Assembly: GCA_027492585.1 (NCBI GenBank)
Contig: JAPUEK010000090.1
Coordinates: forward strand, 62,001 to 126,000
DNA: 64,000 nucleotides
Source: Paracoccaceae bacterium
GTDB lineage: Bacteria; Pseudomonadota; Alphaproteobacteria; Rhodobacterales; Rhodobacteraceae
Direction of reading: 5' to 3'
Position numbers and translations under genes: made by a program. Positions 1 through 64,000 of this stretch are shown piece after piece (the first letter of the stretch is position 1; each line of letters starts with the position of its first letter). The notes beneath the pieces were generated by a model. It was not told the origin of the DNA and did no database searches. It saw only the letters and a program-made list of their open reading frames with translations.

Positions 1-89
1 ATTCTTTCCGTGCGATGGTGAGTCGCGAAGCGCCCAGCGATCGGGCTTCGAACTGGCTGAGTGATTCGGCGAGAGTGCGGAGGTGCCCC

Positions 90-320
90 ATGATCGAAGA
101 GAACTGCCATGAAATGCTGCGGGCACGGCTGAGGCTCGCGGGCTCAAGTTTCAGCGCCGTGGCCCGAGAGATGGGCATAAGCCCAGCATCTGTCAGTCTG
201 GTATCTCAGGGAAGGCGCCGGTCAAAGCCTGTCCAACAAGCGCTAGCCGAGAAGCTCGGCACCACGCCCGAGAAAATCTGGCCCGAGCGCTACAGGCAGG
301 GAGGCACCATGACACCCTAA
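90..320 (+). CDS. Ner/Nlp-like helix-turn-helix regulator of the transposon
   Basis: A 76-residue protein that is almost entirely one HTH domain. The segment SAVAREMGISPASVSLVSQG (residues 23-42) reads as the HTH, and the C-terminal TPEKIWPERYRQ is the hallmark ending of the Mu Ner / Nlp (SfsB) family. Ner represses early transposition genes in Mu-like phages, so a role as transposition repressor is inferred. The ATG at 90 is preferred to the in-frame ATG at 15 because GGAGG lies 6 bp before it. It precedes tnsA in the same orientation across a 200-bp spacer, which starts with hairpin-forming C/G runs (about 327-362) that may attenuate transcription. The window begins 89 bp upstream, so the far end of the element is not visible. 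Confidence 0.75.
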   Translation: MIEENCHEMLRARLRLAGSSFSAVAREMGISPASVSLVSQGRRRSKPVQQALAEKLGTTPEKIWPERYRQGGTMTP

Positions 321-519
321 AACAAAGACCCCAAGGGTCAACCCCCGGGGCCCTGCTTTGATTTGTCGATTGGTCCCGACGAGTCAAAGCATCCCAAAAC
401 CTGCACTCGATGTCAACGACCGGCGTTCATGCGCGTGTCGATGGCGTTGCTGTGCCTGCCTTTGCCGCGATCGCCCAGTCCCGGGCGGTCGCCAGGTGAA
501 CAATTGTCAGGGATGTGAC

Positions 520-1047
520 ATGAATCCTTCCTTCCGTTTCCCGGTTCTGGCGCTCGCCAGCCGGACCATTCCGGCGCGCTCGAAGGCGAGTTCCCGTGTG
601 CAGGTCGTCGACAATCGACCTTTCCTGCCGCAGCCGGTCATCAAGCGCTTGGAATCTTCGCTGGAGGCGCATTGCCACGATCAACTGGTCGCGGACCCCA
701 ACGTGCGAGAGATCGAGGCACAGCCGCCCGCGATCACCTATCGCGATGGACGGGGCAGGCCTGCCACACATGTCTTCGACTTTCTGGCGAGAACCCTTGA
801 TGGCCAAAGGCTCGCCATCGCGGTGCGGCCGCTCGCACGGGTTCGCAAGTGGCGGTTCGACGACACCCTCAGGCTGATCGCCGCACAGATACCCCGTTCC
901 TTTGCGACACGGGTCGTGCTCTTCACCGATGCCGATGTCCCGCGCCCCGCGGTTGTCCCCCATGCGCCGACCACGCTTCTGATCGAGCGTGCCCGGGAAC
1001 TGGGCGCACCGATGATCCCATCCTTAATGCACATGATCATGATGTGA
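520..1047 (+). CDS. tnsA: TnsA-like endonuclease subunit, active site degenerate
   Basis: A 175-residue protein matching the TnsA N-terminal nuclease layout: an acidic helix (RLESSLEAHC, E45/E49), then DPNVREIEAQPPAITYRDG, then FDF (D87), then a strand ending in IAVRP. In Tn7 TnsA cuts the 5' ends of the transposon, with E, D and a Q/E-x-K motif as catalytic residues. Here E and D are kept, but the last motif reads A101-V102-R103, so the lysine is arginine and its partner is alanine. The protein lacks the usual C-terminal TnsC-contact domain length (Tn7 TnsA is about 270 aa). The ATG at 520 has AGGGA upstream. tnsB follows after 10 bp. Identification rests on motif order and operon context; loss of catalysis is inferred. 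Confidence 0.75.
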   Translation: MNPSFRFPVLALASRTIPARSKASSRVQVVDNRPFLPQPVIKRLESSLEAHCHDQLVADPNVREIEAQPPAITYRDGRGRPATHVFDFLARTLDGQRLAIAVRPLARVRKWRFDDTLRLIAAQIPRSFATRVVLFTDADVPRPAVVPHAPTTLLIERARELGAPMIPSLMHMIMM

Positions 1048-1057
1048 GGAAGCCATC

Positions 1058-3190
1058 GTGAAACAGCAAAACTTCAGCGCTCTAGACCTCTTCGTCATCG
1101 ATGGTGCCCAGTACCGTCTCGTGTCTTGCGAGCCGGGCGGGATCGTCCTGTCGGCAGCAGAGCCTCCGCATCCCGTTCGCAGCATCACTCATGATGACCT
1201 GACCAGATTGCTTCGCACTCCAGGGTTTCGGTACATTCCCCGTGGCGCAACCCGCGCGGTGTCGGAGCGGAATCTCGGCGGGTTTCCGGAGCACTTCCGG
1301 GATCTGCCAGATGACAAGCGCAACATCGCGCTGTGGCGCCGTGAATTCGCAGAGGAACTCCTGTCCTGCTACCAGACGGGCCTGGCCAGGCGCAATGAAC
1401 CATCGGTTGCGAAAGTCCTCCAGGCTATCATCACCGCTGTAGAAAGCCGTCTCCGCCAGCGACGGAGAGGCCAGTGCAAGAGGGCAGGACGCATCGAGAC
1501 CAATCGGACGCCACCTTGCGCGAAAACCGTCCTCATCTGGGCGCGAACCTACGAGAAAAGCGGCTTCGATATCATGTCCCTGGTTCCGACAACCCATCGA
1601 TGTGGGCGGCGGGAACGGATGATGCCGGGCGAACTTGCAGCATTCGAGAAGCTGCTCGCCGAATACGCGACGCCGCTCCGGCCGACCATCAGTCAGATCC
1701 ACGAACGCGCCACGAACCTCTATGCCGATTTCAACAGGGAGCGGGCAGTCCAGAAACTGGCCGAGTTGCGGGTTCCCTCCCGCTCCGCAGTCTACAGAGC
1801 CATAAAGCGGCTTGATCCATATGAGACCTGCCTTCAGCGCGAGGGTGTCGATGCCGCCAACAAGAAGTTCGCGATCGTCGAATACGGCGTTCAGGCCCTT
1901 CGGCCGATGGAACGCGTGGAGATCGACGAATGGGACATCGATCTTTTCGCCCTGGTGTCGAAACCGGGGCTCCTCGACCAGTTGACGAAAGATGAAGCCG
2001 CCATCCTTCAAGCGGTGCGGCTTGTCGTATGTGTCGTCATCGATTGTGCGACCCGCTGCATCGTCGGATTCACGCTGTCCAGATCCACCTCCTCGGAGGC
2101 CGCGATCCGGGCAATGGAAATGGCGACAATCGACAAGACATCCATCGCGATGAGCTTCGGGTGTCGTGCCGGGTGGCATCAGGGCGGGCGACCGGAAACC
2201 CTTGCCGCCGATCAGGGATCGGCATTTGTCAACGGTGATTTCAAGATCACTTGCGCCGGACTGCTCACCCGCCCGATCAACCCGCCGGCCGGTGTCGCAA
2301 AGCTGCGCTCGCGCATCGAACGCCTGTTCGGAACCTTTGCTTCCCATTTCGTCAGCCGGTTCCGGGGCCGGACCTTTTCCGATCCAGTCCGGCGCGGGGA
2401 GTATGCCTCCGAGGCCGAGGCTTCACTGACCGAGCAAGACCTGCTGGGCGCTTTCGTGACCTATATCGTCGATGTCTACCATCAGCGCCAACACGCAGGT
2501 CTTGGTGGAGAGTCCCCGGCCCAGTGCTGGGACAGGCTGGTCGCAAAATATGGGCTTCCGGCCCCGGTCGATGCGATGGACCGCAGGGCAATCTTCGGGG
2601 TTGAGCTGGAACGCACCATATCCGGACGCGGTGTCCGCGTGTTCGGGGCGGACTTCTCCTGCGAGGCGTTGAGGCAGGCATACAAGCACAACCACCAGCG
2701 CAAGCTGCGCCTTCGGTTCGATCAGATGGATCTCGGCTGGATCGCCGTCGAGGTGAACGGCATCTGGCATCCGGCATATGATCTGTCTGGCGCGCTCTCC
2801 GGCGTGTCTTTCTACCAGTGGTCAGCTTTCGCGAAAACCGTCATGGCGGCCAATCGCGAACAGGCCGCCATGACCGCCGGGATCTACCATGACGGTCTGC
2901 GCCGCCTTGAACTGCTCTCGGTGGAGGCGGCCAATGCGGCACAGCTTGGCCGAATGACGCTCTCTGCAGAAGAACTCGACAGGGCGGAGCGGACGCTTGG
3001 CCTGGGCCTGCACTTCCTGCCGTCCGATGCGTCGGCGCAAGCTGCGGCGCCGTCCAACTGGCTGGAAGGGGGGGTCGAGGTCGGTGCACCGGACGCTGGC
3101 GATCCTGAAAATCCATCTCCGCCTGAAGCGCCTCCTGCTGGCGAGCCCCCGATGCAGGGCAAGGGCTGGAGGTTCGATGATGAAGAATGA
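1058..3190 (+). CDS. tnsB: TnsB-like DDE transposase
   Basis: A 710-residue transposase, about the size of Tn7 TnsB (702 aa), that would bind the element ends and carry out 3'-end strand transfer. The rve/RNase H-fold core carries D290 (VEIDEWDID; D293 is the alternative), D385 (AADQGSAF) and E421 (RSRIERLFGTF). The 35-residue gap between the last two makes it a D,D35E enzyme. An N-terminal DNA-binding half precedes the core, a Mu-type C-terminal beta-barrel follows, and the last ~40 residues are Pro/Ala/Gly-rich, as expected for the flexible tail that contacts TnsC. It starts with GTG after GAGGAA. tnsC begins inside its 3' end, suggesting translational coupling. Confidence 0.9.
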   Translation: MKQQNFSALDLFVIDGAQYRLVSCEPGGIVLSAAEPPHPVRSITHDDLTRLLRTPGFRYIPRGATRAVSERNLGGFPEHFRDLPDDKRNIALWRREFAEELLSCYQTGLARRNEPSVAKVLQAIITAVESRLRQRRRGQCKRAGRIETNRTPPCAKTVLIWARTYEKSGFDIMSLVPTTHRCGRRERMMPGELAAFEKLLAEYATPLRPTISQIHERATNLYADFNRERAVQKLAELRVPSRSAVYRAIKRLDPYETCLQREGVDAANKKFAIVEYGVQALRPMERVEIDEWDIDLFALVSKPGLLDQLTKDEAAILQAVRLVVCVVIDCATRCIVGFTLSRSTSSEAAIRAMEMATIDKTSIAMSFGCRAGWHQGGRPETLAADQGSAFVNGDFKITCAGLLTRPINPPAGVAKLRSRIERLFGTFASHFVSRFRGRTFSDPVRRGEYASEAEASLTEQDLLGAFVTYIVDVYHQRQHAGLGGESPAQCWDRLVAKYGLPAPVDAMDRRAIFGVELERTISGRGVRVFGADFSCEALRQAYKHNHQRKLRLRFDQMDLGWIAVEVNGIWHPAYDLSGALSGVSFYQWSAFAKTVMAANREQAAMTAGIYHDGLRRLELLSVEAANAAQLGRMTLSAEELDRAERTLGLGLHFLPSDASAQAAAPSNWLEGGVEVGAPDAGDPENPSPPEAPPAGEPPMQGKGWRFDDEE

Positions 3191-4157
3191 GGAGGGGACA
3201 GCCGCCCGGCAGGCGGCCCAGATGGCAGTGTCTTTGCGCAGGCACTTCCTAGCCCATCCGGGCTACGACACGGTGCAGCGGCTTTTCCGCAAGCTGATGG
3301 ACAAGCGACAGGCCGAACTCGAACTCGGCCTGACATCGGAAGGTCGCGGGATCGCGGTCATCGGTGAATCCGGCAGCGGCAAGACCACCGCGATCCAGCG
3401 GATACTGCGCCGCCTCGACGCCGCAGATGCCGGGGCTGGCGAACTCCGCTGGATCTCGATCCGGGTGCCGACACCCGCAACCCAGAAGGATCTGGCTAGG
3501 GCGATACTGCATGCTCTGGATTTCCAGATCCTGCGCGACACCACGGCATCACGCATGTGGGACCTGGTCAGTTTCCACCTCCATCTGCGGAAATGCTGGC
3601 TGATCCATCTCGATGAGGGGCAGGAGCTCGGTGGCCGGGGCTCGGAGGTCGAGAAGGCTGCGGTCATCAATGCCTTGAAGAGCCTCATGCAGATTCGGGA
3701 CTGGCCGACCAATCTCGTGATCAGCGGCACGCCGGAACTGCACGACCTGCTGATGCAGGATCCGCAGCTGTCCCGTCGCCTTTTCGTCGTCCACTTCCTG
3801 CCTGTGACCGAGCTCGACTCTCGCGACGAAATCGCCCTCACGGTCACACGCTATGCGGAGCTGGCGGGCCTGTCACAGGCACCGGATCTGGCGGATGTGG
3901 AGTTCGTGCCGCGCCTGATCCATGCAGGCCGCGAGCAGTTCGGCATCGTGGTTGAGCTGATCATCGGAGCGATCACCCGTGCCCTCGCGGCTGGTGAAGC
4001 TGCCTTGAGCGTCAAGGATTTCGCGCATTTCTACGCCGAGCGCACCGGGGATGTCTCCGGCAGGAATCCTTTCATCGTTCCGGACTTTCGCAATGTTCAG
4101 ACCGGCAGGTCGGCCCTCGTGGCTGAACCTCAGGTCAGGCGCAAACGGGGGAGGTGA
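3177..4157 (+). CDS. tnsC: TnsC/TniB-like AAA+ ATPase transposition regulator
   Basis: A 326-residue AAA+ ATPase that would link the target selector (TniQ) to the transposase. Walker A is GESGSGKT at residues 63-70, Walker B is LIHLDE with D146-E147, and the sensor-like LVISGTPEL follows at about 182-190. This is the TniB/TnsC arrangement. GGAGG at 3168-3172 is 4 bp before the ATG at 3177 and 7 bp before the in-frame ATG at 3180; either could be used, and both overlap the tnsB end. The stop is one base before tniQ, so tnsABC-tniQ is a single tight operon. At 326 aa it is much shorter than Tn7 TnsC (555 aa) and closer to Tn5053 TniB. Confidence 0.9.
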   Translation: MMKNEEGTAARQAAQMAVSLRRHFLAHPGYDTVQRLFRKLMDKRQAELELGLTSEGRGIAVIGESGSGKTTAIQRILRRLDAADAGAGELRWISIRVPTPATQKDLARAILHALDFQILRDTTASRMWDLVSFHLHLRKCWLIHLDEGQELGGRGSEVEKAAVINALKSLMQIRDWPTNLVISGTPELHDLLMQDPQLSRRLFVVHFLPVTELDSRDEIALTVTRYAELAGLSQAPDLADVEFVPRLIHAGREQFGIVVELIIGAITRALAAGEAALSVKDFAHFYAERTGDVSGRNPFIVPDFRNVQTGRSALVAEPQVRRKRGR

Positions 4158-4158
4158 C

Positions 4159-5628
4159 ATGACCTTTCCTGCACCGCATCCACGCGAAACCATCGCCTCC
4201 TACGGCTATCGCATCGCGAAACTGTCAGGCCTCTCCGGCCTGCCAGAACTGGCCCATCTCTTCGATCTGGACCTGCGCGCCCTGCTGATGGGCGATCCTC
4301 TCAGCCTGAAGCGCCTGGCGGACTATACCGGCTGCGATGCGCAAACGCTGGCCAAGGGTGCCCTCGACGCCAGCAATCCGCATCGCCTGCAATTGGGTGC
4401 CGACCGGCGCAACAGGGTTCAGTGCTGCCCGCACAGCTTCCGGTTCTGCCCGGCCTGTCTGGACGGACTGGCCGATGGTGATCTCCGCACTGCTTGTCTC
4501 GGGCGGACGGACTGGCTGGTGGATGCAAACCATGTTTGCGCCGGGCACGGCATCCGGCTCATCACGATCTCGCCCCACAAGACCGGGCGGGTTCATCGGG
4601 ATTTGTCACCGATGATCCCCAGGCTGCTGGCCGCACAGGCCATGCCATGGCAGGCAAGCCAGCCCACCAGGCTGGAACGCTATCTTGCCGAGAGACTGGA
4701 CGGGGCACACACCGAACGATGGATCGACGGAGTTCAACTCGATGTTGTCGTCCACACTGCCGAGGTCTTCGGGGCGATGGCGATGCGCGGTCCCAAGGCC
4801 GATTGGAAGGGCATATCTTCTGACGAGCGTCGGGAGCACGGCCATGTCGGGGCAGAGGTGCTGGTCGGAGGGCCGGCGGCGATCAAGGACTTCCTGCGCC
4901 AGCACGTCGGCCGTGGCCGGCTGGGCAACGACTACCACAATGCTTTCGGCCGGGCTTTCAACGAGTTCTACTTCCGCAAGGATCAACCTGCCTACCGCCC
5001 CATCTGCGCGGTTCTGGCAGAATATGTCGGCGAGACGTTCCGCTTCACCGGCCAGGAGAAGGTTTTCGGCATAAGGACCCGGGGCGTCGAGCCTAAGACG
5101 TTGCGCTCCCTCTGCGAGCGGCATGGCATCGGGCTGAAAATCACCGCCCAGGTGCTGAAGGAACAGCATGGCATCTGGCGCTGCGCCAGCCATGAGGTCG
5201 ATCCCGACCTGATCGCCAGACTTGCGCCGATGCTCAAGGGCCTCCTCAACACTGGGGATGCCGCGCGCCATCTCGGCACCAGCATTGATGTGTTCAGGGG
5301 GTTGATCGGTGACGGCTTACTGGTCCCGGACTATCGGTTCAACGACAGGATGGCTGGCTTTTCCTCAACGACGCTCGATGCCTTCCTCACGGAGTGGTGT
5401 GAAGTCGGCAAGATGCCTGGAAAGCGAAGAAGAGGGGATCATACACCTATTTCGATCGTTGCACGCGCGAACAGGGTGCGGGTTTCGCGTCTCCTGATGG
5501 CGGCCAGGGTTGTCGGGAAGGGCCTGTATCGGGATCGCCGGAAATGCGGTCTGGTGGGGTTGTCTATCGGCAATTCTCATGCTGCGGCATTGGTGGAATG
5601 TGCCAGGTCCTGTTCGAAGGCGGGCTGA
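4159..5628 (+). CDS. tniQ: TniQ/TnsD-type target-selection protein
   Basis: A 489-residue protein with the TniQ N-terminal signature (PHPRETIASYGYRIAKLSGL). A zinc-ribbon region follows with C89, C90, H92, C97 and C100, then DANHVCAGHGIRLI, the usual CxxHG.L element. The long C-terminal half has helical, HTH-like segments (RSLCERHGIGLKITAQVL; NTGDAARHLGTSIDVFRGL), as in full-length TnsD proteins that read a specific attachment sequence. GGGGGAGGTGAC lies just upstream of the ATG. It is the last gene before the element terminus at 5871. Which site it recognises cannot be told from this window because only one flank is visible. Confidence 0.88.
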   Translation: MTFPAPHPRETIASYGYRIAKLSGLSGLPELAHLFDLDLRALLMGDPLSLKRLADYTGCDAQTLAKGALDASNPHRLQLGADRRNRVQCCPHSFRFCPACLDGLADGDLRTACLGRTDWLVDANHVCAGHGIRLITISPHKTGRVHRDLSPMIPRLLAAQAMPWQASQPTRLERYLAERLDGAHTERWIDGVQLDVVVHTAEVFGAMAMRGPKADWKGISSDERREHGHVGAEVLVGGPAAIKDFLRQHVGRGRLGNDYHNAFGRAFNEFYFRKDQPAYRPICAVLAEYVGETFRFTGQEKVFGIRTRGVEPKTLRSLCERHGIGLKITAQVLKEQHGIWRCASHEVDPDLIARLAPMLKGLLNTGDAARHLGTSIDVFRGLIGDGLLVPDYRFNDRMAGFSSTTLDAFLTEWCEVGKMPGKRRRGDHTPISIVARANRVRVSRLLMAARVVGKGLYRDRRKCGLVGLSIGNSHAAALVECARSCSKAG

Positions 5629-5676
5629 TTTCGTCTGTGGCCTGTTGGCGCTCGGCCTGGGCCTGGCGGCGCTGGA

Positions 5677-5771
5677 CATCGGAACACGTGCTCCACATCG
5701 GAAGACTTTGCCCCCGGTTGCATGGCTGGACCGCGCCGAGAAGGGGGAGGCGTCACTGCTTCGCATCGGAA
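5677..5771. repeat. CATCGGAA direct repeats inside the transposon end
   Basis: CATCGGAA occurs at 5677-5684, 5696-5703 and 5764-5771, all in the same orientation, in the 240 bp between tniQ and the element terminus. The second copy continues into GACTTT, so the minus strand reads AAAGTCTTCCGATG and shares AGTCTT with the terminus itself. Repeated transposase sites inside the ends are normal for Tn7-like elements, so these may be internal TnsB sites. The match is short and the spacing irregular. Confidence 0.35.
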
Positions 5772-5840
5772 AATGAAACTCATGGCAATCGTCGTTAAAT
5801 AGGCTGGCCAAAGTCCATGGTTTCGTTAAGATTCCGACGG

Positions 5841-5871
5841 GGAACAGAGCAAGACTCTCTGAAATTTCACA
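5841..5871 (-). repeat. Tn7-like transposon terminus (tniQ side)
   Basis: Read on the minus strand from 5871 this 31-bp segment begins TGTGAAATTTCA and continues through AGTCTTGC to GTTCC. It has the TGT...ACA terminal trinucleotides of Tn7-like elements. The AGTCTT core resembles the AAAGTCTT core of Tn7 TnsB sites as I remember them. It lies 213 bp after the tniQ stop and is the likely boundary of the element. It is a near-perfect inverted partner of 5877-5909, with 20 of the first 23 positions identical. Confidence 0.75.
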
Positions 5872-5876
5872 CCCGC

Positions 5877-5909
5877 TGTGAAGTTTCACAAAGTCTTGCC
5901 TTTTGTTCC
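5877..5909 (+). repeat. Second Tn7-like terminus, inverted and 5 bp away
   Basis: Begins TGTGAAGTTTCA on the plus strand and runs through AAGTCTTGC to GTTCC, mirroring the terminus at 5841-5871. The five bases between the two ends (CCCGC, 5872-5876) equal the target duplication length of Tn7-like transposition. A weaker AGTCTT-like site, GTCTTGACC, occurs about 130 bp further in, at 6008-6016. I read this as the outer end of another, now decayed, element of the same family, or as a junction between tandem copies. Confidence 0.65.
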
Positions 5910-6099
5910 AAAAGGTGGCCCTTCCGGCGGGGTCGTGGGCCTTTCTGGCTGAGTTTTCCAGGCAGATCGCCTTGGCGCAGAACTCCCAGACTTGAAGGCT
6001 GATCAGCGTCTTGACCGGCCAGGTCGATAAGGCGGTCAGTGCTCGCCGCTCGGATTTTCCCTTTCTGTGTGGTGCCCCCGAAAGCTACTGCTCGGACGC

Positions 6100-6328
6100 C
6101 GCGCCGCCCTTCGTCGGCATGATTGCCGGGGACAAAGCGGCCCGTTGTTGCATGTCGTGCATGGTCATGCACAACTGCACCCATGGCCGAGATCCCGCGA
6201 ACGTATGCCAACATCCGCTTGACGCCTTCATCGGGGTTTGGGCCTGCGCTGGCGGTCCATGTTGTCAGCGCAACAATCGTATCCAGGATCATCAGCCGCA
6301 CAGGCTTGTCGGGACTGCCGCGTTCCAC
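6100..6328 (-). pseudogene. Possible AAA_25 (RepA-like) ATPase remnant
   Basis: On the minus strand the reading frame beginning near 6328 gives PVRLMILDTIVALTT, then NPDEGVKRMLAYVRGISAMG, AVVHDHARHATT. This resembles the Walker B strand and the following 'VVHHTGK' strand of RepA-like hexameric helicases of mobile elements. No Walker A and no continuous family-like sequence follow. The 5910-6454 interval otherwise shows no convincing gene and is best read as decayed mobile-element DNA between the second terminus and the next intact gene. The similarity is judged by eye, so confidence is low. Confidence 0.3.
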
Positions 6329-6454
6329 ATTGTCCTTGGCCCGAAGGATCGAGGGCGCAGCCCGTGTCCGGCGATTGACCTGCCTTCTCCCGATGCTCTA
6401 ATCAGGAGAAAACAAGCCGCGCCGGAAAGGCGCTGCGGGCAGGATGGGCGCAAG

Positions 6455-7636
6455 ATGCAGGAATGGAGCGGGGTTCTCCCCCTTGGGCTTCCCGAGGCGC
6501 GGATCGAGCGGATCAACGGTGCGCTGTTACGTCCGCCGCGCGAGGAAGACATGCGCGGGCTGCGGCAGGGCTGCGGCACCTTCCGCCCCGATGGAACGCC
6601 GGTCGCCGAGGCGCAGACGCGATCCTCCGACGGCGATCTGGCGCTTGCGGTGGAGCCGCCTGCCCCGCCGCTCAAACGGCGCGCGGGGGCCTGGCTCTAC
6701 GGCGGGCTGCTCTTTCACCATTTCGGCCATGCGCTGATCTATTCGGTCTCGCGGCTCTGGGCGGTGCGGGCGCTGCTTGATCAGGGCGTCCCGCTGCAAG
6801 GCGTGCTCTTCTACCAGCGTTTCAACGCCGAACCGCAGCAGAGCCCCGCGCTCACCCGCCATGCCGCGACGATCTTCGACATCTTCCGACCCGATGTGCC
6901 GCTCGCCACGACAGCAGAGCCGGAGGAGATCGAGACGCTCTACATGCCAAGCCAAGGCATCTCCACCCTGCCGGAGCTGTTCATCGGCCTGCCCGAGCAG
7001 CGCCGTTTCTACCGCGACAGCACCGCCCGCATCGCCCCGAACGCCGCCCCGCGCGACATCTATGTGTCGCGCACCAAGACCGGCTGGAAGGGCAACCATC
7101 TGTTCGAAAAGGAAATCGAACGGGTTCTGGCTGCGGCGGGCTATCTGGTCTTCCACCCCGAGTTTCATTCGCTGGAGGAACAGATCGCCACCTACCGCTC
7201 CGCCCGCCGGCTGATCGCGGTGGATGGCTCGGCGCTGCATGTGGTGGCGACGGCGGTGCCGGAGACCGCCCGCGTCGCCATCCTCTCGCGGCGGGAATTC
7301 TTCGCCTGGGCCATCGCCGACCAGATCCGCGCCTTCGCCGGCTGCGAGGTGCGGGTGATCGAGGCGCATGGCGATGTCTATGCCTTTTCGCGCGGCATGG
7401 GGCGCCATTCGTCCTGGTCCACCACGCAGGTCACCACGGATTTCGCCCATCTCGGCTCGGAACTGCTGCGGCTCGGCTTTCTCGACCGCCCGGCTGAATG
7501 GCACCTGCCCACCGAGCAGGATCTGGCCCTGCGTTTTGCCGAGGCCAAGGCCAAGATCGGCGACGATCTGATCCCGGTCCCCGACCACATCCGCCCAAAG
7601 GAACCGCATTTCGGGGCGCATCGTCGTCCGGGCTGA
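6455..7636 (+). CDS. Glycosyltransferase family 61-like (DUF563) protein
   Basis: About 393 residues. The C-terminal two thirds fit GT61/DUF563 proteins of bacterial surface polysaccharide loci: GHALIYSVSRLWAVRAL, IYVSRTKTGWKGNHLFEKE, then HPEFHSLEEQIATYRSARRL followed by VDGSALHVVA. The typical family core 'hPE.lsl.eQi..f..a..iig.hGsal.n' is clearly recognisable. No signal peptide, so it should act in the cytoplasm, transferring a sugar to a growing glycan; donor and acceptor are unknown. The reading frame is open upstream to 6011, but that part looks like scar DNA, so the ATG at 6455 was chosen; its upstream GGATGGG is only a fair ribosome site. It is the first intact gene outside the transposon. 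Confidence 0.7.
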   Translation: MQEWSGVLPLGLPEARIERINGALLRPPREEDMRGLRQGCGTFRPDGTPVAEAQTRSSDGDLALAVEPPAPPLKRRAGAWLYGGLLFHHFGHALIYSVSRLWAVRALLDQGVPLQGVLFYQRFNAEPQQSPALTRHAATIFDIFRPDVPLATTAEPEEIETLYMPSQGISTLPELFIGLPEQRRFYRDSTARIAPNAAPRDIYVSRTKTGWKGNHLFEKEIERVLAAAGYLVFHPEFHSLEEQIATYRSARRLIAVDGSALHVVATAVPETARVAILSRREFFAWAIADQIRAFAGCEVRVIEAHGDVYAFSRGMGRHSSWSTTQVTTDFAHLGSELLRLGFLDRPAEWHLPTEQDLALRFAEAKAKIGDDLIPVPDHIRPKEPHFGAHRRPG

Positions 7637-7804
7637 CCCTCGCGCTCCCGCTGCAATTGTAGCGCAATCTGCAACAAGTTCAGAAAATCTGCACCCTTCC
7701 GCTTGCAGGATCGGGGGGTTCTTTGGTTTTCTTGAACCACGTCACAGGGTTGGCAGCAGACCGGCCGGGCGCAACGAGAACAAAAACAAGTATTGAGGTG
7801 GCAG

Positions 7805-8701
7805 TTGCAGATCTTCGGACATTGCCGATTTTCCTGGTATGGGATTTCGGACACCGGGCGCGAGATTGCGGACGAGGCGGATGCGAGGGCGCGGCTCTGG
7901 CACGCCCAGCGTATGGCGATCCGGTTTCATCTTTTCGAACAGTTGATGCTGCCGAGCCTTGCAGCCCAGACCGACAGGGATTTCACCCTTCTCGTGACGG
8001 TCTCGGAGGACATGCCGGAGGTCTACCAGACCCGGCTCGATGCCGCCGTGGCCGGTCATTCCTTCGTGCGGATGAACCGCACCCTGTCGCGCGACTATGC
8101 CAGGCTGATCGTGCCGTTCATGCAGGAAACCACCGAGGGCGGAACGGTGCGCTCCGCGCATTTCCGGCTCGACGATGACGATGCCCTGCCCGCGACCTAC
8201 ATCGAACGTCTGCGCCGCGATGCCGAGCGGGTCGATACCGGCGGTCTCGTCTGCTACCCCTACGGCGTGCTCGGCTTTCTCGACGGGCAGCGCCCGCGCC
8301 ACGGTTTCCGGCACATTTCCTATCACGCGCAGGGCCTGGCCCGGATCGCCGGGCCGGGGATGCTCCGCTCGCCGCTCCACATGCAGCACAAGCAGATGGG
8401 CCAACTGGTGCCGAGCTATGTGGACCCGACCTTCGTCGGCTACCACTTCACCCAGCACGGGGTGAACAACACCAAGGGCTATGGCGCCACCGTCCACCGC
8501 GGCGGCGCCGATGAGCGGCTGGTCAAATCCATGGAGCGCGGCAACCCCGAACTGGCAGACGGCGCCGACGCCCCGGTGAAATGCGATGAGACGATGGCGG
8601 AGGTTTTCCCCTTCACCACCGGCCCCGCAATCCGGGCGATGCTGGCCGCAACCACGGAGCCGGAACGTCTGGTCGAAACCTACGGCTTCCCCGAAGCCTG
8701 A
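7805..8701 (+). CDS. Putative rhamnosyltransferase (Rhamno_transf, DUF3118 family)
   Basis: About 298 residues matching the family whose members begin with 'qiiGlcRFSy'; here QIFGHCRFSWYG. RLDDDDALPATYIERL at about 120-135 is the acidic DDD motif that would hold the nucleotide-sugar and metal. No ATG exists near the N-terminus. The TTG at 7805 is chosen because GAGGTGG ends 4 bp before it, placing GAGG at the right distance; the upstream TTG at 7793 has no such site. The stop is 13 bp before the SGNH-like gene. It probably works with the adjacent GT61-type enzyme on a cell-surface glycan. Confidence 0.7.
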   Translation: MQIFGHCRFSWYGISDTGREIADEADARARLWHAQRMAIRFHLFEQLMLPSLAAQTDRDFTLLVTVSEDMPEVYQTRLDAAVAGHSFVRMNRTLSRDYARLIVPFMQETTEGGTVRSAHFRLDDDDALPATYIERLRRDAERVDTGGLVCYPYGVLGFLDGQRPRHGFRHISYHAQGLARIAGPGMLRSPLHMQHKQMGQLVPSYVDPTFVGYHFTQHGVNNTKGYGATVHRGGADERLVKSMERGNPELADGADAPVKCDETMAEVFPFTTGPAIRAMLAATTEPERLVETYGFPEA

Positions 8702-8714
8702 CCGGAGCGCCGCC

Positions 8715-10298
8715 ATGGACATGAAGCTGCGCCCCGTCGAGCTCGACCCGCCCCCCGGCGGGGAACAGTCGCGCCCGCCCGAAGCGACGCCCCGCGCCTA
8801 TGCGCCCTTTGTCGCCGTGACGCTTCCCGGCAACCGGGCGGCCGCGGTTTCTGCCGACAACCGGGTGATCCGCGCCGGCTGGCCCGAACTCGACAGCCCG
8901 ATGTTCCACCCGACCGTGGCCGTCGATATCGCCGCGAACCGGATGCGGGTTCTGCATGACATGGGTGAGGGCGGCTTTGCCATCGATTCCGTCGATCTGC
9001 GCTTCGACTGGACGATGGCCTCCGGCATCACCACCGTCCTGCCCTATCTGATGTTCGGCCAGTCGCTCGCCATGAACAAGGGCCGCGACCAGTCGCTGAC
9101 CCTCGCTCCCGTCGCCGCGGGCCGCGCGCTCATGTATGCCAACGAGGGGGCGGGCGCGCAGATGTCAGCCTCCGAGCGCCCGAAATACGACAAGCGGGAC
9201 TTCGGCCCCTGCCATTTCCCCTCGACCGATCTCGACCGGCTGGTGGACCTGCACGAGGAGCAGGGGGAAAGCCCGGTTTCCGCCGCCGTCGCGGGCTTTC
9301 TGCCCGCCCTGCCCGCCGGAACCGGCGTGGTTGCCTCCAACCATGCGCGCGGCGGCATGTCGATGCTGCGGCTGATGCCGAAGCGGCTTTCCGAAGGGCA
9401 GGGTCACGGCATCCAATATGCCGGGCTCCTGCGCGCCGCCGTCCGCACCCGCCAGTTCTGCGATGCCCATGCCCGGCAGATGGCGCAGCCGGTCGTCTCC
9501 TTCATTCAGGGCGAGGCGGCGCTGCCCGATGATCCCTTCCGCTATGCCGACCGTCTCCTGTCGCTGCAAACCGCGCTGACGGAGGATCTGTCGCGCATCA
9601 CCGGCCAGCAGGAGCAGGTTCCGGTCTTCACCGACCAGACCCGGATCGCCTTTCCCCCCGAACAGGGGCTGGACGGGATGGAGCCGCCGGTGGCCGTCGC
9701 CCAGCTTCGCATGGCGCTGGCCCATCCGGGGCGGGTCTTCTGCGTCGGGCCGAAGTATTTCCTTGACCGCCGCTCCACCCGCAAGGGGCGCGGAGATCCG
9801 GTGCATCTGACGGCCGAAGCCTCGCGGCTTCTTGGCGAGTATCACGGCCGCGCCATCCGCCAGTGCCTCTCCGGCACGCCATGGCTGCCGCTGCACATCG
9901 CCAGCTATGCCCGCGAGGGCGCCGAAATCCGGCTTTGCGTCGCGGGCGGTCACGGCGATCTGGTGCTCGACACCGAAAGCCTGCGCCCGACGATCAGCAG
10001 TCTCCACGGCTTCCGCTGGCTTCAGGACGGCGGCCTGCCCGCGCAGGTCGTGGCGCTCCGGCTCGACGGGCGGCAGATCCTCCTGACGCTCAGCCACGAT
10101 CCCGGCGCAGCGGGCCGCGACTTCGCCCGCGCCGCGCTGACCGTGGGGTTCTTCGCCGACAGCCCGCTCATCGACGAGGGTCCGCTGACCGGAGGCCGCA
10201 CCAACATCCATGATTCCGCGCCGGAGATCGCGCAGGACGGCCGCCCGATGGTCAACTGGCTCTGCCACGACTGGTTCCGCGAAGACCCCGCTGCCTGA
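8715..10298 (+). CDS. SGNH-like hydrolase (sialate O-acetylesterase-like)
   Basis: About 527 residues with three widely spaced motifs of SGNH esterases of the SASA type: VVASNHARGG (block I-like serine region, about 208-217), VVSFIQGEAALPDDP (QGE of block III) and GDPVHLTAEASRLLGEYHGRA (D-x-x-H of block V, with the usual 'eg.rllGe' continuation). The enzymes remove acyl groups from sugars or phage-tail and glycan substrates. No signal peptide is evident; the N-terminus is proline-rich. It follows two glycosyltransferases closely, so glycan O-acetyl modification is a reasonable inference. Overall similarity is low, so the family call rests on motif spacing. Confidence 0.5.
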   Translation: MDMKLRPVELDPPPGGEQSRPPEATPRAYAPFVAVTLPGNRAAAVSADNRVIRAGWPELDSPMFHPTVAVDIAANRMRVLHDMGEGGFAIDSVDLRFDWTMASGITTVLPYLMFGQSLAMNKGRDQSLTLAPVAAGRALMYANEGAGAQMSASERPKYDKRDFGPCHFPSTDLDRLVDLHEEQGESPVSAAVAGFLPALPAGTGVVASNHARGGMSMLRLMPKRLSEGQGHGIQYAGLLRAAVRTRQFCDAHARQMAQPVVSFIQGEAALPDDPFRYADRLLSLQTALTEDLSRITGQQEQVPVFTDQTRIAFPPEQGLDGMEPPVAVAQLRMALAHPGRVFCVGPKYFLDRRSTRKGRGDPVHLTAEASRLLGEYHGRAIRQCLSGTPWLPLHIASYAREGAEIRLCVAGGHGDLVLDTESLRPTISSLHGFRWLQDGGLPAQVVALRLDGRQILLTLSHDPGAAGRDFARAALTVGFFADSPLIDEGPLTGGRTNIHDSAPEIAQDGRPMVNWLCHDWFREDPAA

Positions 10299-10339
10299 CC
10301 GCTCCCGACGCCCGCCCGCAAGGCCGCGATACGAATCCC

Positions 10340-10376
10340 TTGACAGCTTTGCCCTAATACTTAACAAAGCAAGTAT
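10340..10376 (+). promoter_or_regulatory. Promoter/operator of the homoprotocatechuate operon
   Basis: TTGACA at 10340-10345 is a perfect -35; a weak -10 (TAACAA, 10362-10367) sits 16 bp on. The -10 lies inside the inverted repeat ATACTT-N8-AAGTAT (10357-10376), so a bound repressor would block RNA polymerase. The size fits a MarR-type dimer such as HpaR, whose likely gene is at 60135-60617. The operon's first ATG is at 10399. Confidence 0.5.
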
Positions 10377-10398
10377 CAGGGGAGAGGGAGCCGGGCAG

Positions 10399-10791
10399 AT
10401 GCCCCATGTGATGATCGACTATTCCCCCAATCTGGAGGGGCGTCTGGATATCGCCGGCCTGTGCCGCACCCTGCGCGATGCGGCGGTGGCGACCGGGGTT
10501 CTGCCCTTGGCCGGCCTGCGGCTGCGTGCCACCGCCTGCACCCATGTCGTGATCGCGGACGGCAACCCCGACCACGCCTTTCTCGACATCTCGGTCCGCC
10601 TGCGCGCCGGCCGTACGGAGGAGGCGAAAGCCGCCGCCACCGCCGCGCTCTTCGCCGCCGCCGAGGCCTTCTGCGCCGAACTGCTCGCTACCTCTTCCTT
10701 CATGCTCAGCTTCGAGATGCGCGACATCGACCCCGCCCTTTCGCCCAAGACCAGTTCCATCCGCCGCTACCTGCCGGGAGAGATCCAATGA
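10399..10791 (+). CDS. hpaF: 5-carboxymethyl-2-hydroxymuconate isomerase
   Basis: A 130-residue CHMI-family protein, the normal size. It starts with the family pattern MPHVMIDYSPNLEG, in which the proline after Met becomes the catalytic N-terminal base, as in other tautomerases. THVVIADG and RRYLPG near the end are also typical. It isomerises 5-carboxymethyl-2-hydroxymuconate in the 4-hydroxyphenylacetate (homoprotocatechuate) meta pathway. GGGGAGAGGGAG precedes the ATG. Its stop overlaps the start of hpaE (ATGA). Here it leads the operon, directly behind the palindromic operator. Confidence 0.88.
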   Translation: MPHVMIDYSPNLEGRLDIAGLCRTLRDAAVATGVLPLAGLRLRATACTHVVIADGNPDHAFLDISVRLRAGRTEEAKAAATAALFAAAEAFCAELLATSSFMLSFEMRDIDPALSPKTSSIRRYLPGEIQ

Positions 10792-12293
10792 CCGACCTTG
10801 CCACCCATCTTGCCAAGCTCGACATCCATCTTTCCCGCTTCCGCGAGACCGGAATCCTCAACCTGATCGGCGGCAAGGACGTGACCGGGGTGGAATGGTT
10901 CGAAACCCGCTCCCCCGTCGATGAAAGCCTGATCGCCAAAGTCGCGCTCGGCGGTGCCGCCGAAATCGACGCCGCCGCCAAAGCCGCCAAGGCCGCCTTC
11001 CCCGGCTGGGCCGCGATGGAGGGGGACAAGCGCAAGGCCATCCTCCACCGCATCGCCGATCTGATCGAGGAGCGCGCCGAGGAAATCGCCCTTTGCGAGT
11101 GTTGGGACACCGGGCAGGCCTGGCGCTTCATGTCAAAGGCCGCGCTGCGCGGGGCGGAGAACTTCCGCTTCTTCGCCGATCTCGCCCCCGGCGCCCGCGA
11201 CGGGCAGAGCCTGCCGACCGGCAGCCACATGAACATCACCAGCCGCCACCCGATCGGCCCGGTCGGCGTGATCACCCCGTGGAACACGCCCTTCATGCTC
11301 TCCACCTGGAAGATCGCCCCGGCACTGGCGGCAGGCTGCACGGTCGTTCACAAACCTGCGGAATTCTCCCCCCTCACCGCGCGGCTGCTGGCCGAGATCT
11401 GCCATGAGGCGGGCCTGCCCCCCGGCGTGCTCAACCTCGTCAACGGCATGGGCGAAGGCGCGGGCAAGGCGCTCACCGAGCATCCCGACATCAAGGCCAT
11501 CGCCTTCGTCGGCGAAAGCCGCACCGGCAGCATGATCATGCGGCAAGGCTCGGAAACGCTGAAGCGCGTCCATTTCGAGCTTGGCGGCAAGAACCCGGTC
11601 GTGGTCTTCGAGGATGCCGATCTCGACCGCGCCCTCGATGCGGCAATCTTCATGATCTATTCGCTGAACGGCGAACGCTGCACCTCCTCCTCGCGCCTTC
11701 TGGTGCAGGAGAGCATCGCCGCCAGCTTCCATGAAAAGCTGATCGCGCGGGTGAACAACATCAAGGTCGGCCATCCGCTCGATCCGAAAACCGAAGTCGG
11801 GCCGCTGATCCACAAGACCCATTTCGACAAGGTGACGGGATATGTGGACATCGGCCGCAGCGATGGCGCCACCCTTGCCGCCGGCGGCGCGCGGGTCGGC
11901 GAGACCGGCTGGTTCATCCGCCCGGCGCTCTTCACCAACGCCACCCCGGAAATGAGGATCGCGCAGGAGGAGGTCTTCGGCCCCTTCCTCACCTCCCTCA
12001 CCTTCAGGGATGAGGCCGAGGCGCTGTCCATCGCCAATGGCACCGCCTACGGCCTCACCGGCTATGTCTGGACCAATGACCTGACCCGCGCCCTGCGCTT
12101 CAGCGAGGGGCTGGAGGCCGGGATGATCTGGGTGAACTCCGAAAACGTCCGCCACCTGCCTACCCCCTTCGGCGGGGTCAAGGCCTCGGGCATCGGGCGC
12201 GATGGCGGCGACTGGTCCTTCGAATTCTACATGGAAACGAAGAACGTGGCCTTCGCGCTCGGCCACCACAAGATCCAGCGGCTCGGGGCCTGA
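10788..12293 (+). CDS. hpaE: 5-carboxymethyl-2-hydroxymuconate semialdehyde dehydrogenase
   Basis: A 501-residue NAD(P)-dependent aldehyde dehydrogenase, normal length. The fold's landmarks are visible: GVITPWNTPFMLSTWK (substrate/cofactor loop), FELGGKNP with general-base E264, and NGERCTSSSR with nucleophile C298. It oxidises the semialdehyde produced by ring cleavage to 5-carboxymethyl-2-hydroxymuconate. The assignment to HpaE rather than another aldehyde dehydrogenase rests on the operon (hpaF before, the ring-cleavage genes after). The ATG overlaps the hpaF stop, indicating coupled translation. Confidence 0.9.
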   Translation: MTDLATHLAKLDIHLSRFRETGILNLIGGKDVTGVEWFETRSPVDESLIAKVALGGAAEIDAAAKAAKAAFPGWAAMEGDKRKAILHRIADLIEERAEEIALCECWDTGQAWRFMSKAALRGAENFRFFADLAPGARDGQSLPTGSHMNITSRHPIGPVGVITPWNTPFMLSTWKIAPALAAGCTVVHKPAEFSPLTARLLAEICHEAGLPPGVLNLVNGMGEGAGKALTEHPDIKAIAFVGESRTGSMIMRQGSETLKRVHFELGGKNPVVVFEDADLDRALDAAIFMIYSLNGERCTSSSRLLVQESIAASFHEKLIARVNNIKVGHPLDPKTEVGPLIHKTHFDKVTGYVDIGRSDGATLAAGGARVGETGWFIRPALFTNATPEMRIAQEEVFGPFLTSLTFRDEAEALSIANGTAYGLTGYVWTNDLTRALRFSEGLEAGMIWVNSENVRHLPTPFGGVKASGIGRDGGDWSFEFYMETKNVAFALGHHKIQRLGA

Positions 12294-12375
12294 CCACGGC
12301 CCCGGAGACCCGCCTCACCGCACGCAGGAAACGCGCGTTGATCCGGGGGCGGGAGGCCCCCGAAGGGAGGAAGCA

Positions 12376-13230
12376 ATGGGACAGATCGTCCTCACGGCCA
12401 AGGTCAGCCATGTGCCGACCATGCTCTTGTCCGAACGGCCCGGCCGCTTGCAGGGTAAGCGCCAGTCGTCCATCGACGCGCACCGGGAAATCGCCCGCCG
12501 CGCCCGTGCGCTCGGCGCCGATACGATCGTGGTGCTGGACACGCATTGGATGGTCAACGCAGGCTACCACGTCAATTCCAACGCCCGGTTTTGCGGCACC
12601 TACACCAGTCACGAGTTTCCCCAGTTCATTCAGGGACTTGAGTATGATTACCCCGGCAACCCCGCGCTGGGCGACCTCATCGCCGCCAAGGCGACGGAGG
12701 CCGGCGTCCATACGCTGTCCCATCAGGTACCGACCCTCGATCTGGAATACGGCACGCTGGTTCCCCTGCGCTACATGAACCCCGAAGGCGATCTGAAGGC
12801 GGTCTCCGTCGCGGCCTATTGCACGGTCCACAGCTTCGACTCCTCCCGCAGGCTCGGCGCCGCCATCCGCGCCGCAGTCGAGGCGAGCGATGCCAAAGTG
12901 CTCCTCGTCGCTTCCGGCTCCCTCTCCCACAAGATCTGGGAGAACGAGCTGTACGAGGCCAACAACGGCACCTTCACCATCAGCCGCGAATTCAACCGCC
13001 AGTGCGACCTGCGCGTGCTCGAACTCTGGGAGAAGGGCGAGATCGCCCCCTTCCTCAGGATGCTGCCCGACTACGCCATCCATTGTTCCGGCGAAGGCAC
13101 GATGCATGACACGTTCATGCTCTTCGGCGCGCTCGGCTGGGACGACTACCGGGGCCGGGGCGAGATCGTCGGAGAGTATTTCCCCTCTTCCGGCACCGGC
13201 CAGGCCAATGTCATCTTTCCGCTTTCCTGA
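12376..13230 (+). CDS. hpaD: 3,4-dihydroxyphenylacetate 2,3-dioxygenase, LigB-type (class III)
   Basis: A 284-residue extradiol dioxygenase of the LigB superfamily, as in E. coli HpaD. It begins IVLTAKVSHVPTMLLSE, with the His of the 'sHvP' metal-site element, and has VVLDTHWMVN, ASGSLSHKIWENE and GEGTMHDTFMLFGALGW in family order. It opens the ring of homoprotocatechuate using Fe(II) and O2. GGGAGG precedes the ATG at 12376. The 82-bp gap from hpaE contains no obvious gene. An unrelated enzyme for apparently the same reaction follows 11 bp later, which makes one of the two a candidate for a different catechol. Confidence 0.88.
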   Translation: MGQIVLTAKVSHVPTMLLSERPGRLQGKRQSSIDAHREIARRARALGADTIVVLDTHWMVNAGYHVNSNARFCGTYTSHEFPQFIQGLEYDYPGNPALGDLIAAKATEAGVHTLSHQVPTLDLEYGTLVPLRYMNPEGDLKAVSVAAYCTVHSFDSSRRLGAAIRAAVEASDAKVLLVASGSLSHKIWENELYEANNGTFTISREFNRQCDLRVLELWEKGEIAPFLRMLPDYAIHCSGEGTMHDTFMLFGALGWDDYRGRGEIVGEYFPSSGTGQANVIFPLS

Positions 13231-13241
13231 AAGGCTTCCCC

Positions 13242-14222
13242 ATGCCCATTCCCGCCCCGAACCTGACCCCGCCCTTCAACATCGTCCGCCTGTCCCATGC
13301 GGAACTGCGGGTCACCGACCTCGGCTGGTCGCGCGGCTATTATGTGGACACGCTCGGCCTTCAGGTCACGCATGAGGACAGCGGGACAATCTATCTGCGC
13401 GCGATGGAGGAGCGGGGCCACCATTGCCTCATCCTGCGGAAGGCGGCGGAAGGCTCGGTCGGGGTTCTCGGCTTCAAGGTCTGGGGGGAAGAGGACCTCG
13501 ACCGCGCCGCGCATTGGTTCGCGGCGCGGGGCCTGCCTGTGACATGGACCGAACGACCGTTCATGGGCCGGGTTCTGGCCACCCGTGACCCTTGGGGCGT
13601 ACCGCTGGAATTCTATGCGAAGATGGATCGCCTGCCGCCGATCCATCAGCAGTACAAGCTCTATCGCGGGGTGAAGCCGCTCCGCATCGACCACTTCAAC
13701 CTCTTCTCGCCGGATGTGGATGCTTCGGTCGCCTTCTACGGCGACATGGGCTTCCGGGTGACGGAATATACCGCCGACGAGGAAACCGGCCGCACCTGGG
13801 CGGCGTGGATGCACCGCAAGGGCGGTGTCCATGACATCGCCTTCACCAACGGCACCGGGCCGCGCCTGCACCACACCGCCTTCTGGGTGCCGACCCCGCT
13901 GAACATCATCGACCTGCTCGACCTGATGGCGACCTCCGGCTATCTCGCCAATATCGAGCGCGGACCGGGGCGGCACGGCATTTCCAACGCCTTCTTCCTC
14001 TACATCCGCGACAAGGACGGCCACCGGACGGAGATCTACTGCTCCGACTACCAGACCTGCGACCCGGATCTGGAGCCGGTCAAATGGGATCTGAAGGACC
14101 CGCAGCGCCAGACCCTCTGGGGCGCCCCTGCGCCACGCTCCTGGTTCGAACTGGGATCGGTCTTCGAGGGCGCATCGCTCCGCGACAGCGATCTCAAGGC
14201 CCAACCGATCATCGCACCATGA
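13242..14222 (+). CDS. VOC-family extradiol dioxygenase (homoprotocatechuate 2,3-dioxygenase-like)
   Basis: A 326-residue type I extradiol dioxygenase with two vicinal-oxygen-chelate modules. The C-terminal module carries the metal triad: H151 (RIDHFNLFSPDV), H210/H211 (LHHTAFWV) and E264 (HRTEIYCSDY). This matches the Brevibacterium HPCD / Arthrobacter MndD group that cleaves 3,4-dihydroxyphenylacetate with Fe(II) or Mn(II). The order and operon position support the same step as HpaD, although a related ring such as a substituted homoprotocatechuate is possible. Its stop overlaps the hpaG start (ATGA). The protein is shorter than HPCD (365 aa) and lacks part of the C-terminal lid. Confidence 0.82.
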   Translation: MPIPAPNLTPPFNIVRLSHAELRVTDLGWSRGYYVDTLGLQVTHEDSGTIYLRAMEERGHHCLILRKAAEGSVGVLGFKVWGEEDLDRAAHWFAARGLPVTWTERPFMGRVLATRDPWGVPLEFYAKMDRLPPIHQQYKLYRGVKPLRIDHFNLFSPDVDASVAFYGDMGFRVTEYTADEETGRTWAAWMHRKGGVHDIAFTNGTGPRLHHTAFWVPTPLNIIDLLDLMATSGYLANIERGPGRHGISNAFFLYIRDKDGHRTEIYCSDYQTCDPDLEPVKWDLKDPQRQTLWGAPAPRSWFELGSVFEGASLRDSDLKAQPIIAP

Positions 14223-15085
14223 GCGGCACCATGAACCTTGTCACCTTTACGGCCGCCGGGCAGCGGCACTGGGGCGTCACCGCGCCGGGGGGCGTCCTCG
14301 CCCTCTCGGCGGAGTTTCCCCAATGGCGGACCCTCCGCAATGTGATCGAAGCCGGGGCGATCCCGCAGGTGCTCGCCGCCGGCGAGGGAAGAGCCGCGAC
14401 CCATCCCCACGGATCGTTCACCTATGACATCCCGGTGCCGGACCCCGAAAAGATCATCTGCGTCGGCGTGAACTTCCCGGACCGCAATGCCGAATACAAG
14501 GACGGGCAGGAGGCGCCGCCGAACATGTCGCTCTTCCCGCGCTTTCCGCGCAGCTTCACCGGCGCGGGAAGCCCGCTGACCCGCCCGCCGGAAAGCCCGC
14601 AACTCGACTACGAAGGCGAGATCGCCGTGGTCATCGGCACCGGCGGCCGCCGCATCCCCGAGGCGGAGGCGCTGTCCCATATCGCGGCGCTCACGCTCTG
14701 CAACGAAGGCACGATCCGCGACTGGGTGCGCCATGCCAAGTTCAACGTCACGCAGGGCAAGAACTGGGACGGTTCCGGCGCCATCGGGCCGTGGCTGGTG
14801 CCGTTCACCGATCCCGCGCAGATCGTCGATGTGGCGCTTGAGACCCGCGTGAACGGCGAACTCCGCCAGAGCGACCGCACCGGGCGGATGCTGTTCCCGG
14901 TCGCCCGCCAGATCGCCTATATCTCCACCTTCACCACGCTGGTTCCCGGCGACATCATCGTCACCGGCACCCCCACCGGCGCAGGCGCGCGCTTCGATCC
15001 GCCGGTCTGGCTGAAGCCCGGCGATGTGGTGGAGGTGCGGGCCGAAGGCATCGGCACCCTGACGAACGGAGTGGCGGACGAATGA
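14219..15085 (+). CDS. hpaG: Fumarylacetoacetate hydrolase-family decarboxylase/isomerase
   Basis: A 288-residue single-domain FAH-family protein. KIICVGVNFPDRNAEY, then DYEGEIAVVIG (acidic metal ligands) and a C-terminal VTGTPTGAGARFDPPVWLKPGDVVEV are diagnostic. In the homoprotocatechuate pathway this family decarboxylates 5-oxopent-3-ene-1,2,5-tricarboxylate and isomerises the product. E. coli HpaG is a tandem two-domain protein of about 430 aa; this one has one domain, so either it acts as an oligomer doing both jobs or a second copy exists elsewhere. It overlaps both neighbours by 4 bp. Confidence 0.82.
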   Translation: MSGTMNLVTFTAAGQRHWGVTAPGGVLALSAEFPQWRTLRNVIEAGAIPQVLAAGEGRAATHPHGSFTYDIPVPDPEKIICVGVNFPDRNAEYKDGQEAPPNMSLFPRFPRSFTGAGSPLTRPPESPQLDYEGEIAVVIGTGGRRIPEAEALSHIAALTLCNEGTIRDWVRHAKFNVTQGKNWDGSGAIGPWLVPFTDPAQIVDVALETRVNGELRQSDRTGRMLFPVARQIAYISTFTTLVPGDIIVTGTPTGAGARFDPPVWLKPGDVVEVRAEGIGTLTNGVADE

Positions 15086-15882
15086 CCCCCGAAGAGATCG
15101 ACGCAGAGGCTGAAGCCCTTTATCAGGCCGAAATCACCGGCAGGCAGCGCGGGCTGATCAGCCTCGCCCATCCCGCCGCGGGGCTGGACGAGGCCTATGC
15201 CATCCAGGCCGCCCTCGTCGCCCGCAGGCGGGCGGCCGGGCGCCACGGCATCGGCTGGAAGATCGGCCTCACTTCCCGCGCCATGCAGGAGGCGCTGAAG
15301 ATCACCACCCCGGACAGCGGCATCCTCATGGACGACATGCTGTTTGAAACCGGCGTCACCATCCCCGCAGGCCGCTTCATCCAGCCGCGGGTGGAGGCGG
15401 AGATCGCCTTCCTCCTGAAATCCCCGCTCGGCGGCGCGGGGCTGACGCGGCAGGATGTGATCGCCGCGACCGCCGCCGTCGCCCCCGCGCTCGAAATCCT
15501 CGACACCCGCATCCTGCGCGCCGATCCCGCCACGGGCCGGGCGCGCAGCATCGTCGACACCATCTCCGACAATGCCGCCAATGCCGGGATCGTGCTCGGG
15601 GCGGAGCGCCACCCGGTCGGGGCCTTCGACCTGCGCTTCGTCCCCGCCATCGTCAAACGGGACGGGGTGGTGGAGGAAACCGGCCTCGGCGCCGGGGTGC
15701 TCGACGATCCGGTGACCAGCATCCTGTGGCTGACCGAGCGGCTCGCCCGCTACGGCATGGGCATGCAGGCGGGGGAGATCATCCTCTCCGGCAGCTTCAT
15801 CCGCCCGATCGAGGCCCCGCCCGGCAGCCGCTTCGAGGCCGACTTCGGCCCCTTCGGCCGGGTGGAGATCGCCTTCGCCTGA
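15082..15882 (+). CDS. hpaH: 2-oxo-hept-4-ene-1,7-dioate hydratase
   Basis: A 266-residue hydratase of the MhpD/HpaH family, full length. Family blocks visible are GWKIGLTSRAMQEAL, PDSGILMDDM, RVEAEIAFLLKSPL (metal-binding glutamates), then LEILDTRI and the C-terminal GEIILSGSFIRPI. It hydrates 2-oxohept-ene-dioate before aldolase cleavage. It closes the operon; the HpaI aldolase that should act next is not in the window. The convergent IclR gene ends 29 bp downstream, and no strong terminator hairpin with a U-run is seen between them. Confidence 0.88.
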   Translation: MTPEEIDAEAEALYQAEITGRQRGLISLAHPAAGLDEAYAIQAALVARRRAAGRHGIGWKIGLTSRAMQEALKITTPDSGILMDDMLFETGVTIPAGRFIQPRVEAEIAFLLKSPLGGAGLTRQDVIAATAAVAPALEILDTRILRADPATGRARSIVDTISDNAANAGIVLGAERHPVGAFDLRFVPAIVKRDGVVEETGLGAGVLDDPVTSILWLTERLARYGMGMQAGEIILSGSFIRPIEAPPGSRFEADFGPFGRVEIAFA

Positions 15883-15911
15883 GCGCGGGGCTACCCCGGG
15901 ACTGAGCCGGA

Positions 15912-16673
15912 TCAGCCGTCGAACATCCGCGCCAGTTCCGCCTTCAGCGCAGTCAGCGCCCGCGTCACCTGCGCCCGCTGGCCGTCATAGCGGGGCGTCG
16001 GCACCGGCACCGAAATGGCATGGAGATCGCCGACCGGATCGGTAAAGGCGATGCCCAATGCGCTGATCCCCTCCGTATGGGCATCCCGGTCCTCCGCCAG
16101 CCCGCTGGACCGGATCAGCGCCAGCCGCCGCGACAGGGCGGGCCAGTCATCGGCCAGCCCGAGCCGCGCCCATTCCTGCTGGGCAAGCTGCATCGCCTCG
16201 CTTTCGGACAGAAGCGTCAGGCAGGCGCGGCCGTTGGCGGTCGTCGTCAGCGGAAACACCTCCCCCACCGAAGACACCGCCCGCAGCCTGTGACTGCCCT
16301 GCACCTGATCGAGAAAGATCATCCGCCCCCCGCGCAGCACCGACAGGTCCACCGTCTCTCCGGTCTCCTCCATCACCTGCTGGAGAAGCGGGCGGCACCG
16401 CTCCACGATGTTGTAGCGCGCCGCCCCCGCCAAGGCGTGCAGCTCCGGCCCGAGCCGGATGCCCCCGCCCTGCGCCGAAGAGATGACCAGCCGCTCCTCC
16501 TGGAGCGCCTGCACCAGCCGCTGCACGGTCGAGCGCGGCAGGTCCACCGCCTGCGCGATCTGGGCAAGGCTCTGGCCCGTGGGGCTGTCCTTCAGCGCCC
16601 GCAGCACCGCCGCCGCACGGGCGATCACCTGAATTCCGTTCCTCGATCCGTTGCGATCGCCGCTGTCGTCCAT
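15912..16673 (-). CDS. IclR-family transcriptional regulator
   Basis: A 253-residue IclR protein. The N-terminal winged HTH is GQSLAQIAQAVDLPRSTVQR and the effector domain contains GETVDLSVLRGGRMIFLDQVQG and TTTANGRACL. The ATG at 16673 is preferred because AGAGGG lies upstream; an in-frame ATG at 16718 would add 15 residues but lacks a good site. It is divergent from the 16879-25470 operon, and the shared region holds a perfect palindrome (16735-16759). It is therefore likely to control that operon and itself. The ligand is unknown and is presumably the operon's substrate or an intermediate. Confidence 0.88.
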   Translation of the reverse strand: MDDSGDRNGSRNGIQVIARAAAVLRALKDSPTGQSLAQIAQAVDLPRSTVQRLVQALQEERLVISSAQGGGIRLGPELHALAGAARYNIVERCRPLLQQVMEETGETVDLSVLRGGRMIFLDQVQGSHRLRAVSSVGEVFPLTTTANGRACLTLLSESEAMQLAQQEWARLGLADDWPALSRRLALIRSSGLAEDRDAHTEGISALGIAFTDPVGDLHAISVPVPTPRYDGQRAQVTRALTALKAELARMFDG

Positions 16674-16734
16674 GGTCCGCCCTCTTTGCGGACCCGAGTT
16701 TGCCAGCTTTCCCGTCATGATGCCAGTCCCGCAT

Positions 16735-16759
16735 TGCGATACACCAAAACTGTATCGCA
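16735..16759. promoter_or_regulatory. IclR-type operator between divergent units
   Basis: TGCGATACA-N7-TGTATCGCA is a perfect 9-bp inverted repeat in the 205-bp divergent region. It sits just upstream of the regulator and 120 bp before the plus-strand operon. TTGACT at 16769-16774 may be the -35 of the operon, but no clear -10 at 16-18 bp is present, as expected where an activator is needed. IclR proteins bind palindromes of this size, so this is the best candidate site. Confidence 0.65.
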
Positions 16760-16878
16760 GGAATCATGTTGACTGCAATGTAAAACACATGCACCAATAT
16801 ACGGGACAGGTGGGGAGGCCACCCTGACAGTTCAGGCAGGAAAACACCGCCCCCGGCGGTGAACGGAGGAGCATTGCC

Positions 16879-17715
16879 ATGGTGAAGATCCGCGGGATCG
16901 AGTTTCAGGAAAATCTCAACAACCCCATGGGGTTGGAGTTCTACAACCTCAGCCACCGCTTCGGGTTCCAGAACCCGAACTGGCCCTATTTCCAGGATAC
17001 CCAGATCGAGCGGATTCACTACATGGCGAAATCCGGGGTGCTGTCTCAACGCATCACCACCACCATGCACGCGACCACCCATATCGACGCGCCCGCCCAT
17101 GTGGTGCAGGGAACCCCCTTCATCAACGAAGTGCCGCTGCCGCATTTCTTCGGCACCGGGATCGTCGTCAGCCTGCCGAAGAAGAAATGGGAGCCGATCA
17201 CCGGCGAGGATCTGGAAAAGGCCTGCGGCCATGCGATCCGTCCCGGCGATGTGCTGATCATCAACACCGGCTGGCACAAGGATTACGAGGATGGCGACTA
17301 CTTCGCCTATTGCCCCGGCTTCGTGCCTTCGGCGGGGGAATGGATGGTGAAGAAAGGCGTCAAGGTCGTCGGCCACGACACCCAGGCCAATGACCACCCG
17401 CTCGCCACCGCCATCGGACCGCAGCGCAACGGGCCGCTGCTTCCGCATCTCGCGGCGGAATACAAGGAATGGTCCGGCGGCCGCGACTGGAAGGACGATT
17501 TCCCGGATTGGGAGCCGGTCCACCAGATCCTCTTCAAGGCCGGGATTCTCGGGATCGAGAATGTCGGCGGCGATCTCGATGCCGTCACCGGCAAGCGCTG
17601 CACCTTCGCCTTCTTCCCGTGGAACTGGGACCGGGGCGACGGCTGCATCATCCGGCTCGTCGCCATGATCGACCCGTCGCAGAACTACCGGATCGAAGCG
17701 GGCGAGACGTTCTGA
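16879..17715 (+). CDS. Cyclase-family metal-dependent hydrolase
   Basis: A 278-residue member of the cyclase / kynurenine formamidase-like family. HATTHIDAPAHV (about residues 64-75) is the family HxTxHxDxPxH metal motif, and GHDTQANDHPL supplies the later His/Asp region. Relatives hydrolyse cyclic imides, amides or lactone-like bonds using Zn or Mn. It begins the IclR-controlled operon with GGAGGAGC upstream of the ATG, suggesting it performs the first, ring-opening or amide-cleaving step on the imported compound. It is cytoplasmic, with no signal peptide. The family is broad, so the substrate is not inferred. Confidence 0.82.
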   Translation: MVKIRGIEFQENLNNPMGLEFYNLSHRFGFQNPNWPYFQDTQIERIHYMAKSGVLSQRITTTMHATTHIDAPAHVVQGTPFINEVPLPHFFGTGIVVSLPKKKWEPITGEDLEKACGHAIRPGDVLIINTGWHKDYEDGDYFAYCPGFVPSAGEWMVKKGVKVVGHDTQANDHPLATAIGPQRNGPLLPHLAAEYKEWSGGRDWKDDFPDWEPVHQILFKAGILGIENVGGDLDAVTGKRCTFAFFPWNWDRGDGCIIRLVAMIDPSQNYRIEAGETF

Positions 17716-17739
17716 ACGCATCGGGGGGGAGGGTCAGCC

Positions 17740-18090
17740 ATGCTGGTCAAGCGGTTTGCCGAGGCGCGTCCCTATGAGGCGCCGAACCATCGCGGGGTGC
17801 TCGGCCTCCGCCTTCAGGGCTTCGAGGACGGGGGGCCGCAGAACCAGTGGCTCGGCCTCTCGCAATTCCTGCCCGGCGGCGGGGCGGGACCGGATTCCAC
17901 CCCCTTCGAGAAGGTCTATCTGGTGCTCGAAGGGGAGATGACGGTGCGTTCCGGCGGGGTGGAAACCGTGCTCGGCCCGCTCGACAGCTGCACCATCCCC
18001 CCCGGCGAGATCCGGGAAATCACCAACCGCTCCAACCACATCTGCAAGATGCTGGTCGTCATCCCCTATCCCCCCGCCGCCAGAGCATGA
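17740..18090 (+). CDS. Cupin-domain protein
   Basis: A 116-residue single small-barrel cupin. FEKVYLVLEGEMTVRSGGVETVLGPLDSCTIPPGE contains the usual cupin motif 1 (E-x6-G) and the P-G of the turn before motif 2. Some metal-binding histidines are missing (motif 1 begins FEKVY rather than HxH), so a catalytic role is uncertain; it may bind or isomerise an intermediate. It lies between the hydrolase and the SDR, overlapping the SDR start (ATGA). GGGGGGGAGGG precedes the ATG. Confidence 0.78.
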   Translation: MLVKRFAEARPYEAPNHRGVLGLRLQGFEDGGPQNQWLGLSQFLPGGGAGPDSTPFEKVYLVLEGEMTVRSGGVETVLGPLDSCTIPPGEIREITNRSNHICKMLVVIPYPPAARA

Positions 18091-18911
18091 GCCAGACCAT
18101 GACCCTTCCCGATCCGCTGACAATGTTCGATGTGCAAGGCCGGGTCGCCCTGATCACCGGGGCCTCCGGCGCCTTTGGCGCGGTGGCGGCACGGGTGCTC
18201 GCCGGGGCCGGCTGCCGCCTCGTGCTCGCCGCGGGCAAGGCCGCCGAGCTGGCGGAAATCGCCGGAGAATGCCGCGCCGGCGGTGCCGAAGTGGTGGAGA
18301 TCAACGCCCGCCCCGACAGCGAAGCCGCCTGCGACGCCATGGTGGCGGCGGCGGTTGCGGCCTTCGGGCGGCTCGACATCCTCGTCATCGCCTCCGGCAT
18401 GAACAAGGTGGCGAAGATCGAGGACATGGCGCCGGAAACCTTCCTTTCGGTCATGGATGCCAATGTCACGCAAAGCTGGCTTCTGGCGCGGGCGGCAACC
18501 CGGCAGATGAGGGCGCAAGGCCCGGATGCGGCGGGCCGGTCCGGCGGCAAGATCGTTCTGGTCTCCTCCGCCCGCGGGCTTCTCGGCCATCCGGCCGGCT
18601 ACACCGCCTATTGCGCCTCCAAGGCGGCGGTGGACGGGATGACGAAGGCGCTCGGCTGCGAGCTTGGCCCGACCGGCATCACCGTCAATGCCATCGCGCC
18701 GACCGTGTTCCGCTCCCCCCTCACCGCCTGGATGTTCGAGGAAACGGAGAACGCCAAGGCCGTCCGCGCCGGCTTCCTCTCCCGCGTGCCGAAGGGCCGG
18801 CTGGGCGAGCCGGAGGATCTCGCCGGGCCGCTCCTCTTCCTCGCGTCGCGCGCGTCGGATTTCTATACCGGGCATATCCTTTATGCCGACGGCGGCTATA
18901 CGGCGGGTTGA
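18087..18911 (+). CDS. Short-chain dehydrogenase/reductase
   Basis: A 274-residue classical SDR. It has the Rossmann TGASGAFG (TGxxxGxG), an active-site VSSARG serine, Y-x-x-x-K in YTAYCASK, and the C-terminal FYTGHILYADGGYTAG seen in many sugar-acid and 2,3-diol SDRs. It would oxidise or reduce a hydroxy group with NAD(P). It starts inside the cupin stop codon and is followed 4 bp later by the dehydrogenase gene. The substrate is undetermined, presumably an intermediate of the same route. Confidence 0.85.
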   Translation: MSQTMTLPDPLTMFDVQGRVALITGASGAFGAVAARVLAGAGCRLVLAAGKAAELAEIAGECRAGGAEVVEINARPDSEAACDAMVAAAVAAFGRLDILVIASGMNKVAKIEDMAPETFLSVMDANVTQSWLLARAATRQMRAQGPDAAGRSGGKIVLVSSARGLLGHPAGYTAYCASKAAVDGMTKALGCELGPTGITVNAIAPTVFRSPLTAWMFEETENAKAVRAGFLSRVPKGRLGEPEDLAGPLLFLASRASDFYTGHILYADGGYTAG

Positions 18912-18915
18912 GACG

Positions 18916-19839
18916 ATGAAGAACCAGCAGATCGCGGTGATCGGGGCGGGGCTCATGGGCCATGGCATCGCGCTCACCCTCGCCCGCGCCGGGCAGTATG
19001 TGGCGATCACCGATCCCGTGGCGGAGGCCCGCGCCGCCGTCTCCGGCCGCATCGCCGAAAGCCTGCGCCTGTTCGGCGAGGGGGAGACCCGCATCGCCGC
19101 GATCCTGAAAAAGATCGAGATCTGCGACACCATCCCCGGCGCCGTCCACAACGCCGCCTTCGTCTTCGAGGCGGCCCCGGAAAAGATGCCCCTCAAACAG
19201 GCGATCTTCGCCGAGGTGGAGGCCGCGGCCCCCGCAAGCGCCATCCTCGCCTCCAACACCTCCGTCATGCCGATCACCGAAATCATGTCGGGCCTGCGCG
19301 ACAGGAGCCGCGCGCTCGGCACCCATTGGTGGAACCCGCCGCATCTGATCCCGCTGGTCGAGGTGATCCGCACCGCCGACACCGGCGAACCGGCGATGTC
19401 GGCGACCATGGCGCTGCTTGCGGATGCCGGAAAAACCCCGGTCCGCGTCGAAAAGGACGTGCCGGGCTTCATCGGCAACCGCCTGCAACATGCGCTCTGG
19501 CGCGAGGCGGTCAGCCTTGTCGAACGCGGCACCTGCGACGCGGCGGCTGTCGATACGGTAGTGAAAGCCTGCTTCGGGCGCCGGCTTGCCGTGCTCGGCC
19601 CGCTGGAGAATGCCGATCTCGTCGGCACCGACCTCACGCTCGACATCCACGAAACGGTCCTGGCCGATCTCGAACACCGGCCCGGACCCTCACCCTATCT
19701 GCAACGCCTGGTGGCAGAGGGGAAGCTGGGCATGAAGACCGGGCAGGGATTTCACGCATGGAGCCGTGAGGAGGCGGCTGCACTCCGTGAAAAAGTGGTG
19801 AAACATCTCATCGCCCTGGAGACGATTCTGAACGGATGA
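18916..19839 (+). CDS. 3-hydroxyacyl-CoA dehydrogenase-family oxidoreductase
   Basis: A 307-residue NAD-dependent enzyme. IAVIGAGLMGHGIALTLARAG is the N-terminal dinucleotide site, SNTSVMPITEI and THWWNPPHLIPLVEVI are catalytic-region motifs, and GFIGNRLQHALWREA begins the 3HCDH C-terminal domain. The family includes enzymes acting on free beta-hydroxy acids (carnitine, gulonate) as well as CoA esters. 'WWNPP' in place of 'FFNP' is common in the free-acid types. A product beta-keto acid would suit the BKACE enzyme at 24538. That pairing is inferred from family knowledge and location. Confidence 0.85.
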   Translation: MKNQQIAVIGAGLMGHGIALTLARAGQYVAITDPVAEARAAVSGRIAESLRLFGEGETRIAAILKKIEICDTIPGAVHNAAFVFEAAPEKMPLKQAIFAEVEAAAPASAILASNTSVMPITEIMSGLRDRSRALGTHWWNPPHLIPLVEVIRTADTGEPAMSATMALLADAGKTPVRVEKDVPGFIGNRLQHALWREAVSLVERGTCDAAAVDTVVKACFGRRLAVLGPLENADLVGTDLTLDIHETVLADLEHRPGPSPYLQRLVAEGKLGMKTGQGFHAWSREEAAALREKVVKHLIALETILNG

Positions 19840-19878
19840 CCGGCGGGCGCAAGACCCGCCTTCAAGGGAGGAAGACCA

Positions 19879-21144
19879 ATGAAGCCAACGACACGGCGCG
19901 GATTTCTAGGCGGGGCGGCCTCGCTTCTCGCCGCCCCCGCGATCCTGACCTCGACCCGCGCCTATGCCGATGTGCCGACCCTCAAGGTCGGCCATGTCAG
20001 CCCGAAATCCGGCCCGCTCGCCGGTTTCGCCGAAGCGGATGACTACATCCTGCAAGCCATCACCGGGAAATTCGGCGCCGGGATCGAGAACAACGGCAAG
20101 TCCTGGGCGGTGGAGATCGTGTCGCGCGACAGCCAGTCCAACCCCAACCGCGCCGCGGAGGTCGCCTCCGAACTGATCCTGTCGGAGGAGGTCGACATCC
20201 TCGTCGCCGCCTCGACCCCCGATACCGTTAATCCGGTCTCCGATCAGGCGGAGATCAACGGTGTCCCCTGCATCACCACCGATTGCCCCTGGCAGCCCTA
20301 TTTCTTCGGGCGCGGCGGCAAGCCCGACACCGGGTTCGAGAACACCTACCACTTCTTCTGGGGGCTGGAGGATGTGATCGCGGCCTTCCTCGACCTCTGG
20401 GGCAAGGCCGGGGTGGCCAGGACCGTCGGCGGGCTCTTCCCCAATGACGCCGATGGCAATGCCTGGGGCGATGCTGAACTCGGCCTGCCGAAACCGCTTG
20501 CCGCCGCAGGCTATAGCCTCGTCGATCCCGGCCGCTACCAGCCGATGAACAACGATTTCTCCGCCCAGATCGCGGCCTTCAAGGCCGCCGGTTGCGAGAT
20601 CGTCACCGGCAACATGATCCCGCCGGATTTCGGCACCTTCTGGTCGCAGGCCGCCCAGCAGGGCTTCACCCCGAAAGTGGTGACGATCGGCAAGGCGCTG
20701 CTCTTCCCCTCGGTGATCGAGGGGCTGGGCGATCGCGGTCCCGGCCTGTCGTCCGAGGTCTGGTGGTCGCCGCACCATCCCTTCTCCTCCTCGCTGACCG
20801 GGGCCTCCTCCAAGGATCTGGCGGAGGGCTATACGGCCGCCACCGGCCGGCCCTGGACCCAGCCCATCGGCTTCAAGCACGCGCTTTTCGAGGTGGTGGC
20901 CAATGTCGTCTCCCGCGCCGAGGATCTGGAAGACCCCGCCGCCATCGTCGCGGCGATTGCGGCGACCGACATGCAAACCATCGTCGGCCCGGTGAACTGG
21001 TCCAAAGGCCCGGTCAAGAACGTGACAAAGACCCCGCTCGTCGCCGGCCAATGGCAGAAGGATGCGGCGGGGCTAGATCTGAAGATCGTCGCCAATGCCT
21101 CCGCCCCCGAGATCGGGCTGACCGGAGAGCTGGCGCTGCTCTGA
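19879..21144 (+). CDS. ABC transporter substrate-binding protein, Tat-exported, LivK type
   Basis: A 421-residue periplasmic binding protein. The N-terminus has a twin-arginine signal (TTRRGFLGGAASLLAAPAIL, cleavage near TRAYA-DV). The mature part begins LKVGHVSPKSGPLAGFAEADDY, as in Peripla_BP_6 proteins of branched-chain amino acid type transporters. EILVAASTPDTVNPVSDQAE-like text and NMIPPDFGTFWSQAAQQGF fit the family that often binds aromatic or organic acids. AGGGAGGA precedes the ATG. It supplies the specificity of the transporter encoded next. Confidence 0.87.
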   Translation: MKPTTRRGFLGGAASLLAAPAILTSTRAYADVPTLKVGHVSPKSGPLAGFAEADDYILQAITGKFGAGIENNGKSWAVEIVSRDSQSNPNRAAEVASELILSEEVDILVAASTPDTVNPVSDQAEINGVPCITTDCPWQPYFFGRGGKPDTGFENTYHFFWGLEDVIAAFLDLWGKAGVARTVGGLFPNDADGNAWGDAELGLPKPLAAAGYSLVDPGRYQPMNNDFSAQIAAFKAAGCEIVTGNMIPPDFGTFWSQAAQQGFTPKVVTIGKALLFPSVIEGLGDRGPGLSSEVWWSPHHPFSSSLTGASSKDLAEGYTAATGRPWTQPIGFKHALFEVVANVVSRAEDLEDPAAIVAAIAATDMQTIVGPVNWSKGPVKNVTKTPLVAGQWQKDAAGLDLKIVANASAPEIGLTGELALL

Positions 21145-21200
21145 TCCCTCCGGCGCGGGCGGCTTTCGGCCGCGCCCCCCTTGCCGCGAAGGAGGCCGCC

Positions 21201-21929
21201 TTGGCCGCGATCCTGGAACTTCAGCAGGTCTCGAAACGCTACGGCGCCATCACGGTCGCCGACAGCCAGAGCTGGTCGCTCGCCGAGGGCGAGGCGCTTG
21301 GCGTCATCGGGCCGAACGGCGCGGGCAAGACCTCCATGTTCAATCTCGTGACCGGGACGATCGCGCCGAACAGCGGGCGGGTGATCTTTGCCGGTCAGGA
21401 CGTGACGCGGCTTTCCGCCGCAAACCGCTGCCGGCTCGGCATCGCCCGCAGCTTTCAGGTGCCGCAGCCCTTCGGCGGCATGACGGTCTTCGAGAATTGC
21501 CTCGTCGCCGCCACGCAGGGCGCCGGCGAGGCGGGAACCACCGCGGAGGCCACCGGCCTTGAGGTGCTGGCCCGCACCGGCCTCCTGGCGAAGGCCAATC
21601 ACCTCGCCCGGACCCTGACGCTCCTTGAGCGCAAGCGGCTGGAACTGGCCCGCGCCCTCTGCGCCCGTCCGAAGGTGCTTCTCCTCGACGAGATCGCCGG
21701 CGGGCTCACCGAAAGCGAATGTCATGCCCTCGTCGCCACCATCCGGGACCTGCGCGGCACCGGCGTCTCCATCGTCTGGATCGAGCATGTCGTCCATGCG
21801 CTGCTGGCCGTGGTGGACCGGCTCATCGTCATCAACTTCGGCAAGCTGATCGCCGAGGGGGAACCGAAGGCGATCATGGCCAGCCGCGAGGTGCGCGAGA
21901 TCTATCTGGGGATCGAAGCCGATGCCTGA
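21201..21929 (+). CDS. livG: ABC transporter ATP-binding protein, LivG type
   Basis: A 242-residue ATPase. Walker A is GPNGAGKTS, the signature region is read as LLERKRLELARAL (a diverged form of the LSGGQ element, as in LivG proteins), and Walker B is VLLLDEIAGGL, then the switch HVVHALL-like IEHVVHAL. The start is TTG at 21201, with AAGGAGG six bases upstream; no ATG is available at the correct place. It overlaps livF by 8 bp. With livF, livH and livM it forms a full importer. Confidence 0.88.
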   Translation: MAAILELQQVSKRYGAITVADSQSWSLAEGEALGVIGPNGAGKTSMFNLVTGTIAPNSGRVIFAGQDVTRLSAANRCRLGIARSFQVPQPFGGMTVFENCLVAATQGAGEAGTTAEATGLEVLARTGLLAKANHLARTLTLLERKRLELARALCARPKVLLLDEIAGGLTESECHALVATIRDLRGTGVSIVWIEHVVHALLAVVDRLIVINFGKLIAEGEPKAIMASREVREIYLGIEADA

Positions 21930-22623
21930 TCCCCTCCTCTCCGTCTCCGGGCTTTCCGCCTTCTACGGCGATTTCCAGGCGCTCTACGGCCTGTCGCTCC
22001 ACGTCCAGCCGGGAGAGGTGGTCGCCGTCATCGGGGCGAACGGCGCGGGCAAGACCACCCTCATGCGCGCCATAACCGGCCTCATCCGGCAGGCGGGGGA
22101 GGTGCGCTTCAAGGGCCGCCCCCTCGCCCGGCTCCGCGCCGACGAGATCGCGGCCACCGGCATCGCCCTGGTGCCGGAAGGGCGGCTTCTCTTCCCTTCC
22201 CTCTCGGTCGAGGAAAACCTGATCATCGGCGGCCAGCTCGGCCGCAAGGGACCCTGGGATCTGGCGGCGGTCTATGCGCTCTTCCCCGTCCTGAAGGAGC
22301 GGCGCGCCTTCCCCGGCACCGCCCTGTCCGGCGGGCAGCAGCAGATGGTGGCCATCGGCCGCGCGCTCATGTCCAACCCGGAGCTGATCCTGATGGACGA
22401 GATCAGCCTCGGCCTCGCCCCCATCGTCATCCGCCAGATCTACGAGGCCCTGCCCGGCATCACCGGCGAGGGCATGGCCGCCGTCATCGTCGAACAGGAC
22501 ATCGCCAAGGCCCAATCGGTTTCCGAGCGGCTCTACTGCCTGCAAGAGGGGCGCGTCTCGCTCGAAGGACGCTCCGCCGACATCACCCGCGAGGCGATTG
22601 CCGCCGCCTATTTCGGAGTCTGA
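21922..22623 (+). CDS. livF: ABC transporter ATP-binding protein, LivF type
   Basis: A 233-residue ATPase with Walker A GANGAGKTT, signature LSGGQQQMVAIGRALM, Walker B LILMDEISLGL and the conserved VPEGRLLFPSLSVEENL of LivF proteins. It starts within the livG coding end, a common arrangement in these transporters, and its stop is one base before the livH ATG. It energises uptake together with LivG. Confidence 0.92.
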   Translation: MPDPLLSVSGLSAFYGDFQALYGLSLHVQPGEVVAVIGANGAGKTTLMRAITGLIRQAGEVRFKGRPLARLRADEIAATGIALVPEGRLLFPSLSVEENLIIGGQLGRKGPWDLAAVYALFPVLKERRAFPGTALSGGQQQMVAIGRALMSNPELILMDEISLGLAPIVIRQIYEALPGITGEGMAAVIVEQDIAKAQSVSERLYCLQEGRVSLEGRSADITREAIAAAYFGV

Positions 22624-22624
22624 G

Positions 22625-23488
22625 ATGGACTGGATCAACGCCATCCTGCAAGGCACGCTGCTCGGAGGGCTCTACGCGCTCTTCGCGGCGGGGCTGTCGC
22701 TGATCTTCGGGGTCATGCGGCTGGTGAACATCGCGCACGGCGACCTCATCGTGCTGGCGGCCTATCTCGGGCTGTCCGTGACGACGGCGCTCGGCCTGCA
22801 TCCGCTGCTGGCGCTGCTGGTGGTGGTGCCGGTGATGGGCGGGCTCGGCTACGCCCTGCAACGGCTGGTGCTGAACCGCACTCTCGGCGACGACATCCTC
22901 CCGCCGCTTCTGGTGACCTTCGGCCTGTCGGTGATCCTGCAGAACGCCCTGCTGGAGGTCTATACCGCCGATCCGCAAAAGCTTCAGGCCGGACCGCTCG
23001 AAACCGCGAGCCTGACGGTCGGGCCGCTGGCCATAGGTGTCCTGCCGCTGCTGATGTTCGCCACCGCAGTTCTGGTGATCGCCGGGCTGCAATGGATGTT
23101 CTACCGCACCGCCCTTGGCCGCGCCTTCCGCGCCACCTCCGACCGGCAGGACATCGCGCAGCTCATGGGGCTGAACAAGGCCCATGTCTTCGGCCTCGCC
23201 ATGGGGCTGTCGCTGGCGGTCACGGCTCTGGCCGGCGTGTTCCTCGGCATCCGCACCGCCTTCGACCCGGCGGGCGGCGGCTCCCGGCTGATCTTCGGCT
23301 TCGAGGCGGTGATCATCGGCGGGCTCGGCAACCTCTGGGGAACCCTGGCGGGCGGCATCATCCTCGGCGTCAGCCAGAACCTCGGCGCGCAGATCTCGCC
23401 GGGCTGGCAGATCCTCACCGGGCATCTGGTGTTCCTGCTGATCCTTGCCATCCGCCCGCGCGGCCTGTTCCCGAGGATCGACGGATGA
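22625..23488 (+). CDS. livH: ABC transporter permease, LivH type
   Basis: A 287-residue inner-membrane permease with about eight hydrophobic segments. GGLYALFAAGLSLIFGVMRLVNIAHGD is the classic LivH opening, and GLGNLWGTLAGGIILG near the C-terminus is the cytoplasmic loop that couples to the ATPases. It overlaps livM by 4 bp (ATGA). Confidence 0.92.
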   Translation: MDWINAILQGTLLGGLYALFAAGLSLIFGVMRLVNIAHGDLIVLAAYLGLSVTTALGLHPLLALLVVVPVMGGLGYALQRLVLNRTLGDDILPPLLVTFGLSVILQNALLEVYTADPQKLQAGPLETASLTVGPLAIGVLPLLMFATAVLVIAGLQWMFYRTALGRAFRATSDRQDIAQLMGLNKAHVFGLAMGLSLAVTALAGVFLGIRTAFDPAGGGSRLIFGFEAVIIGGLGNLWGTLAGGIILGVSQNLGAQISPGWQILTGHLVFLLILAIRPRGLFPRIDG

Positions 23489-24528
23489 GCCCCGACATGT
23501 CCCGCATGACCACGCCCCCCGCCGGCCTTCAGGTCTCCCGCGCCACCCCCGCCTCCCGCCTCGCCGGGATCGCGGCCCTGATCCTGCTGCCCGTGCTGAT
23601 CGCCGCCCCGTGGTGGGCCGGCAGCTTCGGCCTGCGGCTGATGGGAGAATTCTGCCTCTATCTCGCCCTCGCCACGCTCTGGAACCTGCTGGCAGGCTAT
23701 GCCGGCCTCGTCTCCGTCGGACAGCAGGCCTATGTCGGGCTCGGCGCCTATGCGGCCTTCGGGCTGGCCATGCTCGCCGACGTGCCGATCCTCTGGGCCG
23801 TCCCCCTCGCCGGGGTCATCGGCCTCCTGCTTGCCGTGCCGGTGGCCGCCCTGATCTTCCGCCTGCGCGGCGCCTATTTCGCCATCGGAAGCTGGGTGAT
23901 CGCCGAGGTCTTCCGCCTCTTCGCCGCCCAGACCACCAGCCTCGGCGGCGGCTCCGGCATCAGCCTCGCGCCCGAGGTGGTGAAGTCCATCGCCGCCACC
24001 CGCCCCCTGCGCGAGGCGCTGTCCTACTGGCTCGCCCTCGGCGCGGTCGTGCTGGTGCTGGGCGCGGTCTTCCTCATCCTGCGCTCCCGCCGCGGCCTCG
24101 CCCTCACCGCCATCCGCGACAACGAACTCGCCGCCCGCAGCCTCGGCATCGACATCTGGTGGACGAAATTCTCCGTCTATATCGTCACGGCCGGGCTCAC
24201 CGCGCTGATCGGCGCCCTCATCGGCCTGCAAAAGCTGCGGATCTCCCCCGACAGCGCCTTTTCCTCCAACGACTGGACGGCCTTCGTCATCTTCATCGTC
24301 GTGATCGGCGGCATCGGCACGCTCGAAGGCCCGATCCTCGGCACGCTCCTGTTCTTCCTCCTGCGCGAGACGATGGCCGATCTCGGCTCCTACTACCTCA
24401 TCGCCCTCGGCATCGTGGCCATCGTCACCATGCTGAAGGCGCCGCAGGGCCTCTGGGGGCTGATCCGCGCCCGCTGGGGGCTGGAACTCTTCCCCCTCTC
24501 CCGCCGCGTGCGCGGCCCGAACCCGTAA
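23485..24528 (+). CDS. livM: ABC transporter permease, LivM type
   Basis: A 347-residue permease. NLLAGYAGLVSVGQQAYVGLGAY and the loop GGIGTLEGPILGTLLFFLLRE are LivM landmarks. About ten membrane segments are apparent. The N-terminal 25 residues are cytoplasmic and Pro/Ser-rich. It ends 9 bp before the BKACE gene with AAGGAG in the gap, so the catabolic enzyme is translated from the same message. Confidence 0.92.
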   Translation: MSPDMSRMTTPPAGLQVSRATPASRLAGIAALILLPVLIAAPWWAGSFGLRLMGEFCLYLALATLWNLLAGYAGLVSVGQQAYVGLGAYAAFGLAMLADVPILWAVPLAGVIGLLLAVPVAALIFRLRGAYFAIGSWVIAEVFRLFAAQTTSLGGGSGISLAPEVVKSIAATRPLREALSYWLALGAVVLVLGAVFLILRSRRGLALTAIRDNELAARSLGIDIWWTKFSVYIVTAGLTALIGALIGLQKLRISPDSAFSSNDWTAFVIFIVVIGGIGTLEGPILGTLLFFLLRETMADLGSYYLIALGIVAIVTMLKAPQGLWGLIRARWGLELFPLSRRVRGPNP

Positions 24529-24537
24529 GGAGCCGCC

Positions 24538-25470
24538 ATGGCCCGCAAACCCAGGACCATCATCACCTGCGCCATCACCGGGGCCATCCACACCCCCACC
24601 ATGTCGGACGCCCTGCCCTACACCCCCGACGACATCGCCGCCCAGGCCATCGCGGCGGCAGAGGCCGGGGCCTCGATCCTCCACCTCCACGCCCGCCGCC
24701 CGGCGGATGGCGGCGTCTCCATCGAGCCGTCGGATTTCGCGGCCTTCCTGCCACGGATCAAGCAGGCGACCGGCGCGGTGGTGAACCTCTCGACCGGCGG
24801 CAGCCTCAAGAACACCATCGAGGACCGCATCGCCCCGGCCCTGCGCTTCTCCCCGGAAATGTGCAGCCTCAACATGGGGTCGATGAACTTCTCCTTCCAT
24901 CCGCTGGCCAAGCGCTACGACAGCTGGAAATTCGACTGGGAGAAGGACTATGTCGAGAATTCCGACACCTACATCTTCCGCAATACCTTCCGCGACATCG
25001 GGACGGTGGCGGCGGCCCTCGCCCCGCACCACATCAAGTTCGAACATGAATGCTACGATGTGGGCCATCTCTACAACCTGCGCTTCTGCATGGATATCGG
25101 GCTCTTCAAGGCGCCGATCTTCATCCAGTTCATCTTCGGCATCCTCGGCGGCATCGGGCCGGAGGTCGACAATCTCATCTTCATGAAGCGCACTGCCGAC
25201 CGGCTCTTCGGCGAGGATTACCGCTGGTCGGTGCTCGGCGCGGGCGGCGCGCAGATGGGGCTGGCGACCACGGCAAGCCAGATGGGCGGCAATCTGCGGG
25301 TCGGGCTGGAGGACAGCCTCTTCCTGTCGCGCGGCAAGCTTGCGGAAAGCAACGCCCAGCAGGTCACGAAAATCCGCCGCATCGTCGAGGACCTCGGCTG
25401 CGAAATCGCCACCCCCGACGAGGCCCGCGAGATGCTCGGCCTGAAAGGCGGCGATCAGGTCGCCTTCTAG
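24538..25470 (+). CDS. BKACE-family beta-keto acid cleavage enzyme (DUF849)
   Basis: A 310-residue TIM-barrel enzyme of the beta-keto acid cleavage family. It condenses a beta-keto acid with acetyl-CoA to give acetoacetate and a new CoA ester. The Zn site is visible as HLHAR (H49, H51) with the late glutamate in GLEDSLFLSRGK (E258), and TCAITGAIHTPTMS is the family opening. It is the final gene of the IclR operon. A preceding 3-hydroxyacyl-CoA dehydrogenase-like protein could make its keto-acid substrate, as in carnitine breakdown, though no carnitine-specific evidence is seen. Confidence 0.88.
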   Translation: MARKPRTIITCAITGAIHTPTMSDALPYTPDDIAAQAIAAAEAGASILHLHARRPADGGVSIEPSDFAAFLPRIKQATGAVVNLSTGGSLKNTIEDRIAPALRFSPEMCSLNMGSMNFSFHPLAKRYDSWKFDWEKDYVENSDTYIFRNTFRDIGTVAAALAPHHIKFEHECYDVGHLYNLRFCMDIGLFKAPIFIQFIFGILGGIGPEVDNLIFMKRTADRLFGEDYRWSVLGAGGAQMGLATTASQMGGNLRVGLEDSLFLSRGKLAESNAQQVTKIRRIVEDLGCEIATPDEAREMLGLKGGDQVAF

Positions 25471-25543
25471 CGCCCCGCCCCCGCACAGCCCGCCATCCCA
25501 GGGCAGACCGACCTCCGGAGCGGGCGGCGCAAACCCCTGCGCC

Positions 25544-25606
25544 CCTTTCATCTTGCCTCAAATATCCTGCGGGGAGGTCCGGAGGGGTGCAAAACCCCTC
25601 CGGCGA
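25544..25606 (-). repeat. REP-like intergenic repeat, copy 1 (hairpin type)
   Basis: Reverse complement of the module at 36969-37031 (position good to about 1 bp). It comprises a purine-rich tail, GGATATTTGAG core (minus strand), a G/C bridge and the perfect hairpin CCGGAGGGGT-GCAAA-ACCCCTCCGG (25579-25603). It lies between convergent genes (BKACE and 25639-26133). The stem could also stop transcription, but it has no U-run. Confidence 0.8.
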
Positions 25607-25638
25607 CCGGCCCGGCGCGCGCCGCCTGCCGATCGGCC

Positions 25639-26133
25639 CTAGTCCACCACCTCCACCCGGATCTGCGGCCAGCCGGCGGCAAGGCTCCGCGCCCAGGCCT
25701 CCTGCCGCCAGGGGATCACCTCGGCGTCGAACCAGAACTGCCGCTCCCCGTCGAGATCGTAAAGATGGACCTCATCCGCGCTTTCGCCGCGCCGCAGGAT
25801 GCGGATGGCCCCGATGCGCGAAGGGTGGATGCGGCCCCCGACCCCGGCATGGCCGAGGCTGCGCCGCTGCCACCAGATCAGATCGCCGGTCTCCGGGTCG
25901 ATCCGGCTGCCCCGGCGCGGATTGACCCAGAGCTGGCCCGCCGCGATCAGCATCGCCCCCGCGCCGAGCCATTTCGCCACCGGCACCAGCCAGGGCGCAC
26001 AATCGCCCGCCGCATCGCAGTTCTTCATCGGGTCCACCATGACCCCGGTGGCAAAGAAGGCGATGCCGGCCAGAAGGATGCCCCAGATCCGAAGATCGGT
26101 CCGCGCGCTGCGCTGCCAGGGGCGTGGCGCCAT
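25639..26133 (-). CDS. Small membrane protein of unknown function
   Basis: A 164-residue protein with two N-terminal hydrophobic segments (LRIWGILLAGIAFFATGVMV, then WLVPVAKWLGAGAMLIAAGQLWV). A soluble C-terminal half follows, with GDLIWWQRRSLG, RIGAIRILRR and VHLYDLDGERQFWF that looks like a small PH-like or beta-rich domain. No recognised family. It begins directly at the stop of the ornithine cyclodeaminase-like gene (CAT at 26131-26133, stop at 26134-26136), so the two are probably cotranscribed. Confidence 0.65.
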   Translation of the reverse strand: MAPRPWQRSARTDLRIWGILLAGIAFFATGVMVDPMKNCDAAGDCAPWLVPVAKWLGAGAMLIAAGQLWVNPRRGSRIDPETGDLIWWQRRSLGHAGVGGRIHPSRIGAIRILRRGESADEVHLYDLDGERQFWFDAEVIPWRQEAWARSLAAGWPQIRVEVVD

Positions 26134-27036
26134 CTAGCGCTGCCGCCACATCGCCAGGATATAGGCCGCCGTCATCAGGTCCAGATGCGCGCCCCCGCCG
26201 TTCTTGGCGATGGTGATCTCCTCCGCCGAGCGGCGGCAGAAGCCGCCCGAGGCCAGATCGTAGAAATCGGCGCGGATGTCCTCCTCCCGGATCGCGCCGG
26301 AGGCGATCGGGTCGATGATCTCGCCGATATGATGCACCGTCGTCGCACGGGAATCGACGAAAACGCTCGCCCGCTGCATCGCGCGGTCATCCACCTCCCG
26401 CATCGAGGGGGTATAGGCGCCGATCAGATCCAGATGCTGCCCCGGCCGCAGCCAGTCGCCGCGCAGCACCGGGCTGGTCGCCATGGTGCAGGTGCAGATC
26501 ACATCCGCACGGCCGACCACCGCCTCCAGATCCTCCGCCACCGGCAGGCCCAGCGCCGCCGCACTCTCCCGGCTGCGGCTCCAGATGGTGAAGCGCGGGT
26601 CCGGGAAAAGCGCCGAATAGGCCTCCACCATCGACCGCGCCACCGCCCCCGCGCCGACGATCAGGATCTCCCGGCTGTCCTTGCGCGCCAGCCTGGAGGC
26701 GGCAAGCAGACTGTCCCCCGCCGTCTTCCACTTCGTCACCAGATGGAAATCGACCAGCGCCTCCAGCACCCCGGTCCTGTCGTTGAAAAGCGTGACCGCG
26801 CCGTTCACGCTCGGCAGCCCCACCGCGCCATTGCCGGGGCAGACCGTGGCGACCTTGACGAGCGACCCCAGCCCGTCGATCCAGGCGGCACGGTCCAGAA
26901 GCGTATCCTTGCCGCGATAGAGGAACAGATCCGCGATCTCCGCCCGCGGCAGGCGATGCCCGGCCTCCAGGGCCTCGCAGAGCCCCGCCCAGTTCAGATG
27001 CGCCTCCGCCTCTTTTCCGACGATCTCGATGCTCAC
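26134..27036 (-). CDS. Ornithine cyclodeaminase/mu-crystallin family protein
   Basis: A 300-residue protein with the family NAD-binding motif ILIVGAGAVARSMVEAY, upstream substrate residues in VKVATVCPGN and K in VTKWKTAGDSLLA, and DLIGAYTPSMREVDD after it. Homologues include ornithine cyclodeaminase, pyrroline-2-carboxylate reductases and ketimine reductases; which of these it is cannot be decided. It overlaps the HAD gene start region by 4 bp, forming a minus-strand unit EamA-HAD-OCD-membrane protein. Confidence 0.82.
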   Translation of the reverse strand: MSIEIVGKEAEAHLNWAGLCEALEAGHRLPRAEIADLFLYRGKDTLLDRAAWIDGLGSLVKVATVCPGNGAVGLPSVNGAVTLFNDRTGVLEALVDFHLVTKWKTAGDSLLAASRLARKDSREILIVGAGAVARSMVEAYSALFPDPRFTIWSRSRESAAALGLPVAEDLEAVVGRADVICTCTMATSPVLRGDWLRPGQHLDLIGAYTPSMREVDDRAMQRASVFVDSRATTVHHIGEIIDPIASGAIREEDIRADFYDLASGGFCRRSAEEITIAKNGGGAHLDLMTAAYILAMWRQR

Positions 27037-27659
27037 AGCCCCGCCTCCTCTTGCGTCAACAGCCCCTCGGCGACCAGCCGCGCCGCCCAGCCCTGCCAGC
27101 TTTCAAACTGATGCGTCCGCCAGCCCCTGCGGGCCGCCGCGGTGATATTGTCCGCCCGGTCATCGGCGAACAGCAGGCTTTCCGGCGGCAGCCCGCAATC
27201 CTCCTCGACGATCTCGTAGATGCGCGGATCGGGCTTCATCACCCCCAACGCGCCCGAGATATAGGACCTGTCGAACTCCCGCAGGAACGGCAGTTCGGCC
27301 TGCGAGGCCGCAAAGGTGTGCTGGCTCGCGTTCGACAGGGCGAAAACCGGCACCCCCTTGGCCCGCAGCGCCCGCTGCAACCGGATCGACCCGTCGATCA
27401 GCGGCGTCGCCAGTTCGATCCAGCGGTCATGCCATAGCCGGATCTCCGCCGCCCAATCCGGGTTCGCCCCGGCAAAGCCGTAGACCGTCTCGCGGAAGGG
27501 CGCGCCCGCATCCAGCCCCTCGTTCATCCCGTGCAGATCGACCGCCGCGAACAGGGCCTGCCGCCGCGCCTTCCCGATCTCCCGGTCATAGAAGGCCTCC
27601 GGGTTCCAGGTGGTCAGCACATTGCCGATATCAAAGATCACCGCTTGGGGCTGCAACAT
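27033..27659 (-). CDS. HAD-superfamily hydrolase
   Basis: A 208-residue haloacid dehalogenase-like hydrolase, subfamily IA. Motif I is FDIGNVLTTW (the DxD second Asp is N, as in the YihX/HAD-IA variant 3 group that reads 'FDiGNVL'), motif II FALSNASQHT, motif III K in GVMKPDPRIYE and motif IV FADDRADNI. It likely dephosphorylates a small metabolite. The ATG at 27659 lies within the 3' end of the EamA gene (29-bp overlap), so the two are coupled. Confidence 0.85.
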   Translation of the reverse strand: MLQPQAVIFDIGNVLTTWNPEAFYDREIGKARRQALFAAVDLHGMNEGLDAGAPFRETVYGFAGANPDWAAEIRLWHDRWIELATPLIDGSIRLQRALRAKGVPVFALSNASQHTFAASQAELPFLREFDRSYISGALGVMKPDPRIYEIVEEDCGLPPESLLFADDRADNITAAARRGWRTHQFESWQGWAARLVAEGLLTQEEAGL

Positions 27660-28641
27660 CCACCACCTTCCGTCTGACCGTCTCGCGCCAGAGCGTATAA
27701 AGCCCCGCCCCGCAGATGAGCGCAATCCCCACCCAGGCCTGATGATCCGGCCAGGTGCCGAAGACCACCACGCCCCAGAAGATCGCCATCGGCATCCCGA
27801 TATATTCAAAGGGCGCCACCAGCGAGGCCTCTGTCGTCCGGTAGGCCTGGCTCATCATCAGCCCGCCGATGCCGACCGCCATGCCGGTCGCCACAAAGGC
27901 CCACCAGTCCCCCACCGGCGGCCAGACCCAGGGCCGGAACAGGAAGGCCAGCGACGGGTCGGAGGAGCCCGAAAGATGCCCGTCCCCGACCCAGAGCCCC
28001 ATGGAGGCGGAAACCGCGATGAACCCGACCTGCACGAAGAAATTCAGCGTCATGGCGCTTTCGGTGCCGCGCATCCGCCGGGTCATCATATGGCTGCCCG
28101 CATAGCACAGCGCCGAAATCAGCACGAGGATCGCCGCCGGCTGGATCACCCCCGCCCCCGGCCGCACCATGACCACCACGCCCACCATGCCCACCGCCAC
28201 CGCCGCCCAGCGCCGTGGCCCAACATGCTCGCCAAGGATCACCGCCGACATCAGCGTCACCAGAAGCGGCGCGATGAAGGCCGTCGCCACCGCATCGGCC
28301 AGCGGCATGGCGGCAAGGCCGAGGAAATAGGTGACGTTCGACACCATCACGATGGAAACGCGGATCAGATGGTCCTTCGGCCTGCGGGTCCGCAACTGGC
28401 GAAAGCCGGTGCCGGAATACCAGATCACTCCCAGCACGATCGCCATGCCGACGAAGGCCCGGATCAGGATGACCTGATGCAGCGCATAGCTGCCCGACAG
28501 CGCCTTGATCGCCAGATCGTTGACCGAAAGCACCACGCCGCCGCCAAGGGCAAAGAGGATGCCGGTTGCGGGGCGCTTGCCCGCAAGGCTCTGGCGGGCG
28601 GGCAGGACGGATCGGAGGGAGAGTCTCGAAAGCTTCGGCAT
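27631..28641 (-). CDS. EamA/DMT-family transporter
   Basis: A 336-residue membrane protein with ten hydrophobic segments and two EamA repeats. The first repeat includes VLSVNDLAIKALSGSYALHQVILIRAF and YFLGLAAMPLADAVATAFIAPLLVTLMSAVILGE, where the 'P' and 'GE' are diagnostic; the second ends with PFEYIGMPMAIFWGVVVFGTWPD. Substrate unknown; DMT exporters move amino acids, nucleobases or other metabolites. It is related in style to the two EamA genes at 62520-64000. Upstream DNA contains phased TACAG repeats (28788-28814). Confidence 0.87.
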   Translation of the reverse strand: MPKLSRLSLRSVLPARQSLAGKRPATGILFALGGGVVLSVNDLAIKALSGSYALHQVILIRAFVGMAIVLGVIWYSGTGFRQLRTRRPKDHLIRVSIVMVSNVTYFLGLAAMPLADAVATAFIAPLLVTLMSAVILGEHVGPRRWAAVAVGMVGVVVMVRPGAGVIQPAAILVLISALCYAGSHMMTRRMRGTESAMTLNFFVQVGFIAVSASMGLWVGDGHLSGSSDPSLAFLFRPWVWPPVGDWWAFVATGMAVGIGGLMMSQAYRTTEASLVAPFEYIGMPMAIFWGVVVFGTWPDHQAWVGIALICGAGLYTLWRETVRRKVVDVAAPSGDL

Positions 28642-28779
28642 CGCGCCAGTTCACATCGCCGCCTGCCGGAATTCTGTTCCGCCCGCGACACCTGCGGCGG
28701 AAATGATCAAAACTTGGGCGGCTGTTCGGGCGGACTGCGGGTGAGTCGGCGAAACGGGTTAACCCGCCGCACCGCAGCA

Positions 28780-28814
28780 TCTGTAACTACAGAAAGCATA
28801 CAGACCGAATACAG
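28780..28814. promoter_or_regulatory. Phased TACAG repeats upstream of the EamA unit
   Basis: TACAG starts at 28788, 28799 and 28810, exactly 11 bp apart, putting the three copies on the same DNA face. The first is half of the inverted repeat TCTGTA-AC-TACAGA (28780-28793). A further perfect palindrome, CGGGTTAACCCG, lies at 28755-28766. The rest of 28642-28892 holds no gene; GGGGCC-N13-GGCCCC (28846-28870) is a possible transcription-stop hairpin for the upstream DUF188 gene. Confidence 0.45.
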
Positions 28815-28892
28815 GGAGAAGACGGGGAAAGGACGCGACGCATAGGGGCCGAAACCCGCAAGAGGCCCCGTTAATCCAGCGTTCCCAGAGGC

Positions 28893-29384
28893 TTAAGCGG
28901 CAATGGCCTTCGCCGCACGCACCACCCGCTCCAGCACCTCCAGAAACCGGCTCCGGTCGGTTTTGGAAAAGGGCCGCCCGCCCCCCTGCCGGAACGGATC
29001 GGCAGAGCGCAGGTCCTGCATCAGATCGCGCGTCGCCAGCACATTGCCGATATTGGCCGGCGTCAGCTCCTCGCCATTGTGCTTGACGACCTTCGCCCCC
29101 GCTGCCACGCATTTCGCCGCCAGGGGAATATCCCCGGTCACGACGACATCCCCCGGCCCCGCCTCCGCCGCGATCCATTTGTCGGCCTCATCCGGGCCAT
29201 CGGCCACAAAAACGCTTTCTACCAAGGGGTTGGCCGATGGACGGATGCCGCCGTTGGACACGAGGATCATCCGCACCCCATGCCGGGTCGCCACCCGCTC
29301 CGCCTCGGCCTTGACCGGGCAGGCATCGGCGTCGATGAAGATGCGGGTCCGGATCGGGGTTTGCGGGGTCTCAGGGTTTGGCAA
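28893..29384 (-). CDS. YaiI/YqxD (DUF188) family protein
   Basis: About 163 residues of the UPF0178 family, a PIN-like fold. [24 protein letters not shown] is the family opening with the D-x-D acid pair, and [17 protein letters not shown] and [24 protein letters not shown] are its later blocks. Function unknown in the family. The start is uncertain: no ATG lies close to the conserved N-terminus. TTG at 29384, inside the last codons of the CAP gene, gives a near-normal length; an ATG at 29462 would add 26 unrelated residues. Confidence 0.82.
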
Positions 29385-29862
29385 AGACCTGAACCCAGTA
29401 GTAGTGCAACGCATAGGGATTGCCTTTGATCGGCTGGTCATCCGCCTGATAAACCATGGCAATTCCCGTTTCCGTCATCCGGCAGTTGAGAATGTTCCTG
29501 CGGTGGCCGCTGCTCGCCATCCAGCCCTTCACCGCCGCTTCGGGCGATTTGTAGCCGGCGCCGATATTCTCCGCCGCCGTCTGATAGCTGTACCCCTGCG
29601 CCTTGATGCGCCCGCTGAACCGGCTGCCGTCCTTGCCGGTATGGCTGAAGAAATTCTGCTTCGCCATGGCCGAGGCATGACCCCGCGCTGCTGCCGACAG
29701 CTTGTCGTTCATGACAAGCGCACCACAACCCTTTGCGGCCCGCGCCTTGTTGATCAGGCTCAGCACCTGATCCTCCGCCCCGCCCGCGAAACCCGGCGCC
29801 GCGCCGGAAGCCAGCAGCAGCGCAACCGCAATCGCCCGAATTCCCCGCATCCCGTTTCCCAT
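29371..29862 (-). CDS. Secreted CAP-domain (SCP-like) protein
   Basis: A 163-residue protein with signal peptide ([22 protein letters not shown]) followed by a CAP domain: [30 protein letters not shown] (CAP His), [19 protein letters not shown] with Glu, [10 protein letters not shown] with the second His, and [10 protein letters not shown] at the end. Bacterial CAP proteins are secreted or periplasmic with mostly unknown activity. The ATG at 29862 is preferred to 29910 because it places the signal peptide at the N-terminus and has AAGGG upstream. It overlaps the DUF188 gene. Confidence 0.83.
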
Positions 29863-29919
29863 CCTGCCGCCCTTGCGGCGAAACATGCCACGGGCGAATG
29901 TGCCGCTCAAGCTGCAACC

Positions 29920-30750
29920 TCAGGCATGAAGCGCCGCCGCATGGAAGGCGATATGCTCCTCCATGAAGGTCGAGACGAAGAAGTAGCTGTGATCATAGCC
30001 TTTCTGCATCCGGAAGGTGCCGCCCTGCCGCCGCTCCGCCATGGCCCCGGCAAGGGCCTCGGGCTTCAACAGGTCGAGGAACTGGTCGCTCGTCCCCTGA
30101 TCAATCAGCATCGGCCCGTCAAAACCCCGCTTCCGCATCAGAAGCGTCGCATCATGCGGCGCCCAAAGGCTTTCGTCCGTGCCGAGATAGGCCGAAAATT
30201 GCTTGCGTCCCCAGTCACTTGCACTGGGATTGCAGATCGGCGCAAAGGCCGAGACGCTGCAGAACCGTCCCGGAAAGGACATGGCGATCGTCAAGGCTCC
30301 ATGCCCGCCCATCGAATGCCCGGTGATCGCCTGCGCCTCTTCGGCCAGCGGGAAGGCACTGAAGAGAAGATGCGGCAGCTCCTCCGTCACATAATCCCAC
30401 ATGCGGAAATGCGGCGCCCATGGGGTCTGGGTCGCGTTGACGTAAAACCCCGCCCCCTGCCCCAGATCATAGGCGCCGTCATCGGCAACCCCTTCACCGC
30501 GCGGGCTGGTGTCGGGGAAGACCAAAGCCACCCCCGCCTCCGCCGCCCACCTTTGCGCGCCGGCCTTGACCATGGCATTCTCATGGGTGCAGGTCAGGCC
30601 GGAAAGATACCAAAGCACGGGAACAGCCCCATTTTCCGCTTCCTCCGGCAGGAAGAGCCCGAAGGTCATCTCGCCCCCCGTCGCCTGCGAGGCATGGCTG
30701 TAAACCCCTTGCACACCGCCAAAAGTCCGGTTTTCCGATATCGTTTTCAT
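29920..30750 (-). CDS. fghA: S-formylglutathione hydrolase
   Basis: A 276-residue esterase-D family serine hydrolase of normal length. It has PVLWYLSGLTCTHEN, FPDTSPRGEGVADD, the nucleophile elbow GHSMGGHGALT and catalytic His in GYDHSYFFVSTFMEEH. It hydrolyses S-formylglutathione to formate and glutathione, the second step of glutathione-dependent formaldehyde detoxification. The usual partner, class III alcohol dehydrogenase, is not in the window. The start overlaps the AEC stop (ATGA). Confidence 0.93.
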   Translation of the reverse strand: MKTISENRTFGGVQGVYSHASQATGGEMTFGLFLPEEAENGAVPVLWYLSGLTCTHENAMVKAGAQRWAAEAGVALVFPDTSPRGEGVADDGAYDLGQGAGFYVNATQTPWAPHFRMWDYVTEELPHLLFSAFPLAEEAQAITGHSMGGHGALTIAMSFPGRFCSVSAFAPICNPSASDWGRKQFSAYLGTDESLWAPHDATLLMRKRGFDGPMLIDQGTSDQFLDLLKPEALAGAMAERRQGGTFRMQKGYDHSYFFVSTFMEEHIAFHAAALHA

Positions 30751-31676
30751 AAGCCCTCCACCAAGGCGATCACGCCGGTCACGGTCAGCACCGAAACCGC
30801 CGTCGAGATGAGAATAGCGGTCGAAATCCGCTGCGGCGCAACCCGGTAATGCTGCGCCAGAATGAAGACATTGCCCGCCACCGGCAAAGCCGCCGCGGCG
30901 ATCATCACCCCCGCCGCATAGGGCTCCACCCCGAAAAGCCAGAGCGCAGACAAGGCCACGGCTCCGGGATGCAGCACCAGCTTGGCGAAGGTCAGCCAGA
31001 CCGCCACCTCCACCCGCTCCGCCGAACGCCCGACCAGCGAGGCCCCGATGGCAAAAAGCGCGCAAGGCGTCGCCGCCGCCCCGAGAAGGGTCAGGAATTC
31101 ATTGACCGGCCCCGGCAAGTTCCAGCCGGTCATCCCCCAGAGGATGCCGAGCAGAACCGAGACGATCATCGGGTTGGACAGCAGCCCGACCGCCAGAACC
31201 CGGAAGATCGCAAGGCTCATCCGCGCCTCCCGCAACCCGGTGACAAGGAGCGTCAGAGCCGAGGAAAAGACAAGCAGATCAACGGCCAGGACCAGCAGAA
31301 CCGGCCCGACCGCCTCTTTGCCCAGCAACAGAACCAGCATCGGAATCCCGAGGAAACCGAGGTTTCCGGTGATGGCGGCATGGGCCTCGAACACCGCCTC
31401 TTCCGCCTTCGCCCCGCGCAGAAGCGCCACCCCGGCGACCAGCAGCCAGATCAGCAGCGAGGCGAGGAAATAGGCCCAGACGAAGCGCCAGGAAAAGATC
31501 GCCGCCAGATCGAGATGTGCCGCAAAGCCGAAGAGCATCGCCGAAAGCGCGAAATAGAAGACGAATTTCGTGAGATAGGCCGTCCCCTCGGCGGTAAAGA
31601 CCCGGAACCGCCCGGCCAGATACCCGAGACCGATCACGGCAAAGAACGGCAGGGTCTTGAGGAAGATGGCGAGCAT
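30747..31676 (-). CDS. AEC-family transporter
   Basis: A 309-residue permease of the auxin efflux carrier family with about ten membrane segments. FFAVIGLGYLAGRFRVFTAEGTAYLTKFVFYFALSAML is the family opening, and P/N-rich LLSNPMIVSVLLGILWGMTGW and ALPVAGNVFILAQHY are the conserved half-loops. Substrates of homologues are small organic acids such as malonate; none can be assigned. It is the first gene of a minus-strand pair with fghA. Confidence 0.87.
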   Translation of the reverse strand: MLAIFLKTLPFFAVIGLGYLAGRFRVFTAEGTAYLTKFVFYFALSAMLFGFAAHLDLAAIFSWRFVWAYFLASLLIWLLVAGVALLRGAKAEEAVFEAHAAITGNLGFLGIPMLVLLLGKEAVGPVLLVLAVDLLVFSSALTLLVTGLREARMSLAIFRVLAVGLLSNPMIVSVLLGILWGMTGWNLPGPVNEFLTLLGAAATPCALFAIGASLVGRSAERVEVAVWLTFAKLVLHPGAVALSALWLFGVEPYAAGVMIAAAALPVAGNVFILAQHYRVAPQRISTAILISTAVSVLTVTGVIALVEGL

Positions 31677-31795
31677 GAGCCCTACGTCTCACGCACCGCC
31701 GCGCGGGGCAAGGCCCTGCCGTGCGAAAGCCCGAAAACACCCGCGCCGCCGCCCTCTAAGGCCGCTCCGGGGGATAGTCAGGCAAAGCTGAAAGG

Positions 31796-31828
31796 GCTTT
31801 CTTCTCTTCTCAAATATCCCCGCCGGAG
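31796..31828 (-). repeat. REP-like intergenic repeat, copy 2
   Basis: On the plus strand a pyrimidine tract TTTCTTCTCTTCTC is followed by AAATATCCCCGCCGGAGG, the reverse complement of the family core GGATATTTGAG with its purine tail. It lies between the AEC start and the mbfA 3' end; the rest of 31677-31868 shows no gene. Confidence 0.75.
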
Positions 31829-31868
31829 GCTTCCGGACCTGCCGCAGCGGACCGCATGGCGCCAAGAC

Positions 31869-32846
31869 TCAACCGCCACCGATCAGCACCCCTGCGGCAA
31901 AGACCAGAGCCCCGCCAAGCACCACCTGCAGGGCTGCGCGCAGGAAGGGGGTTTCCATATAGCGGTTCTGGATCCAGGCGATGGCCCAGAGTTCGACGAA
32001 GACCACCAGCATCGCAAGGGTCGTCGCCGTCCAGAACTCCGGGATCAGATAGGGCAGCGCATGGCCAAGCCCGCCGAGCGCCGTCATCACCCCGCTCGCC
32101 AGTCCCCGTTTCCACGGGCTGCCCCGACCGGAGATCACCCCGTCATCATGCGCGGCCTCGGTGAAACCCATGGAGATCCCCGCCCCCACCGAAGCCGCCA
32201 GCCCGACAAGAAAGGTCGTCCAGGTGTTCTGCGTGGCAAAGGCCGTGGCGAAGATCGGAGCGAGGGTGGAGACGGAGCCATCCATCAACCCTGCGAGCCC
32301 CGGCTGCACCCAGGTCAGGATGAACTGGCGGCGGGCAGCACCGTCCTCCTCGGCCTTTGCGCCCTCTCCCAGATGTTGCGTTTCCAGCCCCTCTGCAATC
32401 TGCACATGCCCGGCCTCCGCCGCCGCAAGATCACCCAGAAGCCGCCGGGTCGCCGCATCCGCGACCCGGCCCGCCGCCCGCAGATAGAACTCTGCCGCGC
32501 GGCGCTCCATCCCCCGAGCCTCGGCTCGGATCGCCTCCAGCCCCATCGTTTCCTTCAGCCAGACCGGGCCGCGCGCCAGCCCGCCAGCCACATGCTCCCG
32601 CCGCAGAAGGGGGATCACCGTGCCGAACCGTTGCACATGCAGGTCAATGAGCCTTTGGCGGTGGCCGTCCTCTTCTGCCGCCATGCCTTCGAAAACGGCC
32701 GCCGAGGCGGGGTATTCGCCACGCAGCCTCTCGGCGTAATGACGGTATATGCGCGCATCGTCCTCCTCCGAGGAAATGGCGAGCGCCAGGATTTCCTGTT
32801 CGGAGAGGTCTGCAAACCGGCGCCGGGCGGAGATGGTGGGAATCAT
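31869..32846 (-). CDS. mbfA: MbfA, membrane-bound ferritin iron exporter
   Basis: A 325-residue fusion of an N-terminal ferritin-like domain and a C-terminal VIT1/CCC1-type membrane domain. Iron ligands are visible as E..: SSEEDDARIYRHY, GMAAEEDGHRQRLIDLH and DLAAAEAGHVQIAEGLE. The membrane half has GLMDGSVSTLAPIFATAF and GLAASVGAGISMGFTEA. In alphaproteobacteria MbfA exports excess iron and protects against peroxide. An Irr-type box lies 13 bp upstream of the start, so it should be repressed by Irr when iron is low. Confidence 0.92.
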   Translation of the reverse strand: MIPTISARRRFADLSEQEILALAISSEEDDARIYRHYAERLRGEYPASAAVFEGMAAEEDGHRQRLIDLHVQRFGTVIPLLRREHVAGGLARGPVWLKETMGLEAIRAEARGMERRAAEFYLRAAGRVADAATRRLLGDLAAAEAGHVQIAEGLETQHLGEGAKAEEDGAARRQFILTWVQPGLAGLMDGSVSTLAPIFATAFATQNTWTTFLVGLAASVGAGISMGFTEAAHDDGVISGRGSPWKRGLASGVMTALGGLGHALPYLIPEFWTATTLAMLVVFVELWAIAWIQNRYMETPFLRAALQVVLGGALVFAAGVLIGGG

Positions 32847-32858
32847 TTCAGACTCATA

Positions 32859-32875
32859 TTTGGAATGATTCTAAG
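32859..32875. promoter_or_regulatory. Irr box (ICE motif) of mbfA
   Basis: TTTGGAATGATTCTAAG closely matches the Irr/ICE consensus TTTAGAA-nn-TTCTAAA of Rhizobiales and Rhodobacterales. It is centred about 20 bp before the mbfA ATG, a position that would block transcription. It is the only such site seen in the window. Confidence 0.75.
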
Positions 32876-32912
32876 TACTGCGGTCCGCCGGAAATGGCGA
32901 TGCGGAAAATTT

Positions 32913-32986
32913 TGAACACCGCAGTTCATTTTGCCCTTGCGAATCTGAACTCATCGGTTCATTTATATCTGAACTGAACGGTTCAG
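32913..32986. promoter_or_regulatory. Three TGAAC-N6-GTTCA operators before the TetR unit
   Basis: Perfect inverted repeats TGAAC-N6-GTTCA occur at 32913-32928, 32946-32961 and 32970-32985; the third extends to CTGAAC-N6-GTTCAG (32969-32986). The centres are 33 and 24 bp apart. They fill the mbfA/small-protein divergent region and precede a TetR gene, so autoregulation is likely; the nearest could also touch mbfA expression. Confidence 0.7.
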
Positions 32987-32998
32987 ATGGAGATTGAC

Positions 32999-33169
32999 AT
33001 GACCCGCTTCACCCCCGCCCTCCTGCTCGCAACGCTCCTCGCCGGCCCCGCCGCCGCTCTCAGCGTCGATGTGCTTCCGCCGAACCTGAGCTGGCCCGAT
33101 CCTGCCCCCGCCACCCAGTCCTGCACCTCGCCCGCTGACCTCACCACGAGCGCCTGCAAGACCCGTTGA
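32999..33169 (+). CDS. Small exported peptide, unknown function
   Basis: A 56-residue ORF with a clear signal peptide (MTRFTPALLLATLLAGPAAALS) and a short mature part containing two cysteines (QSCTSPAD...SACKTR). GGAGA lies 8 bp before the ATG at 32999; the in-frame ATG at 32987 has no such site. It sits directly after three operators and 53 bp before the TetR start, in the same orientation, so it is probably transcribed with it. No family recognised; it could be a remnant of a longer periplasmic protein. Confidence 0.5.
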   Translation: MTRFTPALLLATLLAGPAAALSVDVLPPNLSWPDPAPATQSCTSPADLTTSACKTR

Positions 33170-33222
33170 GCACAGACTTGCCCGGCCCCGGCGCAGCGAT
33201 TACGGTGGGGCCAGAGGATGTG

Positions 33223-33834
33223 ATGACCGCAAAACCCCAATTGATCGTCAGAGGCCGCAAGTTCGACCAGGTGCTGGAGGGCGCCCGGACCGTCTTTCTG
33301 CGCGACGGGTTCGAGCGCGCCTCCGTCGATGACATCGCGCGGGAGGCGGGGGTCTCCAAGGCGACGCTCTACGCCTATTTCCCCGACAAGCGGCTGCTGT
33401 TCATGGAAATTGCGACGGCGGAATGTCGCCGACAGGCCGATGAAGCCGTGGCTCTGGTGGATGATTCCCTGCCCGTCGATGCGATCCTGCGGATCGCGGC
33501 GGAAAAGATCATCGCCTTCCTGACCTCGGAATTCGGGCAGCGGATCTTCCGCATCGCCGTGGCGGAATCCGAGAGCTTCCCCGCTCTCGCGCAGGAGTTC
33601 TATGAGTCCGGCCCGAAACTGGTGCAGGGACGCATCGCCGAATTCCTGCGCTGTGCCGTGCAGAAGGGCGAGCTGGCCATCGACGACATCGAGCTTGCCG
33701 CCACCCAGTTCGCGGTCCTGTGCAAGGCCGATCTGCACGACAGCCTGATCTTCGGCGCCCCCACCCGCGACCCCCAAAAGGTGATCGACGGCGCCGTGGA
33801 GATGTTCATGGCGCGGTATGGGGTGCGGGGGTAG
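33223..33834 (+). CDS. TetR/AcrR-family regulator
   Basis: A 203-residue TetR protein. The HTH is RASVDDIAREAGVSKATLYAYFPDKRLLFMEI at about residues 34-65, and the C-terminal half resembles TetR_C domains of AcrR-like regulators. GAGG precedes the ATG at 33223; a TTG at 33166 would add 19 residues and is less likely. It likely binds the three TGAAC-N6-GTTCA sites upstream. No efflux pump gene is adjacent, so its wider targets are unknown. Its last 29 bp overlap the convergent NYN gene. Confidence 0.87.
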   Translation: MTAKPQLIVRGRKFDQVLEGARTVFLRDGFERASVDDIAREAGVSKATLYAYFPDKRLLFMEIATAECRRQADEAVALVDDSLPVDAILRIAAEKIIAFLTSEFGQRIFRIAVAESESFPALAQEFYESGPKLVQGRIAEFLRCAVQKGELAIDDIELAATQFAVLCKADLHDSLIFGAPTRDPQKVIDGAVEMFMARYGVRG

Positions 33835-34516
33835 AGCCGAGCCAAAGGACGGTTCGCGCGTTGGCCTGCCCTTCAAGCCTGTAGAGGTTGGAGTGCTTTG
33901 CCAGATACTTCGACCAGTTTGCGGAACCAGTTGATTTTGCACTGATCCGCTTTTGCCCCATCAAGCTGCCAAGACGCTGCACGGCAACCCTCTTGGTCTC
34001 TCCTGCCGCCAGAATCGCATCTCTGATCTCCATATCCGTCTTTGACAGAGACCCAAGTGGCTTCGGAGCCGACTTCACCTTCGCGGCACTGGCCTCTTTC
34101 GCCATGTTCTCCAGAACAGGCGGAGGTTTGACCTTTCCGATCCGCTCGGCGCCAAAGCCATTGAGCCGCAGATGCGCGATCAGCGGCTCGAAGTCGGCAT
34201 CATCTGACACGACGATGAAATGCGCCGCCTGATTGCGATAGGCCAGTTCCATGGCCGCGAGGATCAGGTACATGTCGGCACGGTTCTTGCCCGCGGTCGT
34301 CGTGCAGTGAATGTGGAAATAGCATGTGTCGTTCGCCCAGCCAGGGTTCCGTGAAAAGTCCCCGAAAACCTGTCGGATAACAATTTCTCCCTTGCGCTCA
34401 GCAAATGCTTCCAACTGGGCCATCTGTGCAAACGGCACATTGTCGCCATCCACCAGCACCGCCACACGGCACGGGCTCGCGGGCAAGGACAACTCCCGGG
34501 GCGACAGATCGACCAT
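33806..34516 (-). CDS. NYN-domain protein with LOTUS/OST-HTH-like tail
   Basis: A 236-residue protein. The N-terminal NYN (PIN-like) nuclease fold shows VAVLVDGDNVPFAQM, GKNRADMYLILAAMELAYR and IVVSDDADFEPLIAHLR, with the expected acidic residues. After a linker (KVKPPPVLENMAKEAS) a helical module (IRDAILAAGETKRVAVQRLGSLMGQKRIS) looks like an OST-HTH/LOTUS RNA-binding domain. An RNA-processing role is inferred from the family. The gene appears less GC-rich than its neighbours and overlaps the TetR gene tail to tail. Confidence 0.8.
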   Translation of the reverse strand: MVDLSPRELSLPASPCRVAVLVDGDNVPFAQMAQLEAFAERKGEIVIRQVFGDFSRNPGWANDTCYFHIHCTTTAGKNRADMYLILAAMELAYRNQAAHFIVVSDDADFEPLIAHLRLNGFGAERIGKVKPPPVLENMAKEASAAKVKSAPKPLGSLSKTDMEIRDAILAAGETKRVAVQRLGSLMGQKRISAKSTGSANWSKYLAKHSNLYRLEGQANARTVLWLGSTPAPHTAP

Positions 34517-34589
34517 GGCGGTTCCTGAGCAGAGTCCTGCCCGATCTGCCGCAGAAATGCGGCCTCATTTTGGCGCGCCGCGCGCAAGC

Positions 34590-34650
34590 CCTTTCTTCTC
34601 TTCGGAAATATCCTGGGGGTGAGGCCGCAGGCCGAGGGGGCAAAGCCCCC
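34590..34650 (-). repeat. REP-like intergenic repeat, copy 3
   Basis: CTTTCTTCTCTTCGGAAATATCC (34590 onward) is the reverse complement of the family core, and is followed by the hairpin GGGGGC-AAA-GCCCCC (34636-34650) that reaches the folC stop codon. The hairpin may help end folC transcription; it has no U-run. Confidence 0.75.
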
Positions 34651-35918
34651 TAGCCGTTCTCCCGCAGCACCGATCCCGCAAGATAAAGCGAACCGCAGAT
34701 CAGCACCCGAGCCTCCGGCGATCTGGCGGCGATCCCGGCCAGAGCCCCGGCGACGGAGGGGGCGGTCACCGCGTCCATCCCGGCGCTCAGGGCGGCGTCG
34801 CGGGTCATCTCCGCCGGCAGCGTATTCTTCTCGCCGGGGATCGAGACGGCATGAAGACGCGTCACCTGCCCGGCGAGCGGCTCCATATAGCCGCGGACAT
34901 CCTTGGTGTTCAGCATCCCGCAGATGAGATGGGTCTCGCGCTCCGGCATCCGGGCGAGGGTTGCGGCAACGGCCGCCCCGCCGGCCGGATTGTGGCCGCC
35001 GTCGAGCCAGAGCTCCACCTGGGGCGCGAGTTCCACCAGGGGGCCGGTCCGCAGGCGCTGCATCCGGGCGGGCCAGAAGGCGCGGGTGACGGCAGCCTCG
35101 CAGGCGGCCTCCCCCTTGCCGAGCGCGCGCAGCGCCGCAATCGCAGCCCCCGCATTCTGGATCTGGAAGGGGCCGGGCAGATTCGGCAACGGCAGGTCCA
35201 GCAACCCGTTTTCATCCTGAAAGACGAGCCGTCCGCGCTCCTCCGCGACATGCCAGTGCTGGCCATAGGCCAGAACCGGCGCGCCGAGCCGCGCTGCCCG
35301 CGCCTCGATCACGGCAAGCCCTTCCGGCTCCTGCGGACCGACGATCACCGGCACGCCGCGCTTCAGGATGCCGGCCTTCTCTCCGGCGATCTCCGGCAGG
35401 GTCTCCCCCAGATATTGCTGGTGGTCGATGGAAACCGGGGTGATCACGGTCAGCGCCGGGCGCTCCACCACATTGGTCGCATCCAGCCTGCCGCCGAGAC
35501 CGACCTCCAGCAGGGTATGGTCCGCCGGCACCCGCGCGAAGGCGAGGAAGGCCGCGCAGGTGGTGATCTCGAAAAAGGTGATCTCGTCCGGGCCGTTGGC
35601 CTCGACACATTCATCGAGCAGAGCGGTCAGCGCCGGCTCGGTGATCAGCTCCCCCGCCAGCCGGATGCGTTCGTGAAACCGTGCCAGATGCGGCGAGGTA
35701 TAGGCATGGACAAGGCTTCCCCCGGCCTCCAGACCCGCGCGGATCATCGCCTGGGTGGAGCCCTTGCCATTGGTCCCGGCGATATGGATCACCGGCGGCA
35801 GACGCTTTTCGGGATGGCCGAGCGCAGCCAGCAGGCGATGCACGCGGTCAAGCGTCAGGTCGATGACCTTGGGGTGCAAGGTCATCATCCGTTCCAGAAC
35901 GAGGTCGGAGGAGGTCAC
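34650..35918 (-). CDS. folC: Bifunctional folylpolyglutamate/dihydrofolate synthase
   Basis: A 422-residue Mur-ligase-fold enzyme. [18 protein letters not shown] is the P-loop, [15 protein letters not shown] the substrate region, [14 protein letters not shown] the metal site and [11 protein letters not shown] the C-terminal catalytic motif. It adds glutamate to dihydropteroate and to reduced folates. Its ATG overlaps the accD stop by 4 bp, the widely conserved accD-folC operon. Confidence 0.93.
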
Positions 35919-36826
35919 TCCCTAGCCTCGGCGGGCAGCGGCACGCCGGGGGCGGGCAGATCACCCTTCACCGCCGGGCTTTGCCCCGTCAGCATCCGGA
36001 CGATGGTGATCAGTTCCTCGCGCAGGTTCTTGCGATGCGTCACCCGGTCGAGCATCCCGTGGTCGAGCAGATATTCCGCCCGCTGGAAACCCTCGGGCAG
36101 CTTCTCGCGGATCGTCTGCTCGATCACCCGCGGCCCGGCAAAGCAGATCAGGGCATTGGGCTCGGCGATCTGCACATCCCCGAGCATCGCATAGGAGGCG
36201 GTAACCCCGCCCGTCGTCGGATGGGTCAGCACGACGACATAGGGCAGGTTGGCTTCCTTGAGCATCTGCACCGCGACCGTGGTGCGCGGCATCTGCATGA
36301 GGCTCAGGATGCCTTCCTGCATCCGCGCGCCCCCCGCGGCGGAAAAGAGGATCAGCGGCCGCTTCAGTTTCACCGCCCGTTCCGCCGCCGCGATGATCGC
36401 ATTGCCGACAAACATGCCCATGGAACCGGCCATGAAGCTGAAATCCTGGCCCACGGCGACGATCGGGGTGCGGCCCATCTCGCCCTCGGCCACCAGCATC
36501 GCCTCCTTCTCGCCGGTCGCCTTCTGGGCGGCCTTGAGACGGTCGGGATATTTCTTCTGGTCGCGGAAATGGAGCGGGTCCACCACCGGCTCCGGCACCT
36601 TCACCTCGACGAAGACGCCGCCGTCGAACAGGGCCGTGAAACGGTCCCGCGGGCTGATCGCCATATGGTGATCGCAGGAGGTGCAGACGTTCAGGTTGGC
36701 CGCCAGTTCCCGGTGGAACAGCATGGTCCCGCATTCGGGGCATTTCGTCCAGAGGTTCTCCGGCACTTCACGGCGGGAGAAGAGCGAGTTGATCTTCGGG
36801 CGGACGTAGTTGGAAATCCAGTTCAT
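35915..36826 (-). CDS. accD: Acetyl-CoA carboxylase carboxyltransferase subunit beta
   Basis: A 303-residue protein. The zinc ribbon is [26 protein letters not shown] (residues about 29-54). The crotonase-fold carboxyltransferase core has [19 protein letters not shown] and [17 protein letters not shown]. It transfers the carboxyl group from biotin to acetyl-CoA to make malonyl-CoA, with AccA encoded elsewhere. The normal start [12 protein letters not shown] fixes the ATG at 36826. Confidence 0.95.
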
Positions 36827-36968
36827 GCGGAGCCTTCCGGGGTCTCGGGCGGGGTCTCGGGCAATCCCGTCGTCAAGGATGGGCAGTCCTCCGTCAGATA
36901 GAGCCAGAGGGCCGGAATTGCAATCGCGCCGGGGGGTGCCATTTGGCGGATGCTGCGCCCCGGTCGGG

Positions 36969-37031
36969 CGCCGGAGGGGTTTTGCACCCCTCCGGACCTC
37001 CCCGCAGGATATTTGAGGCAAGATGAAAGGG
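36969..37031 (+). repeat. REP-like intergenic repeat, copy 4 (hairpin type)
   Basis: Perfect hairpin CCGGAGGGGT-TTTGC-ACCCCTCCGG (36971-36995), bridge ACCTCCCC, then GCAGGATATTTGAGGC and AAGATGAAAGG (37004-37030). It is nearly identical, in opposite orientation, to copy 1, 11 kb away. It lies between recQ and accD in a 268-bp gap with no gene. Confidence 0.85.
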
Positions 37032-37094
37032 CAGGTCAGAGCATTGCCTCCCCGGGGCTGAGTACTGGTCGGGGAAGGCGGCTGCCCTGTCGGC

Positions 37095-39140
37095 TCAGCC
37101 GTCGAGCAGGGCTTCGAGAAAGGCCGCGCCAAAGCGGTCGAGCTTTGCAGGGCCGAGGTCGCCCACCCGGTCCAGCTCCGACAGGCTGGTCGGGCGGGCC
37201 TCGGCGATGCGGCGCAGGGTGTTCGACGACAGGCTGAGCGGTTTGCCGGTGCCATCGGCGCCGCGCATCAGTTGCACCTGAAGGTCTGAAAGCCGGTCAA
37301 AGATCTGACCCGCATCGCGCCCGGCCAGCTTGCGGCGGGCGGGGTGCTGCGGGGCGGCGGCGGTGCCGGTGATCACCTCCAGAAAGGCTGCGCCGTAGCT
37401 TTCCAGCTTTTTGGCACCGACCCCGGTGATGCCCATCATCTCGTCCGGGGTCTGCGGACGGCGCTCGGCCATCTCGATCAGGGTGCGGTCGGCGAAGACC
37501 ACATAGGCCGGGACGCCCGCCGCCTCGGCCAAAGCGCGGCGCTTGGCCTTGAGCGCGGAGAGAAGGCTCGCATCCTCCTCCGCCACAAGGGTTTTCACCG
37601 CATAGCGCGGCGTGGCGCGGTCCACCGTGTCCCGGCGCAGCGTCACCGCCTCCTCGCCGCGCAGGATAGGGCGGGCGGCTTCGGTCATCCGCAGGGCGCC
37701 GTGGCGTTCGGGGTCGGGGCGGACCAGATCACGGCCCATCATCTGCCGGAAGACCGCCCCCCAAGCCGGTTTCGACAGATCCTTGCCGACGGCGAAGGTC
37801 GGCAGCTGGTCATGGCCGCGCTCGCGCACCTTTTCGGTCGCGGTGCCGGTCAGGATGTCGATCAGATGGCCGGAGCCGAACCACTCCCCGGTCCGCAGGA
37901 TCGCCGAAAGCGCTTTCCGCACCGCATCCGTGGCATCGAAGACCTGCACCGGGCGGTCGCAGAGGTCGCAGTTTCCGCAAGGCTCCGCCGCCTCGCTGAA
38001 ATAGCCCAGAAGCACCTGGCGACGGCAGCGCATCGCCTCCGCCAGCCCGAGAAGCGCATTGAGCCGGCCATGGTCGGCGGCCTTGCGTTCGGGCGGGGCG
38101 ATCCCCTCGTCGATCTGGCTGCGGCGCAGGCGGATGTCGTCGGGACCATAGAGCGTCAGCGTTTCCGCCGCCGCCCCGTCGCGGCCGGCACGGCCGATCT
38201 CCTGATAATAGCCCTCGATCGACTTCGGCAGATCGGCATGGGCGACCCAGCGGATATCCGGCTTGTCGATGCCCATCCCGAAGGCGACCGTCGCCACGAC
38301 GATCAGGCCGTCTTCCTGCTGGAAGCGGATTTCCACCCGGCGCCGTTCCTCCGCCTCCATCCCGCCGTGGTAGAAGCAGGCGGAATGGCCGGCCTCGCGC
38401 AGGGCCTGGGCCAGCGTCTCGGTCTTGGCGCGGGTGCCGCAATAGGCGATGCCGGACTGGCCCTTGCGGGCGGCGGCGAAGGCGAGGATCTGGTCGCGCG
38501 GCTTGTCCTTCACCGCGAAGGCGAGGTGGATGTTCGGGCGGTCGAAGCCGCGCAGGAAGCTTGCCGGGGGAGTGCCGCCGAAAAGCCGGGTGACGATCTC
38601 GGCGCGGGTTTCCTCATCCGCCGTGGCGGTGAAGGCGGCGAGCGGCACATCGAGGCTGCGGCGCAACTCGCCGATCCGCAGATAATCGGGGCGGAAATCA
38701 TGGCCCCACTGGCTGACGCAATGCGCCTCGTCCACGGCGATCAGCGTGCAGTTGATCCGGCGCAGCATCGGCAGGGTCGCCGCGGAGGCGAGCCGCTCCG
38801 GCGCCATGTAAAGAAGCTTCAGCCGGCCCTGATCGAGCGCGGCAAAGACCTCCTCCGTCTCCTCCCCGGTATTGCCGGAGGTGAGCGCCCCCGCCTCCAC
38901 CCCCGCCGCACGCAGGGCTCGGACCTGATCCCGCATCAGCGCGATCAGGGGAGAGATGACCACCGTTACCCCTTCGCGGCAGAGGGCGGGGAGCTGGAAA
39001 CAGAGCGACTTGCCGCCCCCCGTCGGCATGATGGCCAGCGTGTTGCGGCCTGAAAGCACCGCTTCCACGATCTCCTCCTGCCCCGGACGAAAGCCGGGGA
39101 AGCCGAAAACGGAGGCAAGAAGGTCTTTCGGCAGGGCCAT
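37095..39140 (-). CDS. recQ: ATP-dependent DNA helicase RecQ
   Basis: A 681-residue RecQ. The helicase core has [19 protein letters not shown] (Walker A), [18 protein letters not shown] (DEAH box) and [22 protein letters not shown]. The RQC zinc cluster is [10 protein letters not shown] preceded by [10 protein letters not shown]. It carries two C-terminal HRDC domains rather than one ([19 protein letters not shown] and [19 protein letters not shown]). It resolves recombination intermediates and stalled forks in the RecF pathway. Confidence 0.94.
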
Positions 39141-39185
39141 GGGTCCGGGTTTCAGGAGCGGAAGGGAAGGGCGGGGCGGCGTCCC

Positions 39186-39467
39186 TCAGCCGTAGAGGTT
39201 GTTCATCACCACGATCCGCAGCGCATAGACGCCGACCAGCACCACGAGCGGCGCGAAGTCGATGCCCGCCGTCACCGGCAGCACCCGGCGGACCTGGGCG
39301 AAGACCGGCTCCATCACCCGGTTCAGGCCGAGCCAGATCTGCTGGACGAGCGGCTGGCGCAGGTTCAGCACCTGGAAATTGATCAGCCAGCTCATGATCA
39401 CATGGGCGAGCACCACCCATTTCACGATGTCGAGGATCAGCAACAGGATCTCAAGGAAAGGGGTCAT
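39186..39467 (-). CDS. YggT-family membrane protein
   Basis: A 93-residue inner-membrane protein with two hydrophobic hairpin segments: ILLLILDIVKWVVLAHVIMSWLI and FAPLVVLVGVYALRIVVMNNL, separated by the conserved PVFAQVRRVLP loop. YggT proteins are linked to osmotic tolerance and cell-division or membrane functions in other bacteria. The ATG at 39467 gives the normal size; the frame stays open further upstream but that extension overlaps the thioesterase gene and has no family similarity. Confidence 0.87.
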   Translation of the reverse strand: MTPFLEILLLILDIVKWVVLAHVIMSWLINFQVLNLRQPLVQQIWLGLNRVMEPVFAQVRRVLPVTAGIDFAPLVVLVGVYALRIVVMNNLYG

Positions 39468-39599
39468 GGGGGCTCCGGCCACTAGGTCTTGTGGCAGAGG
39501 TAACGCGGAGACCCCGAAAGGGCAAGGCGGCTTGCCGTGGCGTTCCGCTTGACGCGAGCGCAAAGCGGGCGTTGAAGACGGCAAAGACCGGAGGTTGCG

Positions 39600-40130
39600 A
39601 TGTATCCCTATATCCGCATGTTCAAGGAATTGTGGAAGTTCCGCAACGCGGCGCCACTGACCATCCTTGAGCCGCATGTGAGTACGCACCGGGTCTGGCC
39701 GCAGGATATCGACCCGTGGCGGGAGCTGAACAACGGGCGGACGCTGACGCTGTTCGATCTGGGCCGCATCCCGATGGCGCGGCGGATGGGGTTTCACCGG
39801 GTGGCGCGCGAAAACCGCTGGGGGATCACCGTGGCGGGCAATTCCACCCGCTACCGCCGCCGGGTCACGCTCTTCACCAAGCTGACGCAGGTCAGCCGGG
39901 TGATCGGCTGGGATGCCCGCTTCGTCTATCTGGAGCAGAGCTTCTGGCGCGGGGAGGAATGTACCTCCGCCATGCTGCTGCGGTCGGGCTTCATCTCCAA
40001 GGCCGGGCTGGTGGCGCCATCGGCGGTGCTGCGCGCCCTCGGCCAGCCGGAGGAGAGCCCGGAACTGCCGCAATGGGTGCGGGACTGGATCGCGGCCGAT
40101 GCGGGACGGATCTGGCCGCCGGCGCGGTGA
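39600..40130 (+). CDS. Hotdog-fold thioesterase (acyl-CoA thioesterase-like)
   Basis: A 176-residue 4HBT-like protein. TILEPHVSTHRVWPQDIDPWRELNNGRTLTLFDLGRIPMARRMGF carries the 'D.n.H.nN..yl...' hotdog pattern, with N in ELNNGR, and the second half has FWRGEECTSAMLLRSGFI. It resembles the THEM6/YbgC-like group. Probable acyl-CoA or acyl-ACP substrate. GGAGG lies 6 bp before the ATG at 39600. Substrate not inferable. Confidence 0.78.
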   Translation: MYPYIRMFKELWKFRNAAPLTILEPHVSTHRVWPQDIDPWRELNNGRTLTLFDLGRIPMARRMGFHRVARENRWGITVAGNSTRYRRRVTLFTKLTQVSRVIGWDARFVYLEQSFWRGEECTSAMLLRSGFISKAGLVAPSAVLRALGQPEESPELPQWVRDWIAADAGRIWPPAR

Positions 40131-40242
40131 GCTCGCGTCTTTGAAGTCCGGCCGGGCCGCTTCAGGACGTGTCGCCATGGTTTGTCCCTGTGCGCCGGGG
40201 CCGGCTCATTCTGGGATGCCGCGCCGGTGGACAGCGGGGATG

Positions 40243-40275
40243 CCTCCGGCGGGGATATTTGAGCACAGGGGATGG
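40243..40275 (+). repeat. REP-like intergenic repeat, copy 5
   Basis: CTCCGGCGGGGATATTTGAG followed by CACAGGGGATGGG, the family core with a shortened tail. It lies in the 394-bp gap between the thioesterase and MFS genes, where no other gene or terminator is apparent. Confidence 0.72.
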
Positions 40276-40524
40276 GCAGGTTCCGGAAGAGGTGATCGTG
40301 GCCCGAGATCCTGGGCGGGTTGCCCTGTTGCGCCGGGGCTGCTGGCGGACCTGTCAGGCTCCTTCCGCCCCGATCTGCACCATACCCCGGCCGAGCGGGC
40401 GGCGGAGGCATGACCCCGAACAAACCGATGGCAGGGTGGCGCAATGCGCGCCCATCAGCCTTTGCTTGCGCGGATGCGCGATTTCAGGCTTGATCGCGCC
40501 AAACAAAACCGCAGGGGGACGGGA

Positions 40525-41892
40525 ATGGCAACGCCACGGCAGCGCATCTGGGGCTGGTACTTCTTCGACTGGGCCAGTCAGCCCTACAACACGCTTCTCC
40601 TGACCTTCATCTTCGGCCCCTATTTCGCCGAAGTCGCCCGCGGCTACTACATGGGCGCGGGGCTGGAGGAGGAGGCCGCAAAGGCCGCGGCGCAGGCCTA
40701 TTGGGGCTGGGGGCTGGCGCTCGCCTCGGTGGTCATCGCGGTGCTGGCGCCGATTCTGGGGGCGATTGCAGACGGAACCGGGCGGCGGCTGATCTGGGTC
40801 TGGATCTTCTCCGCCTTCTATGTCGCCGGGTCCTGGATGCTCTGGTATGTTGCGCCGGGGGGGGAGCAGGACATGCTCTTCTGGGCGGTCGCCTGGTTCG
40901 GACTGGGCTTCATCGGGATGGAATTCGCCACGATCTTCACCAATGCGCTGATGCCCTCGTTGTCGGATCACGACGAATTGGGCGCCATCTCCGGCTCGGG
41001 CTTTGCCTTCGGCTATCTGGGCGGGCTGCTGGCGCTGATCCTGATGCTGCTTTTCCTCGCGGAAAACGCCACGACCGGGAAAACCCTTCTCGGCATCGAC
41101 CCGATCCTCGGTCTCGATGTGGAGGCGCGGGAGGGAACGCGGGCCGTGGGGCCGTTCACCGCAATCTGGTATGTGGTCTTCATGATCCCCTTCTTCCTCT
41201 GGGTGAAGGAGCCGAAGACCGAAGCGCGGCCGCTGAACATCGGCGCGGCCATCGGCAGCCTGATCGACCTCCTGAAGAGCCTGCGTTACCGCAAGAGCCT
41301 GTCGGCCTATCTCGCCTCCTCGCTCTTCTACCGCGACGCGCTCAACGCGCTTTACGGGTTCGGCGGGGTCTATGCCTCCGGGGTTCTCGGCTGGTCGATC
41401 ATCCAGATCGGCACCTTCGGCATCCTCGGGGCGGTGACGGCCATGGTGGCAAGCTGGGTCGGTGGACGCGCCGACCGGCGCTATGGGCCGAAGCCGGTGA
41501 TCGCCACCTCGATTCTCGTGCTGATGCTGGTCTGCCTGATCATCGTCGGCATGACGCGCGAAAGCGTCTGGGGCATCGCCATGGACCCGGCCTCCTCGGC
41601 ACCGGATGTGCTCTTCTACATCTGCGGGGCGCTGATCGGCGCGGCGGGCGGCACGGTGCAGGCCGCCTCGCGCACGATGATGGTGCGGCACACCACACCC
41701 GAGCGCGCGACCGAGGCCTTCGGGCTTTTCGCGCTTTCCGGCAAGGTGGCGAGCTTTCTGTCGCCCGCGCTGATCGCCCTTGCCACCCATGCGAGCGGAT
41801 CGCAGCGCATCGGCATTTCGCCGCTGATCGGGCTCTTTCTGATCGGCCTCATTCTGCTACTCTGGGTCAAACCAAGAGGCGAACAGGTATGA
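40525..41892 (+). CDS. MFS transporter, UMF1/Atg22-like
   Basis: A 455-residue permease with about twelve membrane segments. It begins IWGWYFFDWASQPYNTLLLTFIFGPYF, the characteristic opening of UMF1/Atg22-type MFS proteins ('yDwAnsay.tlv...vFp.YF'), and has APILGAIADGTGRR (motif A-like) and AAGGTVQAASRTMM (motif 'gG.q..sRs'). Substrate unknown; amino acid export is known for yeast relatives. The ATG at 40525 has GGGGGACGGGA upstream; the 81-bp in-frame extension to 40444 looks non-coding. It overlaps mepA by 4 bp. Confidence 0.85.
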   Translation: MATPRQRIWGWYFFDWASQPYNTLLLTFIFGPYFAEVARGYYMGAGLEEEAAKAAAQAYWGWGLALASVVIAVLAPILGAIADGTGRRLIWVWIFSAFYVAGSWMLWYVAPGGEQDMLFWAVAWFGLGFIGMEFATIFTNALMPSLSDHDELGAISGSGFAFGYLGGLLALILMLLFLAENATTGKTLLGIDPILGLDVEAREGTRAVGPFTAIWYVVFMIPFFLWVKEPKTEARPLNIGAAIGSLIDLLKSLRYRKSLSAYLASSLFYRDALNALYGFGGVYASGVLGWSIIQIGTFGILGAVTAMVASWVGGRADRRYGPKPVIATSILVLMLVCLIIVGMTRESVWGIAMDPASSAPDVLFYICGALIGAAGGTVQAASRTMMVRHTTPERATEAFGLFALSGKVASFLSPALIALATHASGSQRIGISPLIGLFLIGLILLLWVKPRGEQV

Positions 41893-42782
41893 TCCGGAAA
41901 CTGCTGCTCTGTCTGGCGCTGGCCGCGCCGCTTCCGGCCGGTGCGGAGGAGCTTGCCAACAAGCTCTTCGGCGCGGCCCAGATGCCATCGCAGCAGGACC
42001 CGATGGCGATCGGCAGCTATGCGCGCGGTTGTGGCGCGGGGCTGGTGGAACTGCCGGAAAGCGGGCCGACCTGGCAGGCCATGCGCCTGTCGCGGCACCG
42101 GAATTTCGGCCAGCCGGTGCTGGTGGAGTTTCTGGAGGATCTGAGCCGTCAGGCCAGGGAGATCGGCTGGGCCGGGCTCTACATCGGCGACATGGGCCAG
42201 CCGCGCGGCGGGCCGATGACCTCCGGCCATGCCAGCCACCAGATCGGGCTTGATGCCGATATCTGGATGCTGCCGCCCAAGCGGCTTGACCTGAGCGTGA
42301 AGGAACGCGAGGAGATTTCCTCCATCCCGGTCCGGTCGGCCGATCAGCGCTCCGTCACCGCCAACTGGACGAAACGCCACCGGGCGCTGCTGAAGGCGGC
42401 AGCTTCGGACCCGCGGGTGGACCGCATCTTCATCGCCGCGGCGGTGAAGATCGAGATGTGCAAGACCGCCACCCCCGCCGACAAGAAATGGCTTCAGAAG
42501 ATCCGGCCCGAGGCGGGCCATGACACCCATATGCATGTGCGGCTGAAATGCCCCAAGGGCGCGCGGCTTTGCGAGACGCAGAAGCCCTCGGTCTCGGAGC
42601 TGTCCAAGGGCGGCGACGGCTGTGACGAGACGCTGAACTGGTGGGTGACGGATTACCTCAACCCGCCGAAGCCGACCAAGAAACCGAAAGACGAAAAGCC
42701 TGTGAAGCGCAAGAAAGGCCCCCGCGAATTCACCATGGCCGATCTGCCCGCCCAATGCGCCGCCGTGCTTTCCTCGCGGTAA
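41889..42782 (+). CDS. mepA: Penicillin-insensitive murein endopeptidase MepA
   Basis: A 297-residue periplasmic metallopeptidase. After a signal peptide (LLLCLALAAPLPAGAEE) comes LYIGDMGQPRGGPMTSGHASHQIGLDADIWM, which carries the LAS-family His and HxxxxxD zinc ligands, and GHDTHMHVRLKCP supplies the late HxH. It cleaves D-Ala-mDAP cross-links in peptidoglycan. The C-terminal tail is Lys/Pro-rich (PPKPTKKPKDEKPVKRKKG). It overlaps the next gene by 28 bp. Confidence 0.93.
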   Translation: MIRKLLLCLALAAPLPAGAEELANKLFGAAQMPSQQDPMAIGSYARGCGAGLVELPESGPTWQAMRLSRHRNFGQPVLVEFLEDLSRQAREIGWAGLYIGDMGQPRGGPMTSGHASHQIGLDADIWMLPPKRLDLSVKEREEISSIPVRSADQRSVTANWTKRHRALLKAAASDPRVDRIFIAAAVKIEMCKTATPADKKWLQKIRPEAGHDTHMHVRLKCPKGARLCETQKPSVSELSKGGDGCDETLNWWVTDYLNPPKPTKKPKDEKPVKRKKGPREFTMADLPAQCAAVLSSR

Positions 42783-43651
42783 GCCTCGGGGTCGTGCTGC
42801 TGGGCGGCCTGCAAGGCAGCGCCGCCCCGACCCCGCAGCCCGGCTTTCTTGGCAAACGTGTCTGGTCCATGCCGGACGATCCGCTCTTTGGCGGGTTTTC
42901 TGCCATTCATGTCTCGGCGGACGGCAAGACCTTTACCGCCCTTTCGGATCGCGGCGGCTACCTGACCGGGATCTTCACCCGCGACGAGAAAGGCCGGATC
43001 AAGGGGATTTCGGCCAGCAGGGTGGCGCTGCTGAAGGGTCTGGGTGAGGAACCGCTGGCCCATGGCCGCAACGACAGCGAGGGCATGGCGGTCGCCGCCG
43101 ATGGCACCACCTACATCTCCTTCGAAGGTGCGGCCCGCGTGCTGCGCTACCGGCGGCTCGACGGGTCAGCCGAGAACCTGCCCGAACACCCGGATTTTGC
43201 CCGGATGCAGAGGAATTCCGCGCTCGAAACCCTCGCCATCGACCGGCAGGGCGTGCTTTACACCATCCCCGAACGCTCCGGCGGGGAGCGCAAACCCTTC
43301 CCCGTCTACCGCTTCCGCAAGGGCGTGTGGGACAAGGAGCTGAGCATCTCCCGGTCCGGCGGCTTTCTGGTCGTCGATGCCGATGTCGGTCCTGACGGTC
43401 GGCTCTATGTGCTGGAGCGGCGGTTTCTCGGCCTTGCCGGCTTCGGCTCGCGGCTGCGGCGGTTCGAGATGGGCAAGACGCTTCACGCCGAGGAGGTGCT
43501 GATCGAGACGGCGAGCGGGCTCTACGACAATCTCGAAGGGCTGTCGGTCTGGCGGGACGGTGACGGGCATCTGACCGCCACCATGATCTCGGACGACAAT
43601 TTCAGCCCGCTGCTCGTCACCTCCATCGTGGAATACCGCCTGCCGGACTGA
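42755..43651 (+). CDS. Esterase-like/phytase-like secreted protein
   Basis: A 298-residue beta-propeller-type protein of the 'esterase-like activity of phytase' family (PF13449 type). The signal peptide is RRRAFLAVSLGVVLLGGLQGSAA. FSAIHVSADGKTFTALSDRGGYL, NDSEGMAVAADGTTYISFEG, ALETLAIDRQGVLYTIPER and DNLEGLSVWRDGDGHLTATMISDDNF are the propeller blades with the family's acidic calcium-type loops. Enzymatic activity is not established. It starts within mepA, suggesting coupled expression of two envelope proteins. Confidence 0.83.
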   Translation: MRRRAFLAVSLGVVLLGGLQGSAAPTPQPGFLGKRVWSMPDDPLFGGFSAIHVSADGKTFTALSDRGGYLTGIFTRDEKGRIKGISASRVALLKGLGEEPLAHGRNDSEGMAVAADGTTYISFEGAARVLRYRRLDGSAENLPEHPDFARMQRNSALETLAIDRQGVLYTIPERSGGERKPFPVYRFRKGVWDKELSISRSGGFLVVDADVGPDGRLYVLERRFLGLAGFGSRLRRFEMGKTLHAEEVLIETASGLYDNLEGLSVWRDGDGHLTATMISDDNFSPLLVTSIVEYRLPD

Positions 43652-43678
43652 GCCGGGACGGAGCGGGACGGCCGGACG

Positions 43679-43707
43679 TTGACCTTGCGCGCCCCCGGCG
43701 GTAAATC
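43679..43707 (+). promoter_or_regulatory. Candidate promoter of the queuosine-precursor transporter
   Basis: TTGACC (43679-43684), 17 bp spacer, TAAATC (43702-43707). The -35 is good and the -10 weak. It is 77 bp before the ATG. A preQ1-type aptamer was looked for in this leader and not recognised. Confidence 0.35.
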
Positions 43708-43784
43708 CGCGTGTCCCAAAGGCGATCCCGCCTCGGGTCCCCATCCAACCAAGTCTCCGCGACCTTGTAAAAAACGGAACCGAT

Positions 43785-44405
43785 ATGAAAACGCTTCTTC
43801 CTGGCAGCCTTGCCATGGCCATCATCGTCGTGGCCTCCAACATCCTCGTCCAGTATCCGATCGGGCAATGGCTCACCTGGGGGGCGTTCAGCTACCCCTT
43901 CGCCTTCCTCGTCTCCGACCTCGTGAACCGCTTTCAGGGGGTTCAGGCCGCGCGCCGGGTGGTGCTGGCGGGCTTTGCCGTGGGGCTTGTCTGCTCGGCC
44001 ATCGGCACGCAGATCATGGGGGAATTCGGGCCGCTCGTGACGCTGCGGGTCGCGCTCGGCTCCGGTCTCGCCTTTCTGGTCGGCCAGCTTCTCGACGTGA
44101 CGCTCTTCGACCGGCTGCGCCGTTCCGCCTGGTGGCGGGCGCCGTTCCTGTCCACCCTGCTCGGCTCGACCGCCGATACGCTGATCTTCTTCAGCGTCGC
44201 CTTCTCGGCCACGCTGATCTGGCTGGAGCCCGCCAATGACGTGTCCTGGGCCGGGGTTCCGGTGCCGCTCCTCGGCTTTGGGGCGGAGGTTCCCTTGTGG
44301 GTTTCGCTCGGTCTGGCGGATTGGATGGTCAAGCTTCTGATAGATCTTCTGGCACTGTTGCCATTTCGCCTTGCCATCGCAAAGTATGCTGCAAAGCTTG
44401 CGTAA
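43785..44405 (+). CDS. Queuosine precursor transporter (VUT/YhhQ family)
   Basis: A 206-residue membrane protein with six hydrophobic segments. IIVVASNILVQYPIGQWLTWGAFSYPFAFLVSDLVNRF is the VUT-family opening, RVALGSGLAFLVGQLLDVTLFDRLR and LLGSTADTLIFFSVAF follow, and SLGLADWMVKLLIDLLALLPF closes it. Homologues take up preQ0/preQ1 for queuosine in tRNA. AACGGAACC precedes the ATG. The stop is 56 bp before the perfect Shine-Dalgarno element described next. Confidence 0.87.
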   Translation: MKTLLPGSLAMAIIVVASNILVQYPIGQWLTWGAFSYPFAFLVSDLVNRFQGVQAARRVVLAGFAVGLVCSAIGTQIMGEFGPLVTLRVALGSGLAFLVGQLLDVTLFDRLRRSAWWRAPFLSTLLGSTADTLIFFSVAFSATLIWLEPANDVSWAGVPVPLLGFGAEVPLWVSLGLADWMVKLLIDLLALLPFRLAIAKYAAKLA

Positions 44406-44475
44406 AAACTTTTGACAAACACAAAATCTGTGTCACGCTCCCCCTATCGGCAACCATTTGAAAGGAGGTGATCCA

Positions 44476-44532
44476 GTGTCTAGAGTGATATTGGAGAAGC
44501 GTGTCGGGACAGTCATGGGGGGTGTTTTCTAG
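44476..44532 (+). CDS. 18-residue leader peptide before arfB
   Basis: GTG start 7 bp after AGGAGG, reading MSRVILEKRVGTVMGGVF, then TAG. The ribosome site is about as strong as possible while the ORF is tiny and its stop sits in a stem-loop, a layout typical of leader peptides that sense translation. A real small protein is the alternative. No family recognised. Confidence 0.5.
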   Translation: MSRVILEKRVGTVMGGVF

Positions 44533-44604
44533 GGGCAGTCCCCTGGGCAACAAACCACTGATTGGGGTGATCACCTAACTGACCCCATCTCCTTGAACTC
44601 GGGA

Positions 44605-44639
44605 AGGGTTGCCGCACACCGGCAGCCCTTTCTCTTTTT
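44605..44639 (+). terminator. Intrinsic terminator before arfB
   Basis: Stem AGGGTTGCCG / CGGCAGCCCT (one G-T pair) with loop CACAC, followed by TTTCTCTTTTT. This is the clearest factor-independent terminator in the window. It ends the short RNA 60 bp before arfB, so it either separates the genes or attenuates arfB. Confidence 0.85.
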
Positions 44640-44698
44640 GGCCGGGCCACATGGCCCGCCCCCTTGTGGAGCGCCCCCTGCCGGGGCAGATTTTGTCT

Positions 44699-45121
44699 AT
44701 GCTGTGGATCACCGAAACCCTGTTTCTCGCCGATTGGGAACTCACGGAAAGCTTCGTCCGCGCCTCCGGGCCGGGGGGGCAGAACGTCAACAAGGTCTCC
44801 ACCGCGGTCGAGCTGCGCTTCGAGGCGGAGCGGTCGCCGCATCTGACCCCCGCCGTCAAGGCACGACTGAAGAAGATCGCCGGGCGGCGGTGGACACTGG
44901 AAGGCGCCATCGTGCTGCAGGCCGAGGAAACCCGCAGTCAGGCCCGCAACCGGGAATTGGCGCGGGAGCGGCTTGCCGAGATGATCCGTGCCGCGCTCGT
45001 GGCGCCGAAGCGGCGGATCGCCACCAAGCCGACGCTCGGCAGCCAGCGGCGGCGCATTGCGGCCAAGGCCCTGCGCGGCGAGGTGAAAGCCCTGCGCGGC
45101 AAACCGGGGGAAGAGGAATGA
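44699..45121 (+). CDS. arfB: Peptidyl-tRNA hydrolase ArfB (YaeJ), ribosome rescue
   Basis: A 140-residue release-factor-like hydrolase. The catalytic GGQ is residues 26-28 in SGPGGQNVNKVSTAVELRF, and the basic C-terminal tail (RRRIAAKALRGEVKALRGK) is the part that enters the empty mRNA channel of a stalled ribosome. It frees ribosomes stuck at mRNA ends without a stop codon. The ATG at 44699 gives the normal N-terminus MLWITETLFLADWELTESFVRA. It overlaps the phosphotransferase gene (ATGA) and follows a leader-like RNA with a terminator. Confidence 0.92.
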   Translation: MLWITETLFLADWELTESFVRASGPGGQNVNKVSTAVELRFEAERSPHLTPAVKARLKKIAGRRWTLEGAIVLQAEETRSQARNRELARERLAEMIRAALVAPKRRIATKPTLGSQRRRIAAKALRGEVKALRGKPGEEE

Positions 45122-46035
45122 CCCTTGCCGAGGAAGCCACAGCCCTTTGGGGTGGCCGGGTGCTGCGCCTGATCCATGAGCGGGAAAACGCGGTCTATGA
45201 GATGGCCCTGCCTAAGGGGCGCGCGGCCCTTCGCCTGCACCGGGCGGGCTATCAGGAACCCGCCGCGATCCGGTCGGAGCTGTGGTGGTGCGCCGCCCTT
45301 GCCGCCGAAGGGGTGGCGGTGGCCGCGGCCCTGCCCTCCCGCTCTGGCGCGCTGCTGGAGCGGCTTTCGACCGGGCGTCTGGCTTCGGCGATCGCCTGGG
45401 TCGAGGGGGAGCCGCTCGGTCAGGCCGGGGTGCCGTTCACCCGGCCCCTGCCGGAACTGCTGCGTCTGCATCAGGCGCTCGGGCGGCTTCTGGCCGGGAT
45501 GCACAGGGCCACCGACAGGCTGACCCTGCCCGCCGATTTCATCCGCCCCCGCTGGGATGCCGATGGATTTGCCGGCGAAACCCCCTTCTGGGGCCGGTTC
45601 TGGGACCATCCCGCCGCCAGCCCCGAAGAGGCCGCGCTTCTCAGCCGCACCCGCGCCTTCCTGCGCGAGAGGCTGGCCGAGCCGCGCGATTTCGGCCCGA
45701 TCCATGCCGATGTCCTGCGCGAGAATGTGCTGGTCGCGGGGGAGGCGCTTTCGCTGATCGACTTCGACGATTCCGGTTTCGGCTTCCGGCTTTACGATCT
45801 CGGCACGGCGCTGAGCCAGGATCTCTCCGAGCCACATTACCCCGAGATCCGCGATGCGCTGATCGCGGGCTATGCGGAGAGCCGCGCCGCCGATGTGGAG
45901 GGGGTAGAGCTGTTCATCCTCGCCCGCTGCTGCGCCTCGGTCGGCTGGACCATGCCCCGGCTGGCGCCCGACGACCCGGTGCATCGGCGCCAGATCGCCC
46001 GGCTGGTGGCTTGGGCGAAACGGCTCGGGGTCTGA
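45118..46035 (+). CDS. Aminoglycoside phosphotransferase-family kinase
   Basis: A 305-residue APH/ChoK-like protein. YEMALPKGRAALRLHRAGY gives the N-lobe lysine strand. HADVLRENVLVAGEALSLIDFDDSGFGFRLYDLG contains the catalytic loop (H-x-D-x4-N) and the D of the metal motif (IDFDDSG). It is in the homoserine kinase II/SrkA-like group and may phosphorylate a small alcohol or a Ser/Thr residue. Coupled to arfB by overlapping start and stop. Confidence 0.85.
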   Translation: MTLAEEATALWGGRVLRLIHERENAVYEMALPKGRAALRLHRAGYQEPAAIRSELWWCAALAAEGVAVAAALPSRSGALLERLSTGRLASAIAWVEGEPLGQAGVPFTRPLPELLRLHQALGRLLAGMHRATDRLTLPADFIRPRWDADGFAGETPFWGRFWDHPAASPEEAALLSRTRAFLRERLAEPRDFGPIHADVLRENVLVAGEALSLIDFDDSGFGFRLYDLGTALSQDLSEPHYPEIRDALIAGYAESRAADVEGVELFILARCCASVGWTMPRLAPDDPVHRRQIARLVAWAKRLGV

Positions 46036-46059
46036 GAGATTTGGCGGGTGGTGCGCCTG

Positions 46060-46167
46060 ATGCAGGCGCCGGAGGGATTTTGCACCCCTCCGCCATGCCA
46101 CCGGCCCCTTGAACCGGTGGCGGAGCCAGTGGCAAACCCCGCAGGATATTTGAGGCAAGATGAAAGG
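46060..46167 (+). repeat. REP-like intergenic repeat, copy 6 (long type)
   Basis: Starts with GGCGCCGGAGGGATTTTGCA-type box, then a middle segment with hairpin CCACCGG-N9-CCGGTGG (46098-46120), then GCAGGATATTTGAGG and the purine tail (46141-46167). Copy 9 (55024-55124) is the same long form inverted. It lies between convergent genes. Confidence 0.83.
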
Positions 46168-46189
46168 GGGGGCGATCTAAGGGCCGGGG

Positions 46190-47482
46190 TTAGACCTGAA
46201 CCTCCTGCGCGACTTGCTTGCCGACGCCGAAGACGCGCTTGTAACGCGCGATCTCGTCCGCCGGTCCCATGGCCTTGTTCGGGTTGTCCGACAGCTTCAC
46301 CGTCGGGCGGCCATTGGCCGAAACCGCCTTGCAGACGAGGCTGAAGGGCGCCAGCCCGTCGCCCGGCACGAGGCCGCGGAAGTCGTTCGTGAGCATCGTT
46401 CCCCAGCCGAAACTGACCTTCACCCGGCCGTTGAACTGGGCATAGAGCCGCTCGATCTCCTCCACATCCAGCCCATCGGAGAAGATGACGAGCTTCGAGC
46501 GCGGGTCCTCGCCGCGTTCCTTCCACCAGCGGATCGCGGTTTCCGCCCCCGCCGCCGGATCGCCGCTGTCGATGCGGATGCCGGTCCAGCTTGCCAGCCA
46601 GTCGGGCGCATTGCGGAGAAACCCTTCGGTCCCATAGGTGTCGGGCAGCATGATCCGCAGGTTGCCGTCATGCTCCTCATGCCAGTCGGCGAGCACCTGA
46701 TAGGGCGCCTGCGCCAGCTCCGCATCGGAATTGGCGAGCGCCGAATAGACCATCGGCAGCTCATGGGCATTGGTGCCGATCGCCTCGATGTCGCGGCGCA
46801 TGGCGATCCGGCAGTTGGAGGTGCCGGTGAATTTCGCCCCGAGCCCTTCCTGCATGGCCTGCACGCACCAGTCCTGCCAGAGGAAGGAATGGCGGCGGCG
46901 CGTGCCGAAATCGGCGATCTTGAGCCCGTCGATCTGGCGCAGCCGTTCGATCTTTTCCCACAGCCGCGTCATGGCGCGGGCGTAAAGCACCTGCAGCTCG
47001 AACTTGCCGAGCTTGCCAAGAACCGCCCGGCTCCGCAGCTCCATCAGCACGGCGAGCGCGGGGATTTCCCAGAGCATCACCTCCGGCCAGCGGCCCTCGA
47101 AGGTCAGCTCATATTGGCCGTCGCGCTTTTCGAGATGGTAGGCGGGCAGGCGCATCCCCTCGAACCATTCCATGAAATCGGGGCGGAACATCTGGCGCTT
47201 GCCGTAGAAGGTGTTGCCGCGCAGCCAGGTGCTTTCGCCGCGCGTCAGACTAAGCGAGCGGACGTGATCGAGCTGTTCGCGCAGCTCCCCCTCGTCGATC
47301 AGCTCGGCGAGCCGCACTCTGGAGGAGCGGTTGATCAACGAGAACTCCACCGTCGTTTCCGGCTTGTTGCGGAAAATCGACTGACACATCAGCAGCTTGT
47401 AAAAGTCCGTGTCGATCAGCGATCTCACGATCGGGTCGATTTTCCAATTGTGGTTGTGGACCCTTGTGGCGATATCGACCAT
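46190..47482 (-). CDS. pncB: Nicotinate phosphoribosyltransferase
   Basis: A 430-residue enzyme, normal length. [17 protein letters not shown] is the family N-terminus, [19 protein letters not shown] the catalytic region with the phosphorylated His, [14 protein letters not shown] and TYGTEGFL bind PRPP, and [14 protein letters not shown] and [10 protein letters not shown] line the active site. It makes nicotinate mononucleotide in NAD salvage. Its start overlaps the 3' end of the upstream kinase gene by 58 bp, so the two are translated from one message with pncA. Confidence 0.95.
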
Positions 47483-49788
47483 GGCGACCCTCCCTCTTCC
47501 GCCTCATCTAAGGCAAGTCCGGGGGAAAGGTCAAAATGATCCCTCTCTGCGGCGATGCGGGTGAGAAGGGCGTAAAGCTCCGCCCGCGCGAGGGGTTTGG
47601 TCAGCACCCCGTCCAGCCCTGCCTCAAGACAGGCCGCTTCCTGATCGGCGGAGGAATAGGCGGTCAGCGCATGGATCGGGCAATGCCGCAGACCCGAGGC
47701 CGCCTCATGGGCGCGGATGGCGCGGGTTGCCTCCAGCCCGTCCATTTCCGGCATGGAGACATCCATAAGCACCAGATCGGGCGGCTTGGCGCGATACATG
47801 TCCACAGCACTCCGGCCATTCGCCGCCTCGGCCAGTGTTGCGACCGAGCGTTCGAGCAGTTTTCGGGCGATGAGACGGTTGGTGCGGTTGTCCTCGGCCA
47901 GAAGCACATGGAGCCGGGTTTCGGGAACAGGCGCGCGGGCAGGTTCCGCCGGAAGCGGTGTTTCCGCAACGCGGCTGAGGCGGATGGTCAGGGTGAAGAC
48001 CGAGCCTTGACCCAGCACCGAAGCCACCTCGATGTCACCGCCCATCTGCTGCGCCAGAAGGCGGGAAATGGTCAGCCCCAACCCCGTGCCACCGAACTGC
48101 CGCGAGATGCCCGGATCGGCCTGGGTGAAGCTTTCGAAGACATGGCCGATCCGGTCCGCCGCGATGCCGATGCCGGTATCCGCAATGGCGATCCGCAGAA
48201 TGTCCGGCGCCTCCCCCGCCTCGACCCCGGCTTTCCCCCCGGCGGACGGAGGCGCTTCCGGATGAATTCCCAGAACTGCGCTCACCTGGCCCTCGGCGGT
48301 GAATTTCACCGCATTGCCGATGAGGTTCAGCAGGATCTGCCGCAGCCGTCCGGCATCGCCCCGGTGGCGCGGCAGGTGCGCCGGAATCTCGGCCGAAAGG
48401 GTGATGCCCTTGGCCCGCGCCGTCGGACGCAGCAGGTCGAACGCGCCGGTCAGGCAATCGGCCACGGCAAAGGGCTCCGCCCGCAGTTCGGCCTTGCCCG
48501 CCTGGAGCTTCGACAGGTCGAGCACATCGTTGATCACCGTCAGCAGCGCACGGGCAGAATCGATGATCGTGCCGGTATACTGGCGCTGCGTCCGGTCGAG
48601 CTTGGTATCCTCCAAGAGCTCCGCCACGCCGATCACCCCGTTCATCGGCGTGCGGATCTCATGGCTCATCGTGGCCAGAAACTGCGATTTTGCCTGCGCG
48701 GCCGCCTCCGCCTCCTGCCGGGCCTTGGCAAGCTCCGCGGCATGGGCCTTGGCTTCCGTCACGTCACGTTCCACGGCGATGAAGACCTCCGGGCTGCCGT
48801 CGGGGCGCAGCACCGGGGTCATCGACACCTCCATCCAGATGAGCTGGCCGTCCCGCCTCCGGTTGCGGAGTTCCAGCCGGCAAGGCCGCCCTTCCTGCTG
48901 GGCGCGGCGCAGCGTGGCGAGCGCATCGGCCGAAGTGTCCGGCGCGTCGAGCAGGGCGCTCGGGATCTGGCCGACCGCTTCGGCAAAACTGTAGCCGGTG
49001 GTTCGGGTAAAGGCCTCGTTCACCCATTCGATGCGGCCGTCGGGGCGGGTGAAGATCACGCTGTCATTGGCGTGCCGGGCGACGAGCGCCAGCCGTTCCG
49101 CCTTGCGTGCCGCCTCTGAAAGACGGGATTGCGCCGTCCTGAGCGCCGACTGCTCCTCCAGCAGGGCGCGCTCGAAGCGCACCCGCTCCGCCTGACCCTT
49201 TTCGACGGCACTGATGAACAGGGTGGCCGTATAGGCGATGATCAGCATGGCGAGGAGGAAGAACCATTCGCCGGGAACCGGATGCTCCAGATTCTCCCAC
49301 AGATCGTAGCCGAGCATCCCCGCCCCGGTCATGGCATAAACGGCGATGCGGGCGTGGGTGCCTTCGGGGAAATGGCGACGCACGAGGCCGGCATTGATCA
49401 CGGCAGCCATGAGAAAGGCGGCGGCGAAGATCCGCGCCTCCGCCACGGGGATGAAGCGCCAGCAGAGCGTGACGCAGGCGGCGATGGTCAGGCCCTGCAC
49501 CGCTGCCGTGATCGCCGCCATCCGCCGGGCAAGCGCATCGGTCCGTTGCCGGTGCAGGAGGTGATGGAGGAGCAGGCAATCGACAGCTTCCCCGCCCACG
49601 GCCATCAGCACGGCGGCAACCCCCATCCATGGCGCCCCGAGGGCTGCCAGCGTCGCCGCCCCCACCCCGGTCATCACCTGCCGCGCCAGAAAATCCCGGG
49701 TGCGGCCCCGCGCATAGCGCAGGAACAGCCCGCCGGGACTGTTCCTCTCCAGAAAGATCTGCATGGCGCTGCCGACGCCTTCGGTCAT
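47425..49788 (-). CDS. Hybrid sensor histidine kinase
   Basis: A 787-residue protein. The N-terminal ~180 residues hold about six membrane segments. A PAS domain follows ([31 protein letters not shown]), then HisKA with [16 protein letters not shown], HATPase_c with [23 protein letters not shown] and GTGLGLTIS, and a C-terminal receiver domain with [10 protein letters not shown] and [12 protein letters not shown]. No HPt or output domain. The ATG at 49788 has AAGGGG upstream. It lies between pncA and pncB on the same strand and overlaps pncB, so its signal may concern nicotinate metabolism, by context only. Confidence 0.92.
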
Positions 49789-49865
49789 CCCTTTCCCCTT
49801 CGCTTGCCGCAGGGGCAAAGCTAGGGCCAAAGGGTTAAGGCGCGGTAAGCAGGATCACGCCCGGA

Positions 49866-50474
49866 TCAGGCGGCCCAGATCACCCCGGCGGCGAGGGTCT
49901 TTGCCCGCGCCTCTGCCAGAGAGCCGTTGAGGTCGATGGCCCGGCAGGCCCCTTCGAGCAGTGTCACCCCGAAGCCGAGCCTTGCGGCATCGAGCGCCGA
50001 ATAGGCGACGCAGAAATCGGTGGCGAGCCCGGCAAGCACCAGCCGCTCCACCCCTCTCGTCCGCAGATAGCCTTCGAGCCCGGTGGGCGTGCGGTGGTCG
50101 TTCTCGAAGAAGGCGGAATAGCTGTCGATGGCGGCGCGGAAACCCTTGCGGACGACAAGCTGCGCGGGATCGGTGGCGAGGCCGGGATGGAACTCCGCCC
50201 CCGGGCTGCCCTGCACGCAATGGGTCGGCCAGAGCACCTGCGGGCCGTAGTCCATCTCCGTGACAGAAAAAGGCGCGGCGCCCGGATGATTGGCGGCAAA
50301 GCTCGCATGGTCCGCCGGATGCCAGTCCTGGGTCAGCACCACCACCCGGAATTCGCGCATGAGCGCGTTTATGCGGGGAATGATCTCGTCTCCACCCGCC
50401 ACGGCAAGCGCGCCACCGGGGCAGAAATCATTCTGGACGTCGATGACGATGAGGGCTTCGGTGGCAGGGCGCAT
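49866..50474 (-). CDS. pncA: Nicotinamidase
   Basis: A 202-residue cysteine hydrolase of the isochorismatase fold. The catalytic triad is D12 (VIDVQNDFCPGG), K (VVRKGF) and C (LATDFCVAYSALDA), and metal ligands D and H lie in TQDWHPADHASFA. It converts nicotinamide to nicotinate, the substrate of PncB encoded downstream on the same strand. The hybrid kinase starts 77 bp after its stop. Confidence 0.93.
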   Translation of the reverse strand: MRPATEALIVIDVQNDFCPGGALAVAGGDEIIPRINALMREFRVVVLTQDWHPADHASFAANHPGAAPFSVTEMDYGPQVLWPTHCVQGSPGAEFHPGLATDPAQLVVRKGFRAAIDSYSAFFENDHRTPTGLEGYLRTRGVERLVLAGLATDFCVAYSALDAARLGFGVTLLEGACRAIDLNGSLAEARAKTLAAGVIWAA

Positions 50475-50585
50475 GGCGGTCTCCGTTCCGGTTTGCCCAT
50501 GGGTAGGGCGCAGGGGGCCTCCGGTCAATCGGCTGTGACAGCGCGGCCCCTTGCCGGGCGGACGGCTTTGGCCTAGCGCTTTGCC

Positions 50586-51515
50586 ATGCTGACCATTGCC
50601 GCACTTTACCACTTCACCCGCTTCGACGATCCCGCCACCCTGCGCGCACCGCTTCTGGCGCTGTGCGAGGGGAAGGGGGTCAAAGGCTCGATCCTCCTCG
50701 CGCGTGAGGGGGTGAATGGCACGATCGCCGGGCAGCCGGAGGCGATTGCGGCGGTGCTGGCCCATCTGCGCGCCCTGCCGGGCTGCGAAGGGCTGGAGCA
50801 CAAGGAAAGCCATGCCGGGGCGATGCCCTTCGGGCGCCTGAAAGTGAAGCTGAAGCGCGAGATCGTCACCATGGGCCAGCCGGATGTGGACCCTCTGGCC
50901 CGCACCGGCACCCATGTCGCGCCGCAGGACTGGAACGCGCTGATCTCCGACCCCGAGGTGGCGGTGATCGACACCCGCAACGATTACGAGGTGGCCATCG
51001 GCAGCTTCGCCGGGGCGGTCGATCCGGAGACGCGCAGCTTCCGCGACTTCCCCGGCTGGTGGCAGGAAAACCGCGGCCGCTTCGCCGGCAAGCGCATCGC
51101 CATGTTCTGCACCGGCGGCATCCGCTGCGAGAAATCGACGAACTACCTCCTCGGCCAGGGGGTGAGCGAGGTCTATCACCTGAAGGGCGGCATCCTGAAG
51201 TATCTGGAGGAGATCCCGGAGGAGCAGAGCCTCTGGCAAGGACAATGCTATGTCTTCGATGGCCGCGTCTCGGTCGGGCATGGGCTGGTCCCCGGCGGGT
51301 ATGAAACCTGCCACGCCTGCCGCCGCCCGATCACCGCCGAGGACAAACAGCACCCCGCCTATGAGCGGGGAGCCTGCTGCCCGGCCTGCGTGGACGAATA
51401 TGACGCGACAGACAGGGAGCGATTCCGCGAGCGCCAGCGGCAGATGGATCTGGCCGAAGCGCGGGCGGCCAAGGCCGGGGGCGCTTCGCCCCCCGGACCC
51501 CCAGAGGATATTTGA
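50586..51515 (+). CDS. trhO: tRNA uridine(34) hydroxylase TrhO (UPF0176)
   Basis: A 309-residue rhodanese-containing protein. The N-terminal acylphosphatase-like domain has [16 protein letters not shown]. The rhodanese domain has [13 protein letters not shown] and active-site [15 protein letters not shown] cysteine-rich region follows ([19 protein letters not shown]). It forms 5-hydroxyuridine at tRNA position 34 using prephenate-derived chemistry in the known pathway. The last dozen residues ([12 protein letters not shown]) and the stop are encoded by a REP-like repeat, so the tail is probably not conserved. Confidence 0.93.
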
Positions 51516-51528
51516 GAAGAGAAGAAAC
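51475..51528 (+). repeat. REP-like intergenic repeat, copy 7
   Basis: Hairpin around CGGGGGCG-CTT-CGCCCCCCG (51476-51494), bridge GACCCCCAGA, then GGATATTTGAG and AAGAGAAGAAA. It overlaps the trhO 3' end and provides its TGA. Copy 8, 120 bp on, is the inverted version. Confidence 0.82.
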
Positions 51529-51650
51529 GAAGTATTAACCCAGAATCGCCATCCTGGATTTGCGGAACAGGGAGGGATCCCGATGGCCGCAAGAGGAGAA
51601 GATTCCCTGCTCCGTTGGCTCGGGGCAGGGCGTCATTTCCTGAAGTCCTG

Positions 51651-51703
51651 ATTTCTTCTCTTTGCAAATATCCTCTGGGGGTCCGGGGGGCGAAGCGCCC
51701 CCG
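51651..51703 (-). repeat. REP-like intergenic repeat, copy 8
   Basis: Inverted partner of copy 7: a pyrimidine tract TTTCTTCTCTTTG, then AAATATCCTCTGGGGGTCCG and the C/G hairpin GGGGGCG-AAG-CGCCCCC. The 122 bp between the copies hold no convincing gene. It lies just beyond the 3' end of the IclR gene. Confidence 0.82.
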
Positions 51704-51726
51704 GCCGCTTGCCGAAAGTCGCAGCC

Positions 51727-52491
51727 TTACCCCGGAAACCCCCAGGGCTCCGCCGCCGTGCCAATCGCCGCCGCCGCCGCGCGCAGCCGGTCTGCCGCCG
51801 CCTCCAGTCGCTCCAGCGTGCTGCGCGCCGTGGTCGAGGTCAGGGACAGCGCACCGATCCCCCGTCCGCTGCGGCTCAGGATCGGCACGGCGCAACAGAT
51901 GATGCCCGGCTCATGCTCCTCCCGGTCGAGCGCATGGCCTGCCTCCCTGATACTCGCCAGCTCGGCACGCAGGGCGGCGGGGGTGGTCAGGGTCTGCGGG
52001 GTGAAGCGGTGGAAGGATTGCCGCTCCAACGCGCGCAGCAGGGCCTCTTCCGGCAGATGGGCCAGCATCGCCTTGCCGACCCCGGTGCAATAGGCCGGGC
52101 CGACCTTGCCGGTCTGGGCGAACATTTCCACCGGGCGGGCGGCGTTGCGCTTGTCGACATAGACCACCTGCCCCTGATCGAGTTGCGCCAGATGGATCGT
52201 CTCGCCCGTCTCCGCCGCAAGCGCGTCGAGCCAGGGCCGCGCGATCGGCGCGAGAGAGCTTTGCGCCCAGGCGGCATGGGCAAGCCGCACCAGCCGCAGG
52301 CCGAGCGCATAGCGGCCTCCCTCGTCCTGCGCCACCAGTCCCTGCGCCACCAGCGTCTGCAAGAGCCGGTAGAGCGTCGCCTTGGGATAGGGGCTCGTCG
52401 CCAGCAGTTCGGCAAAGCGCACCGGCCGGCCGGCCGCCGCCACCTGCTCCAGCACATCGAGCGCCTTGCCGACCGTGCCTTCCGCTTCCAT
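51727..52491 (-). CDS. IclR-family regulator of the sugar-acid operon
   Basis: A 254-residue IclR protein. HTH RFAELLATSPYPKATLYRLLQTL; effector domain GETIHLAQLDQGQVVYVDKRNA and CTGVGKAMLAHLPEEA. The ATG at 52491 is preferred; 20 further in-frame residues upstream look non-coding. It is divergent from dgoK-dgoA-lactonase across a 91-bp region with a TTYCA-type palindrome, so it probably responds to a galactonate-type sugar acid or KDGal. Confidence 0.88.
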   Translation of the reverse strand: MEAEGTVGKALDVLEQVAAAGRPVRFAELLATSPYPKATLYRLLQTLVAQGLVAQDEGGRYALGLRLVRLAHAAWAQSSLAPIARPWLDALAAETGETIHLAQLDQGQVVYVDKRNAARPVEMFAQTGKVGPAYCTGVGKAMLAHLPEEALLRALERQSFHRFTPQTLTTPAALRAELASIREAGHALDREEHEPGIICCAVPILSRSGRGIGALSLTSTTARSTLERLEAAADRLRAAAAAIGTAAEPWGFPG

Positions 52492-52509
52492 GCCGCCCCC
52501 ATGCCGATC

Positions 52510-52573
52510 TTGACAGGCAGGATCTTGCCGCGCATGATTTCCAATATGCAAGACTTAGTTTCAAATAATGGAA
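52510..52573 (+). promoter_or_regulatory. Promoter and operator of dgoK
   Basis: TTGACA (52510-52515), 17 bp, CATGAT (52533-52538) form a good sigma70-type promoter. The imperfect palindrome TTTCA-N5-TGGAA (52559-52573) follows around +15, where a bound IclR/KdgR-type repressor would block transcription. It overlaps the ATG at 52568, supporting the start at 52583. Confidence 0.55.
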
Positions 52574-52582
52574 CTTCATGAG

Positions 52583-53515
52583 ATGAGCAAAGGGCCGATC
52601 ACGGCATTGGACTGGATCGCGGCGGATTGGGGGACCTCCAATCTGCGGGTCTGGGCCATGGGGGCGGAAGGGCCGCTGGCCGAGGCCGGCTCCGGCGACG
52701 GCATGGGCAAGCTCGACCGGGCGGGCTTCGAGCCCGCGCTTCTGCGGCTGATCGGGCCGTGGCTGCCCGCAGGGCGGGTGACGCCGGTGATCGCCTGCGG
52801 CATGGTCGGCGCGCGCCAGGGCTGGCAGGAGGCCCCCTATCGCGCCACCCCCTGCCCGCCCGTTGCCGCCGGAGAACTGGAGGCGGTTGCCACCCATGAC
52901 CCCCGCATAAGCGTCCATATCGTGCCGGGTCTGATGCAGTCCCGCCCCGCCGATGTAATGCGCGGCGAGGAGACCCAGATCGCCGGGGCGCTGATGCTGA
53001 TGCCCGAGTTCGATGGCGTCCTCTGTCTGCCCGGCACCCACTCCAAATGGGCGCGGATCTCGGCGGGGGAGGTGGTGGGCTTTCAAAGCTGCATGACGGG
53101 AGAGCTGTTCGCGCTGCTCTCCACCGCCTCGGTGCTGCGGCACGGCATGGCGGGCGAAGGCTGGGACGAGACTGCTTTCGACGCAGGGGTGGCCGAGGGG
53201 ATCGCCCACGCGGACCGGCTGAGCGCGCGGCTCTTTTCCTTGCGGGCCGAGGGGCTGATCGCCGGGCTTTCCGCCGAAGCGGCTCGGTCGCGGCTTTCGG
53301 GGCTGCTGATCGGGGCCGAGCTTGCAGCGACCAAAGGCTATTGGCTCGGTCAGGAGGTGGCGCTCATCGGCGCCAGTCGTCTGGCCGGAACCTATGCCCG
53401 CGCGCTTGCGGCCCAGGGGGTAGGCGCGCGCAGCCTTGACGCCTCCGCCTGCACGCTGGCAGGACTTGTGGCGGCCCGCGGCGCCCCGGCTTCCGCGCCC
53501 AAACGAAGGATCTGA
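52583..53515 (+). CDS. dgoK: 2-dehydro-3-deoxygalactonokinase
   Basis: A 310-residue DgoK-family sugar kinase. [18 protein letters not shown] is the phosphate-binding opening, [16 protein letters not shown] the conserved second block, and [11 protein letters not shown] with [12 protein letters not shown] the family signature. It phosphorylates KDGal in the De Ley-Doudoroff route for galactonate. The ATG at 52583 was chosen because the earlier ATG (52568) lies in the operator. dgoA follows after 1 bp. Confidence 0.9.
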
Positions 53516-53516
53516 C

Positions 53517-54137
53517 ATGACCCACCGTCCCCTGATCGCCATCCTGCGCGGCATCACCCCGGCCGAGGCCCTGCCTGCCGCCGGGGCGCTGATCGCCGCC
53601 GGGATCACGCGGATCGAGGTGCCGCTGAACTCTCCCGATCCGCTCGTCTCCATCGGCGCCATGGCCAGGGCCTTCGGAGAGGAGGCGGAGATCGGCGCCG
53701 GCACCGTCCTGACGCCGGAAGCGGTGCGGGAGGTGGCGGCGGCGGGCGGACAGCTGATCGTCTCGCCCAATTTCGATGCCGGGGTGATCACCGAGACCAA
53801 GGCGCTCGGCCTGCAAAGCTGGCCGGGGGTGATGACCCCGACCGAATGTTTCGGCGCGCTGAAGGCCGGGGCGGACGGGCTGAAGATCTTCCCCGCCTCC
53901 CTGATCGGGCCGGAGGGGGTGAAGGCGATCCGGGCGGTGCTGCCGAAGGGTTGTCAGGTCTATGCCGTCGGTGGCGCGGGACCGTCGAATTTCGGACAAT
54001 GGATCAAGGCCGGGGCGAACGGATTCGGCATCGGCACGGCGCTGTATACGCCGGGGCTGTCGCTGCCCGAAATCGCCACCCGCGCTGCGGCCATTGTCGC
54101 CGCCTATGATGCCGCCGCAGAAGGGACCACCCCATGA
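53517..54137 (+). CDS. dgoA: 2-dehydro-3-deoxy-6-phosphogalactonate aldolase
   Basis: A 206-residue aldolase of the KDPG/KDPGal family. [17 protein letters not shown] has the catalytic Glu/Arg region, [11 protein letters not shown] and SPNFDAGVI the substrate loop, and [10 protein letters not shown] the Schiff-base lysine. The 'RG' and 'FPAS' details fit DgoA rather than Eda. It splits KDPGal to pyruvate and glyceraldehyde 3-phosphate. It overlaps the lactonase gene by 4 bp. Confidence 0.9.
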
Positions 54138-54985
54138 TCTACGACAGCCGCGCCTGCACCCTTGGCGAAGGCCCGCTCTGGCATCCGCTCCGCAGGCAAT
54201 TCTTCTGGTTCGACATCCTGAACAACAAGCTCCTGTCCCGGCAGGGGGAGACGCCGCTGGAATGGGCCTTTGGCGAGCGGGTCTCGGCGGCCGGATGGGT
54301 CGGCGCGGCAGAACTGCTGATCGCCTCGGAAACCGGACTTTACCGCTTCAACCTCGATACGTCGGCCGTGCAGCCCCTTGCTGCCCTGGAGGCGGACAAG
54401 CCCGAGACCCGATCCAACGACGGCCGGGCGGACCCCTTTGGCGGTTTCTGGATCGGCACGATGGGCAAGAAGGCGCAGCGCGGTGCGGGGGCGATCTACC
54501 GCTTCTACAAGGGAGAGCTGCGGAAGCTCTACCCGAACATCTCGATCCCGAATTCGCTCTGCTTCGCACCGGATGGCCGCACCGCCTATTTCAGCGACAG
54601 CGCAACGCGGCAGACGATGCGGGTGGCTCTGGATGCGGAGGGCTGGCCGCTGGGGCAGCCCGAGCTGTTCCTCGATCACACCGGCCATGTGCCGGAACCC
54701 GACGGGGCGGTGACGGATGCCGAGGGGCGGCTCTGGCTGGCCTTCTGGAACGGCGCGCGGGTGAATTGCTATGCCCCGGACGGGAACCTTCTGTCTTCCG
54801 TCACCGTGGACGCGCCTCAGGCGACCTGCCCGGCCTTCGGCGGCGAGGGGCTGGAGACGCTGTTCTGCACCTCTGCCTTCGACGGGATGGATGCGGCCCG
54901 GCGTGCGGCGCATCCTTCGGCGGGCATGACCTTTGCCTTTGCCGGGATGGGCAGAGGCCGGGCCGAGGCGCAGGTTCTGCTCTAG
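54134..54985 (+). CDS. SMP-30/gluconolactonase-family sugar lactonase
   Basis: A 283-residue six-bladed propeller enzyme. Metal ligands are visible: E in LGEGPLWH, N in [19 protein letters not shown] in [10 protein letters not shown], and D in [10 protein letters not shown]. It hydrolyses an aldonolactone to the acid, here likely galactono- or arabinono-lactone, given dgoK and dgoA. The dehydrogenase and the dehydratase of the route are not in the window. Confidence 0.87.
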
Positions 54986-55023
54986 AACCACTGCACATTC
55001 AGACCGGGGGCGCCACCCTCCGC

Positions 55024-55124
55024 CCTTCATCTTCTGTCGGAAATATCCTGCGGGATCTGTCGCCGGTTCCGCGATCGGTTCAAGGGACCGGAGGCATGGC
55101 GGAGAGGTGCAAAACCCCTCCGGG
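55024..55124 (-). repeat. REP-like intergenic repeat, copy 9 (long type)
   Basis: CTTCATCTTCTGTCGGAAATATCC (55024 onward), then a middle segment with GGTTCAAGGGACCGG, then GTGCAAAACCCCTCCGG ending near 55124. It aligns along its length with the reverse complement of copy 6. The remainder of the 54986-55245 gap between convergent genes holds no gene. Confidence 0.8.
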
Positions 55125-55245
55125 GCCGCAGCGGGGCGCAGCCGCTCCGCATGTCAAAACCCAGGGCTTCCCGACCAGCCTCCGCAAACGGGATGCGCCA
55201 AATGGCGCTTCCCTCGCTGAGGGACAGCCGCCTCTCAAGCCCCCG

Positions 55246-56562
55246 CTACCCCTTCGGGCGGTTGTCCACGATCCGCACCGCCTTGCCTTGCGAGCGCGGC
55301 ACGTCGCCGGGGTTGCCGACCCGCGCCTCCACCGTGATGCCGAGCATCTGCTTGACCCGTTTTTGCAGCTGCTGCCCCAGCCGCGTCCGCGCCTCCGTAT
55401 CGGCAGGTTCGGCGGTTTCCACGGCCACGACCATCGCATCGAGCCGCCCTTCGCGCCGCAGCTCCAACTGGAAATGCAGCGCAAGGCCGGGAAGCGCGAG
55501 GATCTGCTCCTCGATCTGGCTCGGGAAGACATTGACCCCGCGCAGGATGATCATGTCGTCGCAGCGGCCCATGACCTTTTCGATCCGCCGCATCGACCGG
55601 GCCGTGCCGGGCAGGAGCCGGGTCAGATCGCGGGTGCGGTAGCGCAGGATCGGCAGCGCCTCCTTGGTGAGCGAGGTCAGGACCAGCTCGCCCACCTGCC
55701 CGTCGGGAAGGATCTCGCCCGTCTCCGGGTCCACCACTTCGGCGAGGAAGTGATCCTCCCACAGGGTCAGCCCGTCCTTCGTCTCCACACATTCCACCGC
55801 GACACCGGGGCCGATCACCTCCGACAGGCCGTAGGAATCGAGCGCATGGATGTCGAAGGCGCTCTCGATCTCGGCCCGCATGGCATTGGTCCAGGGCTCC
55901 CCGCCGAACACGCCGACCTTCAGCGGCGAAAGCCGCGGATCGCGGCCCTGCGCGCGGTATTCGTCCAGGATCGACAGCATGTAGGACGGGGTGCAGGCCA
56001 TGGTCTGCGCGCCGAAATCCTCGATCAGATTGACCTGCCGATGGGTCATCCCGCCCGAAACCGGAACCACCGTGCAGCCGAGCCGCTCCGCCCCGTAATG
56101 GAAACCGAGGCCCCCGGTGAAAAGCCCGTAGCCATAGGCCACATGCACCACATCCCCCGGTCGGGTCCCGCAGGCGCGCAGCGACCGCGCCATCAGGTCG
56201 GACCAGGTGTCGAGATCGCGGGCGGTATAGCCCACCACCGTCGGCTTGCCTGTGGACCCGGAGGAGGCATGGAGCCGCAGCACCTTCTCTCTCGGGACCG
56301 CGAGCAGGCCGAAGGGATAATTCGCCCGCAGATCGGCCTTGGTGGTAAAGGGCAGATGGCGCAGATCGGCGAGGCTTCTGAGGTCGCCCGGCTGAAAGCC
56401 GATGGCATCGAGCGCCGCGCGATAATGGGGAACATTGGCATAGGCATGGGCGACCGTGGCGCGCAGGCGCTGAAGCTGGAGCGCCTCTATCTCGTCGCGC
56501 GAGGCGATCTCGATCGGATCAAGCGTGTCACGGGGGGGTGTCAGGTCGCGCATAAGGATCAT
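55246..56562 (-). CDS. paaK: Phenylacetate-CoA ligase
   Basis: A 438-residue adenylate-forming ligase of normal PaaK length. RLHASSGSTGKPTVVGYT is the AMP-binding P-loop, YGYGLFTGGLGFHYGAERLG and SYGLSEVIGPG are the acyl-site motifs, and RTRDLTRLL and GRCDDMIILRGVNVFPSQIE form the C-terminal subdomain hinge. It activates phenylacetate to phenylacetyl-CoA. It pairs with paaI downstream of it in the genome orientation, but no paaABCDE oxygenase is in the window. Confidence 0.93.
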   Translation of the reverse strand: MILMRDLTPPRDTLDPIEIASRDEIEALQLQRLRATVAHAYANVPHYRAALDAIGFQPGDLRSLADLRHLPFTTKADLRANYPFGLLAVPREKVLRLHASSGSTGKPTVVGYTARDLDTWSDLMARSLRACGTRPGDVVHVAYGYGLFTGGLGFHYGAERLGCTVVPVSGGMTHRQVNLIEDFGAQTMACTPSYMLSILDEYRAQGRDPRLSPLKVGVFGGEPWTNAMRAEIESAFDIHALDSYGLSEVIGPGVAVECVETKDGLTLWEDHFLAEVVDPETGEILPDGQVGELVLTSLTKEALPILRYRTRDLTRLLPGTARSMRRIEKVMGRCDDMIILRGVNVFPSQIEEQILALPGLALHFQLELRREGRLDAMVVAVETAEPADTEARTRLGQQLQKRVKQMLGITVEARVGNPGDVPRSQGKAVRIVDNRPKG

Positions 56563-56654
56563 GAATCACACTCGGGCCGGTCATGGCAGCAAAACAGGGG
56601 TTCTGCCGTTTAGGCCCCGGAATTCTGGCATTGTAATGGCGCAGATGTGAACTG

Positions 56655-57092
56655 TCAGCCTCTGGGAAGCAGAAAGCGGGCCTGCGCCCGCATCAGGGCA
56701 ACCTGACGGCCCTCCGACGCAACAACGGTCACATCGTAAAGCGCGCTGCGCCCGTGACGGCCGGCAAGCACCGCGCGCGCCACAAGCTCCTCCCCCGCCC
56801 GTGCCGGAGACAGGAAGTTGATCGTGGCGCTCTGGGTGAGGGCGGTCACCGTCTCTCCGTCCGCACCGCCGGAAAGGGCCGCAAACCCCATGGCCGTATC
56901 GGCCAGGGTGAAGATCACGCCACCATGGCAAAGCCCGTGGATGTTGCCATGCGCGGCCCCGACGCTCAGCGCCAGTTCCGATTCCCCGCCGCGCGCCCGC
57001 AGCAGCCGGATGCCGAGGGCCAGAGGGGCGGGGTCGTTCTGCCAGAGGGAAAGGATCTCCGGCGGGGTGTCGGGTCGGGGAAAGGCGCTCAT
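56655..57092 (-). CDS. paaI: PaaI-type hotdog thioesterase
   Basis: A 145-residue hotdog thioesterase. GNIHGLCHGGVIFTLADTAMGFA contains the PaaI core HGG...D, and ATINFLSPARAGEELVARA follows. PaaI hydrolyses phenylacetyl-CoA and its ring-hydroxylated forms, rescuing trapped CoA. It is on the same strand as paaK, 93 bp upstream of it. The ATG at 57092 gives the normal length. Confidence 0.88.
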   Translation of the reverse strand: MSAFPRPDTPPEILSLWQNDPAPLALGIRLLRARGGESELALSVGAAHGNIHGLCHGGVIFTLADTAMGFAALSGGADGETVTALTQSATINFLSPARAGEELVARAVLAGRHGRSALYDVTVVASEGRQVALMRAQARFLLPRG

Positions 57093-57136
57093 GGAGCCAT
57101 CCTTCCCCGCCCGGACCGGAGGGTCAAGCCAGTCAC

Positions 57137-58168
57137 TCACACTGCGAGGATCTCGCGCACCATGGGGATGACCAGTTCCCCGTAAAGCCGGATGCACTCC
57201 AGAAGCTGCCCATGCGGCATCGGTCCGGTCGCATATTTCATGTCGAAGCGCTGCACGCCCAGATCCTTCACCGCCGCGGCGATCTTGCGGGCCACGGTCT
57301 CCGGCGAGCCGACATAGAGCGAGCCATGCTCCACCTCGTCGATGAACCGCTCCTTGGTGACCGGCGGCCAGCCGCGCTCGCGGCCGAGACGGCCGAACAT
57401 GGTCTGGTAATGCGGCCAGAGCGCTTCGCGCGCCTCTTCATCGGTGGCGGCGACGAAGCCGGGGGAATGGATGCCGATCGGGCGGACCGGGCGCTTCAGC
57501 TCGGCGCAGGCGCGCTGATAGAGATCGACATAGGGCGCAAACCGGCGCGGATCGCCGCCGATGATGGCCAGCATCAGTTGCAGGTCCTGCCGGACGACAC
57601 GCACCACCGATTCCGGGCTGCCGCCGACCCCGACCCAGACGCCCATCCCTTCGGCCCCGAGCGGCGGATAGACCACCTGATCCTTCAGGCCGCTGCGGGT
57701 CTGGCCGCTCCAGGTCACTTTCGGCTCCCGCGCGAGTTTGGCGAAGAGGTCGAGCTTTTCCTCGAACAGCACATCGTAATCCTCAAGCGCATAGCCGAAG
57801 AGCGGATAGCTTTCGGTGAAGCTGCCCCGGCCGAGGATCACCTCCGCCCGGCCGCTCGAAATGGCATTGAGCGTCGAGAACCGCTGGAACACCCGCACCG
57901 GATCGTCCGAGGACAGAACGGTGACGGCGGTGCCGAGCTTGATGCGCGAGGTCTGCCCGGCGATGGCGCCCAGCAGGATCTCGGGGGAGGAGATGGCGAA
58001 ATCGGGACGGTGATGCTCGCCAAGGCCGATGAAATCGACCCCGACCGCATCGGCCAGCACCGCCTCGGCCACCACATCGCGCAGGACCGCATCCATGGGT
58101 TTCGGCTGGCCATCGGCGCCGAGCGTCACATCGCCAAAGGTATCAAGACCAAGTTCGATCACGGGCAT
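57137..58168 (-). CDS. LLM-class flavin-dependent oxidoreductase
   Basis: A 343-residue luciferase-like (bacterial_luciferase fold) TIM-barrel protein. VDFIGLGEHHRPDFAISSPEILLGAIAGQT is the N-terminal F/Y site, TLNAISSGRAEVILGRGSFTESYPLFGY the conserved nucleotide region, and VGSPETVARKIA the C-terminal element. The best resemblance is the FMN-dependent 'putative oxidoreductase, LLM family' group. Substrate unknown. It lies upstream of paaI on the same strand, 44 bp away. Confidence 0.85.
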   Translation of the reverse strand: MPVIELGLDTFGDVTLGADGQPKPMDAVLRDVVAEAVLADAVGVDFIGLGEHHRPDFAISSPEILLGAIAGQTSRIKLGTAVTVLSSDDPVRVFQRFSTLNAISSGRAEVILGRGSFTESYPLFGYALEDYDVLFEEKLDLFAKLAREPKVTWSGQTRSGLKDQVVYPPLGAEGMGVWVGVGGSPESVVRVVRQDLQLMLAIIGGDPRRFAPYVDLYQRACAELKRPVRPIGIHSPGFVAATDEEAREALWPHYQTMFGRLGRERGWPPVTKERFIDEVEHGSLYVGSPETVARKIAAAVKDLGVQRFDMKYATGPMPHGQLLECIRLYGELVIPMVREILAV

Positions 58169-58299
58169 GAGCTGTCCTTCCGTTCCAACAAGGCCAGAAC
58201 ATAGGGGCAAGCCCCGGCGCCGGAAAGGCAGCGTGGTCGCACAGCGCCCCTGCGCCCGTGCAGAGCCTGCCGGGCTTGCGCCTGCGGAAGGGGTGGAAG

Positions 58300-58362
58300 C
58301 CTCCGGCGGGGATATTTGAGCCAATGTGAAAGGGCTTTCTTCTCTTTCCAAATATCCCCCGC
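58300..58362. repeat. REP-like repeats, copies 10 and 11, head-to-head pair
   Basis: CCTCCGGCGGGGATATTTGAG (58300-58320) with the tail CCAATGTGAAAGG is followed at once by GCTTTCTTCTCTTTCC and AAATATCCCCCGCGG (to about 58362), the inverted copy. The two tails can pair to form a long hairpin. It occupies most of the 302-bp divergent gap, which holds no gene and no convincing promoter. Confidence 0.82.
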
Positions 58363-58470
58363 GGAGCGTCCGGCCTTGCAGCCAGCGGAGCAGGACAGGA
58401 TCTGGCCGTGCTTGCAGGGCGCGGCGTTTCGCGGTTTCCTGCGGGGGTCCCGTTTTGAAAGGCTCCGATC

Positions 58471-60141
58471 ATGCCCGACCCCGAGTTCCTGCGCGCCGCC
58501 CCGTTCCATCTTGACGATGCCGGCATCGTCTGGGTGGAGCAAACGCTCGCCGGGCTTTCGGAGGAGGAGAGGGCGGGTCAGCTTTTCGTCCATATCTCCA
58601 TGGGGCGCGACGAGGGGGAACTGGAGCGGCTGGCGCGGCTGCACCCGGCGGGGATCACCCGCTTCTTCACCCCCGATTTCGACTATGAGGCGGGGTTCAT
58701 GGATGCGGCACGGGCGCAGGCGCGGGTGCCGCTGCTGGTCAGTGCAGATCTTGAGGGCTCGCGGATGAGCCTCGGTTTCGGAACCGAGGTGCCGAACCCC
58801 CTCGCCCTTGCCGCCATCGACGATGTGCAGGCCAGTCGCAGCATCGCGCGGATCATGGCGGAGGAGGCGCGGGCGGTCGGGATCAACTGGTCCTTCACCC
58901 CGGTTCTCGACATCAACGCCGCCTTCCGCTCGCCCATCGTCGCCACCCGCGGCTTCGGCTCCGACATGGGCCGGATCGCGCGCCATGCGCTGAGCCAGAT
59001 CGAGGTCTTTCAGGCCCATGGCATCGCGGCCACGGTGAAGCACTGGCCGGGCGAGGGCCATGACGACCGCGACCAGCATCTCGTCACCACGATCAATCCC
59101 CTGAGCCTTGAAGACTGGGAGGCGAGCCATGGCGCGCTTTACCGCGCCGCCATCGGGGCCGGGGTGCTGTCGGTCATGTCGGCGCATATCGCCTTTCCGG
59201 CCTTCGTCCGTACGCTCGATCCCGGGGCGGGGCTGGAGGCGTTCCGCCCGGCCTCAGTCAGCCGGCTACTGAACGAGGATCTCCTGCGCGGCAGGCTCGG
59301 CTTCAACGGGCTGATCGTGTCGGATGCGACGCCGATGGCAGGCTTCGGCGCCTGGGGGCCGCGGGCGGAGATGCTGCCGCAGGTGATCGAGAACGGCTGC
59401 GACCTGATCCTCTTCTCCCCCGATCCGGAGGCGGATCTGGCGCTGATCCGCGCGGCGATCGCCGATGGCCGGATTTCGGCGGCACGGCTGGAGACGGCGC
59501 TCCTGCGTGTGCTGGGTCTGAAGGCGGCGCTCGGGTTGCATCGGGCGGCGCCGGTGCCGATGGCCGAGAGCCGGGCGCAGATCGGCAAGGCGGCGGATCG
59601 CGCCGAGGCGCGCGCCATCACCGCCCGCGCGCCGACGCTGGTGAAGGATGTGAAGGGGCTTTTGCCGCTGTCGCCCGTGAAGCACCGGCGGGTGCTGATC
59701 GCTTCGGGCGGGATCGTGCAGCCCTTCTTTGCCGAGCCGCTCCCTTTCTCCCTGCCCGAGAGGCTGCGGGCGGAGGGGTTCGAGGTCACGATGCTGGCGC
59801 CGGGGATCACCCCGGACCCGGCGGAGTTCGACCTGATGCTCTATCTTTTCGGCGAGGAGACCTTGCTGACGCGGGGGCGGATCTTCCTCGACTGGGCGAA
59901 GATCGCCGGGAACTTCAACGCGGCGATGGAACGCTACTGGCATGAGATGCCGGTGGCGCTGATCTCCTTCGGCTATCCCTATTACCTTTACGACGCGCCC
60001 CGGATGCCCTGTGTCATCAACGCCTATGCGACAATGGAGACCATGCAGGAGGCGGTGGTGGAGTGCCTGCTGGGCCGGGCGCCATGGAACTCCGTCAGCC
60101 CGGTCGATGCCTTCTGCGGGCTGGAGGATGCGCGCTACTGA
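58471..60141 (+). CDS. Glycoside hydrolase family 3 protein
   Basis: A 556-residue GH3 enzyme. VKHWPGEGHDDRDQHLV (about 189-205) is the NagZ-like His/Asp loop (KH[FW]PGxG...D.H), and LIVSDATPMAGFG contains the nucleophile Asp. A longer C-terminal region (about 370-556) follows, with a GH3_C-like alpha/beta fold. No signal peptide, so it acts in the cytoplasm, probably cleaving beta-N-acetylhexosaminyl bonds of recycled or imported sugars. No close operon partners. Its stop overlaps the hpaR 3' end. Confidence 0.88.
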   Translation: MPDPEFLRAAPFHLDDAGIVWVEQTLAGLSEEERAGQLFVHISMGRDEGELERLARLHPAGITRFFTPDFDYEAGFMDAARAQARVPLLVSADLEGSRMSLGFGTEVPNPLALAAIDDVQASRSIARIMAEEARAVGINWSFTPVLDINAAFRSPIVATRGFGSDMGRIARHALSQIEVFQAHGIAATVKHWPGEGHDDRDQHLVTTINPLSLEDWEASHGALYRAAIGAGVLSVMSAHIAFPAFVRTLDPGAGLEAFRPASVSRLLNEDLLRGRLGFNGLIVSDATPMAGFGAWGPRAEMLPQVIENGCDLILFSPDPEADLALIRAAIADGRISAARLETALLRVLGLKAALGLHRAAPVPMAESRAQIGKAADRAEARAITARAPTLVKDVKGLLPLSPVKHRRVLIASGGIVQPFFAEPLPFSLPERLRAEGFEVTMLAPGITPDPAEFDLMLYLFGEETLLTRGRIFLDWAKIAGNFNAAMERYWHEMPVALISFGYPYYLYDAPRMPCVINAYATMETMQEAVVECLLGRAPWNSVSPVDAFCGLEDARY

Positions 60142-60617
60142 TCGCCGGATGCGGCTGTCGGGGCGGAGAGGTTCAGTTTCTGCAGCCCTTCAAGAAGGTC
60201 GAGAAGGGTTTCGAGCCTCTCGCGCCCGAAGTCGCGTTCCAGCCGCGCGAAGATCGCCGCACTTTCGCGGCTGTGATCGCGGATGAGCCGTTCGCCTTCC
60301 GGGGTGATGGCAGCGATGGCCTTGCGGCGGTCTTCGGGGTCGCTCTGCCGGGTGATCAGGCCCTCTTCCTCCATGGCGCGGATGATGCGGGTGAGGCTCG
60401 GCAGCAGGAGGCAGGCGTCCTTGGCAACAAGGGTCAGCTCCGAAGGCCCGCGTTCCTGAAGGACACGCAGCACCCGCCATTTCTGCTCGTTGATGCCGGA
60501 GGTGGCCAGCATCTCGCGGATCGGGGCCATGACGGTTTCTCGGGCGCGCAGAAGTGCGATCGGCAGGGAGCGTTCGGTGCGGCGCAGGGGGGGGCTGGGG
60601 CGGGCTTCCTCGGTCAT
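60135..60617 (-). CDS. hpaR: HpaR-type MarR regulator of homoprotocatechuate degradation
   Basis: A 160-residue MarR protein with the HpaR hallmarks: LRRTERSLPIALLRARETVMAPIREML near the N-terminus, INEQKWRVLRVLQE, and the winged HTH core ACLLLPSLTRIIRAMEEEGLITR. In E. coli HpaR represses the hpa meta-cleavage operon and is relieved by 4-hydroxyphenylacetate. Here it is about 44 kb from the end of the likely target operon, with a candidate operator at 10357-10376. It converges on the GH3 gene with a 7-bp overlap. Confidence 0.82.
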   Translation of the reverse strand: MTEEARPSPPLRRTERSLPIALLRARETVMAPIREMLATSGINEQKWRVLRVLQERGPSELTLVAKDACLLLPSLTRIIRAMEEEGLITRQSDPEDRRKAIAAITPEGERLIRDHSRESAAIFARLERDFGRERLETLLDLLEGLQKLNLSAPTAASGDQ

Positions 60618-60685
60618 GGTGTTACATGCCCGGTTTCGGGGGATGGCTCAAGTCCTGCCGCCTGTCGCCGGGCGGAAAAGCCGGG

Positions 60686-60721
60686 TGCCTCCGGCGGGGA
60701 TATTTGAGAAGAGAAGAAAGG
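60686..60721 (+). repeat. REP-like intergenic repeat, copy 12
   Basis: GCCTCCGGCGGGGATATTTG, then AGAAGAGAAGAAAGG; the core and tail are the consensus of the short form. It lies between the hpaR start and the 3' end of the FAD oxidoreductase gene. Confidence 0.82.
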
Positions 60722-60727
60722 GCGGGG

Positions 60728-61768
60728 TCAGAGACGGAAGCCCTCGGGGATGGTGTCGCGGCCTTCGAGGATCAGATCGACGAGGGTGGCGGCGAGTTTC
60801 GGCGCCATGCCGAAGCCGATCTTGAAACCGCCATTGGCGACGAAGGTGCCGGGGCGGCCGGGCCAGGGACCGACGAGCGGCGCGCGGCTTCTGGCGCGCG
60901 GACGCAGGCCGGCCCAACGGGCGGTGACGGGCGCCTCCGCAAGGACGGGAAGGGCGGCAATGGCGCGGGCGTGGAGCGCGTCGAGCTGGTCATCGACCGC
61001 TTGGGCGTCCTGCCACTGGTATTCGGAGGTGGAGCCGATGGCCACGGTGCCGTCGGCATGGGGGATGATGTGCAACCCCTCGGTGAAAAGCTGGGGCAGG
61101 TCCTCGGCGGGGAAGGCGAGGGACAGGGCCTGGCCCTTGACGCCATCCCCGATCTTGCGGCCGAGATCCCGGCTCAGCGCCTCCAGCCCTGCCGTTCCGG
61201 TGGCCCAGACCACCGGACTGTCTGCCGGGTCTTCCGTCTCCTCCCGGCCGAGGAGGACTTCGCCGCCTTTCGCCCGGATCGCTTCGCTCAGGGCGGCGAG
61301 CGCCATGCGGGGGTGGAGCCGCGCGCTCAGCGTGTCATGGACGAGCCAGCCCGAGGGAGAGGCGGGTTCCCAGGGCGAAGCGCCCGAAGGGATCACCCGC
61401 CATTCCGCCCGGCCCTGCCAGAGGGTCTCCGCCCCCTCCGCCCGCTGTCGGGCGAGCGCCACGGCTTCGGCATCGGCGAGGGGTTGCAGCCGGCCGAGCC
61501 GCGCATAGCCCGAGGAGAGGCCCGAGGCCGCCTCCACCCCGCGCCACCAGTCTTCGGCCATGAGAAGGCTGTCGAGCTGGAAGGCCTTCTTGGGGTTCCA
61601 CCCCTCCGGCACATGGGGGGACAGCGCGCCGACGAGACCGCCGCTGGCCCCGGCGCCGATGCGCTCCCATTCGATCAGACGGACACGGGCGCCGCGCCGC
61701 GCCGCCTCCCAGGCCACGCCGAGGCCGGTCACGCCACCGCCTCTGACCGTCAGATCGACCCTTGCCAT
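60728..61768 (-). CDS. FAD-dependent oxidoreductase, MnmC1-like
   Basis: A 346-residue DAO-fold flavoenzyme. DLTVRGGGVTGLGVAWEAARRGARVRLIE is the FAD dinucleotide site, GAGASGGLVGALSPHVPE the region conserved in MnmC oxidoreductase halves ('g.SgN..G...P'), and RWAGLRPRARSRAPLVG and FVANGGFKIGFGMAP follow near the C-terminus. It is divergent from mnmD with a 62-bp gap. In E. coli the two activities are fused as MnmC. Here this protein probably removes carboxymethyl from cmnm5s2U34 before MnmD methylates. A glycine or D-amino acid oxidase is the alternative. Confidence 0.7.
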   Translation of the reverse strand: MARVDLTVRGGGVTGLGVAWEAARRGARVRLIEWERIGAGASGGLVGALSPHVPEGWNPKKAFQLDSLLMAEDWWRGVEAASGLSSGYARLGRLQPLADAEAVALARQRAEGAETLWQGRAEWRVIPSGASPWEPASPSGWLVHDTLSARLHPRMALAALSEAIRAKGGEVLLGREETEDPADSPVVWATGTAGLEALSRDLGRKIGDGVKGQALSLAFPAEDLPQLFTEGLHIIPHADGTVAIGSTSEYQWQDAQAVDDQLDALHARAIAALPVLAEAPVTARWAGLRPRARSRAPLVGPWPGRPGTFVANGGFKIGFGMAPKLAATLVDLILEGRDTIPEGFRL

Positions 61769-61830
61769 TCCCCACGCCCTTGCCCATGGTCCGCCCCGGT
61801 CGGGGGCGCTCGGCGACGGGGATACTGCAA

Positions 61831-62523
61831 ATGTCGGGCGGCGAACAGGGCAGCGGTCGGGGCAGCGGTCAGGACCGCAGCGGCTTGGACTGGCGCGAGG
61901 GCGTCATCCCGGTGTCGCGGCGCTTTGACGACCCTTATTTCTCGCTGAACGACGGGCTGGCGGAGACGCGCCATGTCTTTCTGGCCGGCAACCGCCTGGC
62001 CGAGCGGCTGCGTCCCGGCTTTCAGGTGGCGGAGCTGGGCTTCGGCACCGGGCTGAACCTTCTGGCGCTGCGGATCGCGGCGGGGGAGATGCCGGTCCGT
62101 TTCACCAGCTTCGAGGCCTTTCCGCTGACGGCGGAAGAGATCGCCCGCGCGCTTGCCCATTTCCCGGAGGCGCTTGCGGTTGCGGGGCCGTTCCTGGAGG
62201 CCTGGGCTGCGGGGGCGCGGCGGTTCGCACTTGGCCCCGTCGAGGTCGAGGTGATCCTCGGCGATGCGCGCGAGACCTTGGCCGGCTGGCAGGGCGCGGC
62301 GGAGGCCTGGTTTCTCGACGGGTTCTCCCCGGCGAAGAACCCCGAGCTCTGGTCGCCCGAGCTGATGGCGGAGGTCGCCCGCCACACCGCTCCCGGAGGC
62401 AGCTTTGCCACCTATACCGCCGCCGGCCATGTCCGGCGCAGCCTTGAGGCGGCGGGGTTTTCCGTTGCCCGAGCCCCCGGTCACGGACGCAAGCGCCATA
62501 TGACCACGGGGATGCTGGCATGA
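61831..62523 (+). CDS. mnmD: tRNA mnm5s2U34 methyltransferase MnmD
   Basis: A 230-residue DUF752-type methyltransferase. DDPYFSLNDGLAETRHVFLAGN is the family opening, VAELGFGTGLNLLALR the SAM motif I, FTSFEAFPLT and AWFLDGFSPAKNPELW the catalytic motifs, and GGSFATYTAAGHVRRSL the end. It completes the mnm5s2U wobble modification in tRNA. The ATG at 61831 leaves a ~20-residue Gly/Ser-rich lead. It overlaps the next EamA gene by 4 bp. Confidence 0.9.
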   Translation: MSGGEQGSGRGSGQDRSGLDWREGVIPVSRRFDDPYFSLNDGLAETRHVFLAGNRLAERLRPGFQVAELGFGTGLNLLALRIAAGEMPVRFTSFEAFPLTAEEIARALAHFPEALAVAGPFLEAWAAGARRFALGPVEVEVILGDARETLAGWQGAAEAWFLDGFSPAKNPELWSPELMAEVARHTAPGGSFATYTAAGHVRRSLEAAGFSVARAPGHGRKRHMTTGMLA

Positions 62524-63398
62524 GCAGATCCAATCGCAAGGGCATCCTGCTGATGATCGCCGCCGTCGCGGCCTTCGCCACGCAGGATGGCTTTTCCCGC
62601 CACCTCGCCGGGAATTACAACACGCTGATGGTGGTGATGGTCCGCTACTGGGTCTTTGCGGGCTTCGTGCTGTTTCTGGCGCTGCGCCGCCCCGAAGGCA
62701 TCCGCGCCGCCATCCGCTCCGACCGGATCTGGGCGCATCTGGTCCGTTCGGTGCTGCTGGTGTCGGAGATCTGCATCATCGTCTGGGGCTATACGCTGAT
62801 CGGACTGATCGAGAGCCATGCGGTCTTCGCCATCTGCCCGCTGCTGGTCGTGGCCCTCTCCGGCCCGGTGCTGGGCGAGCGGATAAGCTGGAAACGCTGG
62901 GCGGCGGTCGGGGCCGGGATGGCCGGCGTGCTGATCGTGCTGCGGCCCGGTTCGGGGGTCTTCTCCTGGCCCGCGCTGCTGCCGCTTGCCTCGGCAATCC
63001 TCTTCGCCGTCTATTCGGTGCTGACCCGGCTGACGACCCGCGACGAGCCGACCTTCCCCGCCTTCTTCTGGCCGGGCGTGATCGGGGCCGTGCTGATGAC
63101 CGGAATCGGCCTGCCGCACTGGCAGCCGATCGAAGGGATCGACCTCGGCCTCCTCGGTCTTTACGCGGCGATTTCGGTTTTCTCGCACTGGCTTTTGCTG
63201 AAATGCTACGAGGCGGCGGAGGCGAGCGCGGTGCAGCCCTTCGCCTATCTTCAGATCGCCTTCGTCTCGGTCATCGGCATCACCATCTACGGCGAGACCC
63301 TGGCCCCCGCCGTGGCGCTCGGCATGGCGCTGATCATCGCGGCGGGGCTTTATGCGCTCTGGCAGGACCGCAGCCGCGAGGAGACCGCCCATGGCTGA
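62520..63398 (+). CDS. EamA/DMT-family transporter
   Basis: A 292-residue protein with ten hydrophobic segments in two EamA repeats. AAVAAFATQDGFSRHLAGNYNTLMVVMVRYW and IESHAVFAICPLLVVALSGPVLGE are in the first, and AVQPFAYLQIAFVSVIGITIYGET in the second. It starts in the mnmD stop and its end overlaps by 8 bp a paralogue that shares the sequence pattern closely, so the pair arose by tandem duplication. Export of a metabolite is inferred; substrate unknown. Confidence 0.87.
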   Translation: MSRSNRKGILLMIAAVAAFATQDGFSRHLAGNYNTLMVVMVRYWVFAGFVLFLALRRPEGIRAAIRSDRIWAHLVRSVLLVSEICIIVWGYTLIGLIESHAVFAICPLLVVALSGPVLGERISWKRWAAVGAGMAGVLIVLRPGSGVFSWPALLPLASAILFAVYSVLTRLTTRDEPTFPAFFWPGVIGAVLMTGIGLPHWQPIEGIDLGLLGLYAAISVFSHWLLLKCYEAAEASAVQPFAYLQIAFVSVIGITIYGETLAPAVALGMALIIAAGLYALWQDRSREETAHG

Positions 63399-64000
63399 AC
63401 AGAACACCCGGCTCGGCATCTGGCTGATGGTGGCGACGACGCTGATCTTTGCGCTTCAGGACGGGATCTCGCGGCATCTGGGATCAACCTACAACATCTA
63501 CATGGTGGTGATGATCCGCTTCTGGTTCTTCGCCGCCTTCGTCATGGCTTTGGCGGCGCGGTCGCCGGGCGGGCTGCGGGCGGCGGTAAAAACGCGCTAT
63601 CCGGTCATCCAGGCGACGCGGGGGCTGCTGCTGATCGCCGAGGTCTGCATCATGGTCGTGGCCTTCATCAGGCTCGGCCTGATCGAGACCCATGCCGTCT
63701 TCACCTGCTATCCGCTGCTGGTCGCCGCGCTCTCCGGTCCCGTGCTGGGCGAGAAGGTGGGCTGGCGCCGCTGGACGGCCATCGGAATCGGCTTTGTCGG
63801 CGTGCTGATCATCCTGCAACCGGGTTACGGGGTGTTCTCCCCCTGGGCTCTGGTGCCGCTGCTCGCCGCCCTGCTCTTCGCGGTCTACGGGCTTCTGACG
63901 CGCTATGTGGCGCGGTCCGATGCGGCTTCGGTCAGTTTCTTCTGGACGGGGATGGTCGGCGCCCTTGCAATGACGCCGCCCGGTCTCTGGCACTGGCAGA
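63391..64000 (+). CDS. EamA/DMT-family transporter, cut by window end
   Basis: The first 203 residues are in the window, starting ATG at 63391. TLIFALQDGISRHLGSTYNIYMVVMIRFWFFAAF and LIETHAVFTCYPLLVAALSGPVLGEKVGWRRW mirror the preceding gene residue for residue in many places, so it is a tandem paralogue. The reading frame is open to the window end and about 90 residues should lie beyond it. The two may form a heterodimeric exporter or act on related substrates. Confidence 0.87.
   Translation, partial: MAEQNTRLGIWLMVATTLIFALQDGISRHLGSTYNIYMVVMIRFWFFAAFVMALAARSPGGLRAAVKTRYPVIQATRGLLLIAEVCIMVVAFIRLGLIETHAVFTCYPLLVAALSGPVLGEKVGWRRWTAIGIGFVGVLIILQPGYGVFSPWALVPLLAALLFAVYGLLTRYVARSDAASVSFFWTGMVGALAMTPPGLWHWQ

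Follow-up and report, generated by a model that had tools for sequence, protein, structure and literature searches.

Facing Tn7-like ends suggest serial insertion of transposons at one site beside a tRNA-Pro(CGG) gene in Paracoccus and its relatives

How do two transposon termini come to face each other across exactly 5 bp? Such a pair lies at positions 5841-5871 and 5877-5909 of the 64,000-nucleotide stretch analysed here (the window; C90:62001-126000 of a 4.14-Mb draft genome), with 20 of the first 23 positions identical and CCCGC (5872-5876) between them, an arrangement described in the earlier note that we could reproduce exactly. We call the tRNA-proximal end of an element LE and its distal end RE, a naming by analogy to Tn7 that is a convention. 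The RE terminus, on the minus strand, reads TGTGAAATTTCAGAGAGTCTTGCTCTGTTCC (the reverse complement of 5841-5871), and the LE terminus at 5877-5909 reads TGTGAAGTTTCACAAAGTCTTGCCTTTTGTTCC. Scanning the whole window for facing pairs with at least 20 of 23 identities and a spacer of 0-20 bp returned this single pair, and the same scan of 5 Markov surrogates returned none. Allowing up to 3 mismatches, the 23-bp terminus consensus occurs three times in the genome, each time with zero mismatches and on contig C90, namely at C90:44705 (+), C90:67871 (-) and C90:67877 (+), which we designate LE1, RE and LE2.

LE1 and RE bound element A (C90:44705 to C90:67871; 23,167 bp), the former lying 17.3 kb ahead of the window start. 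The terminus of the RE is conserved among 13 REs of 11 genomes, and a further site-like motif is found ~65 bp inward of it. Four genes of the element all read toward the RE (plus strand). A predicted tnsA-like endonuclease gene (358-1047) gives Pfam Tn7_TnsA-like_N at E 5.5e-4 (20.9 bits, below the 26.5 cut-off) and NCBIfam TnsA_like_Actin at E 5e-8, likewise below cut-off; it is kept upstream of tnsB in relatives, and both position and conservation fit TnsA. The DDE transposase gene tnsB (1058-3190) has rve and Mu-transpos_C matches that both fall just under the Pfam cut-off, while its family profile, searched against the PDB, finds type I-F3 CAST TnsA-TnsB fusions (E 3.5e-32) and Tn6677 TnsB (2.3e-21). 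The AAA+ regulator gene tnsC (2997-4157; TniB E 2.3e-17, AAA_22 E 4e-16, VchTnsC in the PDB E 6.8e-7) is followed by the target selector gene tniQ (4051-5628; Pfam TniQ E 1.4e-15), the product of which has homologues of 60-76% identity in Paracoccus but no PDB relatives by sequence search; the true starts of both genes are probably further in than 2997 and 4051, respectively. A TnsB DDE transposase, a TnsC AAA+ regulator and a TniQ/TnsD selector, together with TGT...ACA termini and 5-bp duplications that are perfect pairs in P. cavernae and in genomes G467, G439, G460 and G432, mark the element as Tn7-like. As to features of a CAST, element A contains no 22-mer or CRISPR-type repeats, and none of the ten cargo proteins scanned has a cas domain. 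A search for RNA families in window 1-8000 gave no match.

The cargo of element A (C90:48888-58439) is rich in defence-like genes, among them PtuA and PtuB of a Septu system, a gene for a large AAA_13 ATPase that matches the PADLOC candidate PDC-S06 and one for an nSTAND3 protein that matches PDC-S73. At C90:60500-61679, the genes for an ACT-domain protein and for LysE are inverted relative to the related element of Rhodobacter sp. SGA-6-6, where they lie directly between the LE and tnsA. Elsewhere in the same genome (C17:109863-111115) there is a second TnsB-like gene, 42% identical and apparently split by a frameshift.

What, then, is the sequence on the far side of the spacer? The two left ends form a direct repeat (C90:44702-44967 and C90:67874-68140, the latter being window 5874-6140) that is 92.9% identical over 267 bp, and comparing LE2 itself with the left end of element A, as the earlier note had proposed, gave ~93% identity over 264 bp in the same orientation, with the terminal 33 bp identical. 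LE2 is also 84% identical to the LE of SGA-6-6, an element whose TnsB is up to 94% identical, and remains colinear with it for another 40 bp past the point where LE1 departs; this inner continuation (6135-6178, plus strand) is absent beside LE1, and an inverted copy of it occurs inside element A at C90:61553-61595. LE2 is like LE1 and is colinear further with SGA-6-6, and 5877-6140 (plus strand) is therefore a left end belonging to another element, B. No right end for B was found at a reasonable score in the rest of the window, nor was its body found. LE2 is separated from a GT61 glycosyltransferase gene by some 260 bp of unassigned sequence (6180-6440), an interval in which the part of element B that has been lost may once have terminated. 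A minus-strand ORF at 5867-6328, part of which falls in the interval, has no Pfam match. The flanking GT61 gene was tried as a guide to the empty chromosomal site and abandoned, its neighbourhood not being conserved at the tRNA-Pro of relatives.

The insertion site itself can be read from related genomes. The LE of SGA-6-6 and of P. cavernae, and that of 11 out of the 13 Paracoccus genomes searched, lies directly past tRNA-Pro(CGG), 9-10 bp from its CCA end, a fixed distance that holds in 13 genomes but not for the displaced local LE1. SGA-6-6 has an intact tRNA-Pro(CGG) followed by ATTT-CCCGC-LE (a long CRISPR-like repeat array with the translated repeat SLPAWERGSK lies upstream of both tRNA and element, at L013 ~300-6500). 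In relatives that lack an element the tRNA-Pro is often followed by ATTTCCCG(C/A), many empty relatives have ATTTCCCGC or ATTTCCCGA past the same tRNA-Pro, and the window's own genome retains native ATTTCCCGC past its intact tRNA-Pro at C90:34930-35006. Since CCCGC is found past tRNA-Pro in unoccupied relatives, the CCCGC between RE and LE2 is native target sequence, identical to the bases 5-9 bp past tRNA-Pro(CGG), and represents the 5-bp target duplication; and since the 5 bp vary between genomes, the position of insertion is set by the tRNA and not by the 5 bp.

The left side of element A is less tidy. The earlier note had expected its left end to share the terminus and to be flanked by CCCGC; the terminus of LE1 does match, but the flank is AGCGC and the left CCCGC copy is missing. 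LE1 is also displaced: instead of following the intact tRNA at 9 bp, it is found 46 bp beyond a 48-bp fragment that duplicates the 3' end of tRNA-Pro. The intact tRNA is separated from element A by a 9.6-kb island (C90:34930-44658), which has a 48-bp copy of this 3' end on either side and carries a minus-strand tyrosine integrase gene (C90:43118-44458), and the arm between the tRNA-Pro fragment and LE1 is similar to what flanks the intact tRNA-Pro in G046. In the simplest reading, integration and loss of islands probably replaced the original left-side tRNA-ATTT-CCCGC. The expectation of a CCCGC flank was too strict here, because eight of eight other genomes agree at both flanks (see below), CCCGC is native and the left side is rearranged. 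With that side displaced, the local history of insertion would be supported through the relatives.

A TniQ search of 125 Paracoccus genomes identified ~15 with proteins 55-75% identical, and end mapping located the RE in 11 genomes. Nine of these 11 have another Tn7-like end within 4-5 bp of the RE. The facing end belongs to the same family in seven (the window's own genome, P. cavernae, G474, G460, G480, G467 and G439) and to a second family in two (P. caeni and G432). In all eight of the other genomes with a facing end, the spacer has the same 5 bp as those that precede the first LE on its tRNA side, with one-base slips in three. P. cavernae, for example, reads tRNA-Pro-ATTT-CCCGA-[LE...RE]-CCCGA-[LE-like]; left and right 5 bp are likewise CCCGA/CCCGA in G467, TCCCT/TCCCT in G439, TTCTT/TTCTT in G460 and CCCGT/CCCGT in G432, and the slipped cases are G480 (AGACT/(A)GACT), P. 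caeni (CGGTT) and G474, in which four successive elements or ends have ATGTT at or near each junction. G460 has three stacked elements or ends, the last with an 8-bp spacer. The single-insertion control G046 reads RE-CCCGA-island DNA with no facing LE, and in G495, which also lacks a facing end, the two flanks differ (CAGTG, AGTCG). The second Tn7-like family, with ends TGTGGATTGCCACTAAAGTCTTCC, shares this tRNA-Pro site in P. caeni, G474, G432 and G477, and in P. caeni its tns genes lie beside the first element (G421:C3 27881-35620).

Stacked LEs in most arrays are alike over their first 26-46 bp only, the closer pairs being those of the window's own genome (93%) and G439 (89% over 101 bp). 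By comparison, the second LE of G474 is 99% identical to that of P. cavernae and the second LE of G480 is 94% identical to the first of G460. As most stacked LEs share just ~35 terminal bp, we take them to be separate arrivals and not copies. The complete second elements of G474 (8 kb; oriented 42807-50866) and G460 (31 kb; G460:C2 ~1163359-1194795) have both ends and no recognisable tns genes; they have either decayed or moved in trans, and are possibly non-autonomous.

Taken together, these comparisons suggest that an older relative, B, very probably already occupied the attachment site at the 3' end of tRNA-Pro(CGG) when element A, which uses that site too, entered immediately beside the left end of B. 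The earlier note had likewise suggested that one Tn7-like element went in right next to another's end, duplicating 5 bp; the tRNA-Pro(CGG) target, which could not be seen from the letters it had, is what confines all insertions to one position. Directly apparent from the sequences compared are the constant position and shared orientation of the elements, their termini, the agreement of the 5 bp within arrays and the mixture of lineages. TniQ presumably recognises the tRNA gene and would guide TnsABC to a constant position a few bp downstream of the 3' end of that gene, with the LE always toward the tRNA. The attachment sequence of Tn7-like elements survives insertion (PMC11406308), and because the recognised sequence would survive here as well, a newcomer would be expected to use the identical insertion point and so to come to lie between the tRNA and the element already there, which is the presumed order of insertion. 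The same 5 bp would then be duplicated again to give tRNA-4 bp-TSD-[LE_A...RE_A]-TSD-[LE_B...].

Alternatively, the locus might be a tandem duplication or dimer of one element, arising by insertion from a sister chromosome or as a cointegrate, with most of the second copy since lost. The earlier note had also allowed for a tandem copy, and the close match between LE1 and LE2, including their identical terminal 33 bp, would fit it, as would the similarity of the two LEs in G439; against this, the colinearity of LE2 with the SGA-6-6 element extends beyond that of LE1, and in most other arrays the stacked ends are of clearly different lineages, sharing ~35 terminal bp and matching the LEs of other genomes better than each other, so that we regard such an origin as improbable. 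The possibility that 5877-6140 is no transposon end at all and instead a native chromosomal target resembling an LE draws on its place directly past the target duplication, with chromosomal genes ~300 bp on, but it is hardly credible given that unoccupied tRNA-Pro loci of relatives lack a similar sequence and that, in SGA-6-6 and many Paracoccus, tns genes follow inward of its homologues. Tn7-like elements do have second, less specific pathways (PMC11406308), and the disagreement of the local left and right flanks might be taken to mean that A landed beside the end of B by chance through untargeted transposition; finding the same 5-bp arrangement in nine genomes, at the same distance from tRNA-Pro, makes this highly improbable.

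If A did enter against B by targeted insertion, it did so where target immunity is described as strongest, directly beside an existing insertion, although elements that do not cross-react escape it (PMC11702153). Escape could have come about through distinct inner end sequences and through a tRNA-facing end with just one strong site. In a motif scan a single strong site was detected in LEs, and most REs carried a second site, 65 bp further in; from this difference the target-facing end may be the weaker determinant of immunity. The further idea that stacked LEs avoid their own type was dropped, as it found no support (Fisher p 0.31): own-type LE alignments of at least 80 bp number 2 of 11 within arrays versus 26 of 265 between genomes. 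Quite tentatively, and with more doubt than belief, we raise the idea that stacking is the normal mode of life of this tRNA-Pro(CGG) family, in which a single-site end is placed at the target and a repeated-site end far from it, immunity is weak at the point of arrival, an array of cargo islands grows, and tns-less elements can be moved in trans.

These observations define a Tn7-like family with a tRNA-Pro(CGG) site in Paracoccus and relatives, and show that natural genomes commonly accumulate insertions one after another at a single base-pair position, even though immunity is described as strongest right next to a resident element (PMC11702153). The arrays supply naturally paired ends with which the features recognised by immunity can be tested, and illustrate how site-specific transposons build layered genomic islands. 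Similar to Tn7 at attTn7, the family combines a putative TnsA, TnsB, TnsC and a TniQ-family selector (TnsD in Tn7) with TGT...ACA ends, a 5-bp duplication and a fixed insertion beside a conserved gene that is left intact; however, its target is tRNA-Pro(CGG) rather than glmS, no tnsE was found, the tns operon lies toward the distal end, and arrays are common where Tn7 has strong target immunity (PMC11406308). Attachment downstream of a tRNA gene is shared with the type I-B2 and I-D CASTs (which use a TnsD for tRNA) and with type V-K (which uses guides for tRNA) (PMC11406308, PMC10293859), but unlike these tRNA-targeting CASTs, element A has no CRISPR-like repeats or cas gene among the proteins tested, its tnsA-like gene and tnsB are separate, and insertion occurs 9-10 bp past the tRNA instead of the 30-33 nt of CyCAST (PMC10293859). 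Attachment sites at tRNA genes, reached via TnsD/TniQ or guide RNAs, have already been described (PMC11406308, PMC10293859, PMC8649781), and adjacent insertion of Tn7-like elements giving multiple LE and RE has been mentioned (PMC8649781). CASTs insert in tandem at a low level, which immunity serves to avoid, and non-cross-reacting elements allow repeated insertion at one site (PMC11702153). Neither the use of tRNA-flanking sites by Tn7-like elements nor their insertion side by side is therefore new, and what stands out is how frequent stacking is: in contrast to the adjacent and tandem insertions known before, it is found here in most genomes with mapped ends, with the same 5 bp at each junction of an array and with two families mixed.
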